NCBI GenBank assembly: GCA_023078555.1
Contig: JALAAN010000010.1
Coordinates: 434,001-498,000, forward strand
DNA: 64,000 nt
Direction of reading: 5' to 3'
From: Ulva prolifera
Lineage: Eukaryota; Chlorophyta; Ulvophyceae; Ulvales; Ulvaceae
The first letter of the stretch is position 1; each line of letters starts with the position of its first letter. Of the stretch, positions 1 through 64,000 are shown piece after piece. A model generated the notes under the pieces. The model saw only the letters and a list, made by a program, of their open reading frames with translations, had not been told where the DNA came from and searched no databases. A program made the position numbers and the translations under genes.

Positions 1-590
1 CTCTCCCGCCACTCATGCAGAAATCCCGCGCCTCACAAAAACAGGTTCCCAACCTCACGTTAGGGGCTGAATCTTTGCACATGATGCTCTCTTTGTCAAA
101 GGAATGTGGTCTAGAAATTTGGAGGCAATCAAGTGATAAGTCAGGGCTAGGGCTGCTATCAATGTTGAAATGTCAGCTGGCTCCCATGCCACTCATGCAA
201 AAATCTCGCGCCTCACAAAAACATGTTCCCAACCTCATTTTTGAGGCTGAATCTTTGCACATGATGCTCTCTATGTCACAGGAATGTGGTCTAGAAGTTT
301 GGAGGCAATCAAGTGACAAGTCAGGGCAAGCGCTCCTATCAATGTTGAAATGGCAGCGCGCTCTCCCGCCACTCATGCAGAAATCTCGCCCTCACAAAAA
401 CAGGTTCCCAACCTCACGTTAAGGGCTGAATCTTTGCACATGATGCTATCTATGTCAAATTAATGTGATGTGAGGGTTTGGAGGCAATCAAGTGATAACT
501 CAGGGCTAGGGCTGCTTTAAATGTTGAAATGGCAGCAAGCTCCCATGCCACTCATGCAGAAATCTCGCACCTCACAAAAACAGATTCCCA
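1..590. repeat. Left-edge block related to 37,952-38,541
   Basis: The first ~590 bp match the block starting at 37,952 in monomer order and in the rare marker GAAATGTCAGCTGG, which I saw only at about 168-181 and about 38,119-38,132. Differences seen by eye include TTTTTGAGGCTG here versus TTTTTAGGGCTG there, GCAAGCGCTCC versus GCAAGGGCTCC, and CAGATTCCC versus CAGGTTCCC near 590. The two blocks are therefore older copies of each other than the near-identical duplications at 30-52 kb. The repeat unit they belong to begins left of the window. Confidence 0.8.
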
Positions 591-603
591 ACCTCACCTT
601 AGG

Positions 604-783
604 GGCTGAATCTTTGCACATGATGCTCTCTATGTCAAAGGAATGTGGTGTAGAAGTTTGGAGGCAATCAAGTGATAAGTCAGGGCAAGGGCTGCTATCA
701 ATGTTGAAATGGCAGCGCGCTCTCCCGCCACTCATGCAGAAATCCCGCGCTTCACAAAAACAGGTTCCCAACCTCACGTTAGG
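604..783. repeat. Exemplar standard 180-bp monomer
   Basis: This is one complete standard monomer in the phase used throughout. Positions 1-110 of the monomer contain no CpG. They carry the conserved landmarks TTTGCACATGATGCTC, GTCAAAGGAATGTGG, TTTGGAGGCAATCAAGTGA and CAATGTTGAAATGGCAG. Positions 111-180 hold the GC-rich part AGCGCGCTCTCCCGCC, then CTCATGCAGAAAT, a CCGCG block, the run CACAAAAACAGGTTCCC and ACCTCACGTTAGG. In monomers reading GGTCTAGAAG, an XbaI-type palindrome TCTAGA lies at monomer positions 46-51. The GTGTAG form, present in this copy, destroys it. AGCGCGCT at 111-118 is an 8-bp perfect palindrome that is lost in the GCGTGCT subfamily. Confidence 0.95.
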
Positions 784-1682
784 GGCTGAATCTTTGCACA
801 TGATGCTCTCTTTGTCAAAGGAATGTGGTCTAGAAGTTTGGAGGCAATCAAGTGATAAGTCAGGGCAAGGGTTGCTATCAATGTTGAAAAGGCAGCGCGC
901 TCTCCCGCCCCTCATGCAGAAATCCCGCGCCTCACAAAAACAGGTTCCCAACCTCACGTTTGGGGCTGAATCTTTGCACATGATACTCTCTATGTCAAAG
1001 GAATGTGGTGTAGAAGTTTGGAGGCAATCAAGTGATAAGTCACGGCAAGGGTTGCTATCAATGTTGAAAAGGCAGCGCACTCTCCCGCCCCTCATGCAGA
1101 AATCCCGCGCCTCACAAAAACAGGTTCCCAACCTCACGTTTGGGGCTGAATCTTTGCACATGATACTCTCTATGTCAAAGGAATGTCATGTAGAAGTTTG
1201 GAGGCAATCAAGTGATAAGTCAGGGCTAGGGCTGCTATCAATGTTGAAATGGCAGCGTGCTCCCAAGCCACTCATGCAGAAATCTCGCCCTCGCAAAAAC
1301 AGGTTCCCAACCTCACGTTAGGGGCTGAATCTTTGCACATGATGCTATCTATGTCAAATTAATGTGATGTGAGGGTTTGGAGGCAATCAAGTGATAACTC
1401 AGGGCTAGGGCTGCTTTAAATGTTGAAATGGCAGCGTGCTCCCAAGCCACTCATGCAGAAATCCCGCGCTTCACAAAAACAGGTTCCCAACCTCACGTTA
1501 GGGGCTGAATCTTTGCACATGATGCTCTCTTTGTCAAAGGAATGTGGTCTAGAAGTTTGGAGGCAATCAAGTGATAAGTCAGGGCTAGGGCTGCTTTAAA
1601 TGTTGGAATGGCAGCGTGCTCCCAAGCCACTCATGCAGAAATCTCGCACCTCACAAAAACAGGTTCCCATCCTCACCTTAGG

Positions 1683-1861
1683 GGCTGAATCTTTGCACAT
1701 GATGCTCTCTATGTCAAAGGAATGTGGTGTAGAAGTTTGGAGGCAATCAAGTGATAAGTCAGGGCTAGGGCTGCTATCAATGTTGAAATGGCAGCACGCT
1801 CTCCCGCCACTCATGCAGAAATCTCGCCCTCGCAAAAACAGGTTCCCAACCTCACGTTAGG
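1683..1861. repeat. Exemplar short 179-bp monomer (CGCCCTC form)
   Basis: This monomer lacks one base in the CCGCGCCTC block and reads TCTCGCCCTCGCAAAAAC instead of CCCGCGCCTCACAAAAAC. The loss makes it 179 bp and shifts the reading frame of the array. The short form recurs dozens of times, often with a linked change of CTCAC to CTCGC. It usually sits immediately before a TTAATGTGATG-type monomer. Its number accounts exactly for block lengths that are not multiples of 180: the 5,207-bp HOR is 29 monomers with 13 short ones, and the 3,053-bp offset is 17 monomers with 7 short ones. Confidence 0.93.
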
Positions 1862-2041
1862 GGCTGAATCTTTGCACATGATGCTATCTATGTCAAATTA
1901 ATGTGATGTGAGGGTTTGGAGGCAATCAAGTGATAACTCAGGGCTAGGGCTGCTTTAAATGTTGAAATGGCAGCGTGCTCCCATGCCACTCATGCAGAAA
2001 TCTCGCACCTCACAAAAACAGGTTCCCAACCTCACCTTAGG
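1862..2041. repeat. Exemplar divergent monomer with TTAATGTGATGTGAGGG and GCTTTAAATG
   Basis: This subfamily differs from the standard monomer in a linked group of changes. It has GCTATCTATGTC for GCTCTCTATGTC, AAATTAATGTGATGTGAGGG for AAAGGAATGTGGTGTAGAAG, GATAACTC for GATAAGTC, and GCTTTAAATG for GCTATCAATG. The changes add stops (TAA, TGA), so every long open frame in the window ends near one of these monomers. Copies lie near 440, 1345, 3500, 4040, 7280, 9440, 12320, 15560, 17005, 18980, 30500, 32295, 32655, 33015, 35715, 40205, 43620, 48825, 52410, 53130, 58165 and 62850, among others. It is usually preceded by a 179-bp monomer. The copies near 7280, 9440 and 58165 instead follow a 180-bp monomer. 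Confidence 0.92.
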
Positions 2042-3297
2042 GGCTGAATCTTTGCACATGATGCTCTCTATGTCAAAGGAATGTGGTGTAGAAGTTTGGA
2101 GGCAATCAAGTGATAAGTCAGGGCTAGGGCTGCTATCAATGTTGAAATGGCAGCGCGCTCTCCCGCCACTCATGCAGAAATCCCGCGCCTCACAAAAACA
2201 GGTTCCCAACCTCACGTTAGGGGCTGAATCTTTGCACATGATGCTCTCTTTGTCAAAGGAATGTGGTCTAGAAGTTTGGAGGCAATCAAGTGATAACTCA
2301 GGGCTAGGGCTGCTTTAAATGTTGAAATGGCAGCGTGCTCCCATGCCACTCATGCAGAAATCTCGCACCTCACAAAAACAGGTTCCCAACCTCACCTTCG
2401 GGGCTGAATCTTTGCACATGATGCTCTCTATGTCAAAGGAATGTGGTGTAGAAGTTTGGAGGCAATCAAGTGATAAGTCAGGGCTAGGGCTGCTATCAAT
2501 GTTGAAATGGCAGCGCGCTCTCCCGCCACTCATGCAGAAATCCCGCGCCTCACAAAAACAGGTTCCCAACCTCACGTTAGGGGCTGAATCTTTGCACATG
2601 ATGCTCTCTTTGTCAAAGGAATGTGGTCTAGAAGTTTGGAGGCAATCAAGTGATAACTCAGGGCTAGGGCTGCTTTAAATGTTGAAATGGCAGCGTGCTC
2701 CCATGCCACTCATGCAGAAATCTCGCACCTCACAAAAACAGGTTCCCAACCTCACCTTCGGGGCTGAATCTTTGCACATGATGCTCTCTATGTCAAAGGA
2801 ATGTGGTGTAGAAGTTTGGATGCAATCAAGTGATAAGTCAGGGCTAGGGCTGCTATCAATGTTGAAATGGCAGCGCGCTCTCCCGCCACTCATGCAGAAA
2901 TCCCGCGCCTCACAAAAACAGGTTCCCAACCTCACGTTAGGGGCTGAATCTTTGCACATGATGCTCTCTTTGTCAAAGGAATGTGGTCTAGAAGTTTGGA
3001 GGCAATCAAGTGATAACTCAGGGCTAGGGCTGCTTTAAATGTTGAAATGGCAGCGTGCTCCCATGCCACTCATGCAGAAATCTCGCACCTCACAAAAACA
3101 GGTTCCCAACCTCACCTTCGGGGCTGAATCTTTGCACATGATGCTCTCTATGTCAAAGGAATGTGGTGTAGAAGTTTGGATGCAATCAAGTGATAAGTCA
3201 GGGCTAGGGCTGCTATCAATGTTGAAATGGCAGCGCGCTCTCCCGCCACTCATGCAGAAATCCCGCGCCTCACAAAAACAGGTTCCCAACCTCACGT
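1954..3297. repeat. 360-bp dimeric HOR, nearly four units
   Basis: Two monomer types alternate with an exact 360-bp period. One has GCTTTAAATG, GCGTGCTCCCATGCC, TCTCGCACCTC and CACCTT(A/C)GG. The other has GCTATCAATG, GCGCGCTCTCCCGCC and CCCGCGCCTC. The GCTTTAAATG marker falls at 1,954, 2,314, 2,674 and 3,034. The last two dimers also share GGATGCAATC in place of GGAGGCAATC, so the newest amplification step can be ordered inside the array. Three units of the same dimer recur in the 2,158-bp duplicate (about 4,112-5,100). Confidence 0.9.
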
Positions 3298-5174
3298 TTG
3301 GGGCTGAATCTTTGCACATGATACTCTCTATGTCAAAGGAATGTCATGTAGAAGTTTGGAGGCAATCAAGTGATAAGTCAGGGCTAGGGCTGCTATCAAT
3401 GTTGAAATGGCAGCGTGCTCCCAAGCCACTCATGCAGAAATCTCGCCCTCGCAAAAACAGGTTCCCAACCTCACGTTAGGGGCTGAATCTTTGCACATGA
3501 TGCTATCTATGTCAAATTAATGTGATGTGAGGGTTTGGAGGCAATCAAGTGATAACTCAGGGCTAGGGCTGCTTTAAATGTTGAAATGGCAGCGTGCTCC
3601 CAAGCCACTCATGCAGAAATCCCGCGCTTCACAAAAACAGGTTCCCAACCTCACGTTAGGGGCTGAATCTTTGCACATGATGCTCTCTTTGTCAAAGGAA
3701 TGTGGTCTAGAAGTTTGGAGGCAATCAAGTGATAAGTCAGGGCTAGGGCTGCTTTAAATGTTGGAATGGCAGCGTGCTCCCAAGCCACTCATGCAGAAAT
3801 CTCGCACCTCACAAAAACAGGTTCCCATCCTCACCTTAGGGGCTGAATCTTTGCACATGATGCTCTCTATGTCAAAGGAATGTGGTGTAGAAGTTTGGAG
3901 GCAATCAAGTGATAAGTCAGGGCTAGGGCTGCTATCAATGTTGAAATGGCAGCACGCTCTCCCGCCACTCATGCAGAAATCTCGCCCTCGCAAAAACAGG
4001 TTCCCAACCTCACGTTAGGGGCTGAATCTTTGCACATGATGCTATCTATGTCAAATTAATGTGATGTGAGGGTTTGGAGGCAATCAAGTGATAACTCAGG
4101 GCTAGGGCTGCTTTAAATGTTGAAATGGCAGCGTGCTCCCATGCCACTCATGCAGAAATCTCGCACCTCACAAAAACAGGTTCCCAACCTCACCTTAGGG
4201 GCTGAATCTTTGCACATGATGCTCTCTATGTCAAAGGAATGTGGTGTAGAAGTTTGGAGGCAATCAAGTGATAAGTCAGGGCTAGGGCTGCTATCAATGT
4301 TGAAATGGCAGCGCGCTCTCCCGCCACTCATGCAGAAATCCCGCGCCTCACAAAAACAGGTTCCCAACCTCACGTTAGGGGCTGAATCTTTGCACATGAT
4401 GCTCTCTTTGTCAAAGGAATGTGGTCTAGAAGTTTGGAGGCAATCAAGTGATAACTCAGGGCTAGGGCTGCTTTAAATGTTGAAATGGCAGCGTGCTCCC
4501 ATGCCACTCATGCAGAAATCTCGCACCTCACAAAAACAGGTTCCCAACCTCACCTTCGGGGCTGAATCTTTGCACATGATGCTCTCTATGTCAAAGGAAT
4601 GTGGTGTAGAAGTTTGGAGGCAATCAAGTGATAAGTCAGGGCTAGGGCTGCTATCAATGTTGAAATGGCAGCGCGCTCTCCCGCCACTCATGCAGAAATC
4701 CCGCGCCTCACAAAAACAGGTTCCCAACCTCACGTTAGGGGCTGAATCTTTGCACATGATGCTCTCTTTGTCAAAGGAATGTGGTCTAGAAGTTTGGAGG
4801 CAATCAAGTGATAACTCAGGGCTAGGGCTGCTTTAAATGTTGAAATGGCAGCGTGCTCCCATGCCACTCATGCAGAAATCTCGCACCTCACAAAAACAGG
4901 TTCCCAACCTCACCTTCGGGGCTGAATCTTTGCACATGATGCTCTCTATGTCAAAGGAATGTGGTGTAGAAGTTTGGATGCAATCAAGTGATAAGTCAGG
5001 GCTAGGGCTGCTATCAATGTTGAAATGGCAGCGCGCTCTCCCGCCACTCATGCAGAAATCCCGCGCCTCACAAAAACAGGTTCCCAACCTCACGTTAGGG
5101 GCTGAATCTTTGCACATGATGCTCTCTTTGTCAAAGGAATGTGGTCTAGAAGTTTGGAGGCAATCAAGTGATAA
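3249..5174. repeat. 2,158-bp HOR unit, copy 2 (identity ends at 5,174)
   Basis: This copy repeats 1,091-3,016 in the same monomer order at a constant offset of 2,158 bp. Identity stops where copy 1 has GATAACTC (C3017) and this copy has GATAAGTC (G5175). Beyond that point this copy continues with GGCAAGGGTTGC and GAAAAGG monomers. About 1.9 units of the HOR are therefore present. I saw no base difference within the identical span in the stretches compared. Confidence 0.87.
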
Positions 5175-5818
5175 GTCAGGGCAAGGGTTGCTATCAATGT
5201 TGAAAAGGCAGCGCGCTCTCCCGCCCCTCATGCAGAAATCCCGCGCCTCACAAAAACAGGTTCCCAACCTCACGTTAGGGGCTGAATCTTTGCACATGAT
5301 ACTCTCTATGTCAAAGGAATGTGGTGTAGAAGTTTGGAGGCAATCAAGTGATAAGTCAGGGCAAGGGCTGCTATCAATGTTGAAAAGGCAGCGCGCTCTC
5401 CCGCCCCTCATGCAGAAATCTCGCCCTCACAAAAACAGGTTCCCAACCTAACGTTAGGGGCTGAATCTTTGCACATGATGCACTCTATGTCAAAGGAATG
5501 TGGTGTAGAAGTTTGGAGGCAATCAAGTGATAAGTCAGGGCTAGGGCTGCCATCAATGTTGAAATGGCAGCGTGCTCCCATGCCACTCATGCAGAAATCC
5601 CGCGCCTCACAAAAACATGTTCCCAACATCACGTTAGGGGCTGAATCTTTGCACATGATGCTCTCTATGTCAAAGGAATGTGGTATAGAAGTTTGGAGGC
5701 AATCAAGTGATAAGTCAGGGCTAGGGCTGCTATCAATGATGAAATGGCAGCGCGCTCTCCCGCCACTCATGCAGAAATCCCGCGCCTCACAAAAACAGGT
5801 TCCCAACCTCACGGTAGG
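5175..5818. repeat. Mixed standard monomers between HOR blocks
   Basis: About 3.6 ordinary monomers with GGCAAGGGTTGC, GAAAAGGCAG and CCCGCCCCTC features join the 2,158-bp HOR to the cassette at 5,819. Near 5,450 a monomer reads CAACCTAACGTTAGG, and near 5,480 GATGCACTCTATG. I saw both as private changes of this stretch. No other element is present. Confidence 0.8.
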
Positions 5819-6537
5819 GGCTGAATCTTTGCACATGATGCTCTCTTTGTCAAAGGAATGTGGTCTAGAAATTTGGAGGCAATCAAGTGATAAGTCAGGG
5901 CTAGGGCTGCTATCAATGTTGAAATGGCAGCTGGCTCCCATGCCACTCATGCAAAAATCTCGCGCCTCACAAAAACATGTTCCCAACCTCATTTTTGAGG
6001 CTGAATCTTTGCACATGATGCTCTCTATGTCACAGGAATGTGGTCTAGAAGTTTGGAGGCAATCAAGTGACAAGTCAGGGCAAGGGCTGCTATCAATGTT
6101 GAAATGGCAGCGCGCTCTCCCGCCACACATGCAGAAATCCCGCGCCTCACAAAAACATGTTCCCAACCTCACGTTAGGGGCTGAATCTTTGCACATGATG
6201 CTCTCTATGTCAAAGGAATGTGGTCTAGAAGTTTGGAGGCAATCAAGTGATAAGTCAGGGCTAGGGCGGCCATCAAAGTTGAAATGGCAGCGTGCTCCCA
6301 TGCCACTCATGCAGAAATCCCGCGCCTCACAAAAACATGTTCACAACATCACGTTAGGGGCTGAATCTTTGCACATGATGCTCTCTATGTCAAAGGAATG
6401 TGGTCTAGAAGTTTGGAGGCAATCAAGTGATAAGTCAGGGCGAGGGCTGCTATCAATGTTGAAATGGCAGCGTGCTCCCATGCCCCTCATGCAGAAATCT
6501 CGCCCTCACAAAAACAGGTTCCCAACCTCACGTTCGG
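5819..6537. repeat. Recurring four-monomer cassette (719 bp), copy at 5.8 kb
   Basis: This is one of seven full copies of a four-monomer haplotype. In order it carries: TCTTTGTCAAAGG with TAGAAATTTGG and GGCAGCTGGCTCC; CATTTTTGAGG followed by TCACAGGAATG and GTGACAAGTC; CCGCCACACATG then CATGTTCCCAACC; and CATGTTCACAACATC before a 179-bp monomer. CATTTTTGAGG is the most distinctive marker because it replaces CACGTTAGGGG. Private features of this copy are CATCAAAGTTG near 6,271, GGGCGAGGGC near 6,439 and TCACGGTAGG just upstream. Confidence 0.88.
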
Positions 6538-6644
6538 GGCTGAATCTTTGCACATGATGCTCTTTATGTCAAAGGAATGTGGTGTAGAAGTTTGGAGGCA
6601 ATCAAGTGATAAGTCAGGGCAAGGGCTGCTATCAATGTTGAAAT

Positions 6645-7482
6645 GGCAGCGCGCTCTCCCGCCCCTCATGCAGAAATCTCGCCCTCACAAAAACAGGTTC
6701 CCAACCTCACGTTAGGGGCTGAATCTTTGCACATGATGCTCTCTATGTCAAAGGAATGTGGTGTAGAAGTTTGGAGGCAATCAAGTGATAAGTCAGGGCT
6801 AGGGCTGCCATCAATGTTGAAATGGCAGCGTGCTCCCATGCCACTCATGCAGAAATCCCGCGCCTCACAAAAACATGTTCCCAACATCACGTTAGGGGCT
6901 GAATCTTTGCACATGATGCTCTCTATGTCAAAGGAATGTGGTATAGAAGTTTGGAGGCAATCAAGTGATAAGTCAGGGCTAGGGCTGCTATCAATGTTGA
7001 AATGGCAGCGTGCTCCCATGCCCCTCATGCAGAAATCCCGCGCCTCACAAAAACAGGTTCCCAACCTCACGTTAGGGGCTGAATCTTTGCACATGATGCT
7101 CTCTATGTCAAAGGAATGTGGTCTAGAAGTTTGGAGGCAATCAAGTGATAACTCAGGGCTAGGGCTGCTTTAAATGTTGAAATGGCAGCGTGCTCCCATG
7201 CCACTCATGCAGAAATCTCGCACCTCACAAAAACAGGTTCCCAACCTCACCTTCGGGGCTGAATCTTTGCACATGATGCTATCTATGTCAAATTAATGTG
7301 ATGTGAGGGTTTGGAGGCAATCAAGTGATAACTCAGGGCTAGGGCTGCTTTAAATGTTGAAATGGCAGCGTGCTCCCATGCCACTCATGCAGAAATCTCG
7401 CACCTCACAAAAACAGGTTCCCAACCTCACCTTAGGGGCTGAATCTTTGCACATGATGCTCTCTATGTCAAAGGAATGTGGT
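6645..7482. repeat. 838-bp duplicated block, copy 1 (offset 2,159 bp)
   Basis: This block matches 8,804-9,641 at an offset of 2,159 bp (12 monomers, one short). The left edge is T6644 versus A8803 (GAAATGG versus GAAAAGG). The right edge is G7483 versus C9642 (GTGTAG versus TCTAG). It includes a CACCTTCGG monomer and a TTAATGTGATG-type monomer. Confidence 0.85.
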
Positions 7483-8253
7483 GTAGAAGTTTGGAGGCAA
7501 TCAAGTGATAAGTCAGGGCTAGGGCTGCTATCAATGTTGAAATGGCAGCGCGCTCTCCCGCCACTCATGCAGAAATCCCGCGCCTCACAAAAACAGGTTC
7601 CCAACCTCACGTTAGTGGCTGAATCTTTGCACATGATGCTCTCTTTGTCAAAGGAATGTGGTCTAGAAGTTTGGAGGCAATCAAGTGATAAGTCAGGGCA
7701 AGGGTTGCTATCAATGTTGAAAAGGCAGCGCGCTCTCCCGCCCCTCATGCAGAAATCCCGCGCCTCACAAAAACAGGTTCCCAACCTCACGTTAGGGGCT
7801 GAATCTTTGCACATGATACTCTCTATGTCAAAGGAATGTGGTGTAGAAGTTTGGAGGCAATCAAGTGATAAGTCAGGGCAAGGGCTGCTATCAATGTTGA
7901 AAAGGCAGCGCGCTCTCCCGCCCCTCATGCAGAAATCCCGCGCCTCACAAAAACAGGGCCCCAACCTCACGTTAGGGGCTGAATCTTTGCACATGATGCT
8001 CTCTATGTCAAAGGAATGTGGTGTAGAAGTTTGGAGGCAATCAAGTGATAAGTCAGGGCTAGGGCTGCCATCAATGTTGAAATGGCAGCGTGCTCCCATG
8101 CCACTCATGCAGAAATCCCGCGCCTCACAAAAACATGTTCCCAACATCACGTTAGGGGCTGAATCTTTGCACATGATGCTCTCTATGTCAAAGGAATGTG
8201 CTCTAGAAGTTTGGAGGCAATCAAGTGATAAGTCAGGGCTAGGGATGCTATCA
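7354..8253. repeat. 900-bp pentameric HOR unit, copy 1
   Basis: Five 180-bp monomers repeat in the same order in the next 899 bp. Differences from copy 2 include CACCTTAGG versus CACCTTCGG in the first monomer, the private GTTAGTGGCTG near 7,612, CAGGGCCCC near 7,955 versus CAGGTTCCC, and a full-length CGCGCCTC where copy 2 has the short CGCCCTC. Because no 179-bp monomer interrupts this stretch, it contains the longest open frames of the window (7,354-8,874 on +, 7,350-8,828 on -). These are not genes. Confidence 0.82.
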
Positions 8254-9152
8254 ATGTTGAAATGGCAGCGTGCTCCCATGCCACTCATGCAGAAATCTCG
8301 CACCTCACAAAAACAGGTTCCCAACCTCACCTTCGGGGCTGAATCTTTGCACATGATGCTCTCTATGTCAAAGGAATGTGGTGTAGAAGTTTGGAGGCAA
8401 TCAAGTGATAAGTCAGGGCTAGGGCTGCTATCAATGTTGAAATGGCAGCGCGCTCTCCCGCCACTCATGCAGAAATCCCGCGCCTCACAAAAACAGGTTC
8501 CCAACCTCACGTTAGGGGCTGAATCTTTGCACATGATGCTCTCTTTGTCAAAGGAATGTGGTCTAGAAGTTTGGAGGCAATCAAGTGATAAGTCAGGGCA
8601 AGGGTTGCTATCAATGTTGAAAAGGCAGCGCGCTCTCCCGCCCCTCATGCAGAAATCCCGCGCCTCACAAAAACAGGTTCCCAACCTCACGTTAGGGGCT
8701 GAATCTTTGCACATGATACTCTCTATGTCAAAGGAATGTGGTGTAGAAGTTTGGAGGCAATCAAGTGATAAGTCAGGGCAAGGGCTGCTATCAATGTTGA
8801 AAAGGCAGCGCGCTCTCCCGCCCCTCATGCAGAAATCTCGCCCTCACAAAAACAGGTTCCCAACCTCACGTTAGGGGCTGAATCTTTGCACATGATGCTC
8901 TCTATGTCAAAGGAATGTGGTGTAGAAGTTTGGAGGCAATCAAGTGATAAGTCAGGGCTAGGGCTGCCATCAATGTTGAAATGGCAGCGTGCTCCCATGC
9001 CACTCATGCAGAAATCCCGCGCCTCACAAAAACATGTTCCCAACATCACGTTAGGGGCTGAATCTTTGCACATGATGCTCTCTATGTCAAAGGAATGTGG
9101 TATAGAAGTTTGGAGGCAATCAAGTGATAAGTCAGGGCTAGGGCTGCTATCA
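8254..9152. repeat. 900-bp pentameric HOR unit, copy 2
   Basis: This is the second copy of the pentamer, 899 bp because its fourth monomer is the short form (near 8,840). The fifth monomer ends in GGTATAGAAG, where copy 1 has GCTCTAGAAG. The copies share monomer order and most diagnostic bases. Confidence 0.8.
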
Positions 9153-9641
9153 ATGTTGAAATGGCAGCGTGCTCCCATGCCCCTCATGCAGAAATCCCGC
9201 GCCTCACAAAAACAGGTTCCCAACCTCACGTTAGGGGCTGAATCTTTGCACATGATGCTCTCTATGTCAAAGGAATGTGGTCTAGAAGTTTGGAGGCAAT
9301 CAAGTGATAACTCAGGGCTAGGGCTGCTTTAAATGTTGAAATGGCAGCGTGCTCCCATGCCACTCATGCAGAAATCTCGCACCTCACAAAAACAGGTTCC
9401 CAACCTCACCTTCGGGGCTGAATCTTTGCACATGATGCTATCTATGTCAAATTAATGTGATGTGAGGGTTTGGAGGCAATCAAGTGATAACTCAGGGCTA
9501 GGGCTGCTTTAAATGTTGAAATGGCAGCGTGCTCCCATGCCACTCATGCAGAAATCTCGCACCTCACAAAAACAGGTTCCCAACCTCACCTTAGGGGCTG
9601 AATCTTTGCACATGATGCTCTCTATGTCAAAGGAATGTGGT
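8804..9641. repeat. 838-bp duplicated block, copy 2 (offset 2,159 bp)
   Basis: This is the second copy of 6,645-7,482. After 9,641 the sequence keeps matching the first region only if the offset drops by 180 to 1,979 bp. It continues like 7,663 onward (TCTAGAAG, GGCAAGGGTTGC, GAAAAGG). One whole monomer present in the first region (about 7,483-7,662) is therefore missing here, a single-monomer deletion. Confidence 0.8.
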
Positions 9642-9877
9642 CTAGAAGTTTGGAGGCAATCAAGTGATAAGTCAGGGCAAGGGTTGCTATCAATGTTGAA
9701 AAGGCAGCGCGCTCTCCCGCCCCTCATGCAGAAATCCCGCGCCTCACAAAAACAGGTTCCCAACCTCACGTTAGGGGCTGAATCTTTGCACATGATACTC
9801 TCTATGTCAAAGGAATGTGGTGTAGAAGTTTGGAGGCAATCAAGTGATAAGTCAGGGCTAGGGCTGCTATCAATGTT

Positions 9878-12800
9878 GAAAATGGCAGCGCGCTCTCCCT
9901 GCCCCTCATGCAGAAATCTCGCCCTCACAAAAACAGGTTCCCAACCTCACGTTAGGGGCTGAATCTTTGCACATGATGCTCTCTATGTCAAAGGAATGTG
10001 GTGTAGAAGTTTGGAGGCAATCAAGTGATAAGTCAGGGCTAGGGCTGCCTATCAATGTTGAAATGGCAGCGTGCTCTCCATGCCACTCATGCAGAAATCC
10101 CGCGCCTCACAAAAACAGGTTCCCAACATCACGTTAGGGGCTGAATCTTTGCACATGATGCTCTCTATGTCAAAGGAATGTGGTGTAGAAGTTTGGAGGC
10201 AATCAAGTGATAAGTCAGGGCTAGGGCTGCCATCAATGTTGAAATGGCAGCGTGCTCCCATGCCACTCATGCAGAAATCCCGCGCCTCACAAAAACATGT
10301 TCCCAACCTCACGTTAGGGGCTGAATCTTTGCACATGATGCTCTCTATGTCAAAGGAATGTGGTCTAGAAGTTTGGAGGCAATCAAGTGATAAGTCAGGG
10401 CTAGGGCTGCTATCAATGTTGAAATGGCAGCGTGCTCCCATGCCCCTCATGCAGAAATCCCGCGCCTCACAAAAACAGGTTCCCAACCTCACGTTAGGGG
10501 CTGAATCTTTGCACATGATGCTCTCTATGTCAAAGGAATGTGGTCTAGAAGTTTGGAGGCAATCAAGTGATAAGTCAGGGCTAGGGCTGCTATCAATGTT
10601 GAAATGGCAGCGCGCTCTCCCGCCACTCATGCAGAAATCCCGCGCCTCACAAAAACAGGTTCCCAACCTCACGTTAGGGGCTGAATCTTTGCACATGATG
10701 CTCTCTATGTCAAAGGAATGTGGTCTAGAAGTTTGGAGGCAATCAAGTGATAAGTCAGGGCAAGGGCTGCTATCAATGTTGAAATGGCAGCGCGCTCTCC
10801 CGCCACTCATGCAGAAATCCCGCGCCTCACAAAAACAGGTTCCCAACCTCACGTTAGGGGCTGAATCTTTGCACATGATGCTCTCTATGTCAAATGAATG
10901 TGAGTCTAGAAGTTTGGAGGCAATCAAGTGATAAGTCAGGGCTAAGGGCTGCTATCAATGTTGAAATGGCAGCGCGCTCTCCCTGCCACTCATGCAGAAA
11001 TCTCGCACCTCACAAAAACAGGTTCCCAACCTCACGTTAGGGGCTGAATCTTTGCACATGATGCTCTCTATGTCAAAGGAATGTGGTGTAGAAGTTTGGA
11101 GGCAATCAAGTGATAAGTCAGGGCAAGGGCTGCTATCAATGTTGAAATGGCAGCGCGCTCTCCCGCCACTCATGCAGAAATCCCGCGCCTCACAAAAACA
11201 GGTTCCCAACCTCACGTTAGGGGCTGAATCTTTGCACATGATGCTCTCTTTGTCAAAGGAATGTGGTCTAGAAGTTTGGAGGCAATCAAGTGATAAGTCA
11301 GGGCTAGGGCTGCTATCAATGTTGAAATGGCAGCGCGCTCTCCCGCCACTCATGCAGAAATCCCGCGCCTCACAAAAACAGGTTCCCAACCTCACGTTAG
11401 GGGCTGAATCTTTGCACATGATGCTCTCTATGTCAAAGGAATGTGGTCTAGAAGTTTGGAGGCAATCAAGTGACAAGTCAGGGCAAGGGCTGCTATCAAT
11501 GTTGAAATGGCAGCGCGCTCTCCCGCCACTCATGCAGAAATCCCGCGCCTCACAAAAACAGGTTCCCAACCTCACGTTAGGGGCTGAATCTTTGCACATG
11601 ATGCTCTCTATGTCAAAGGAATGTGGTCTAGAAGTTTGGAGGCAATCAAGTGATAAGTCAGGGCAAGGGCTCCTATCAATGTTGAAATGGCAGCGCGCTC
11701 TCCCGCCACTCATGCAGAAATCTCGCCCTCACAAAAACAGGTTCCCAACCTCACGTTAGGGGCTGAATCTTTGCACATGATGCTCTCTATGTCAAAGGAA
11801 TGTGGTGTAGAAGTTTGGAGGCAATCAAGTGATAAGTCAGGGCTAGGGCTGCTATCAATGTTGAAATGGCAGCGCGCTCTCCCGCCACTCATGCAGAAAT
11901 CCCGCGCCTCACAAAAACAGGTTCCCAACCTCACGTTAGGGGCTGAATCTTTGCACATGATGCTCTCTATGTCAAAGGAATGTGGTCTAGAAGTTTGGAG
12001 GCAATCAAGTGATAAGTCAGGGCAAGGGTTGCTATCAATGTTGAAATGGCAGCGCGCTCTCCCGCCCCTCATGCAGAAATCTCGCGCCTCACAAAAACAG
12101 GTTCCCAACCTCACGTTTGGGGCTGAATCTTTGCACATGATGCTCTCTATGTCAAAGGAATGTGGTCTAGAAGTTTGGAGGCAATCAAGTGATAAGTCAG
12201 GGCTAAGGGCTGCTATCAATGTTGAAATGGCAGCGCGCTCTCCCGCCACTCATGCAGAAATCTCGCCCTCACAAAAACAGGTTCCCAACCTCACGTTAGG
12301 GGCTGAATCTTTGCACATGATGCTATCTATGTCAAATTAATGTGATGTGAGGGTTTGGAGGCAATCAAGTGATAACTCAGGGCTAGGGCTGCTTTAAATG
12401 TTGAAATGGCAGCGTGCTCCCATGCCACTCATGCAGAAATCTCGCACCTCACAAAAACAGGTTCCCAACCTCACCTTAGGGGCTGAATCTTTGCACATGA
12501 TGCTCTCTATGTCAAAGGAATGTGGTGTAGAAGTTTGGAGGCAATCAAGTGATAAGTCAGGGCTAGGGCTGCTATCAATGTTGAAATGGCAGCGCGCTCT
12601 CCCGCCACTCATGCAGAAATCCCGCGCCTCACAAAAACAGGTTCCCAACCTCACGTTAGGGGCTGAATCTTTGCACATGATGCTCTCTATGTCAAAGGAA
12701 TGTGATGTAGAAGGTTTGGAGGCAATCAAGTGATAAGTCAGGGCTAGGGCTGCTATAAATGTTGAAATGGCAGCGTGCTCCCATGCCACTCATGCAGAAA

Positions 12801-13600
12801 TCTCGCACCTCACAAAAACAGGTTCCCATCCTCACCTTAGGGGCTGAATCTTTGCACATGATGCTCTCTATGTCAAAGGAATGTGGTGTAGAAGTTTGGA
12901 GGCAATCAAGTGATAAGTCAGGGCTAGGGCTGCTATCAATGTTGAAATGGCAGCGCGCTCTCCCGCCACTCATGCAGAAATCTCGCGCCTCACAAAAACA
13001 GGTTCCCAACCTCACGTTAGGGGCTGAATCTTTGCACATGATGCTATCTATGTCAAAGGAATGTGGTGTAGAAGGTTTGGAGGCAATCAAGTGATAAGCT
13101 CAGGGCTAGGGCTGCTTATAAATGTTGAAATGGCAGCGTGCTCCCATGCCACTCATGCAGAAATCTCGCACCTCACAAAAACAGGTTCCCAACCTCACCG
13201 TTAGGGGCTGAATCTTTGCACATGATGCTCTCTATGTCAAAGGAATGTGGTGTAGAAGTTTGGAGGCAATCAAGTGATAAGTCAGGGCTAAGGGCTGCTA
13301 TCAATGTTGAAATGGCAGCGCGCTCTCCCGCCACTCATGCAGAAATCTCGCCCTCACAAAAACAGGTTCCCAACCTCACGTTAGGGGCTGAATCTTTGCA
13401 CATGATGCTCTCTATGTCAAAGGAATGTGGTGTAGAAGTTTGGAGGCAATCAAGTGATAAGTCAGGGCTAGGGCTGCTATCAATGTTGAAATGGCAGCGT
13501 GCTCTCCCTGCCACTCATGCAGAAATCCCGCGCCTCACAAAAACATGTTCCCAACCTCACGTTAGGGGCTGAATCTTTGCACATGATGCTCTCTATGTCA
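9878..13600. repeat. Indel-rich satellite zone 1 (suspected mixed consensus)
   Basis: These are ordinary monomers, but with frequent single-base insertions at positions that are polymorphic elsewhere in the array. Examples are GAAAATGG (about 9,878), CTCTCCCTGCC (9,893 and 13,502), GCTGCCTATC (10,045), CTCTCCATGCC (10,073), GGCTAAGGG (10,941, 12,201 and 13,287), GATAAGCTCAGG (about 13,093), GCTTATAAATG (about 13,113) and CACCGTTAGG (13,196). Each insertion carries both alternative bases of a known variant site. Between 10,100 and 12,150 the monomers look largely normal. Base-level reliability of this zone is doubtful. Confidence 0.8.
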
Positions 13601-14430
13601 AAGGAATGTGGTCTAGAAGTTTGGAGGCAATCAAGTGATAAGTCAGGGCTAGGGCTGCTATCAATGTTGAAATGGCAGCGTGCTCCCATGCCACTCATGC
13701 AGAAATCTCGCCCTCACAAAAACAGGTTCCCAACCTCACGTTAGGGGCTGAATCTTTGCACATGATGCTCTCTATGTCAAAGGAATGTGGTGTAGAAGTT
13801 TGGAGGCAATCAAGTGATAAGTCAGGGCTAGGGCTGCTATCAATGTTGAAATGGCAGCGCGCTCTCCCGCCACTCATGCAGAAATCCCGCGCCTCACAAA
13901 AACAGGTTCCCAACCTCACGTTAGGGGCTGAATCTTTGCACATGATGCTCTCTTTGTCAAAGGAATGTGGTCTAGAAGTTTGGAGGCAATCAAGTGATAA
14001 GTCAGGGCAAGGGTTGCTATCAATGTTGAAAAGGCAGCGCGCTCTCCCGCCCCTCATGCAGAAATCCCGCGCCTCACAAAAACAGGTTCCCAACCTCACG
14101 TTAGGGGCTGAATCTTTGCACATGATGCTCTCTATGTCAAAGGAATGTGGTCTAGAAGTTTGGAGGCAATCAAGTGATAAGTCAGGGCAAGGGCTGCTAT
14201 CAATGTTGAAATGGCAGCGCGCTCTCCCGCCACTCATGCAGAAATCCCGCGCCTCACAAAAACAGGTTCCCAACCTCACGTTAGGGGCTGAATCTTTGCA
14301 CATGATACTCTCTATGTCACAGGAATGTGGTCTAGAAGTTTGGAGGCAATCAAGTGATAAGTCAGGGCAAGGGCTCCTATCAATGTTGAAATGGCAGCGC
14401 GCTCTCCCGCCACTCATGCAGAAATCTCGC
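13555..14430. repeat. 1,079-bp-offset duplicated block, copy 1
   Basis: This block matches 14,634-15,509 at an offset of 1,079 bp (six monomers, one short). Differences seen are GCCACTC versus GCCCCTC, GTTAGG versus GTTCGG, GTGATAAG versus GTGACAAG, and CGCCTCAC versus CGCTTCAC. Identity ends where this copy has CGCGCCTC and the other has the short CGCCCTC. Confidence 0.82.
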
Positions 14431-14633
14431 GCCTCACAAAAACAGGTTCCCAACCTCACGTTAGGGGCTGAATTTTTGCACATGATGCTCTCTATGTCAA
14501 AGGAATGTGGTGTAGAAGTTTGGAGGCAATCAAGTGATAAGTCAGGGCTAGGGCTGCCATCAATGTTGAAATGGCAGCGTGCTCCCATGCCACTCATGCA
14601 GAAATCCCGCGCCTCACAAAAACATGTTCCCAA

Positions 14634-15509
14634 CATCACGTTAGGGGCTGAATCTTTGCACATGATGCTCTCTATGTCAAAGGAATGTGGTCTAGAAGTT
14701 TGGAGGCAATCAAGTGATAAGTCAGGGCTAGGGCTGCTATCAATGTTGAAATGGCAGCGTGCTCCCATGCCCCTCATGCAGAAATCTCGCCCTCACAAAA
14801 ACAGGTTCCCAACCTCACGTTCGGGGCTGAATCTTTGCACATGATGCTCTCTATGTCAAAGGAATGTGGTGTAGAAGTTTGGAGGCAATCAAGTGATAAG
14901 TCAGGGCTAGGGCTGCTATCAATGTTGAAATGGCAGCGCGCTCTCCCGCCACTCATGCAGAAATCCCGCGCCTCACAAAAACAGGTTCCCAACCTCACGT
15001 TAGGGGCTGAATCTTTGCACATGATGCTCTCTTTGTCAAAGGAATGTGGTCTAGAAGTTTGGAGGCAATCAAGTGATAAGTCAGGGCAAGGGTTGCTATC
15101 AATGTTGAAAAGGCAGCGCGCTCTCCCGCCCCTCATGCAGAAATCCCGCGCCTCACAAAAACAGGTTCCCAACCTCACGTTAGGGGCTGAATCTTTGCAC
15201 ATGATGCTCTCTATGTCAAAGGAATGTGGTCTAGAAGTTTGGAGGCAATCAAGTGACAAGTCAGGGCAAGGGCTGCTATCAATGTTGAAATGGCAGCGCG
15301 CTCTCCCGCCACTCATGCAGAAATCCCGCGCTTCACAAAAACAGGTTCCCAACCTCACGTTAGGGGCTGAATCTTTGCACATGATACTCTCTATGTCACA
15401 GGAATGTGGTCTAGAAGTTTGGAGGCAATCAAGTGATAAGTCAGGGCAAGGGCTCCTATCAATGTTGAAATGGCAGCGCGCTCTCCCGCCACTCATGCAG
15501 AAATCTCGC
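14634..15509. repeat. 1,079-bp-offset duplicated block, copy 2
   Basis: This is the second copy of 13,555-14,430, with about four base differences over 876 bp by eye. It is followed by a 179-bp monomer, a TTAATGTGATG-type monomer and then the cassette at 15,904. A further related stretch of about 0.6 kb (15,337-15,930) recurs 1,438 bp downstream at about 16,775-17,368. Confidence 0.8.
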
Positions 15510-15903
15510 CCTCACAAAAACAGGTTCCCAACCTCACGTTAAGGGCTGAATCTTTGCACATGATGCTATCTATGTCAAATTAATGTGATGTGAGGGTTTG
15601 GAGGCAATCAAGTGATAACTCAGGGCTAGGGCTGCTTTAAATGTTGAAATGGCAGCAAGCTCCCATGCCACTCATGCAGAAATCTCGCACCTCACAAAAA
15701 CAGGTTCCCAACCTCACCTTAGGGGCTGAATCTTTGCACATGATGCTCTCTATGTCAAAGGAATGTGGTGTAGAAGTTTGGAGGCAATCAAGTGATAAGT
15801 CAGGGCTAGGGCTGCTATCAATGATGAAATGGCAGCGCGCTCTCCCGCCACTCATGCAGAAATCCCGCGCCTCACAAAAACAGGTTCCCAACCTCACGTT
15901 AGG

Positions 15904-16623
15904 GGCTGAATCTTTGCACATGATGCTCTCTTTGTCAAAGGAATGTGGTCTAGAAATTTGGAGGCAATCAAGTGATAAGTCAGGGCTAGGGCTGCTATCA
16001 ATGTTGAAATGGCAGCTGGCTCCCATGCCACTCATGCGAAAATCTCGCGCCTCACAAAAACAGGTTCCCAACCTCATTTTTGAGGCTGAATCTTTGCACA
16101 TGATGCTCTCTATGTCACAGGAATGTGGTCTAGAAGTTTGGAGGCAATCAAGTGACAAGTCAGGGCAAGGGCTGCTATCAATGTTGAAATGGCAGCGCGC
16201 TCTCCCGCCACACATGCAGAAATCCCGCGCCTCACAAAAACATGTTCCCAACCTCACGTTAGGGGCTGAATCTTTGCACATGATGCTCTCTATGTCAAAG
16301 GAATGTGGTCTAGAAGTTTGGAGGCAATCAAGTGATAAGTCAGGGCTAGGGCTGCCTATCAATGTTGAAATGGCAGCGTGCTCCCATGCCACTCATGCAG
16401 AAATCCCGCGCCTCACAAAAACATGTTCACAACATCACGTTAGGGGCTGAATCTTTGCACATGATGCTCTCTATGTCAAAGGAATGTGGTCTAGAAGTTT
16501 GGAGGCAATCAAGTGATAAGTCAGGGCTAGGGCTGCTATCAATGTTGAAATGGCAGCGTGCTCCCATGCCCCTCATGCAGAAATCTCGCCCTCACAAAAA
16601 CAGGTTCCCAACCTCACGTTAGG
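15904..16623. repeat. Recurring four-monomer cassette, copy at 15.9 kb (+1 bp)
   Basis: This cassette copy is 720 rather than 719 bp because of one inserted base in GCTGCCTATC near 16,353, which again contains both variants of the site (CTATC and CCATC). It shares ATGCGAAAATC and CAGGTTCCCAACC before CATTTTTGAGG with the copy at 19,496. Those two copies are therefore closest relatives. Confidence 0.86.
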
Positions 16624-17368
16624 GGCTGAATCTTTGCACATGATGCTCTCTATGTCAAAGGAATGTGGTCTAGAAGTTTGGAGGCAATCAAGTGATAAGT
16701 CAGGGCTAGGGCTGCTATCAATGTTGAAATGGCAGCGTGCTCCCATGCCCCTCATGCAGAAATCTCGCCCTCACAAAAACAGGTTCCCAACCTCACGTTA
16801 GGGGCTGAATCTTTGCACATGATACTCTCTATGTCACAGGAATGTGGTCTAGAAGTTTGGAGGCAATCAAGTGATAAGTCAGGGCAAGGGCTCCTATCAA
16901 TGTTGAAATGGCAGCGCGCTCTCCCGCCACTCATGCAGAAATCTCGCCCTCACAAAAACAGGTTCCCAACCTCACGTTAAGGGCTGAATCTTTGCACATG
17001 ATGCTATCTATGTCAAATTAATGTGATGTGAGGGTTTGGAGGCAATCAAGTGATAACTCAGGGCTAGGGCTGCTTTAAATGTTGAAATGGCAGCAAGCTC
17101 CCATGCCACTCATGCAGAAATCTCGCACCTCACAAAAACAGGTTCCCAACCTCACCTTAGGGGCTGAATCTTTGCACATGATGCTCTCTATGTCAAAGGA
17201 ATGTGGTGTAGAAGTTTGGAGGCAATCAAGTGATAAGTCAGGGCTAGGGCTGCTATCAATGATGAAATGGCAGCGCGCTCTCCCGCCACTCATGCAGAAA
17301 TCCCGCGCCTCACAAAAACAGGTTCCCAACCTCACGTTAGGGGCTGAATCTTTGCACATGATGCTCTC

Positions 17369-19495
17369 TATGTCAAAGGAATGTGGTCTAGAAGTTTGGA
17401 GGCAATCAAGTGATAAGTCAGGGCTAGGGCTGCTATCAATGTTGAAATGGCAGCGTGCTCCCATGCCACTCATGCAGAAATCTCGCGCCTCACAAAAACA
17501 GGTTCCCAACCTCACCTTAGGGCTGAATCTTTGCACATGATGCTCTCTATGTCAAAGGAATGTGGTGTAGAAGTTTGGAGGCAATCAAGTGATAAGTCAG
17601 GGCAAGGGCTGCTATCAATGTTGAAATGGCAGCGCGCTCTCCCGCCACTCATGCAGAAATCCCGCGCCTCACAAAAACAGGTTCCCAACCTCACGTTAGG
17701 GGCTGAATCTTTGCACATGATGCTCTCTATGTCAAAGGAATGTGGTCTAGAAGTTTGGAGGCAATCAAGTGATAAGTCAGGGCTAGGGCTGCCATCAATG
17801 TTGAAATGGCAGCGTGCTCCCATGCCACTCATGCAGAAATCCCGCGCCTCACAAAAACATGTTCCCAACATCACGTTAGGGGCTGAATCTTTGCACATGA
17901 TGCTCTCTATGTCAAAGGAATGTGGTCTAGAAGTTTGGAGGCAATCAAGTGATAAGTCAGGGCTAGGGCTGCTATCAATGTTGAAATGGCAGCGTGCTCC
18001 CATGCCCCTCATGCAGAAATCTCGCCCTCACAAAAACAGGTTCCCAACCTCACGTTCGGGGCTGAATCTTTGCACATGATGCTCTCTATGTCAAAGGAAT
18101 GTGGTGTAGAAGTTTGGAGGCAATCAAGTGATAAGTCAGGGCTAGGGCTGCTATCAATGTTGAAATGGCAGCGTGCTCCCATGCCCCTCATGCAGAAATC
18201 CCGCGCCTCACAAAAACATGTTCCCAACCTCACGTTAGGGGCTGAATCTTTGCACATGATGCTCTCTATGTCAAAGGAATGTGGTGTAGAAGTTTGGAGG
18301 CCATCAAGTGATAAGTCAGGGCAAGGGTTGCTATCAATGTTGAAAAGGCAGCGCGCTCTCCCGCCCCTCATGCAGAAATCCCGCGCCTCACAAAAACAGG
18401 TTCCCAACCTCACGTTAGGGGCTGAATCTTTGCACATGATACTCTCTATGTCACAGGAATGTGGTCTAGAAGTTTGGAGGCAATCAAGTGATAAGTCAGG
18501 GCAAGGGCTCCTATCAATGTTGAAATGGCAGCGCGCTCTCCCGCCACTCATGCAGAAATCTCGCCCTCACAAAAACAGGTTCCCAACCTCACGTTAGGGG
18601 CTGAATCTTTGCACATGATGCTCTCTATGTCAAAGGAATGTGGTCTAGAAGTTTGGAGGCAATCAAGTGACAAGTCAGGGCAAGGGTTGCTATCAATGTT
18701 GAAATGGCAGCGCGCTCTCCCGCCCCTCATGCAGAAATCTCGCCCTCACAAAAACAGGTTCCCAACCTCACGTTCGGGGCTGAATCTTTGCACATGATGC
18801 TCTCTATGTCAAAGGAATGTGGTGTAGAAGTTTGGAGGCAATCAAGTGATAAGTCAGGGCTAGGGCTGCTATCAATGTTGAAATGGCAGCACGCTCTCCC
18901 GCCACTCATGCAGAAATCTCGCCCTCGCAAAAACAGGTTCCCAACCTCACGTTAGGGGCTGAATCTTTGCACATGATGCTATCTATGTCAAATTAATGTG
19001 ATGTGAGGGTTTGGAGGCAATCAAGTGATAACTCAGGGCTAGGGCTGCTTTAAATGTTGAAATGGCAGCGTGCTCCCATGCCACTCATGCAGAAATCTCG
19101 CACCTCACAAAAACAGGTTCCCAACCTCACCTTAGGGGCTGAATCTTTGCACATGATGCTCTCTATGTCAAAGGAATGTGGTGTAGAAGTTTGGAGGCAA
19201 TCAAGTGATAAGTCAGGGCTAGGGTTGCTATCAATGATGAAATGGCAGCGCGCTCTCCCGCCACTCATGCAGAAATCCCGCGCCTCACAAAAACAGGTTC
19301 CCAACCTCACGTTAGGGGCTGAATCTTTGCACATGATACTCTTTATGTCACAGGAATGTGGTCTAGAAGTTTGGAGGCAATCAAGTGATAAGTCAGGGCA
19401 AGGGCTCCTATCAATGTTGAAATGGCAGCGCGCTCTCCCGCCACTCATGCAGAAATCTCGCCCTCACAAAAACAGGTTCCCAACCTCACGTTAGG
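17369..19495. repeat. Mixed standard monomers
   Basis: About twelve monomers without a long duplicate that I could recognise. They include short 179-bp forms near 18,030, 18,560, 18,740, 18,920 and 19,460, a TTAATGTGATG-type monomer near 18,980, and a monomer with GGAGGCCATC near 18,296. The last is a marker that becomes common at 31-61 kb. Near 17,519 a GTTAGGGCTG junction lacks one base of the usual run of four Gs. Confidence 0.8.
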
Positions 19496-20214
19496 GGCTG
19501 AATCTTTGCACATGATGCTCTCTTTGTCAAAGGAATGTGGTCTAGAAATTTGGAGGCAATCAAGTGATAAGTCAGGGCTAGGGCTGCTATCAATGTTGAA
19601 ATGGCAGCTGGCTCCCATGCCACTCATGCGAAAATCTCGCGCCTCACAAAAACAGGTTCCCAACCTCATTTTTGAGGCTGAATCTTTGCACATGATGCTC
19701 TCTATGTCACAGGAATGTGGTCTAGAAGTTTGGAGGCAATCAAGTGACAAGTCAGGGCAAGGGCTGCTATCAATGTTGAAATGGCAGCGCGCTCTCCCGC
19801 CACACATGCAGAAATCCCGCGCCTCACAAAAACATGTTCCCAACCTCACGTTAGGGGCTGAATCTTTGCACATGATGCTCTCTATGTCAAAGGAATGTGG
19901 TCTAGAAGTTTGGAGGCAATCAAGTGATAAGTCAGGGCTAGGGCTGCCATCAATGTTGAAATGGCAGCGTGCTCCCATGCCACTCATGCAGAAATCCCGC
20001 GCCTCACAAAAACATGTTCACAACATCACGTTAGGGGCTGAATCTTTGCACATGATGCTCTCTATGTCAAAGGAATGTGGTCTAGAAGTTTGGAGGCAAT
20101 CAAGTGATAAGTCAGGGCTAGGGCTGCTATCAATGTTGAAATGGCAGCGTGCTCCCATGCCCCTCATGCAGAAATCTCGCCCTCACAAAAACAGGTTCCC
20201 AACCTCACGTTCGG
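19496..20214. repeat. Recurring four-monomer cassette, copy at 19.5 kb
   Basis: This full 719-bp cassette has CATTTTTGAGG near 19,667, CCGCCACACATG near 19,798 and CATGTTCACAACATC near 20,014. It ends in a 179-bp monomer and the CGTTCGG junction. It shares ATGCGAAAATC with the 15.9 kb copy but lacks that copy's inserted base. Confidence 0.87.
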
Positions 20215-20289
20215 GGCTGAATCTTTGCACATGATGCTCTCTATGTCAAAGGAATGTGGTGTAGAAGTTTGGAGGCAATCAAGTGATAA

Positions 20290-20710
20290 GTCAGGGCTAG
20301 GGTCTGCTATCAATGTGAAATGGCAGCGCGCTCTCCCGCCACTCATGCAGAAATCCCGCGCCTCACAAAACAGGTTCCCAACCTCACGTTAGGGGCTGAA
20401 TCTTTGCACATGATCCTCTCTATGTTCAAAGGAATGTGGTCTAGAAGTTGGAGGCAATCAAGTGATAAGTCAGGGCAAGGGTTGCCTATCAATGTTGAAA
20501 GGCAGCGCGCTCTCCCGCCCCTCATGCAGACATCCCGCGCCTCACAAAAACAGGTTCCCAACCTCACGTTAGGGGCTGAATCTTTGCACATGATGCCTCT
20601 CTATGTCAAAGGAATGTGTGTAGAATTTGGAGGCAATCAAGTGTGATAAGTCAGGGTGCTAGGGCCTGCTATCAATGTTGAAAATGGCAGCTGCGCTCTC
20701 CCCTGCCACT
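20290..20710. repeat. Worst-preserved patch of the array
   Basis: Just over two monomers carry more than a dozen irregularities in about 420 bp. These include GGGTCTGCTATC, CAATGTGAAATGG, CACAAAACAGG, GATCCTCTC, ATGTTCAAAGG, GAAGTTGGAGG, TTGCCTATC, GTTGAAAGGC, GATGCCTCTC, GTAGAATTTGG, AGTGTGATAAG and GGTGCTAGGGCC. Some lose or double a known variant base. Others (doubled T, GT or C) do not fit that rule. It is either a decayed monomer pair or a low-quality consensus patch. It still aligns end to end with the monomer, so it is not an insertion of other DNA. Confidence 0.75.
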
Positions 20711-23700
20711 CATGCAGAAATCTCGCCCTCACAAAAACAGGTTCCCAACCTCACGTTAGGGGCTGAATCTTTGCACATGATGCTCTCTATGTCAAAGGAA
20801 TGTGGTCTAGAAGTTTGGAGGCAATCAAGTGATAAGTCAGGGCTAAGGGCTGCTATCAATGTTGAAATGGCAGCGCGCTCTCCCGCCACTCATGCAGAAA
20901 TCTCGCCCTCACAAAAACAGGTTCCCAACCTCACGTTAGGGGCTGAATCTTTGCACATGATGCTCTCTATGTCAAAGGAATGTGGTGTAGAAGTTTGGAG
21001 GCAATCAAGTGATAAGTCAGGGCTAGGGCTGCTATCAATGTTGAAATGGCAGCGCGCTCTCCCTGCCACTCATGCAGAAATCTCGCCCTCACAAAAACAG
21101 GTTCCCAACCTCACGTTAGGGGCTGAATCTTTGCACATGATGCTCTCTATGTCAAAGGAATGTGGTCTAGAAGTTTGGAGGCAATCAAGTGATAAGTCAG
21201 GGCTAGGGCTGCTATCAATGTTGAAATGGCAGCGCGCTCCCCTGCCACTCATGCAGAAATCTCGCCCTCACAAAAACAGGTTCCCAACCTCACGTTCGGG
21301 GCTGAATCTTTGCACATGATGCTCTCTATGTCAAAGGAATGTGGTGTAGAAGTTTGGAGGCAATCAAGTGATAAGTCAGGGCTAGGGCTGCTATCAATGT
21401 TGAAATGGCAGCGCGCTCTCCCGCCACTCATGCAGAAATCCCGCGCCTCACAAAAACAGGTTCCCAACCTCACGTTAGGGGCTGAATCTTTGCACATGAT
21501 GCTCTCTATGTCAAAGGAATGTGGTCTAGAAGTTTGGAGGCAATCAAGTGATAAGTCAGGGCTAGGGCTGCTATCAATGTTGAAATGGCAGCGCGCTCTC
21601 CCGCCACTCATGCAGAAATCCTCGCCCTCACAAAAACAGGTTCCCAACCTCACGTTAGGGGCTGAATCTTTGCACATGATGCTATCTATGTCAAAGTAAT
21701 GTGATGTAGAGGTTTGGAGGCAATCAAGTGATAAGTCAGGGCTAGGGCTGCTATCAATGTTGAAATGGCAGCGTGCTCCCATGCCACTCATGCAGAAATC
21801 TCGCGCCTCACAAAAACAGGTTCCCAACCTCACCTTAGGGGCTGAATCTTTGCACATGATGCTCTCTATGTCAAAGGAATGTGGTGTAGAAGTTTGGAGG
21901 CAATCAAGTGATAAGTCAGGGCTAGGGCTGCTATCAATGTTGAAATGGCAGCGCGCTCTCCCTGCCACTCATGCAGAAATCTCGCCCTCACAAAAACAGG
22001 TTCCCAACCTCACGTTAGGGGCTGAATCTTTGCACATGATGCTCTCTATGTCAAAGTAATGTGATGTAGAAGGTTTGGAGGCAATCAAGTGATAAGTCAG
22101 GGCTAGGGCTGCTTTCAATGTTGAAATGGCAGCGTGCTCCCAAGCCACTCATGCAGAAATCTCGCACCTCACAAAAACAGGTTCCCAACCTCACGTTAGG
22201 GGCTGAATCTTTGCACATGATGCTCTCTATGTCAAAGGAATGTGGTGTAGAAGTTTGGAGGCAATCAAGTGATAAGTCAGGGCTAGGGCTGCTATCAATG
22301 TTGAAATGGCAGCGCGCTCTCCCGCCACTCATGCAGAAATCTCGCCCTCACAAAAACAGGTTCCCAACCTCACGTTAGGGGCTGAATCTTTGCACATGAT
22401 GCTCTCTATGTCAAAGGAATGTGGTGTAGAAGTTTGGAGGCAATCAAGTGATAAGTCAGGGCTAGGGCTGCTATCAATGTTGAAATGGCAGCGTGCTCTC
22501 CCTGCCACTCATGCAGAAATCTCGCGCCTCACAAAAACAGGTTCCCAACCTCACGTTAGGGGCTGAATCTTTGCACATGATGCTCTCTATGTCAAAGGAA
22601 TGTGGTCTAGAAGTTTGGAGGCAATCAAGTGATAAGTCAGGGCAAGGGTTGCTATCAATGTTGAAATGGCAGCGCGCTCTCCCGCCACTCATGCAGAAAT
22701 CCCGCGCCTCACAAAAACAGGTTCCCAACCTCACGTTAGGGGCTGAATCTTTGCACATGATGCTCTCTATGTCAAAGGAATGTGGTGTAGAAGTTTGGAG
22801 GCAATCAAGTGATAAGTCAGGGCAAGGGCTGCTATCAATGTTGAAATGGCAGCGCGCTCTCCCGCCACTCATGCAGAAATCTCGCCCTCACAAAAACAGG
22901 TTCCCAACCTCACGTTAGGGGCTGAATCTTTGCACATGATGCTCTCTATGTCAAAGGAATGTGGTTTAGAAGTTTGGAGGCAATCAAGTGATAAGTCAGG
23001 GCTAGGGCTGCTATCAATGTTGAAATGGCAGCGTGCTCCCATGCCACTCATGCAGAAATCCCGCGCCTCACAAAAACAGGTTCCCAACCTCACGTTAGGG
23101 GCTGAATCTTTGCACATGATGCTCTCTATGTCAAAGGAATGTGGTCTAGAAGTTTGGAGGCAATCAAGTGATAAGTCAGGGCTAGGGCTGCTATCAATGT
23201 TGAAATGGCAGCGCGCTCTCCCGCCCCTCATGCAGAAATCCCGCGCCTCACAAAAACAGGTTCCCAACCTCACGTTAGGGGCTGAATCTTTGCACATGAT
23301 GCTCTCTATGTCAAAGGAATGTGGTGTAGAAGTTTGGAGGCAATCAAGTGATAAGTCAGGGCTAGGGCTGCTATCAATGTTGAAATGGCAGCGCGCTCTC
23401 CCGCCACTCATGCAGAAATCCCGCGCCTCACAAAAACAGGTTCCCAACCTCACGTTAGGGGCTGAATCTTTGCACATGATGCTCTCTATGTCAAAGGAAT
23501 GTGGTCTAGAAGTTTGGAGGCAATCAAGTGATAAGTCAGGGCTAGGGCTGCTATCAATGTTGAAATGGCAGCGCGCTCTCCCGCCACTCATGCAGAAATC
23601 TCGCCCTCACAAAAACAGGTTCCCAACCTCACGTTAGGGGCTGAATCTTTGCACATGATGCTCTCTATGTCAAAGGAATGTGGTCTAGAAGTTTGGAGGC

Positions 23701-26700
23701 AATCAAGTGATAAGTCAGGGCTAGGGCTGCTATCAATGTTGAAATGGCAGCGCGCTCTCCCGCCCCTCATGCAGAAATCTCGCCCTCACAAAAACAGGTT
23801 CCCAACCTCACGTTAGGGGCTGAATCTTTGCACATGATGCTCTCTATGTCAAAGGAATGTGGTCTAGAAGTTTGGAGGCAATCAAGTGATAAGTCAGGGC
23901 TAGGGCTGCTATCAATGTTGAAAATGGCAGCGCGCTCTCCCGCCCCTCATGCAGAAATCCCGCGCCTCACAAAAACAGGTTCCCAACCTCACGTTAGGGG
24001 CTGAATCTTTGCACATGATACTCTCTATGTCACAGGAATGTGGTCTAGAAGTTTGGAGGCAATCAAGTGATAAGTCAGGGCAAGGGCTGCCTATCAATGT
24101 TGAAATGGCAGCGCGCTCTCCCGCCACTCATGCAGAAATCTCGCCCTCACAAAAACAGGTTCCCAACCTCACGTTAGGGGCTGAATCTTTGCACATGATG
24201 CTCTCTATGTCAAAGGAATGTGGTCTAGAAGTTTGGAGGCAATCAAGTGACAAGTCAGGGCAAGGGTTGCTATCAATGTTGAAATGGCAGCGCGCTCTCC
24301 CGCCCCTCATGCAGAAATCTCGCCCTCACAAAAACAGGTTCCCAACCTCACGTTAGGGGCTGAATCTTTGCACATGATGCTCTCTATGTCAAAGGAATGT
24401 GGTCTAGAAGTTTGGAGGCAATCAAGTGATAAGTCAGGGCTAGGGCTGCTATCAATGTTGAAATGGCAGCGCGCTCTCCATGCCACTCATGCAGAAATCT
24501 CGCGCCTCACAAAAACATGTTCCCAACCTCACGTTAGGGGCTGAATCTTTGCACATGATGCTCTCTATGTCAAAGGAATGTGGTCTAGAAGTTTGGAGGC
24601 AATCAAGTGATAAGTCAGGGCTAGGGCTGCTATCAATGTTGAAATGGCAGCGTGCTCCCATGCCACTCATGCAGAAATCTCGCCCTCACAAAAACAGGTT
24701 CCCAACCTCACGTTCGGGGCTGAATCTTTGCACATGATGCTCTCTATGTCAAAGGAATGTGGTGTAGAAGTTTGGAGGCAATCAAGTGATAAGTCAGGGC
24801 TAGGGCTGCTATCAATGTTGAAATGGCAGCGTGCTCTCCATGCCCCTCATGCAGAAATCCCGCGCCTCACAAAAACAGGTTCCCAACCTCACGTTAGGGG
24901 CTGAATCTTTGCACATGATGCTCTCTATGTCAAAGGAATGTGGTGTAGAAGTTTGGAGGCCATCAAGTGATAAGTCAGGGCAAGGGCTGCTATCAATGTT
25001 GAAATGGCAGCGCGCTCTCCCGCCACTCATGCAGAAATCCCGCGCCTCACAAAAACAGGTTCCCAACCTCACGTTAGGGGCTGAATCTTTGCACATGATA
25101 CTCTCTATGTCACAGGAATGTGGTCTAGAAGTTTGGAGGCAATCAAGTGATAAGTCAGGGCTAGGGCTGCTATCAATGTTGAAATGGCAGCGCGCTCTCC
25201 CGCCCCTCATGCAGAAATCCCGCGCCTCACAAAAACAGGTTCCCAACCTCACGTTAGGGGCTGAATCTTTGCACATGATGCTCTCTATGTCACAGGAATG
25301 TGGTCTAGAAGTTTGGAGGCAATCAAGTGATAAGTCAGGGCAAGGGCTCCTATCAATGTTGAAATGGCAGCGCGCTCTCCCGCCACTCATGCAGAAATCT
25401 CGCCCTCACAAAAACAGGTTCCCAACCTCACGTTAGGGGCTGAATCTTTGCACATGATGCTCTCTATGTCAAAGGAATGTGGTCTAGAAGTTTGGAGGCA
25501 ATCAAGTGATAAGTCAGGGCAAGGGCTGCTATCAATGTTGAAATGGCAGCGCGCTCTCCCGCCCCTCATGCAGAAATCTCGCCCTCACAAAAACAGGTTC
25601 CCAACCTCACGTTCGGGGCTGAATCTTTGCACATGATGCTCTCTATGTCAAAGGAATGTGGTGTAGAAGTTTGGAGGCAATCAAGTGATAAGTCAGGGCA
25701 AGGGTTGCTATCAATGTTGAAATGGCAGCGCGCTCTCCCGCCCCTCATGCAGAAATCCCGCGCCTCACAAAAACAGGTTCCCAACCTCACGTTTGGGGCT
25801 GAATCTTTGCACATGATACTCTCTATGTCAAAGGAATGTCATGTAGAAGTTTGGAGGCAATCAAGTGATAAGTCAGGGCTAGGGCTGCTATCAATGTTGA
25901 AATGGCAGCACGCTCTCCCGCCACTCATGCAGAAATCTCGCCCTCGCAAAAACAGGTTCCCAACCTCACGTTAGGGGCTGAATCTTTGCACATGATGCTA
26001 TCTATGTCAAATTAATGTGATGTGAGGTTTGGAGGCAATCAAGTGATAACTCAGGGCTAGGGCTGCTTTAAATGTTGAAATGGCAGCGTGCTCCCATGCC
26101 ACTCATGCAGAATTCTCGCACCTCACAAAAACAGGTTCCCAACCTCACCTTAGGGGCTGAATCTTTGCACATGATGCTCTCTATGTCAAAGGAATGTGGT
26201 GTAGAAGTTTGGAGGCAATCAAGTGATAAGTCAGGGCTAGGGCTGCTATCAATGTTGAAATGGCAGCACGCTCTCCCGCCACTCATGCAGAAATCTCGCC
26301 CTCAGCAAAAACAGGTTCCCAACCTCACGTTAGGGGCTGAATCTTTGCACATGATGCTATCTATGTCAAATTAATGTGATGTAGAGGTTTGGAGGCAATC
26401 AAGTGATAACGTCAGGGCTAGGGCTGCTATCAATGTTGAAATGGCAGCGTGCTCCCAAGCCACTCATGCAGAAATCTCGCACCTCACAAAAACAGGTTCC
26501 CATCCTCACCTTAGGGGCTGAATCTTTGCACATGATGCTCTCTATGTCAAAGGAATGTGGTGTAGAAGTTTGGAGGCAATCAAGTGATAAGTCAGGGCTA
26601 GGGCTGCTATCAATGTTGAAATGGCAGCACGCTCTCCCGCCACTCATGCAGAAATCTCGCCCTCGCAAAAACAGGTTCCCAACCTCACGTTAGGGGCTGA

Positions 26701-29700
26701 ATCTTTGCACATGATGCTATCTATGTCAAATTAATGTGAGTTAGAGGTTTGGAGGCAATCAAGTGATAACTCAGGGCTAGGGCTGCTATAAATGTTGAAA
26801 TGGCAGCGCGCTCTCCCTGCCACTCATGCAGAAATCTCGCACCTCACAAAAACAGGTTCCCAACCTCACCTTAGGGGCTGAATCTTTGCACATGATGCTC
26901 TCTATGTCAAAGGAATGTGGTGTAGAAGTTTGGAGGCAATCAAGTGATAAGTCAGGGCTAGGGCTGCTATCAATGTTGAAATGGCAGCGCGCTCTCCCGC
27001 CACTCATGCAGAAATCCCGCGCCTCACAAAAACAGGTTCCCAACCTCACGTTAGGGGCTGAATCTTTGCACATGATGCTCTCTATGTCAAAGGAATGTGG
27101 TCTAGAAGTTTGGAGGCAATCAAGTGATAAGTCAGGGCAAGGGCTTGCTATCAATGTTGAAATGGCAGCGCGCTCTCCCGCCCCTCATGCAGAAATCCCG
27201 CGCCTCACAAAAACAGGTTCCCAACCTCACGTTAGGGGCTGAATCTTTGCACATGATGCTCTCTATGTCAAAGGAATGTGGTCTAGAAGTTTGGAGGCAA
27301 TCAAGTGATAAGTCAGGGCAAGGGCTGCTATCAATGTTGAAATGGCAGCGCGCTCTCCCGCCACTCATGCAGAAATCCCGCGCCTTCACAAAAATAGGTT
27401 CCCAACCTCACGTTAGGGGCTGAATCTTTGCACATGATACTCTCTATGTCACAGGAATGTGGTCTAGAAGTTTGGAGGCAATCAAGTGATAAGTCAGGGC
27501 AAGGGCTGCTATCAATGTTGAAATGGCAGCGCGCTCTCCCGCCACTCATGCAGAAATCTCGCCCTCACAAAAACAGGTTCCCAACCTCACGTTAGGGGCT
27601 GAATCTTTGCACATGATGCTCTCTATGTCAAATTAATGTGATGTAGAGGTTTGGAGGCAATCAAGTGATAAGTCAGGGCTAGGGCTGCTATCAATGTTGA
27701 AATGGCAGCGTGCTCCCAATGCCACTCATGCAGAAATCTCGCACCTCACAAAAACAGGTTCCCAATCCTCACCTTAGGGGCTGAATCTTTGCACATGATG
27801 CTCTCTATGTCAAAGGAATGTGGTGTAGAAGTTTGGAGGCAATCAAGTGATAAGTCAGGGCTAGGGCTGCTATCAATGTTGAAATGGCAGCACGCTCTCC
27901 CGCCACTCATGCAGAAATCTCGCCCTCGCAAAAACAGGTTCCCAACCTCACGTTAGGGGCTGAATCTTTGCACATGATGCTATCTATGTCAAATTAATGT
28001 GATGTGAGGGTTTGGAGGCAATCAAGTGATAACTCAGGGCTAGGGCTGCTATCAATGTTGAAATGGCAGCGTGCTCCCATGCCACTCATGCAGAAATCCC
28101 GCGCCTCACAAAAACAGGTTCCCAACCTCACGTTAGGGCTGAATCTTTGCACATGATGCTCTCTTTGTCAAAGGAATGTGGTCTAGAAGTTTGGAGGCAA
28201 TCAAGTGATAAGTCAGGGCAAGGGTTGCTATCAATGTTGAAAATGGCAGCGCGCTCTCCCGCCCCTCATGCAGAAATCCCGCGCCTCACAAAAACAGGTT
28301 CCCAACCTCACGTTAGGGGCTGAATCTTTGCACATGATGCTCTCTATGTCAAAGGAATGTGGTCTAGAAGTTTGGAGGCAATCAAGTGATAAGTCAGGGC
28401 AAGGGCTGCTATCAATGTTGAAATGGCAGCGCGCTCTCCCGCCACTCATGCAGAAATCTCGCCCTCACAAAAACAGGTTCCCAACCTCACGTTAGGGGCT
28501 GAATCTTTGCACATGATGCTCTCTATGTCAAAGGAATGTGGTCTAGAAGTTTGGAGGCAATCAAGTGACTAAGTCAGGGCAAGGGCTGCTATCAATGTTG
28601 AAATGGCAGCGCTGCTCTCCAGCCCCTCATGCAGAAATCTCGCGCCTCACAAAAACAGGTTCCCAACCTCACGTTAGGGGCTGAATCTTTGCACATGATG
28701 CTCTCTATGTCAAAGGAATGTGGTGTAGAAGTTTGGAGGCAATCAAGTGATAAGTCAGGGCTAGGGCTGCTATCAATGTTGAAATGGCAGCACGCTCTCC
28801 CGCCACTCATGCAGAAATCTCGCCCTCGCAAAAACAGGTTCCCAACCTCACGTTAGGGGCTGAATCTTTGCACATGATGCTATCTATGTCAAATTAATGT
28901 GATGTGAGGGTTTGGAGGCAATCAAGTGATAACTCAGGGCTAGGGCTGCTTTAAATGTTGAAATGGCAGCGTGCTCCCATGCCACTCATGCAGAAATCTC
29001 GCACCTCACAAAAACAGGTTCCCAACCTCACCTTAGGGGCTGAATCTTTGCACATGATGCTCTCTATGTCAAAGGAATGTGGTGTAGAAGTTTGGAGGCA
29101 ATCAAGTGATAAGTCAGGGCTAGGGCTGCTATCAATGTTGAAATGGCAGCGCGCTCTCCCGCCACTCATGCAGAAATCCCGCGCCTCACAAAACAGGTTC
29201 CCAACCTCACGTTAGGGGCTGAATCTTTGCACATGATGCTCTCTTGTCAAAGGAATGTGGTCTAGAAGTTTGGAGGCAATCAAGTGATAAGTCAGGGCAA
29301 GGGTTGCTATCAATGTTGAAAGGCAGCGCGCTCTCCCGCCCCTCATGCAGAAATCCCGCGCCTCACAAAAACAGGTTCCCAACCTCACGTTAGGGGCTGA
29401 ATCTTTGCACATGATACTCTCTATGTCAAAGGAATGTGGTGTAGAAGTTTGGAGGCAATCAAGTGATAAGTCAGGGCTAGGGCTGCTATCAATGTTGAAA
29501 TGGCAGCGCGCTCTCCCTGCCACTCATGCAGAAATCTCGCCCTCACAAAAACAGGTTCCCAACCTCACGTTAGGGGCTGAATCTTTGCACATGATACTCT
29601 CTATGTCACAGGAATGTGGTCTAGAAGTTTGGAGGCAATCAAGTGATAAGTCAGGGCAAGGGCTGCCTATCAATGTTGAAATGGCAGCGCGCTCTCCCGC

Positions 29701-30110
29701 CACTCATGCAGAAATCTCCGCCCTCACAAAAACAGGTTCCCAACCTCACGTTAGGGCTGAATCTTTGCACATGATGCTATCTATGTCAAAGTAATGTGAT
29801 GTGAGGGTTTGGAGGCAATCAAGTGATAACTCAGGGCTAGGGCTGCTATAAATGTTGAAATGGCAGCGAGCTCCCATGCCACTCATGCAGAAATCTCGCA
29901 CCTCACAAAAACAGGTTCCCAACCTCACGCTTAGGGGCTGAATCTTTGCACATGATGCTCTCTATGTCAAAGGAATGTGGTGTAGAAGTTTGGAGGCAAT
30001 CAAGTGATAAGTCAGGGCTAGGGCTGCTATCAATGTTGAAATGGCAGCGCGCTCTCCCGCCACTCATGCAGAAATCCGCGCCTCACAAAAACAGGTTCCC
30101 AACCTCACGT
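20711..30110. repeat. Indel-rich satellite zone 2 (suspected mixed consensus)
   Basis: About 52 monomers, mostly close to consensus, with scattered one-base indels at diagnostic positions. Insertions with both variants: AATCCTCGCC (21,618), GAAAATGG (23,919), GCTGCCTATC (24,088 and 29,664), CTCAGCAAAA (26,301), GATAACGTC (26,406), GGGCTTGCT (27,142), CGCCTTCAC (27,382), CCCAATGCC (27,716), CCCAATCCTC (27,762), GTGACTAAG (28,566), AATCTCCGCC (29,714) and CACGCTTAGG (29,927). Losses of the variant base: TTAGGGCTG (28,134 and 29,751), CTCTTGTC (29,241), TTGAAAGG (29,316) and AATCCGCGCC (30,072). Around 22.5-23.9 kb the monomers are cleaner. I found no long duplicate of this zone in the window. 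Confidence 0.8.
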
Positions 30111-30833
30111 TAGGGGCTGAATCTTTGCACATGATGCTCTCTATGTCAAAGGAATGTGGTCTAGAAGTTTGGAGGCAATCAAGTGATAAGTCAGGGCTAG
30201 GGCTGCTATCAATGTTGAAATGGCAGCTGGCTCCCATGCCACTCATGCAAAAATCTCGCGCCTCACAAAAACAGGTTCCCAACCTCATTTTTAGGGCTGA
30301 ATCTTTGCACATGATGCTCTCTATGTCACAGGAATGTGGTCTAGAAGTTTGGAGGCAATCAAGTGACAAGTCAGGGCAAGGGCTCCTATCAATGTTGAAA
30401 TGGCAGCGCGCTCTCCCGCCACTCATGCAGAAATCTCGCCCTCACAAAAACAGGTTCCCAACCTCACGTTAAGGGCTGAATCTTTGCACATGATGCTATC
30501 TATGTCAAATTAATGTGATGTGAGGGTTTGGAGGCAATCAAGTGATAACTCAGGGCTAGGGCTGCTTTAAATGTTGAAATGGCAGCAAGCTCCCATGCCA
30601 CTCATGCAGAAATCTCGCACCTCACAAAAACAGGTTCCCAACCTCACCTTAGGGGCTGAATCTTTGCACATGATGCTCTCTATGTCAAAGGAATGTGGTG
30701 TAGAAGTTTGGAGGCAATCAAGTGATAAGTCAGGGCTAGGGCTGCTATCAATGATGAAATGGCAGCGCGCTCTCCCGCCACTCATGCAGAAATCCCGCGC
30801 CTCACAAAAACAGGTTCCCAACCTCACGTTAGG

Positions 30834-31552
30834 GGCTGAATCTTTGCACATGATGCTCTCTTTGTCAAAGGAATGTGGTCTAGAAATTTGGAGGCAATCA
30901 AGTGATAAGTCAGGGCTAGGGCTGCTATCAATGTTGAAATGGCAGCTGGCTCCCATGCCACTCATGCAAAAATCTCGCGCCTCACAAAAACATGTTCCCA
31001 ACCTCATTTTTGAGGCTGAATCTTTGCACATGATGCTCTCTATGTCACAGGAATGTGGTCTAGAAGTTTGGAGGCAATCAAGTGACAAGTCAGGGCAAGG
31101 GCTGCTATCAATGTTGAAATGGCAGCGCGCTCTCCCGCCACACATGCAGAAATCCCGCGCCTCACAAAAACATGTTCCCAACCTCACGTTAGGGGCTGAA
31201 TCTTTGCACATGATGCTCTCTATGTCAAAGGAACGTGGTCTAGAAGTTTGGAGGCAATCAAGTGATAAGTCAGGGCTAGGGCGGCCATCAATGTTGAAAT
31301 GGCAGCGTGCTCCCATGCCACTCATGCAGAAATCCCGCGCCTCACAAAAACATGTTCACAACATCACGTTAGGGGCTGAATCTTTGCACATGATGCTCTC
31401 TATGTCAAAGGAATGTGGTCTAGAAGTTTGGAGGCAATCAAGTGATAAGTCAGGGCTAGGGCTGCTATCAATGTTGAAATGGCAGCGTGCTCCCATGCCC
31501 CTCATGCAGAAATCTCGCCCTCACAAAAACAGGTTCCCAACCTCACGTTCGG
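30834..31552. repeat. Recurring four-monomer cassette, copy at 30.8 kb
   Basis: This full 719-bp cassette lies inside the 6.7-kb block. It is marked by GGAACGTGGTC near 31,231 (others GGAATGTGGTC) and GGGCGGCCATC near 31,280. Both changes are shared only with the copy at 38,736, as expected if they were duplicated together. Confidence 0.88.
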
Positions 31553-32296
31553 GGCTGAATCTTTGCACATGATGCTCTCTATGTCAAAGGAATGTGGTGT
31601 AGAAGTTTGGAGGCAATCAAGTGATAAGTCAGGGCTAGGGCTGCTATCAATGTTGAAATGGCAGCGTGCTCCCATGCCCCTCATGCAGAAATCCCGCGCC
31701 TCACAAAAACATGTTCCCAACCTCACGTTAGGGGCTGAATCTTTGCACATGATGCTCTCTATGTCAAAGGAATGTGGTGTAGAAGTTTGGAGGCCATCAA
31801 GTGATAAGTCAGGGCAAGGGTTGCTATCAATTTTGAAAAGGCAGCGCGCTCTCCCGCCCCTCATGCAGAAATCCCGCGCCTCACAAAAACAGGTTCCCAA
31901 CCTCACGTTAGGGGCTGAATCTTTGCACATGATACTCTCTATGTCACAGGAATGTGGTCTAGAAGTTTGGAGGCAATCAAGTGATAAGTCAGGGCAAGGG
32001 CTCCTATCAATGTTGAAATGGCAGCGCGCTCTCCCGCCACTCATGCAGAAATCTCGCCCTCACAAAACAGGTTCCCAACCTCACGTTAGGGGCTGAATCT
32101 TTGCACATGATGCTCTCTATGTCAAAGGAATGTGGTCTAGAAGTTTGGAGGCAATCAAGTGACAAGTCAGGGCAAGGGTTGCTATCAATGTTGAAATGGC
32201 AGCACGCTCTCCCGCCACTCATGCAGAAATCTCGCCCTCGCAAAAACAGGTTCCCAACCTCACGTTAGGGGCTGAATCTTTGCACATGATGCTATC

Positions 32297-33100
32297 TATG
32301 TCAAATTAATGTGATGTGAGGGTTTGGAGGCAATCAAGTGATAACTCAGGGCTAGGGCTGCTTTAAATGTTGAAATGGCAGCGTGCTCCCATGCCACTCA
32401 TGCAGAAATCTCGCACCTCACAAAAACAGGTTCCCATCCTCACCTTAGGGGCTGAATCTTTGCACATGATGCTCTCTATGTCAAAGGAATGTGGTGTAGA
32501 AGTTTGGAGGCAATCAAGTGATAAGTCAGGGCTAGGGCTGCTATCAATGTTGAAATGGCAGCACGCTCTCCCGCCACTCATGCAGAAATCTCGCCCTCGC
32601 AAAAACAGGTTCCCAACCTCACGTTAGGGGCTGAATCTTTGCACATGATGCTATCTATGTCAAATTAATGTGATGTGAGGGTTTGGAGGCAATCAAGTGA
32701 TAACTCAGGGCTAGGGCTGCTTTAAATGTTGAAATGGCAGCGTGCTCCCAAGCCACTCATGCAGAAATCTCGCACCTCACAAAAACAGGTTCCCATCCTC
32801 ACCTTAGGGGCTGAATCTTTGCACATGATGCTCTCTATGTCAAAGGAATGTGGTGTAGAAGTTTGGAGGCAATCAAGTGATAAGTCAGGGCTAGGGCTGC
32901 TATCAATGTTGAAATGGCAGCACGCTCTCCCGCCACTCATGCAGAAATCTCGCCCTCGCAAAAACAGGTTCCCAACCTCACGTTAGGGGCTGAATCTTTG
33001 CACATGATGCTATCTATGTCAAATTAATGTGATGTGAGGGTTTGGAGGCAATCAAGTGATAACTCAGGGCTAGGGCTGCTTTAAATGTTGAAATGGCAGC
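32297..33100. repeat. 359-bp dimer repeats (180 + 179)
   Basis: A TTAATGTGATG-type monomer alternates with a 179-bp monomer carrying GCAGCACGCTC and CGCCCTCGC, giving an exact 359-bp period (GCTTTAAATG at about 32,362, 32,721 and 33,080). The units differ by CCCATGCC versus CCCAAGCC. The same dimers recur at about 40,200-41,000, and in pairs near 35,779/36,138, 43,682/44,041 and 48,889/49,248. Confidence 0.86.
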
Positions 33101-34565
33101 GTGCTCCCATGCCACTCATGCAGAAATCTCGCACCTCACAAAAACAGGTTCCCATCCTCACCTTAGGGGCTGAATCTTTGCACATGATGCTCTCTATGTC
33201 AAAGGAATGTGGTCTAGAAGTTTGGAGGCAATCAAGTGATAAGTCAGGGCTAGGGCTGCTATCAATGTTGAAATGGCAGCGTGCTCCCATGCCCCTCATG
33301 CAGAAATCCCGCGCCTCACAAAAACATGTTCCCAACCTCACGTTAGGGGCTGAATCTTTGCACATGATGCTCTCTATGTCAAAGGAATGTGGTGTAGAAG
33401 TTTGGAGGCCATCAAGTGATAAGTCAGGGCAAGGGTTGCTATCAATGTTGAAAAGGCAGCGCGCTCTCCCGCCCCTCATGCAGAAATCCCGCGCCTCACA
33501 AAAACAGGTTCCCAACCTCACGTTAGGGGCTGAATCTTTGCACATGATACTCTCTATGTCACAGGAATGTGGTCTAGAAGTTTGGAGGCAATCAAGTGAT
33601 AAGTCAGGGCAAGGGCTCCTATCAATGTTGAAATGGCAGCGCGCTCTCCCGCCACTCATGCAGAAATCTCGCCCTCACAAAAACAGGTTCCCAACCTCAC
33701 GTTAGGGGCTGAATCTTTGCACATGATGCTCTCTATGTCAAAGGAATGTGGTCTAGAAGTTTGGAGGCAATCAAGTGACAAGTCAGGGCAAGGGTTGCTA
33801 TCAATGTTGAAATGGCAGCACGCTCTCCCGCCACTCATGCAGAAATCTCGCCCTCGCAAAAACAGGTTCCCAACCTCACGTTAGGGGCTGAATCTTTGCA
33901 CATGATGCTATCTATGTCAAATTAATGTGATGTGAGGGTTTGGAGGCAATCAAGTGATAACTCAGGGCTAGGGCTGCTTTAAATGTTGAAATGGCAGCGT
34001 GCTCCCATGCCACTCATGCAGAAATCTCGCACCTCACAAAAACAGGTTCCCATCCTCACCTTAGGGGCTGAATCTTTGCACATGATGCTCTCTATGTCAA
34101 AGGAATGTGGTGTAGAAGTTTGGAGGCAATCAAGTGATAAGTCAGGGCTAGGGCTGCTATCAATGTTGAAATGGCAGCGCGCTCTCCCGCCACTCATGCA
34201 GAAATCCCGCGCCTCACAAAAACAGGTTCCCAACCTCACGTTAGGGGCTGAATCTTTGCACATGATGCTCTCTTTGTCAAAGGAATGTGGTCTAGAAATT
34301 TGGAGGCAATCAAGTGATAAGTCAGGGCTAGGGCTGCTATCAATGTTGAAATGGCAGCGTGCTCCCATGCCACTCATGCAGAAATCTCGCCCTCACAAAA
34401 ACATGTTCCCAACCTCATTTTTGAGGCTGAATCTTTGCACATGATGCTCTCTATGTCACAGGAATGTGGTCTAGAAGTTTGGAGGCAATCAAGTGATAAG
34501 TCAGGGCTAGGGCTGCTATCAATGTTGAAATGGCAGCGTGCTCCCATGCCCCTCATGCAGAAATC
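32497..34565. repeat. 3,053-bp-offset duplicated block, copy 1
   Basis: 2,069 bp matching 35,550-37,618 at an offset of 3,053 bp, which is 17 monomers with 7 short ones. Edges are G32496 versus C35549 (GTGTAG versus TCTAG) and C34566 versus T37619. The one difference seen is G33447 versus T36500. The event is nested inside the 7,903-bp duplication, so it predates it. Confidence 0.86.
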
Positions 34566-35549
34566 CCGCGCCTCACAAAAACATGTTCCCAACCTCACGT
34601 TAGGGGCTGAATCTTTGCACATGATGCTCTCTATGTCAAAGGAATGTGGTGTAGAAGTTTGGAGGCCATCAAGTGACAAGTCAGGGCAAGGGCTGCTATC
34701 AATGTTGAAATGGCAGCGCGCTCTCCCGCCACTCATGCAGAAATCCCGCGCTTCACAAAAACAGGTTCCCAACCTCACGTTAGGGGCTGAATCTTTGCAC
34801 ATGATACTCTCTATGTCACAGGAATGTGGTCTAGAAGCTTGGAGGCAATCAAGTGATAAGTCAGGGCTAGGGCTACTATCAATGTTGAAAAGGCAGCGCG
34901 CTCTCCCGCCCCTCATGCAGAAATCCCGCGCCTCACAAAAACAGGTTCCCAACCTCACGTTAGGGGCTGAATCTTTGCACATGATACTCTCTATGTCACA
35001 GGAATGTGGTCTAGAAGTTTGGAGGCAATCAAGTGATAAGTCAGGGCTAGGGCTGCTATCAATGTTGAAAAGGCAGCGCGCTCTCCCGCCCCTCATGCAG
35101 AAATCCCGCGCCTCACAAAAACAGGTTCCCAACCTCACCTTAGGGGCTGAATCTTTGCACATGATGCTCTCTATGTCAAAGGAATGTGGTGTAGAAGTTT
35201 GGAGGCAATCAAGTGATAAGTCAGGGCTAGGGCTGCTATCAATGTTGAAATGGCAGCACGCTCTCCCGCCACTCATGCAGAAATCTCGCCCTCGCAAAAA
35301 CAGGTTCCCAACCTCACGTTAGGGGCTGAATCTTTGCACATGATGCTCTCTATGTCAAAGGAATGTGGTGTAGAAGTTTGGAGGCAATCAAGTGATAAGT
35401 CAGGGCTAGGGCTGCTATCAATGTTGAAATGGCAGCACGCTCTCCCGCCACTCATGCAGAAATCTCGCCCTCACAAAAACAGGTTCCCAACCTCACGTTC
35501 GGGGCTGAATCTTTGCACATGATGCTCTCTTTGTCAAAGGAATGTGGTC

Positions 35550-37618
35550 TAGAAGTTTGGAGGCAATCAAGTGATAAGTCAGGGCTAGGGCTGCTATCAA
35601 TGTTGAAATGGCAGCACGCTCTCCCGCCACTCATGCAGAAATCTCGCCCTCGCAAAAACAGGTTCCCAACCTCACGTTAGGGGCTGAATCTTTGCACATG
35701 ATGCTATCTATGTCAAATTAATGTGATGTGAGGGTTTGGAGGCAATCAAGTGATAACTCAGGGCTAGGGCTGCTTTAAATGTTGAAATGGCAGCGTGCTC
35801 CCAAGCCACTCATGCAGAAATCTCGCACCTCACAAAAACAGGTTCCCATCCTCACCTTAGGGGCTGAATCTTTGCACATGATGCTCTCTATGTCAAAGGA
35901 ATGTGGTGTAGAAGTTTGGAGGCAATCAAGTGATAAGTCAGGGCTAGGGCTGCTATCAATGTTGAAATGGCAGCACGCTCTCCCGCCACTCATGCAGAAA
36001 TCTCGCCCTCGCAAAAACAGGTTCCCAACCTCACGTTAGGGGCTGAATCTTTGCACATGATGCTATCTATGTCAAATTAATGTGATGTGAGGGTTTGGAG
36101 GCAATCAAGTGATAACTCAGGGCTAGGGCTGCTTTAAATGTTGAAATGGCAGCGTGCTCCCATGCCACTCATGCAGAAATCTCGCACCTCACAAAAACAG
36201 GTTCCCATCCTCACCTTAGGGGCTGAATCTTTGCACATGATGCTCTCTATGTCAAAGGAATGTGGTCTAGAAGTTTGGAGGCAATCAAGTGATAAGTCAG
36301 GGCTAGGGCTGCTATCAATGTTGAAATGGCAGCGTGCTCCCATGCCCCTCATGCAGAAATCCCGCGCCTCACAAAAACATGTTCCCAACCTCACGTTAGG
36401 GGCTGAATCTTTGCACATGATGCTCTCTATGTCAAAGGAATGTGGTGTAGAAGTTTGGAGGCCATCAAGTGATAAGTCAGGGCAAGGGTTGCTATCAATT
36501 TTGAAAAGGCAGCGCGCTCTCCCGCCCCTCATGCAGAAATCCCGCGCCTCACAAAAACAGGTTCCCAACCTCACGTTAGGGGCTGAATCTTTGCACATGA
36601 TACTCTCTATGTCACAGGAATGTGGTCTAGAAGTTTGGAGGCAATCAAGTGATAAGTCAGGGCAAGGGCTCCTATCAATGTTGAAATGGCAGCGCGCTCT
36701 CCCGCCACTCATGCAGAAATCTCGCCCTCACAAAAACAGGTTCCCAACCTCACGTTAGGGGCTGAATCTTTGCACATGATGCTCTCTATGTCAAAGGAAT
36801 GTGGTCTAGAAGTTTGGAGGCAATCAAGTGACAAGTCAGGGCAAGGGTTGCTATCAATGTTGAAATGGCAGCACGCTCTCCCGCCACTCATGCAGAAATC
36901 TCGCCCTCGCAAAAACAGGTTCCCAACCTCACGTTAGGGGCTGAATCTTTGCACATGATGCTATCTATGTCAAATTAATGTGATGTGAGGGTTTGGAGGC
37001 AATCAAGTGATAACTCAGGGCTAGGGCTGCTTTAAATGTTGAAATGGCAGCGTGCTCCCATGCCACTCATGCAGAAATCTCGCACCTCACAAAAACAGGT
37101 TCCCATCCTCACCTTAGGGGCTGAATCTTTGCACATGATGCTCTCTATGTCAAAGGAATGTGGTGTAGAAGTTTGGAGGCAATCAAGTGATAAGTCAGGG
37201 CTAGGGCTGCTATCAATGTTGAAATGGCAGCGCGCTCTCCCGCCACTCATGCAGAAATCCCGCGCCTCACAAAAACAGGTTCCCAACCTCACGTTAGGGG
37301 CTGAATCTTTGCACATGATGCTCTCTTTGTCAAAGGAATGTGGTCTAGAAATTTGGAGGCAATCAAGTGATAAGTCAGGGCTAGGGCTGCTATCAATGTT
37401 GAAATGGCAGCGTGCTCCCATGCCACTCATGCAGAAATCTCGCCCTCACAAAAACATGTTCCCAACCTCATTTTTGAGGCTGAATCTTTGCACATGATGC
37501 TCTCTATGTCACAGGAATGTGGTCTAGAAGTTTGGAGGCAATCAAGTGATAAGTCAGGGCTAGGGCTGCTATCAATGTTGAAATGGCAGCGTGCTCCCAT
37601 GCCCCTCATGCAGAAATC
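35550..37618. repeat. 3,053-bp-offset duplicated block, copy 2
   Basis: This is the second copy of 32,497-34,565. It extends past the right edge of the 6.7-kb block (36,962). It also ends in the CATTTTTGAGG marker monomer near 37,472, here joined to a short CGCCCTCAC monomer with CATGTTCCC. Confidence 0.85.
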
Positions 37619-38176
37619 TCGCCCTCACAAAAACAGGTTCCCAACCTCACGTTAAGGGCTGAATCTTTGCACATGATGCTATCTATGTCAAATTAATGTG
37701 ATGTGAGGGTTTGGAGGCAATCAAGTGATAACTCAGGGCTAGGGCTGCTTTAAATGTTGAAATGGCAGCAAGCTCCCATGCCACTCATGCAGAAATCTCG
37801 CACCTCACAAAAACAGGTTCCCAACCTCACCTTAGGGGCTGAATCTTTGCACATGATGCTCTCTATGTCAAAGGAATGTGGTGTAGAAGTTTGGAGGCAA
37901 TCAAGTGATAAGTCAGGGCTAGGGCTGCTATCAATGATGAAATGGCAGCGCGCTCTCCCGCCACTCATGCAGAAATCCCGCGCCTCACAAAAACAGGTTC
38001 CCAACCTCACGTTAGGGGCTGAATCTTTGCACATGATGCTCTCTTTGTCAAAGGAATGTGGTCTAGAAATTTGGAGGCAATCAAGTGATAAGTCAGGGCT
38101 AGGGCTGCTATCAATGTTGAAATGTCAGCTGGCTCCCATGCCACTCATGCAAAAATCTCGCGCCTCACAAAAACAT

Positions 38177-41100
38177 GTTCCCAACCTCATTTTTAGGGCT
38201 GAATCTTTGCACATGATGCTCTCTATGTCACAGGAATGTGGTCTAGAAGTTTGGAGGCAATCAAGTGACAAGTCAGGGCAAGGGCTCCTATCAATGTTGA
38301 AATGGCAGCGCGCTCTCCCGCCACTCATGCAGAAATCTCGCCCTCACAAAAACAGGTTCCCAACCTCACGTTAAGGGCTGAATCTTTGCACATGATGCTA
38401 TCTATGTCAAATTAATGTGATGTGAGGGTTTGGAGGCAATCAAGTGATAACTCAGGGCTAGGGCTGCTTTAAATGTTGAAATGGCAGCAAGCTCCCATGC
38501 CACTCATGCAGAAATCTCGCACCTCACAAAAACAGGTTCCCAACCTCACCTTAGGGGCTGAATCTTTGCACATGATGCTCTCTATGTCAAAGGAATGTGG
38601 TGTAGAAGTTTGGAGGCAATCAAGTGATAAGTCAGGGCTAGGGCTGCTATCAATGATGAAATGGCAGCGCGCTCTCCCGCCACTCATGCAGAAATCCCGC
38701 GCCTCACAAAAACAGGTTCCCAACCTCACGTTAGGGGCTGAATCTTTGCACATGATGCTCTCTTTGTCAAAGGAATGTGGTCTAGAAATTTGGAGGCAAT
38801 CAAGTGATAAGTCAGGGCTAGGGCTGCTATCAATGTTGAAATGGCAGCTGGCTCCCATGCCACTCATGCAAAAATCTCGCGCCTCACAAAAACATGTTCC
38901 CAACCTCATTTTTGAGGCTGAATCTTTGCACATGATGCTCTCTATGTCACAGGAATGTGGTCTAGAAGTTTGGAGGCAATCAAGTGACAAGTCAGGGCAA
39001 GGGCTGCTATCAATGTTGAAATGGCAGCGCGCTCTCCCGCCACACATGCAGAAATCCCGCGCCTCACAAAAACATGTTCCCAACCTCACGTTAGGGGCTG
39101 AATCTTTGCACATGATGCTCTCTATGTCAAAGGAACGTGGTCTAGAAGTTTGGAGGCAATCAAGTGATAAGTCAGGGCTAGGGCGGCCATCAATGTTGAA
39201 ATGGCAGCGTGCTCCCATGCCACTCATGCAGAAATCCCGCGCCTCACAAAAACATGTTCACAACATCACGTTAGGGGCTGAATCTTTGCACATGATGCTC
39301 TCTATGTCAAAGGAATGTGGTCTAGAAGTTTGGAGGCAATCAAGTGATAAGTCAGGGCTAGGGCTGCTATCAATGTTGAAATGGCAGCGTGCTCCCATGC
39401 CCCTCATGCAGAAATCTCGCCCTCACAAAAACAGGTTCCCAACCTCACGTTCGGGGCTGAATCTTTGCACATGATGCTCTCTATGTCAAAGGAATGTGGT
39501 GTAGAAGTTTGGAGGCAATCAAGTGATAAGTCAGGGCTAGGGCTGCTATCAATGTTGAAATGGCAGCGTGCTCCCATGCCCCTCATGCAGAAATCCCGCG
39601 CCTCACAAAAACATGTTCCCAACCTCACGTTAGGGGCTGAATCTTTGCACATGATGCTCTCTATGTCAAAGGAATGTGGTGTAGAAGTTTGGAGGCCATC
39701 AAGTGATAAGTCAGGGCAAGGGTTGCTATCAATTTTGAAAAGGCAGCGCGCTCTCCCGCCCCTCATGCAGAAATCCCGCGCCTCACAAAAACAGGTTCCC
39801 AACCTCACGTTAGGGGCTGAATCTTTGCACATGATACTCTCTATGTCACAGGAATGTGGTCTAGAAGTTTGGAGGCAATCAAGTGATAAGTCAGGGCAAG
39901 GGCTCCTATCAATGTTGAAATGGCAGCGCGCTCTCCCGCCACTCATGCAGAAATCTCGCCCTCACAAAAACAGGTTCCCAACCTCACGTTAGGGGCTGAA
40001 TCTTTGCACATGATGCTCTCTATGTCAAAGGAATGTGGTCTAGAAGTTTGGAGGCAATCAAGTGACAAGTCAGGGCAAGGGTTGCTATCAATGTTGAAAT
40101 GGCAGCACGCTCTCCCGCCACTCATGCAGAAATCTCGCCCTCGCAAAAACAGGTTCCCAACCTCACGTTAGGGGCTGAATCTTTGCACATGATGCTATCT
40201 ATGTCAAATTAATGTGATGTGAGGGTTTGGAGGCAATCAAGTGATAACTCAGGGCTAGGGCTGCTTTAAATGTTGAAATGGCAGCGTGCTCCCATGCCAC
40301 TCATGCAGAAATCTCGCACCTCACAAAAACAGGTTCCCATCCTCACCTTAGGGGCTGAATCTTTGCACATGATGCTCTCTATGTCAAAGGAATGTGGTGT
40401 AGAAGTTTGGAGGCAATCAAGTGATAAGTCAGGGCTAGGGCTGCTATCAATGTTGAAATGGCAGCACGCTCTCCCGCCACTCATGCAGAAATCTCGCCCT
40501 CGCAAAAACAGGTTCCCAACCTCACGTTAGGGGCTGAATCTTTGCACATGATGCTATCTATGTCAAATTAATGTGATGTGAGGGTTTGGAGGCAATCAAG
40601 TGATAACTCAGGGCTAGGGCTGCTTTAAATGTTGAAATGGCAGCGTGCTCCCAAGCCACTCATGCAGAAATCTCGCACCTCACAAAAACAGGTTCCCATC
40701 CTCACCTTAGGGGCTGAATCTTTGCACATGATGCTCTCTATGTCAAAGGAATGTGGTGTAGAAGTTTGGAGGCAATCAAGTGATAAGTCAGGGCTAGGGC
40801 TGCTATCAATGTTGAAATGGCAGCACGCTCTCCCGCCACTCATGCAGAAATCTCGCCCTCGCAAAAACAGGTTCCCAACCTCACGTTAGGGGCTGAATCT
40901 TTGCACATGATGCTATCTATGTCAAATTAATGTGATGTGAGGGTTTGGAGGCAATCAAGTGATAACTCAGGGCTAGGGCTGCTTTAAATGTTGAAATGGC
41001 AGCGTGCTCCCATGCCACTCATGCAGAAATCTCGCACCTCACAAAAACAGGTTCCCATCCTCACCTTAGGGGCTGAATCTTTGCACATGATGCTCTCTAT

Positions 41101-44100
41101 GTCAAAGGAATGTGGTCTAGAAGTTTGGAGGCAATCAAGTGATAAGTCAGGGCTAGGGCTGCTATCAATGTTGAAATGGCAGCGTGCTCCCATGCCCCTC
41201 ATGCAGAAATCCCGCGCCTCACAAAAACATGTTCCCAACCTCACGTTAGGGGCTGAATCTTTGCACATGATGCTCTCTATGTCAAAGGAATGTGGTGTAG
41301 AAGTTTGGAGGCCATCAAGTGATAAGTCAGGGCAAGGGTTGCTATCAATTTTGAAAAGGCAGCGCGCTCTCCCGCCCCTCATGCAGAAATCCCGCGCCTC
41401 ACAAAAACAGGTTCCCAACCTCACGTTAGGGGCTGAATCTTTGCACATGATACTCTCTATGTCACAGGAATGTGGTCTAGAAGTTTGGAGGCAATCAAGT
41501 GATAAGTCAGGGCAAGGGCTCCTATCAATGTTGAAATGGCAGCGCGCTCTCCCGCCACTCATGCAGAAATCTCGCCCTCACAAAAACAGGTTCCCAACCT
41601 CACGTTAGGGGCTGAATCTTTGCACATGATGCTCTCTATGTCAAAGGAATGTGGTCTAGAAGTTTGGAGGCAATCAAGTGACAAGTCAGGGCAAGGGTTG
41701 CTATCAATGTTGAAATGGCAGCACGCTCTCCCGCCACTCATGCAGAAATCTCGCCCTCGCAAAAACAGGTTCCCAACCTCACGTTAGGGGCTGAATCTTT
41801 GCACATGATGCTATCTATGTCAAATTAATGTGATGTGAGGGTTTGGAGGCAATCAAGTGATAACTCAGGGCTAGGGCTGCTTTAAATGTTGAAATGGCAG
41901 CGTGCTCCCATGCCACTCATGCAGAAATCTCGCACCTCACAAAAACAGGTTCCCATCCTCACCTTAGGGGCTGAATCTTTGCACATGATGCTCTCTATGT
42001 CAAAGGAATGTGGTGTAGAAGTTTGGAGGCAATCAAGTGATAAGTCAGGGCTAGGGCTGCTATCAATGTTGAAATGGCAGCGCGCTCTCCCGCCACTCAT
42101 GCAGAAATCCCGCGCCTCACAAAAACAGGTTCCCAACCTCACGTTAGGGGCTGAATCTTTGCACATGATGCTCTCTTTGTCAAAGGAATGTGGTCTAGAA
42201 ATTTGGAGGCAATCAAGTGATAAGTCAGGGCTAGGGCTGCTATCAATGTTGAAATGGCAGCGTGCTCCCATGCCACTCATGCAGAAATCTCGCCCTCACA
42301 AAAACATGTTCCCAACCTCATTTTTGAGGCTGAATCTTTGCACATGATGCTCTCTATGTCACAGGAATGTGGTCTAGAAGTTTGGAGGCAATCAAGTGAT
42401 AAGTCAGGGCTAGGGCTGCTATCAATGTTGAAATGGCAGCGTGCTCCCATGCCCCTCATGCAGAAATCCCGCGCCTCACAAAAACATGTTCCCAACCTCA
42501 CGTTAGGGGCTGAATCTTTGCACATGATGCTCTCTATGTCAAAGGAATGTGGTGTAGAAGTTTGGAGGCCATCAAGTGACAAGTCAGGGCAAGGGCTGCT
42601 ATCAATGTTGAAATGGCAGCGCGCTCTCCCGCCACTCATGCAGAAATCCCGCGCTTCACAAAAACAGGTTCCCAACCTCACGTTAGGGGCTGAATCTTTG
42701 CACATGATACTCTCTATGTCACAGGAATGTGGTCTAGAAGCTTGGAGGCAATCAAGTGATAAGTCAGGGCTAGGGCTACTATCAATGTTGAAAAGGCAGC
42801 GCGCTCTCCCGCCCCTCATGCAGAAATCCCGCGCCTCACAAAAACAGGTTCCCAACCTCACGTTAGGGGCTGAATCTTTGCACATGATACTCTCTATGTC
42901 ACAGGAATGTGGTCTAGAAGTTTGGAGGCAATCAAGTGATAAGTCAGGGCTAGGGCTGCTATCAATGTTGAAAAGGCAGCGCGCTCTCCCGCCCCTCATG
43001 CAGAAATCCCGCGCCTCACAAAAACAGGTTCCCAACCTCACCTTAGGGGCTGAATCTTTGCACATGATGCTCTCTATGTCAAAGGAATGTGGTGTAGAAG
43101 TTTGGAGGCAATCAAGTGATAAGTCAGGGCTAGGGCTGCTATCAATGTTGAAATGGCAGCACGCTCTCCCGCCACTCATGCAGAAATCTCGCCCTCGCAA
43201 AAACAGGTTCCCAACCTCACGTTAGGGGCTGAATCTTTGCACATGATGCTCTCTATGTCAAAGGAATGTGGTGTAGAAGTTTGGAGGCAATCAAGTGATA
43301 AGTCAGGGCTAGGGCTGCTATCAATGTTGAAATGGCAGCACGCTCTCCCGCCACTCATGCAGAAATCTCGCCCTCACAAAAACAGGTTCCCAACCTCACG
43401 TTCGGGGCTGAATCTTTGCACATGATGCTCTCTTTGTCAAAGGAATGTGGTCTAGAAGTTTGGAGGCAATCAAGTGATAAGTCAGGGCTAGGGCTGCTAT
43501 CAATGTTGAAATGGCAGCACGCTCTCCCGCCACTCATGCAGAAATCTCGCCCTCGCAAAAACAGGTTCCCAACCTCACGTTAGGGGCTGAATCTTTGCAC
43601 ATGATGCTATCTATGTCAAATTAATGTGATGTGAGGGTTTGGAGGCAATCAAGTGATAACTCAGGGCTAGGGCTGCTTTAAATGTTGAAATGGCAGCGTG
43701 CTCCCAAGCCACTCATGCAGAAATCTCGCACCTCACAAAAACAGGTTCCCATCCTCACCTTAGGGGCTGAATCTTTGCACATGATGCTCTCTATGTCAAA
43801 GGAATGTGGTGTAGAAGTTTGGAGGCAATCAAGTGATAAGTCAGGGCTAGGGCTGCTATCAATGTTGAAATGGCAGCACGCTCTCCCGCCACTCATGCAG
43901 AAATCTCGCCCTCGCAAAAACAGGTTCCCAACCTCACGTTAGGGGCTGAATCTTTGCACATGATGCTATCTATGTCAAATTAATGTGATGTGAGGGTTTG
44001 GAGGCAATCAAGTGATAACTCAGGGCTAGGGCTGCTTTAAATGTTGAAATGGCAGCGTGCTCCCATGCCACTCATGCAGAAATCTCGCACCTCACAAAAA

Positions 44101-44865
44101 CAGGTTCCCATCCTCACCTTAGGGGCTGAATCTTTGCACATGATGCTCTCTATGTCAAAGGAATGTGGTCTAGAAGTTTGGAGGCAATCAAGTGATAAGT
44201 CAGGGCTAGGGCTGCTATCAATGTTGAAATGGCAGCGTGCTCCCATGCCCCTCATGCAGAAATCCCGCGCCTCACAAAAACATGTTCCCAACCTCACGTT
44301 AGGGGCTGAATCTTTGCACATGATGCTCTCTATGTCAAAGGAATGTGGTGTAGAAGTTTGGAGGCCATCAAGTGATAAGTCAGGGCAAGGGTTGCTATCA
44401 ATTTTGAAAAGGCAGCGCGCTCTCCCGCCCCTCATGCAGAAATCCCGCGCCTCACAAAAACAGGTTCCCAACCTCACGTTAGGGGCTGAATCTTTGCACA
44501 TGATACTCTCTATGTCACAGGAATGTGGTCTAGAAGTTTGGAGGCAATCAAGTGATAAGTCAGGGCAAGGGCTCCTATCAATGTTGAAATGGCAGCGCGC
44601 TCTCCCGCCACTCATGCAGAAATCTCGCCCTCACAAAAACAGGTTCCCAACCTCACGTTAGGGGCTGAATCTTTGCACATGATGCTCTCTATGTCAAAGG
44701 AATGTGGTCTAGAAGTTTGGAGGCAATCAAGTGACAAGTCAGGGCAAGGGTTGCTATCAATGTTGAAATGGCAGCACGCTCTCCCGCCACTCATGCAGAA
44801 ATCTCGCCCTCGCAAAAACAGGTTCCCAACCTCACGTTAGGGGCTGAATCTTTGCACATGATGCT
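38177..44865. repeat. 6.7-kb HOR block, copy 2
   Basis: This is the second copy of 30,275-36,962. It diverges where this copy has GATGCTCTCTATG (C44866) and copy 1 has GATGCTATCTATG (A36963). Its right part, from 41,554 on, is also the left part of the 5,207-bp tandem duplication. The segment of about 3.3 kb (33,651-36,962) therefore exists three times: there, at 41,554-44,865 and at 46,761-50,072. Confidence 0.87.
38736..39454. repeat. Recurring four-monomer cassette, copy at 38.7 kb
   Basis: This full cassette sits 7,902 bp from the copy at 30,834. It shares that copy's private GGAACGTGGTC and GGGCGGCCATC variants. Confidence 0.88.
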
Positions 44866-46760
44866 CTCTATGTCAAATTAATGTGATGTGAGGGTTTGGA
44901 GGCAATCAAGTGATAAGTCAGGGCTAGGGCTGCTTTAAATGTTGAAATGGCAGCGTGCTCCCATGCCACTCATGCAGAAATCTCGCCCTCGCAAAAACAG
45001 GTTCCCAACCTCACGGTAGGGGCTGAATCTTTGCACATGATGCTATCTATGTCAAATTAATGTGATGTGAGGGTTTGGAGGCAATCAAGTGATAACTCAG
45101 GGCTAGGGCTGCTTTAAATGTTGAAATGGCAGCGTGCTCCCATGCCACTCATGCAGAAATCTCGCACCTCACAAAAACAGGTTCCCAACCTCACCTTAGG
45201 GGCTGAATCTTTGCACATGATGCTCTCTATGTCAAAGGAATGTGGTGTAGAAGTTTGGAGGCAATCAAGTGATAAGTCAGGGCTAGGGCTGCTATCAATG
45301 TTGAAATGGCAGCGCGCTCTCCCGCCACTCATGCAGAAATCCCGCGCCTCACAAAAACAGGTTCCCAACCTCACGTTAGGGGCTGAATCTTTGCACATGA
45401 TGCTCTCTTTGTCAAAGGAATGTGGTCTAGAAGTTTGGAGGCAATCAAGTGATAAGTCAGGGCAAGGGTTGCTATCAATGTTGAAAAGGCAGCGCGCTCT
45501 CCCGCCCCTCATGCAGAGATCCCGCGCCTCACAAAAACAGGTTCCCAACCTCACGTTTGGGGCTGAATCTTTGCACATGATACTCTCTATGTCAAAGGAA
45601 TGTGGTGTAGAAGTTTGGAGGCAATCAAGTGATAAGTCAGGGCTAGGGCTGCCATCAATGTTGAAATGGCAGCGTGCTCCCATGCCACTCATGCAGAAAT
45701 CCCGCGCCTCACAAAAACATGTTCCCAACATCACGTTAGGGGCTGAATCTTTGCACATGATGCTCTCTATGTCAAAGGAATGTGCTCTAGAAGTTTGGAG
45801 GCAATCAAGTGATAAGTCAGGGCAAGGGCTCCTATCAATGTTGAAATGGCAGCACGCTCTCCCGCCACTCATGCAGAAATCTCGCCCTCACAAAAACAGG
45901 TTCCCAACCTCACGTTAGGGGCTGAATCTTTGCACATGATGCTCTCTATGTCAAAGGAATGTGGTCTAGAAGTTTGGAGGCAATCGAGTGACAAGTCAGG
46001 GCAAGGGTTGCTATCAATGTTGAAATGGCAGCGCGCTCTCCCGCCCCTCATGCAGAAATCTCGCCCTCACAAAAACAGGTTCCCAACCTCACGTTCGGGG
46101 CCGAATCTTTGCACATGATGCTCTCTATGTCAAAGGAATGTGGTGTAGAAGTTTGGAGGCAATCAAGTGATAAGTCAGGGCTAGGGCTGCTATCAATGTT
46201 GAAATGGCAGCGTGCTCCCATGCCCCTCATGCAGAAATCCCGCGCCTCACAAAAACATGTTCCCAACCTCACGTTAGGGGCTGAATCTTTGCACATGATA
46301 CTCTCTATGTCACAGGAATGTGGTCTAGAAGTTTGGAGGCAATCAAGTGATAAGTCAGGGCTAGGGCTGCTATCAATGTTGAAAAGGCAGCGCGCTCTCC
46401 CGCCCCTCATGCAGAAATCCCGCGCCTCACAAAAACAGGTTCCCAACCTCACGTTAGGGGCTGAATCTTTGCACATGATACTCTCTATGTCACAGGAATG
46501 TGGTCTAGAAGTTTGGAGGCAATCAAGTGATAAGTCAGGGCAAGGGCTCCTATCAATGTTGAAATGGCAGCGCGCTCTCCCGCCACTCATGCAGAAATCT
46601 CGCCCTCACAAAAACAGGTTCCCAACCTCACGTTAGGGGCTGAATCTTTGCACATGATGCTCTCTATGTCAAAGGAATGTGGTCTAGAAGTTTGGAGGCA
46701 ATCAAGTGATAAGTCAGGGCTAGGGCTGCCATCAATGTTGAAATGGCAGCGTGCTCCCAT
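41554..46760. repeat. 5,207-bp HOR unit (29 monomers), copy 1
   Basis: 29 monomers, 13 of them 179 bp (short forms near 42,290, 43,193, 43,372, 43,551, 43,910, 44,629, 44,808, 44,986, 45,886, 46,065, 46,604, 46,783 and 46,962 in the equivalent 29-monomer span from 41,886 to 47,093). The unit is followed at once by a second copy. Identity to copy 2 covers 41,554-46,709. Rare markers shared by both copies are GAAGCTTGGAGG (a HindIII site, 42,738), GGCTACTATC, GCAGAGATCCC (45,516), GGCAATCGAGTG (45,980) and CGGGGCCGAATC (46,095). Confidence 0.9.
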
Positions 46761-49700
46761 GCCACTCATGCAGAAATCTCGCCCTCACAAAAACAGGTTC
46801 CCAACCTCACGTTAGGGGCTGAATCTTTGCACATGATGCTCTCTATGTCAAAGGAATGTGGTCTAGAAGTTTGGAGGCAATCAAGTGACAAGTCAGGGCA
46901 AGGGTTGCTATCAATGTTGAAATGGCAGCACGCTCTCCCGCCACTCATGCAGAAATCTCGCCCTCGCAAAAACAGGTTCCCAACCTCACGTTAGGGGCTG
47001 AATCTTTGCACATGATGCTATCTATGTCAAATTAATGTGATGTGAGGGTTTGGAGGCAATCAAGTGATAACTCAGGGCTAGGGCTGCTTTAAATGTTGAA
47101 ATGGCAGCGTGCTCCCATGCCACTCATGCAGAAATCTCGCACCTCACAAAAACAGGTTCCCATCCTCACCTTAGGGGCTGAATCTTTGCACATGATGCTC
47201 TCTATGTCAAAGGAATGTGGTGTAGAAGTTTGGAGGCAATCAAGTGATAAGTCAGGGCTAGGGCTGCTATCAATGTTGAAATGGCAGCGCGCTCTCCCGC
47301 CACTCATGCAGAAATCCCGCGCCTCACAAAAACAGGTTCCCAACCTCACGTTAGGGGCTGAATCTTTGCACATGATGCTCTCTTTGTCAAAGGAATGTGG
47401 TCTAGAAATTTGGAGGCAATCAAGTGATAAGTCAGGGCTAGGGCTGCTATCAATGTTGAAATGGCAGCGTGCTCCCATGCCACTCATGCAGAAATCTCGC
47501 CCTCACAAAAACATGTTCCCAACCTCATTTTTGAGGCTGAATCTTTGCACATGATGCTCTCTATGTCACAGGAATGTGGTCTAGAAGTTTGGAGGCAATC
47601 AAGTGATAAGTCAGGGCTAGGGCTGCTATCAATGTTGAAATGGCAGCGTGCTCCCATGCCCCTCATGCAGAAATCCCGCGCCTCACAAAAACATGTTCCC
47701 AACCTCACGTTAGGGGCTGAATCTTTGCACATGATGCTCTCTATGTCAAAGGAATGTGGTGTAGAAGTTTGGAGGCCATCAAGTGACAAGTCAGGGCAAG
47801 GGCTGCTATCAATGTTGAAATGGCAGCGCGCTCTCCCGCCACTCATGCAGAAATCCCGCGCTTCACAAAAACAGGTTCCCAACCTCACGTTAGGGGCTGA
47901 ATCTTTGCACATGATACTCTCTATGTCACAGGAATGTGGTCTAGAAGCTTGGAGGCAATCAAGTGATAAGTCAGGGCTAGGGCTACTATCAATGTTGAAA
48001 AGGCAGCGCGCTCTCCCGCCCCTCATGCAGAAATCCCGCGCCTCACAAAAACAGGTTCCCAACCTCACGTTAGGGGCTGAATCTTTGCACATGATACTCT
48101 CTATGTCACAGGAATGTGGTCTAGAAGTTTGGAGGCAATCAAGTGATAAGTCAGGGCTAGGGCTGCTATCAATGTTGAAAAGGCAGCGCGCTCTCCCGCC
48201 CCTCATGCAGAAATCCCGCGCCTCACAAAAACAGGTTCCCAACCTCACCTTAGGGGCTGAATCTTTGCACATGATGCTCTCTATGTCAAAGGAATGTGGT
48301 GTAGAAGTTTGGAGGCAATCAAGTGATAAGTCAGGGCTAGGGCTGCTATCAATGTTGAAATGGCAGCACGCTCTCCCGCCACTCATGCAGAAATCTCGCC
48401 CTCGCAAAAACAGGTTCCCAACCTCACGTTAGGGGCTGAATCTTTGCACATGATGCTCTCTATGTCAAAGGAATGTGGTGTAGAAGTTTGGAGGCAATCA
48501 AGTGATAAGTCAGGGCTAGGGCTGCTATCAATGTTGAAATGGCAGCACGCTCTCCCGCCACTCATGCAGAAATCTCGCCCTCACAAAAACAGGTTCCCAA
48601 CCTCACGTTCGGGGCTGAATCTTTGCACATGATGCTCTCTTTGTCAAAGGAATGTGGTCTAGAAGTTTGGAGGCAATCAAGTGATAAGTCAGGGCTAGGG
48701 CTGCTATCAATGTTGAAATGGCAGCACGCTCTCCCGCCACTCATGCAGAAATCTCGCCCTCGCAAAAACAGGTTCCCAACCTCACGTTAGGGGCTGAATC
48801 TTTGCACATGATGCTATCTATGTCAAATTAATGTGATGTGAGGGTTTGGAGGCAATCAAGTGATAACTCAGGGCTAGGGCTGCTTTAAATGTTGAAATGG
48901 CAGCGTGCTCCCAAGCCACTCATGCAGAAATCTCGCACCTCACAAAAACAGGTTCCCATCCTCACCTTAGGGGCTGAATCTTTGCACATGATGCTCTCTA
49001 TGTCAAAGGAATGTGGTGTAGAAGTTTGGAGGCAATCAAGTGATAAGTCAGGGCTAGGGCTGCTATCAATGTTGAAATGGCAGCACGCTCTCCCGCCACT
49101 CATGCAGAAATCTCGCCCTCGCAAAAACAGGTTCCCAACCTCACGTTAGGGGCTGAATCTTTGCACATGATGCTATCTATGTCAAATTAATGTGATGTGA
49201 GGGTTTGGAGGCAATCAAGTGATAACTCAGGGCTAGGGCTGCTTTAAATGTTGAAATGGCAGCGTGCTCCCATGCCACTCATGCAGAAATCTCGCACCTC
49301 ACAAAAACAGGTTCCCATCCTCACCTTAGGGGCTGAATCTTTGCACATGATGCTCTCTATGTCAAAGGAATGTGGTCTAGAAGTTTGGAGGCAATCAAGT
49401 GATAAGTCAGGGCTAGGGCTGCTATCAATGTTGAAATGGCAGCGTGCTCCCATGCCCCTCATGCAGAAATCCCGCGCCTCACAAAAACATGTTCCCAACC
49501 TCACGTTAGGGGCTGAATCTTTGCACATGATGCTCTCTATGTCAAAGGAATGTGGTGTAGAAGTTTGGAGGCCATCAAGTGATAAGTCAGGGCAAGGGTT
49601 GCTATCAATTTTGAAAAGGCAGCGCGCTCTCCCGCCCCTCATGCAGAAATCCCGCGCCTCACAAAAACAGGTTCCCAACCTCACGTTAGGGGCTGAATCT

Positions 49701-51916
49701 TTGCACATGATACTCTCTATGTCACAGGAATGTGGTCTAGAAGTTTGGAGGCAATCAAGTGATAAGTCAGGGCAAGGGCTCCTATCAATGTTGAAATGGC
49801 AGCGCGCTCTCCCGCCACTCATGCAGAAATCTCGCCCTCACAAAAACAGGTTCCCAACCTCACGTTAGGGGCTGAATCTTTGCACATGATGCTCTCTATG
49901 TCAAAGGAATGTGGTCTAGAAGTTTGGAGGCAATCAAGTGACAAGTCAGGGCAAGGGTTGCTATCAATGTTGAAATGGCAGCACGCTCTCCCGCCACTCA
50001 TGCAGAAATCTCGCCCTCGCAAAAACAGGTTCCCAACCTCACGTTAGGGGCTGAATCTTTGCACATGATGCTCTCTATGTCAAATTAATGTGATGTGAGG
50101 GTTTGGAGGCAATCAAGTGATAAGTCAGGGCTAGGGCTGCTTTAAATGTTGAAATGGCAGCGTGCTCCCATGCCACTCATGCAGAAATCTCGCCCTCGCA
50201 AAAACAGGTTCCCAACCTCACGGTAGGGGCTGAATCTTTGCACATGATGCTATCTATGTCAAATTAATGTGATGTGAGGGTTTGGAGGCAATCAAGTGAT
50301 AACTCAGGGCTAGGGCTGCTTTAAATGTTGAAATGGCAGCGTGCTCCCATGCCACTCATGCAGAAATCTCGCACCTCACAAAAACAGGTTCCCAACCTCA
50401 CCTTAGGGGCTGAATCTTTGCACATGATGCTCTCTATGTCAAAGGAATGTGGTGTAGAAGTTTGGAGGCAATCAAGTGATAAGTCAGGGCTAGGGCTGCT
50501 ATCAATGTTGAAATGGCAGCGCGCTCTCCCGCCACTCATGCAGAAATCCCGCGCCTCACAAAAACAGGTTCCCAACCTCACGTTAGGGGCTGAATCTTTG
50601 CACATGATGCTCTCTTTGTCAAAGGAATGTGGTCTAGAAGTTTGGAGGCAATCAAGTGATAAGTCAGGGCAAGGGTTGCTATCAATGTTGAAAAGGCAGC
50701 GCGCTCTCCCGCCCCTCATGCAGAGATCCCGCGCCTCACAAAAACAGGTTCCCAACCTCACGTTTGGGGCTGAATCTTTGCACATGATACTCTCTATGTC
50801 AAAGGAATGTGGTGTAGAAGTTTGGAGGCAATCAAGTGATAAGTCAGGGCTAGGGCTGCCATCAATGTTGAAATGGCAGCGTGCTCCCATGCCACTCATG
50901 CAGAAATCCCGCGCCTCACAAAAACATGTTCCCAACATCACGTTAGGGGCTGAATCTTTGCACATGATGCTCTCTATGTCAAAGGAATGTGCTCTAGAAG
51001 TTTGGAGGCAATCAAGTGATAAGTCAGGGCAAGGGCTCCTATCAATGTTGAAATGGCAGCACGCTCTCCCGCCACTCATGCAGAAATCTCGCCCTCACAA
51101 AAACAGGTTCCCAACCTCACGTTAGGGGCTGAATCTTTGCACATGATGCTCTCTATGTCAAAGGAATGTGGTCTAGAAGTTTGGAGGCAATCGAGTGACA
51201 AGTCAGGGCAAGGGTTGCTATCAATGTTGAAATGGCAGCGCGCTCTCCCGCCCCTCATGCAGAAATCTCGCCCTCACAAAAACAGGTTCCCAACCTCACG
51301 TTCGGGGCCGAATCTTTGCACATGATGCTCTCTATGTCAAAGGAATGTGGTGTAGAAGTTTGGAGGCAATCAAGTGATAAGTCAGGGCTAGGGCTGCTAT
51401 CAATGTTGAAATGGCAGCGTGCTCCCATGCCCCTCATGCAGAAATCCCGCGCCTCACAAAAACATGTTCCCAACCTCACGTTAGGGGCTGAATCTTTGCA
51501 CATGATACTCTCTATGTCACAGGAATGTGGTCTAGAAGTTTGGAGGCAATCAAGTGATAAGTCAGGGCTAGGGCTGCTATCAATGTTGAAAAGGCAGCGC
51601 GCTCTCCCGCCCCTCATGCAGAAATCCCGCGCCTCACAAAAACAGGTTCCCAACCTCACGTTAGGGGCTGAATCTTTGCACATGATACTCTCTATGTCAC
51701 AGGAATGTGGTCTAGAAGTTTGGAGGCAATCAAGTGATAAGTCAGGGCAAGGGCTCCTATCAATGTTGAAATGGCAGCGCGCTCTCCCGCCACTCATGCA
51801 GAAATCTCGCCCTCACAAAAACAGGTTCCCAACCTCACGTTAGGGGCTGAATCTTTGCACATGATGCTCTCTATGTCAAAGGAATGTGGTCTAGAAGTTT
51901 GGAGGCAATCAAGTGA
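46761..51916. repeat. 5,207-bp HOR unit, copy 2
   Basis: This is the second tandem copy of the 29-monomer unit. It matches 41,554-46,709 at a constant offset of 5,207 bp. I found no base difference in the stretches and translated frames compared. It ends at T46710 versus C51917 (GTGATAAG versus GTGACAAG). A constant offset over 5.1 kb means no indel separates the copies. Confidence 0.9.
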
Positions 51917-52099
51917 CAAGTCAGGGCAAGGGTTGCTATCAATGTTGAAATGGCAGCGCGCTCTCCCGCCCCTCATGCAGAAATCTCGCCCTCACAAAAA
52001 CAGGTTCCCAACCTCACGTTCGGGGCCGAATCTTTGCACATGATGCTCTCTATGTCAAAGGAATGTGGTGTAGAAGTGTGGAGGCAATCAAGTGATAAG

Positions 52100-52735
52100 T
52101 CAGGGCAAGGGTTGCTATCAATGTTGAAAAGGCAGCGCGCTCTCCCGCCCCTCATGCAGAAATCCCGCGCCTCACAAAAACAGGTTCCCAACCTCACGTT
52201 TGGGGCTGAATCTTTGCACATGATACTCTCTATGTCAAAGGAATGTCATGTAGAAGTTTGGAGGCAATCAAGTGATAAGTCAGGGCTAGGGCTGCTATCA
52301 ATGTTGAAATGGCAGCACGCTCTCCCGCCACTCATGCAGAAATCTCGCCCTCGCAAAAACAGGTTCCCAACCTCACTTTAGGGGCTGAATCTTTGCACAT
52401 GATGCTATCTATGTCAAATTAATGTGATGTGATGGTTTGGAGGCAATCAAGTGATAACTCAGGGCTAGGGCTGCTTTAAATGTTGAAATGGCAGCGTGCT
52501 CCCATGCCACTCATGCAGAATTCTCGCACCTCACCAAAACAGGTTCCCAACCTCACCTTAGGGGCTGAATCTTTGCACATGATGCTCTCTATGTCAAAGG
52601 AATGTGGTGTAGAAGTTTGGAGGCAATCAAGTGATAAGTCAGGGCTAGCGCTGCTATCAATGTTAAAATGGCAGCACGCTCTCCCGCCACTCATGCAGAA
52701 ATCTCGCCCTCGCAAAAACAGGTTCCCAACCTCAC
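52100..52735. repeat. Block shared with 61,630-62,265 (offset 9,530 bp)
   Basis: A GAATGTCATGTAG monomer, a CGCCCTCGC or CGCCCCCGC short monomer, CACTTTAGG, and a TTAATGTGATG monomer with GATGGTTTGG occur in both places at an offset of 9,530 bp (53 monomers, ten short). GCAGAATTCTCGC gives an EcoRI site at 52,518 and 62,048. Differences include GGCTAGCGCTGC (about 52,645) versus GGCTAGGGCTGC, and GTTAAAATGG versus GTTGAAATGG. Confidence 0.8.
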
Positions 52736-52909
52736 GTTAGGGGCTGAATCTTTGCACATGATGCTATCTATGTCAAATTAATGTGATGTGAGGGTTTGGA
52801 GGCAATCAAGTGATAACTCAGGGCTAGGGCTGCTTTAAATGTTGAAATGGCAGCGTGCTCCCAAGCCACTCATGCAGAAATCTCGCACCTCACAAAAACA
52901 GGTTCCCAT

Positions 52910-54168
52910 CCTCACCTTAGGGGCTGAATCTTTGCACATGAACCTCTCTATGTCAAAGGAATGTGGTGTAGAAGTTTGGAGGCAATCAAGTGATAAGTCA
53001 GGGCTAGGGCTGCTATCAATGTTGAAATGGCAGCACGCTCTCCCGCCACTCATGCAGAAATCTCGCCCTCGCAAAAACAGGTTCCCAACCTCACGTTAGG
53101 GGCTGAATCTTTGCACATGATGCTATCTATGTCAAATTAATGTGATGTGAGGGTTTGGAGGCAATCAAGTGATAACTCAGGGCTAGGGCTGCTTTAAATG
53201 TTGAAATGGCAGCGTGCTCCCATGCCACTCATGCAGAAATCTCGCACCTCACAAAAACAGGTTCCCAACCTCACCTTAGGGGCTGAATCTTTGCACATGA
53301 TGCTCTCTATGTCAAAGGAATGTGGTGTAGAAGTTTGGAGGCAATCAAGTGATAAGTCAGGGCTAGGGCTGCTATCAATGTTGAAATGGCAGCGCGCTCT
53401 CCCGCCACTCATGCAGAAATCCCGCGCCTCACAAAAACAGGTTCCCAACCTCACGTTAGGGGCTGAATCTTTGCACATGATGCTCTCTTTGTCAAAGGAA
53501 TGTGGTCTAGAAGTTTGGAGGCAATCAAGTGATAAGTCAGGGCAAGGGTTGCTATCAATGTTGAAAAGGCAGCGCGCTCTCCCGCCCCTCATGCAGAAAT
53601 CCCGCGCCTCACAAAAACAGGTTCCCAACCTCACGTTAGGGGCTGAATCTTTGCACATGATACTCTCTATGTCAAAGGAATGTGGTGTAGAAGTTTGGAG
53701 GCAATCAAGTGATAAGTCAGGGCTAGGGCTGCTTTAAATGTTGAAATGGCAGCGTGCTCCCATGCCACTCATGCAGAAATCTCGCACCTCACAAAAACAG
53801 GTTCCCAACCTCACGTTAGGGGCTGAATCTTTGCACATGATGCTCTCTATGTCAAAGGAATGTGGTGTAGAAGTTTGGAGGCAATCAAGTGATAAGTCAG
53901 GGCTAGGGCTGCCATCAATGTTGAAATGGCAGCGTGCTCCCATGCCACTCATGCAGAAATCCCGCGCCTCACAAAAACATGTTCCCAACCTCACGTTAGG
54001 GGCTGAATCTTTGCACATGATGCTCTCTTTGTCAAAGGAATGTGGTCTAGAAGTTTGGAGGCAATCAAGTGATAAGTCAGGGCAAGGGTTGCTATCAATG
54101 TTGAAAAGGCAGCGCGCTCTCCCGCCCCTCATGCAGAAATCCCGCGCCTCACAAAAACAGGTTCCCAA
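52910..54168. repeat. 1,259-bp heptameric HOR unit, copy 1
   Basis: Seven monomers, one of them short (7 x 180 - 1), directly followed by a second copy. The left edge is CCCATCCTC (T52909) versus CCCAACCTC (A54168). The unit contains the private CATGAACCTCTC monomer (52,940 and 54,199). One substitution was noted, C53176 versus G54435 (GATAACTC versus GATAAGTC). Confidence 0.9.
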
Positions 54169-55459
54169 CCTCACCTTAGGGGCTGAATCTTTGCACATGA
54201 ACCTCTCTATGTCAAAGGAATGTGGTGTAGAAGTTTGGAGGCAATCAAGTGATAAGTCAGGGCTAGGGCTGCTATCAATGTTGAAATGGCAGCACGCTCT
54301 CCCGCCACTCATGCAGAAATCTCGCCCTCGCAAAAACAGGTTCCCAACCTCACGTTAGGGGCTGAATCTTTGCACATGATGCTATCTATGTCAAATTAAT
54401 GTGATGTGAGGGTTTGGAGGCAATCAAGTGATAAGTCAGGGCTAGGGCTGCTTTAAATGTTGAAATGGCAGCGTGCTCCCATGCCACTCATGCAGAAATC
54501 TCGCACCTCACAAAAACAGGTTCCCAACCTCACCTTAGGGGCTGAATCTTTGCACATGATGCTCTCTATGTCAAAGGAATGTGGTGTAGAAGTTTGGAGG
54601 CAATCAAGTGATAAGTCAGGGCTAGGGCTGCTATCAATGTTGAAATGGCAGCGCGCTCTCCCGCCACTCATGCAGAAATCCCGCGCCTCACAAAAACAGG
54701 TTCCCAACCTCACGTTAGGGGCTGAATCTTTGCACATGATGCTCTCTTTGTCAAAGGAATGTGGTCTAGAAGTTTGGAGGCAATCAAGTGATAAGTCAGG
54801 GCAAGGGTTGCTATCAATGTTGAAAAGGCAGCGCGCTCTCCCGCCCCTCATGCAGAAATCCCGCGCCTCACAAAAACAGGTTCCCAACCTCACGTTAGGG
54901 GCTGAATCTTTGCACATGATACTCTCTATGTCAAAGGAATGTGGTGTAGAAGTTTGGAGGCAATCAAGTGATAAGTCAGGGCTAGGGCTGCTTTAAATGT
55001 TGAAATGGCAGCGTGCTCCCATGCCACTCATGCAGAAATCTCGCACCTCACAAAAACAGGTTCCCAACCTCACGTTAGGGGCTGAATCTTTGCACATGAT
55101 GCTCTCTATGTCAAAGGAATGTGGTGTAGAAGTTTGGAGGCAATCAAGTGATAAGTCAGGGCTAGGGCTGCCATCAATGTTGAAATGGCAGCGTGCTCCC
55201 ATGCCACTCATGCAGAAATCCCGCGCCTCACAAAAACATGTTCCCAACCTCACGTTAGGGGCTGAATCTTTGCACATGATGCTCTCTTTGTCAAAGGAAT
55301 GTGGTCTAGAAGTTTGGAGGCAATCAAGTGATAAGTCAGGGCAAGGGTTGCTATCAATGTTGAAAAGGCAGCGCGCTCTCCCGCCCCTCATGCAGAAATC
55401 CCGCGCCTCACAAAAACAGGTTCCCAACCTCACCTTAGGGGCTGAATCTTTGCACATGA
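54169..55459. repeat. 1,259-bp heptameric HOR unit, copy 2
   Basis: This copy directly abuts copy 1. Identity continues about 30 bp into what would be a third unit, up to 55,459, where CATGATGCTC replaces CATGAACCTC. The exact abutment and near-identity indicate a recent unequal exchange. Confidence 0.89.
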
Positions 55460-57006
55460 TGCTCTCTATATCAAAGGAATGTGGTGTAGAAGTTTGGAGG
55501 CAATCAAGTGATAAGTCAGGGCTAGGGCTGCTATCAATGATGAAATGGCAGCGCGCTCTCCCGCCACTCATGCAGAAAACCCGCGCCTCACAAAAACAGG
55601 TTCCCAACCTCACGTTAGGGGCTGAATCTTTGCACATGATGCTCTCTTTGTCAAAGGAATGTGGTCTAGAAATTTGGAGGCAATCAAGTGATAACTCAGG
55701 GCTAGGGCTGCTTTAAATGTTGAAATGGCAGCGTGCTCCCATGCCACTCATGCAGAAATCTCGCACCTCACAAAAACAGGTTCCCAACCTCACCTTAGGG
55801 GCTGAATCTTTGCACATGATGCTCTCTATGTCAAAGGAATGTGGTGTAGAAGTTTGGAGGCAATCAAGTGATAAGTCAGGGCTAGGGCTGCTATCAATGA
55901 TGAAATGGCAGCGCGCTCTCCCGCCACTCATGCAGAAATCCCGCGCCTCACAAAAACAGGTTCCCAACCTCACGTTAGGGGCTGAATCTTTGCACATGAT
56001 GCTCTCTTTGTCAAAGGAATGTGGTCTAGAAATTTGGAGGCAATCAAGTGATAAGTCAGGGCTAGGGCTGCTATCAATGTTTCAATGGCAGCGTGCTCCC
56101 ATGCCACTCATGCAAAAATCTCGCGCCTCACAAAAACATGTTCCCAACCTCATTTTTGAGGCTGAATCTTTGCACATGATGCTCTCTATGTCACAGGAAT
56201 GTGGTCTAGAAGTTTGGAGGCAATCAAGTGACAAGTCAGGGCAAGGGCTGCTATCAATGTTGAAATGGCAGCGCGCTCTCCCGCCACACATGCAGAAATC
56301 CCGCGCCTCACAAAAACATGTTCCCAACCTCACGTTAGGGGCTGAATCTTTGCACATGATGCTCTCTATGTCAAAGGAATGTGGTCTAGAAGTTTGGAGG
56401 CAATCAAGTGATAAGTCAGGGCTAGGGCTGCCATCAATGTTGAAATGGCAGCGTGCTCCCATGCCACTCATGCAGAAATCCCGCGCCTCACAAAAACATG
56501 TTCACAACATCACGTTAGGGGCTGAATCTTTGCACATGATGCTCTCTATGTCAAAGGAATGTGGTCTAGAAGTTTGGAGGCAATCAAGTGATAAGTCAGG
56601 GCTAGGGCTGCTATCAATGTTGAAATGGCAGCGTGCTCCCATGCCCCTCATGCAGAAATCTCGCCCTCACAAAAACAGGTTCCCAACCTCACGTTCGGGG
56701 CTGAATCTTTGCACATGATGCTCTCTATGTCAAAGGAATGTGGTGTAGAAGTTTGGAGGCAATCAAGTGATAAGTCAGGGCTAGGGCTGCTATCAATGTT
56801 GAAATGGCAGCGTGCTCCCATGCCCCTCATGCAGAAATCCCGCGCCTCACAAAAACATGTTCCCAACCTCACGTTAGGGGCTGAATCTTTGCACATGATG
56901 CTCTCTATGTCAAAGGAATGTGGTGTAGAAGTTTGGAGGCCATCAAGTGACAAGTCAGGGCAAGGGCTGCTATCAATGTTGAAATGGCAGCGCGCTCTCC
57001 CGCCAC
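55091..57006. repeat. 3,417-bp-offset duplicated block, copy 1
   Basis: 1,916 bp matching 58,508-60,423 at an offset of 3,417 bp (19 monomers, three short). Edges are T55090 versus A58507 (GAATCTTTGC versus GAATCTATGC) and T57007 versus A60424 (CCACTCATG versus CCACACATG). Differences seen are CTATATCAAAGG (55,466), CAATGTTTCAATGG (56,077) and GGTCTAG versus GGTGTAG (56,203). The block includes a four-monomer cassette and the shared marker CAGAAAACCCGCG (55,574). Confidence 0.85.
55980..56698. repeat. Recurring four-monomer cassette, copy at 56.0 kb
   Basis: This full 719-bp cassette has a private CAATGTTTCAATGGCAG near 56,077. It also has GCGTGCTCCCATGCC in place of the GCTGGCTCCCATGCC found in the older copies. 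Confidence 0.86.
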
Positions 57007-58032
57007 TCATGCAGAAATCCCGCGCTTTACAAAAACAGGTTCCCAACCTCACGTTAGGGGCTGAATCTTTGCACATGATACTCTCTATGTCACAGGAATG
57101 TGGTCTAGAAGTTTGGAGGCAATCAAGTGATAAGTCAGGGCTAGGGCTGCTATCAATGTTGAAAAGGCAGCGCGCTCTCCCGCCCCTCATGCAGAAATCC
57201 CGCGCCTCACAAAAACAGGTTCCCAACCTCACGTTAGGGGCTGAATCTTTGCACATGATGCTCTCTATGTCAAAGGAATGTGGTCTAGAAGTTTGGAGGC
57301 AATCAAGTGACAAGTCAGGGCAAGGGTTGCTATCAATGTTGAAATGGCAGCGCGCTCTCCCGCCCCTCATGCAGAAATCTCGCCCTCACAAAAACAGGTT
57401 CCCAACCTCACGTTCGGGGCTGAATCTTTGCACATGATGCTCTCTATGTCAAAGGAATGTGGTGTAGAAGTTTGGAGGCAATCAAGTGATAAGTCAGGGC
57501 AAGGGTTGCTATCAATGTTGAAAAGGCAGCGCGCTCTCCCGCCCCTCATGCAGAAATCCCGCGCCTCACAAAAACAGGTTCCCAACCTCACGTTTGGGGC
57601 TGAATCTTTGCACATGATGCTCTCTATGTCAAAGGAATGTGGTGTAGAAGTTTGGAGGCAATCAAGTGATAAGTCAGGGCTAGGGCTGCTATCAATGTTG
57701 AAAAGGCAGCGCGCTCTCCCGCCCCTCATGCAGAAATCCCGCGCCTCACAAAAACAGGTTCCCAACCTCACGTTTGGGGCTGAATCTTTGCACATGATAC
57801 TCTCTATGTCAAAGGAATGTGGTGTAGAAGTTTGGAGGCAATCAAGTGATAAGTCAGGGCAAGGGCTGCTATCAATGTTGAAAAGGCAGCGCGCTCTCCC
57901 GCCCCTCATGCAGAAATCTCGCCCTCACAAAAACAGGTTCCCAACCTCACGTTAGGGGCTGAATCTTTGCACATGATGCTCTCTATGTCAAAGGAATGTG
58001 GTGTAGAAGTTTGGAGGCAATCAAGTGATAAG
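57007..58032. repeat. Mixed GAAAAGG/CGTTTGG monomers
   Basis: About 5.7 monomers, several with GAAAAGGCAG, CCCGCCCCTC and CACGTTTGGGG, forming a short run of near-identical units at about 57,490-57,900. A private CGCTTTACAAAA occurs near 57,024. No other element is present. Confidence 0.78.
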
Positions 58033-59326
58033 TCAGGGCTAGGGCTGCCATCAATGTTGAAATGGCAGCGTGCTCCCATGCCACTCATGCAGAAATCCCG
58101 CGCCTCACAAAAACATGTTCCCAACCTCACGTTAGGGGCTGAATCTTTGCACATGATGCTATCTATGTCAAATTAATGTGATGTGAGGGTTTGGAGGCAA
58201 TCAAGTGATAACTCAGGGCTAGGGCTGCTTTAAATGTTGAAATGGCAGCGTGCTCCCATGCCACTCATGCAGAAATCTCGCACCTCACAAAAACAGGTTC
58301 CCAACCTCACCATAGGGGCTGAATCTTTGCACATGATGCTCTCTATGTCAAAGGAATGTGGTGTAGAAGTTTGGAGGCAATCAAGTGATAAGTCAGGGCT
58401 AGGGCTGCTATCAATGTTGAAATGGCAGCGCGCTCTCCCGCCACTCATGCAGAAATCCCGCGCCTCACAAAAACAGGTTCCCAACCTCACGTTAGGGGCT
58501 GAATCTATGCACATGATGCTCTCTATGTCAAAGGAATGTGGTGTAGAAGTTTGGAGGCAATCAAGTGATAAGTCAGGGCTAGGGCTGCCATCAATGTTGA
58601 AATGGCAGCGTGCTCCCATGCCACTCATGCAGAAATCCCGCGCCTCACAAAAACATGTTCCCAACCTCACGTTAGGGGCTGAATCTTTGCACATGATGCT
58701 CTCTTTGTCAAAGGAATGTGGTCTAGAAGTTTGGAGGCAATCAAGTGATAAGTCAGGGCAAGGGTTGCTATCAATGTTGAAAAGGCAGCGCGCTCTCCCG
58801 CCCCTCATGCAGAAATCCCGCGCCTCACAAAAACAGGTTCCCAACCTCACCTTAGGGGCTGAATCTTTGCACATGATGCTCTCTATGTCAAAGGAATGTG
58901 GTGTAGAAGTTTGGAGGCAATCAAGTGATAAGTCAGGGCTAGGGCTGCTATCAATGATGAAATGGCAGCGCGCTCTCCCGCCACTCATGCAGAAAACCCG
59001 CGCCTCACAAAAACAGGTTCCCAACCTCACGTTAGGGGCTGAATCTTTGCACATGATGCTCTCTTTGTCAAAGGAATGTGGTCTAGAAATTTGGAGGCAA
59101 TCAAGTGATAACTCAGGGCTAGGGCTGCTTTAAATGTTGAAATGGCAGCGTGCTCCCATGCCACTCATGCAGAAATCTCGCACCTCACAAAAACAGGTTC
59201 CCAACCTCACCTTAGGGGCTGAATCTTTGCACATGATGCTCTCTATGTCAAAGGAATGTGGTGTAGAAGTTTGGAGGCAATCAAGTGATAAGTCAGGGCT
59301 AGGGCTGCTATCAATGATGAAATGGC
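58033..59326. repeat. 4,674-bp-offset duplicated block, copy 1
   Basis: This block matches 62,707-64,000 at an offset of 4,674 bp (26 monomers, six short) up to the window edge. The left edge is G58032 versus C62706 (GATAAGTC versus GATAACTC). Shared private markers are CACCATAGG (58,309), GAATCTATGCAC (58,502) and CAGAAAACCCGCG (58,991). The difference seen is CAGGTTCCC versus CAGGTCTCC (62,970). Confidence 0.86.
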
Positions 59327-59396
59327 AGCGCGCTCTCCCGCCACTCATGCAGAAATCCCGCGCCTCACAAAAACAGGTTCCCAACCTCACGTTAGG

Positions 59397-60115
59397 GGCT
59401 GAATCTTTGCACATGATGCTCTCTTTGTCAAAGGAATGTGGTCTAGAAATTTGGAGGCAATCAAGTGATAAGTCAGGGCTAGGGCTGCTATCAATGTTGA
59501 AATGGCAGCGTGCTCCCATGCCACTCATGCAAAAATCTCGCGCCTCACAAAAACATGTTCCCAACCTCATTTTTGAGGCTGAATCTTTGCACATGATGCT
59601 CTCTATGTCACAGGAATGTGGTGTAGAAGTTTGGAGGCAATCAAGTGACAAGTCAGGGCAAGGGCTGCTATCAATGTTGAAATGGCAGCGCGCTCTCCCG
59701 CCACACATGCAGAAATCCCGCGCCTCACAAAAACATGTTCCCAACCTCACGTTAGGGGCTGAATCTTTGCACATGATGCTCTCTATGTCAAAGGAATGTG
59801 GTCTAGAAGTTTGGAGGCAATCAAGTGATAAGTCAGGGCTAGGGCTGCCATCAATGTTGAAATGGCAGCGTGCTCCCATGCCACTCATGCAGAAATCCCG
59901 CGCCTCACAAAAACATGTTCACAACATCACGTTAGGGGCTGAATCTTTGCACATGATGCTCTCTATGTCAAAGGAATGTGGTCTAGAAGTTTGGAGGCAA
60001 TCAAGTGATAAGTCAGGGCTAGGGCTGCTATCAATGTTGAAATGGCAGCGTGCTCCCATGCCCCTCATGCAGAAATCTCGCCCTCACAAAAACAGGTTCC
60101 CAACCTCACGTTCGG
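59397..60115. repeat. Recurring four-monomer cassette, copy at 59.4 kb
   Basis: This full 719-bp cassette is 3,417 bp from the copy at 55,980. It differs by GGTGTAG after TCACAGG (59,620) and by the normal GTTGAAATGG. Its right three monomers take part in the 719-bp tandem duplication that follows. Confidence 0.87.
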
Positions 60116-60358
60116 GGCTGAATCTTTGCACATGATGCTCTCTATGTCAAAGGAATGTGGTGTAGAAGTTTGGAGGCAATCAAGTGATAAGTCAGGGCTA
60201 GGGCTGCTATCAATGTTGAAATGGCAGCGTGCTCCCATGCCCCTCATGCAGAAATCCCGCGCCTCACAAAAACATGTTCCCAACCTCACGTTAGGGGCTG
60301 AATCTTTGCACATGATGCTCTCTATGTCAAAGGAATGTGGTGTAGAAGTTTGGAGGCC
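59640..60358. repeat. 719-bp tetrameric HOR unit, copy 1
   Basis: Four monomers, one short, directly repeated at 60,359. The left edge is GGCAATC (A59639) versus GGCCATC (C60358). The unit is the cassette's own length in a shifted phase, and shows that the cassette itself is still being amplified locally. Confidence 0.88.
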
Positions 60359-61142
60359 ATCAAGTGACAAGTCAGGGCAAGGGCTGCTATCAATGTTGAA
60401 ATGGCAGCGCGCTCTCCCGCCACACATGCAGAAATCCCGCGCCTCACAAAAACATGTTCCCAACCTCACGTTAGGGGCTGAATCTTTGCACATGATGCTC
60501 TCTATGTCAAAGGAATGTGGTCTAGAAGTTTGGAGGCAATCAAGTGATAAGTCAGGGCTAGGGCTGCCATCAATGTTGAAATGGCAGCGTGCTCCCATGC
60601 CACTCATGCAGAAATCCCGCGCCTCACAAAAACATGTTCACAACATCACGTCAGGGGCTGAATCTTTGCACATGATGCTCTCTATGTCAAAGGAATGTGG
60701 TCTAGAAGTTTGGAGGCAATCAAGTGATAAGTCAGGGCTAGGGCTGCTATCAATGTTGAAATGGCAGCGTGCTCCCATGCCCCTCATGCAGAAATCTCGC
60801 CCTCACAAAAACAGGTTCCCAACCTCACGTTCGGGGCTGAATCTTTGCACATGATGCTCTCTATGTCAAAGGAATGTGGTGTAGAAGTTTGGAGGCAATC
60901 AAGTGATAAGTCAGGGCTAGGGCTGCTATCAATGTTGAAATGGCAGCGTGCTCCCATGCCCCTCATGCAGAAATCCCGCGCCTCACAAAAACATGTTCCC
61001 AACCTCACGTTAGGGGCTGAATCTTTGCACATGATGCTCTCTATGTCAAAGGAATGTGGTGTAGAAGTTTGGAGGCCATCAAGTGACAAGTCAGGGCAAG
61101 GGCTGCTATCAATGTTGAAATGGCAGCGCGCTCTCCCGCCAC
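60359..61142. repeat. 719-bp tetrameric HOR unit, copy 2
   Basis: This copy abuts copy 1 and matches it to 61,142, with one change seen: ATCACGTCAGG (about 60,652) versus ATCACGTTAGG. It ends where CCACACATG (copy 1) becomes CCACTCATG (T61143). Confidence 0.87.
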
Positions 61143-61909
61143 TCATGCAGAAATCCCGCGCTTCACAAAAACAGGTTCCCAACCTCACGTTAGGGGCTGA
61201 ATCTTTGCACATGATACTCTCTATGTCACAGGAATGTGGTCTAGAAGTTTGGAGGCAATCAAGTGATAAGTCAGGGCTAGGGCTGCTATCAATGTTGAAA
61301 AGGCAGCGCGCTCTCCCGCCCCTCATGCAGAAATCCCGCGCCTCACAAAAACAGGTTCCCAACCTCACGTTAGGGGCTGAATCTTTGCACATGATACTCT
61401 CTATGTCACAGGAATGTGGTCTAGAAGTTTGGAGGCAATCAAGTGATAAGTCAGGGCAAGGGCTCCTATCAATGTTGAAATGGCAGCGCGCTCTCCCGCC
61501 ACTCATGCAGAAATCTCGCCCTCACAAAAACAGGTTCCCAACCTCACGTTAGGGGCTGAATCTTTGCACATGATGCTCTCTATGTCAAAGGAATGTGGTC
61601 TAGAAGTTTGGAGGCAATCAAGTGACAAGTCAGGGCAAGGGTTGCTATCAATGTTGAAAAGGCAGCGCGCTCTCCCGCCCCTCATGCAGAAATCCCGCGC
61701 CTCACAAAAACAGGTTCCCAACCTCACGTTTGGGGCTGAATCTTTGCACATGATACTCTCTATGTCAAAGGAATGTCATGTAGAAGTTTGGAGGCAATCA
61801 AGTGATAAGTCAGGGCTAGGGCTGCTATCAATGTTGAAATGGCAGCACGCTCTCCCGCCACTCATGCAGAAATCTCGCCCCCGCAAAAACAGGTTCCCAA
61901 CCTCACTTT
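61143..61909. repeat. Mixed standard monomers before the right-hand dimer array
   Basis: About four monomers with TCACAGGAATG, GAAAAGG and GAATGTCATGTAG types. From about 61,630 they match 52,100 onward. A short monomer near 61,880 reads CGCCCCCGC instead of CGCCCTCGC, a private change. Confidence 0.78.
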
Positions 61910-62706
61910 AGGGGCTGAATCTTTGCACATGATGCTATCTATGTCAAATTAATGTGATGTGATGGTTTGGAGGCAATCAAGTGATAACTCAGGGCTAGGG
62001 CTGCTTTAAATGTTGAAATGGCAGCGTGCTCCCATGCCACTCATGCAGAATTCTCGCACCTCACCAAAACAGGTTCCCAACCTCACCTTAGGGGCTGAAT
62101 CTTTGCACATGATGCTCTCTATGTCAAAGGAATGTGGTGTAGAAGTTTGGAGGCAATCAAGTGATAAGTCAGGGCTAGGGCTGCTATCAATGTTGAAATG
62201 GCAGCACGCTCTCCCGCCACTCATGCAGAAATCTCGCCCTCGCAAAAACAGGTTCCCAACCTCACTTTAGGGGCTGAATCTTTGCACATGATGCTATCTA
62301 TGTCAAATTAATGTGATGTGATGGTTTGGAGGCAATCAAGTGATAACTCAGGGCTAGGGCTGCTTTAAATGTTGAAATGGCAGCGTGCTCCCATGCCACT
62401 CATGCAGAAATCCCGCGCCTCACAAAAACATGTTCACAACCTCACCTTAGGGGCTGAATCTTTGCACATGATGCTCTCTATGTCAAAGGAATGTGGTGTA
62501 GAAGTTTGGAGGCAATCAAGTGATAAGTCAGGGCTAGGGCTGCTATCAATGTTGAAATGGCAGCACGCTCTCCCGCCACTCATGCAGAAATCTCGCCCTC
62601 GCAAAAACAGGTTCCCAACCTCACTTTAGGGGCTGAATCTTTGCACATGATGCTATCTATGTCAAATTAATGTGATGTGATGGTTTGGAGGCAATCAAGT
62701 GATAAC
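61910..62706. repeat. 359-bp dimer repeats with GATGGTTTGG marker
   Basis: Just over two dimers of 359 bp (CACTTTAGG at about 61,903, 62,262 and 62,621). Each pairs a TTAATGTGATG-type monomer bearing GATGGTTTGG with a GCAGCACGCTC/CGCCCTCGC 179-bp monomer. GATGGTTTGG appears elsewhere only at about 52,430, so this is a local amplification of that variant. The middle dimer has CATGTTCACAACC in place of CAGGTTCCCAACC, which suggests exchange with the cassette family. Confidence 0.86.
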
Positions 62707-64000
62707 TCAGGGCTAGGGCTGCCATCAATGTTGAAATGGCAGCGTGCTCCCATGCCACTCATGCAGAAATCCCGCGCCTCACAAAAACATGTTCCCAACC
62801 TCACGTTAGGGGCTGAATCTTTGCACATGATGCTATCTATGTCAAATTAATGTGATGTGAGGGTTTGGAGGCAATCAAGTGATAACTCAGGGCTAGGGCT
62901 GCTTTAAATGTTGAAATGGCAGCGTGCTCCCATGCCACTCATGCAGAAATCTCGCACCTCACAAAAACAGGTCTCCAACCTCACCATAGGGGCTGAATCT
63001 TTGCACATGATGCTCTCTATGTCAAAGGAATGTGGTGTAGAAGTTTGGAGGCAATCAAGTGATAAGTCAGGGCTAGGGCTGCTATCAATGTTGAAATGGC
63101 AGCGCGCTCTCCCGCCACTCATGCAGAAATCCCGCGCCTCACAAAAACAGGTTCCCAACCTCACGTTAGGGGCTGAATCTATGCACATGATGCTCTCTAT
63201 GTCAAAGGAATGTGGTGTAGAAGTTTGGAGGCAATCAAGTGATAAGTCAGGGCTAGGGCTGCCATCAATGTTGAAATGGCAGCGTGCTCCCATGCCACTC
63301 ATGCAGAAATCCCGCGCCTCACAAAAACATGTTCCCAACCTCACGTTAGGGGCTGAATCTTTGCACATGATGCTCTCTTTGTCAAAGGAATGTGGTCTAG
63401 AAGTTTGGAGGCAATCAAGTGATAAGTCAGGGCAAGGGTTGCTATCAATGTTGAAAAGGCAGCGCGCTCTCCCGCCCCTCATGCAGAAATCCCGCGCCTC
63501 ACAAAAACAGGTTCCCAACCTCACCTTAGGGGCTGAATCTTTGCACATGATGCTCTCTATGTCAAAGGAATGTGGTGTAGAAGTTTGGAGGCAATCAAGT
63601 GATAAGTCAGGGCTAGGGCTGCTATCAATGATGAAATGGCAGCGCGCTCTCCCGCCACTCATGCAGAAAACCCGCGCCTCACAAAAACAGGTTCCCAACC
63701 TCACGTTAGGGGCTGAATCTTTGCACATGATGCTCTCTTTGTCAAAGGAATGTGGTCTAGAAATTTGGAGGCAATCAAGTGATAACTCAGGGCTAGGGCT
63801 GCTTTAAATGTTGAAATGGCAGCGTGCTCCCATGCCACTCATGCAGAAATCTCGCACCTCACAAAAACAGGTTCCCAACCTCACCTTAGGGGCTGAATCT
63901 TTGCACATGATGCTCTCTATGTCAAAGGAATGTGGTGTAGAAGTTTGGAGGCAATCAAGTGATAAGTCAGGGCTAGGGCTGCTATCAATGATGAAATGGC
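62707..64000. repeat. 4,674-bp-offset duplicated block, copy 2 (cut by window end)
   Basis: This is the second copy of 58,033-59,326, still matching at the last base of the window. The true length is unknown. If the match continues, the next sequence should contain another CATTTTTGAGG cassette starting near 64,071. Confidence 0.85.

Follow-up and report, generated by a model that had tools for sequence, protein, structure and literature searches.

The satellite array and its irregular zones

The 64,000-nucleotide stretch of Ulva prolifera DNA analysed here (the window) comes from a region filled by an array of a 180/179-bp satellite, on a contig (C10) of 1.96 Mb in a genome of 88.9 Mb. The array sequence examined comprises 264 kb and 1,332 monomers, 998 of them clean and 334 in the neighbourhood of irregular patches, the cores of which make up 215 monomers; three intervals outside 150–210 bp (one with an N run and two with inserts) were excluded before all monomer counts, and the alleles at variant sites were defined, across the 264 kb, from clean monomers only. 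In its common monomer length, its head-to-tail arrangement over hundreds of kb and its local block duplications, the array seems akin to the 180-bp class of centromeric satellites. An exact 23-base scan against bacterial and archaeal sequences yielded no match. Self-copying within it is heavy, with 892 of the 998 clean monomers having another verbatim copy. The clean block of about 12 kb that follows zone B recurs elsewhere on the contig (Table 1), with one difference in two monomers and none in the remainder, and each of its two copies has an irregular patch on one side.

An earlier note on this DNA had singled out two zones of indels. When indels are counted against the nearest clean monomer, the clustering is indeed sharp: the 36 monomers between zones A and B hold only two insertions and one deletion, while among monomers without a repeat elsewhere in the clean array the 54 at 1–9.7 kb hold one insertion and the 187 at 30.3–64 kb two deletions. 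The description needs amendment in that zone A lacks deletions and in that similar patches also occur beyond the window. The worst monomer of zone B, at 20573, is 187 bp long with 12 indels, and a run of 374 N lies inside one of the irregular patches.

Table 1. Irregular zones, reference segments and double- or missing-allele sites in the window
Feature	Position	Strand	Remarks
Zone A, putative mosaic consensus	9775..13744 (C10:443775-447744)	+	22 monomers; 6 off-length; 15 insertions, 0 deletions
Zone B, putative mosaic consensus	20214..30293 (C10:454214-464293)	+	~57 monomers; 15 off-length; 37 insertions, 14 deletions
Zone B end	29037..30293	+	7 monomers; clean in-register homologue C10:317990-319248, lag -804 monomers
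Clean ~12-kb block	30294..42147	+	~66 monomers; repeated at C10:319249-331103
CCTATC, within GGGCTGCCTATCAA	10042..10055	+	both alleles of CTATC/CCATC; also 24084, 29660; stray 16349 outside zones
GGCTAAGG, within CAGGGCTAAGGGCT	10937..10950	+	both alleles of CTAGG/CAAGG; also 12198, 13283, 20838
GATAAGC, within GTGATAAGCTCAGG	13091..13104	+	both alleles of GATAAG/GATAAC; other order GATAACG at 26403
CGCCTTC, within CCGCGCCTTCAC	27378..27389	+	both alleles of CGCCTC/CGCTTC
CCCAATCC, within GTTCCCAATCCTC	27758..27770	+	both alleles of CCCAACC/CCCATCC
GTTAGGG, within CGTTAGGGCT	28131..28140	+	neither allele of GTTA[G/A]GGG; also 29749
GTGACTAAG, within AAGTGACTAAGTC	28563..28575	+	both alleles of GATAAG/GACAAG
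CTCTTGTC, within CTCTCTTGTC	29239..29248	+	neither allele of CTCT[A/T]TGTC; clean homologue at lag -804: minor T
GAAAGG, within TGAAAGGCAG	29317..29326	+	neither allele of GAAA[T/A]GG; also 20496; clean homologue: minor A
AATCCGCG, within GAAATCCGCG	30071..30080	+	neither allele of AATC[C/T]CGCG

Indels at the variant sites of the monomer

The earlier note had further held that most of the single-base indels it examined in the zones fall on positions that distinguish monomer subfamilies, insertions holding both alternative bases and deletions dropping the variable one. Each of the ten allele pairs that it named occurs in the window with both alternatives. Every one of the ten kinds of derived form is found there too, at 19 sites of which 18 lie within 9.7–13.7 or 20.2–30.2 kb. 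Across the 264 kb, the CCTATC form is found nine times near off-length monomers and once elsewhere, and the CAGGGCTAAGGGCT form ten times in irregular patches and never in clean parts; for a longer version of the latter 15 matches are listed genome-wide, all of them on C10.

In the irregular patches of the 264 kb, 60 of 121 insertions carry both alleles (16.9 expected) and 34 of 56 deletions lack the variable base (17.0 expected), with z = 11.6 and 4.8, respectively, after stratification. For the window (the zones and the stretch between them) 23 of 54 insertions hold both alleles where 7.4 are expected (z 6.2; 6.1–7.1 over five settings), and 9 of 15 deletions hold neither where 4.6 are expected (z 2.5; 1.6–3.5 over the five settings); stratification for run length and base duplication brings the expectations to 7.1 (z 6.4) and 5.9 (z 2.1). 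Given these values, the insertion half of the claim is firm, and the deletion half, visible as an excess in the 264 kb, is weak for the window alone. A strict single-site test is fitted by 32 of the 69 window indels, slightly below half. A test that admits neighbouring variant sites by asking for a merge of two parents accounts for 33 of the 36 indel-bearing monomers of zones A and B, each of which can be written exactly as two clean monomers merged; when indels are placed at random, 44 of 180 can. Clean singletons, with 14 indels, tend in the same direction (2/6 and 5/8). Plain changes of an A5 run constitute 10 of the 56 deletions, and shortened A-runs were rejected as a main cause as too few, with A4 present in 12 of the 334 monomers near patches and in 8 of the 998 clean ones.

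Merged monomers and drift to majority alleles

Over all patches, an exact merge of two clean monomers accounts for 86 of the 103 monomers that bear indels (null 122/515), and for 28 of 39 with at least two indels against 7 of 195 under the null; the other 17 of the 103 fit no clean pair. Only 4 of these 103 have a second verbatim copy, against the 892 of 998 for clean monomers. With a query from zone A, the best 12 genome matches after itself comprise ten in the irregular patches examined and two in array beyond the 264 kb. A search of the 264 kb for source copies by pairs of fixed monomer offsets gave best pairs that explain 4–25 monomers per patch, without a clear winner. Some patches show one homologue at their edge.

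Minor alleles per monomer stand at 2.50 in zone A and 3.07 in zone B, while all 44 clean blocks of 20 monomers lie at 4.45–6.05; overall, the core patches have 3.46 against 5.27 in the clean array, about one third lower, with fewer minor alleles at 37 of 39 sites, and three of nine patches fall inside the clean range. At the end of zone B, all 14 substitutions relative to the homologue go from minor to major allele, and three of four insertions consist of the homologue's minor base plus the array-major base (0.12 expected; 1/68 in clean control pairs). In the patch at 331.6–337 kb, 54 of 64 substitutions are minor to major, from 22 of 30 pairs (six more than 8 edits apart and two identical pairs being left out, as in the homologue comparison generally), against 1412 of 3050 in clean control pairs and 1285 of 3050 with these reversed.

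In the 331.6–337 kb patch no more than 3 of 12 deletions fit the strict homologue test, and of the 18 insertions only 4 do so; among the 14 insertions that misfit, 6 restore the commoner 180-bp form. At 369.5–370.5 kb neither of two insertions fits, and the patch edge at 341.7–342.3 kb runs the opposite way, with only 2 of 13 substitutions toward the majority. Deletions at the homologue's minor base (5/6 in zone B) were dropped as separate evidence, being equally common in clean control pairs (60/74; reversed 42/68). Among monomers with an unshifted block end, the mixed haplotypes ATTAAGG, AGTAGAG, CTTAAGG and AGTAAGG at sites 25–52 occur in 9 of 308 patch-neighbourhood and 1 of 988 clean monomers; broken linkage at these sites was set aside as evidence, the mixed forms AGGGAGA and CTTAGAG also occurring in 11 of 988 monomers of the clean array.

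Origin of the irregular stretches

The sequence combines an excess of indels at variant sites (firm for insertions, weaker for deletions), merges of clean monomers, majority drift in both zones, a patchy distribution and a near-lack of further copies of the irregular monomers. These patterns support the proposal of the earlier note that a consensus caller merged mixed copies or haplotypes, and zones A and B are very probably not biology but a mosaic consensus built from reads of several similar, non-identical sources, probably other, paralogous copies of the same array. The one-base gains and losses in the zones would then most likely reflect an averaging of repeat copies by the assembly and are not to be taken as real mutations. 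An assembler or polisher probably voted over reads from several such sources, most likely other array copies: where the reads agreed, the correct base would be written; wherever a single allele won, the true base would give way to that of the array majority; and at mismatches that the aligner had split into an insertion and a deletion, near-tie votes would keep both bases or drop both. What we infer from these data is that reads of other copies entered the pile-up, that their mixing was more paralogous than allelic, and what type of software was at work.

Votes over mixed copies, simulated at depth 8 with indel-only alignment, produced insertions with both alleles in 105 of 203 cases from two copies, 46 of 71 from four and 31 of 51 from eight. 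From a single source there were none (0/2 and 0/6, small numbers), while deletions of the variable base still arose (6/13 and 7/21). Simulated indels per monomer exceed those of the real patches. An alignment-graph consensus of the PBdagcon type represents each mismatch by an insertion paired with a deletion. The share of insertions with both alleles is matched better by the indel-only than by a mismatch-preferring simulation, and fits such a consensus, although the data here do not point to particular software.

Collapsed-repeat or mixed-copy consensus errors, as portrayed in parts of the long-read assembly literature, resemble the zones in that minority variants are lost. Passages of the VeChat paper describe consensus-based correction as favouring the template and masking low-frequency variants (PMC9636371); excerpts on Canu have less diverged haplotypes collapsed and repeats resolved at a divergence of at least 3% (PMC5411767), and those on HiCanu name a modified PBdagcon for the final consensus (PMC7545148). 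The signature of both or neither allele, read from an assembly without reads, was not found in a non-exhaustive search of such literature excerpts. Comparing insertions with the alleles of clean neighbours, together with majority-allele drift, offers a read-free test for mixed-copy consensus; satellite decay, indel rates, subfamily ages and array history deduced from this assembly would be misleading in the patch stretches.

A merge of only two haplotypes, which we count as a variant inside this explanation, would yield identical indels, as the two-source simulation does, and two-parent merges account for most indel-bearing monomers. If two sequences were merged and resolved at random, however, the minor-allele frequency should stay about constant, and the observed loss therefore favours several paralogous copies; furthermore, the matches and exact motif matches that were listed all lie on C10, save one 81% relic on another contig (C7), although a haplotype absent from the assembly could still have contributed. 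We regard the two-haplotype variant as rather unlikely. A poor consensus built, without mixing, from a small number of noisy reads that do belong to the locus would suit the ten A5-run deletions, the 187-bp monomer and the N run, but single-source noise gave no double-allele insertions in the small simulations and would not shift substitutions toward the majority, making it improbable.

That the patches are real and owe their form to recent exchange between copies, with heteroduplex mismatch repair leaving both or neither base and conversion toward the common monomer, we consider highly improbable. Older, decaying array segments are just as hard to credit: the patches do stand in the assembly with far more indels than the remainder, but decay should add private substitutions and distance from the consensus, whereas the window zones are nearer to it, the insertions occupy subfamily sites and the indel-bearing monomers are almost never copied. 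The earlier note had judged indel decay much the less likely reading, and this judgement is upheld: drift toward majority alleles is what voting over mixed copies should produce, and it is not a prediction of mutational decay.

Irregular patches in the satellite array

The window is a single unbroken 180-bp tandem array throughout, in a genome of 88.9 Mb and 44 contigs; on the contig holding it at positions 434001-498000, C10 (JALAAN010000010.1; 1.96 Mb), array DNA extends from about 22 to 880 kb among the matches listed. The window was read together with 200 kb around it (C10:304001-568000), and 1,332 monomers of 150-210 bp were cut from this sequence, leaving out three longer intervals (one N run and two inserts). 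Most monomers measure 180 or 179 bp, and the 54 of other lengths are unevenly spread: they mostly fall at about 333-337, 342-345, 360-370, 386 and 413-414 kb, with further clusters at 443.8-447.6 kb (zone A), 454.2-464 kb (zone B) and 565-566 kb, and with long stretches lacking any off-length monomer in between. Monomers were taken as clean if no off-length monomer started within 1.5 kb (n = 998), the remaining 334 forming the patch neighbourhoods; as the patches were picked by off-length monomers, their high indel rate is there by construction, which does not hold for the kind of indel. From the sequence patterns that follow, these irregular patches are very probably a mosaic consensus, made from reads of mixed array copies.

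One irregular patch contains 374 N in a row; the monomer phase across it, with 484 bases between anchors, does not fit whole monomers, so that the run may be an assembly gap or a withheld stretch. The two inserts, non-satellite sequences of about 11.5-12 kb, break the array; nine reading frames from them have no match to Pfam above the curated cut-off, and the weak C2H2/BED zinc-finger similarity of one frame (E 0.015-0.06) may point to mobile elements. On each strand, an open reading frame passes through a run of 180-bp monomers in the window (plus, 506 aa; minus, 492 aa), likely a by-product of repeat length, since 180 is a multiple of 3.

Coordinates of the zones, block copies and individual features
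Feature	Contig position	Window position
Zone A, rich in single-base indels		9775-13744
Zone B, rich in single-base indels		20214-30293
First block copy	C10:319249-331103	
Second block copy	C10:464294-476147	30294-42147
Run of 374 N	C10:344117-344490	
Non-satellite insert	C10:500.2-512.1 kb	
Non-satellite insert	C10:524.0-535.5 kb	
Open monomer run		7350-8874
Stray CCTATC monomer		16263-16443
Lone satellite-like stretch	C7:1985163-1985333 (minus)	

Indels at allele sites and merged monomers

All ten derived forms described in the earlier note, which hold both alleles of a variable site or drop its variable base, were recovered, and 18 of their 19 window sites fall in the two zones; between the zones lies a stray 181-bp monomer with the double-allele motif CCTATC. 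Alleles were defined from clean monomers only, the 184 of 334 patch-neighbourhood monomers not in the clean set were each aligned to the nearest clean monomer, and each indel was tested singly. In the patch neighbourhoods, 60/121 insertions carry both alleles (16.9 expected from all possible insertions under uniform placement), and 34/56 deletions lose the variable base (17.0 expected). For the part of the window formed by the two zones and the stretch between, the counts are 23/54 against 7.4 and 9/15 against 4.6; when context length and allele count are varied over five settings, z stays at 6.1-7.1 (insertions) and 1.6-3.5 (deletions). The presumption of uniform placement is eased by stratification, in which base-doubling insertions are set only against base-doubling insertions and run deletions only against run deletions; this gives z of 11.6 and 4.8 overall, and of 6.4 and 2.1 in the window, for insertions and deletions respectively. 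The site specificity of insertions is firm, and that of deletions is weaker overall and weak in the window alone. Indels of clean singletons tilt the same way (2/6 insertions, 5/8 deletions), in numbers too few for a control.

The single-site test is blind where adjacent bases co-vary, as when CTCTCCCGCC and CTCCCATGCC give CTCTCCCTGCC; hence whole monomers were also scored as merges, i.e., remainder-free blends of two clean monomers in which each difference takes the form of either parent, keeps both forms or loses both, with the 116 clean monomers occurring at least twice as parents. Exact merges account for 86 of the 103 indel-bearing patch monomers, against 122/515 with an equal number of randomly placed indels; the corresponding figures are 28/39 against 7/195 for monomers with at least two indels, and 33/36 against 44/180 in zones A and B. 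A search of 264 kb of array for the source copies behind each patch did not identify them.

Real indels of mixed age should be copied along with the array. Verbatim recurrence (at least two occurrences) is found for 892/998 clean monomers and for 4/103 indel-bearing patch monomers, these pairing only among themselves, which argues against inheritance of the patch indels. Genome-wide, exact matches to three double-allele motifs number 15, 18 and 13, every one of them on C10 and on a single strand; those in the array read lie near off-length monomers, except one at 417,980. Two further loci chosen by motif matches (640.4-641.3 and 881.3-882.8 kb) hold 11 indel-bearing monomers, with eight exact merges (null 12/55); because five of the 11 contain the motif that selected the locus, with three exact merges among the other six, these loci back the patchiness more than they offer an independent test. 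At 600-605 kb, chosen as having no match, none of 27 monomers bears an indel, and there are 5.6 minor alleles per monomer versus 2.8 in the 11.

Simulated consensus of mixed copies

A consensus vote was simulated on noisy reads drawn from mixtures of clean monomers, with 60 monomers per setting. With an indel-only aligner, insertions holding both alleles numbered 105/203, 46/71 and 31/51 for two, four and eight copies at depth 8, and 185/384 and 115/244 for two and four copies at depth 4, with 0/2 for one copy; a mismatch-preferring aligner gave 13/50, 15/45, 14/53, 34/160 and 24/140, with 0/6 for one copy. Within this model, the observed 60/121 resembles the indel-only outcome. Simulated deletions of the variable base (indel-only: 48/104, 67/132, 77/185, 17/65 and 43/115 mixed; 6/13 unmixed) do not separate mixing from no mixing. 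Nearly all mixed simulated monomers carry an indel and real patches fewer, so the simulation setting is only a sketch. PBdagcon-type tools write a mismatch as an insertion plus a deletion. The last consensus step of HiCanu is a modified PBdagcon (PMC7545148), and consensus correction masks low-frequency variants in mixed samples (PMC9636371).

A repeated block and the shift to majority alleles

A block of about 12 kb (about 66 monomers) recurs near-unchanged 804 monomers, or 145 kb, away. Zone B stops where the second copy starts and another patch starts approximately where the first stops; each copy has an irregular patch at one of its ends. The assembler may have created one of the two copies falsely, or the block may have duplicated recently; the geometry suggests that reads from one copy extended into the flanks of the other.

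A clean homologue at C10 318.0-319.2 kb keeps register with the seven monomers that close zone B. Between the two, 14 of 14 substitutions run from the minor allele of the homologue to the array-major allele, and 3/4 insertions put the major base next to the homologue's minor base (against 0.12 expected, with 1/68 in clean control pairs and 0/74 reversed). Deletions fall at the homologue's minor base in 5/6 cases, but clean controls lose minor bases as often (60/74, reversed 42/68), so that this count is uninformative. Of the 30 pairs in the 331.6-337 kb patch, 22 were used (six with more than eight edits and two identical pairs dropped), and 54/64 of their substitutions go toward the majority; the strict homologue test fits 3/12 deletions and 4/18 insertions, six of the misfit insertions bringing back the commoner 180-bp form. 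At small patch edges the substitutions toward the majority are 2/3 (385 kb) and 4/5 (370 kb, with a strict fit in 0/2 insertions), and the edge at 341.7-342.3 kb contradicts the rule with 2/13. Clean control pairs (n = 1,579, not independent) yield 1412/3050 toward the majority and 1285/3050 reversed.

Across 39 variable sites, minor alleles per monomer average 5.27 in clean array and 3.46 in core patch (n = 215 monomers), with 2.50 in zone A and 3.07 in zone B, and all 44 of 44 clean 20-monomer blocks lie within 4.45-6.05. Six of nine patches fall below this range, those at 365-370 kb (4.53), 412-415 kb (4.86) and 385 kb (5.43; seven monomers) being the others. Minor alleles are scarcer in patches at 37/39 sites and commoner at sites 47 and 142. 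In a genome search that scored only its top candidates, the best 12 matches to a piece of zone A, besides itself, lie in irregular patches read (10) and in array not read (two); the matches in other patches are what would be expected of blends from one pool. A lone stretch on C7, with 81% identity to the satellite, is possibly a diverged relative.
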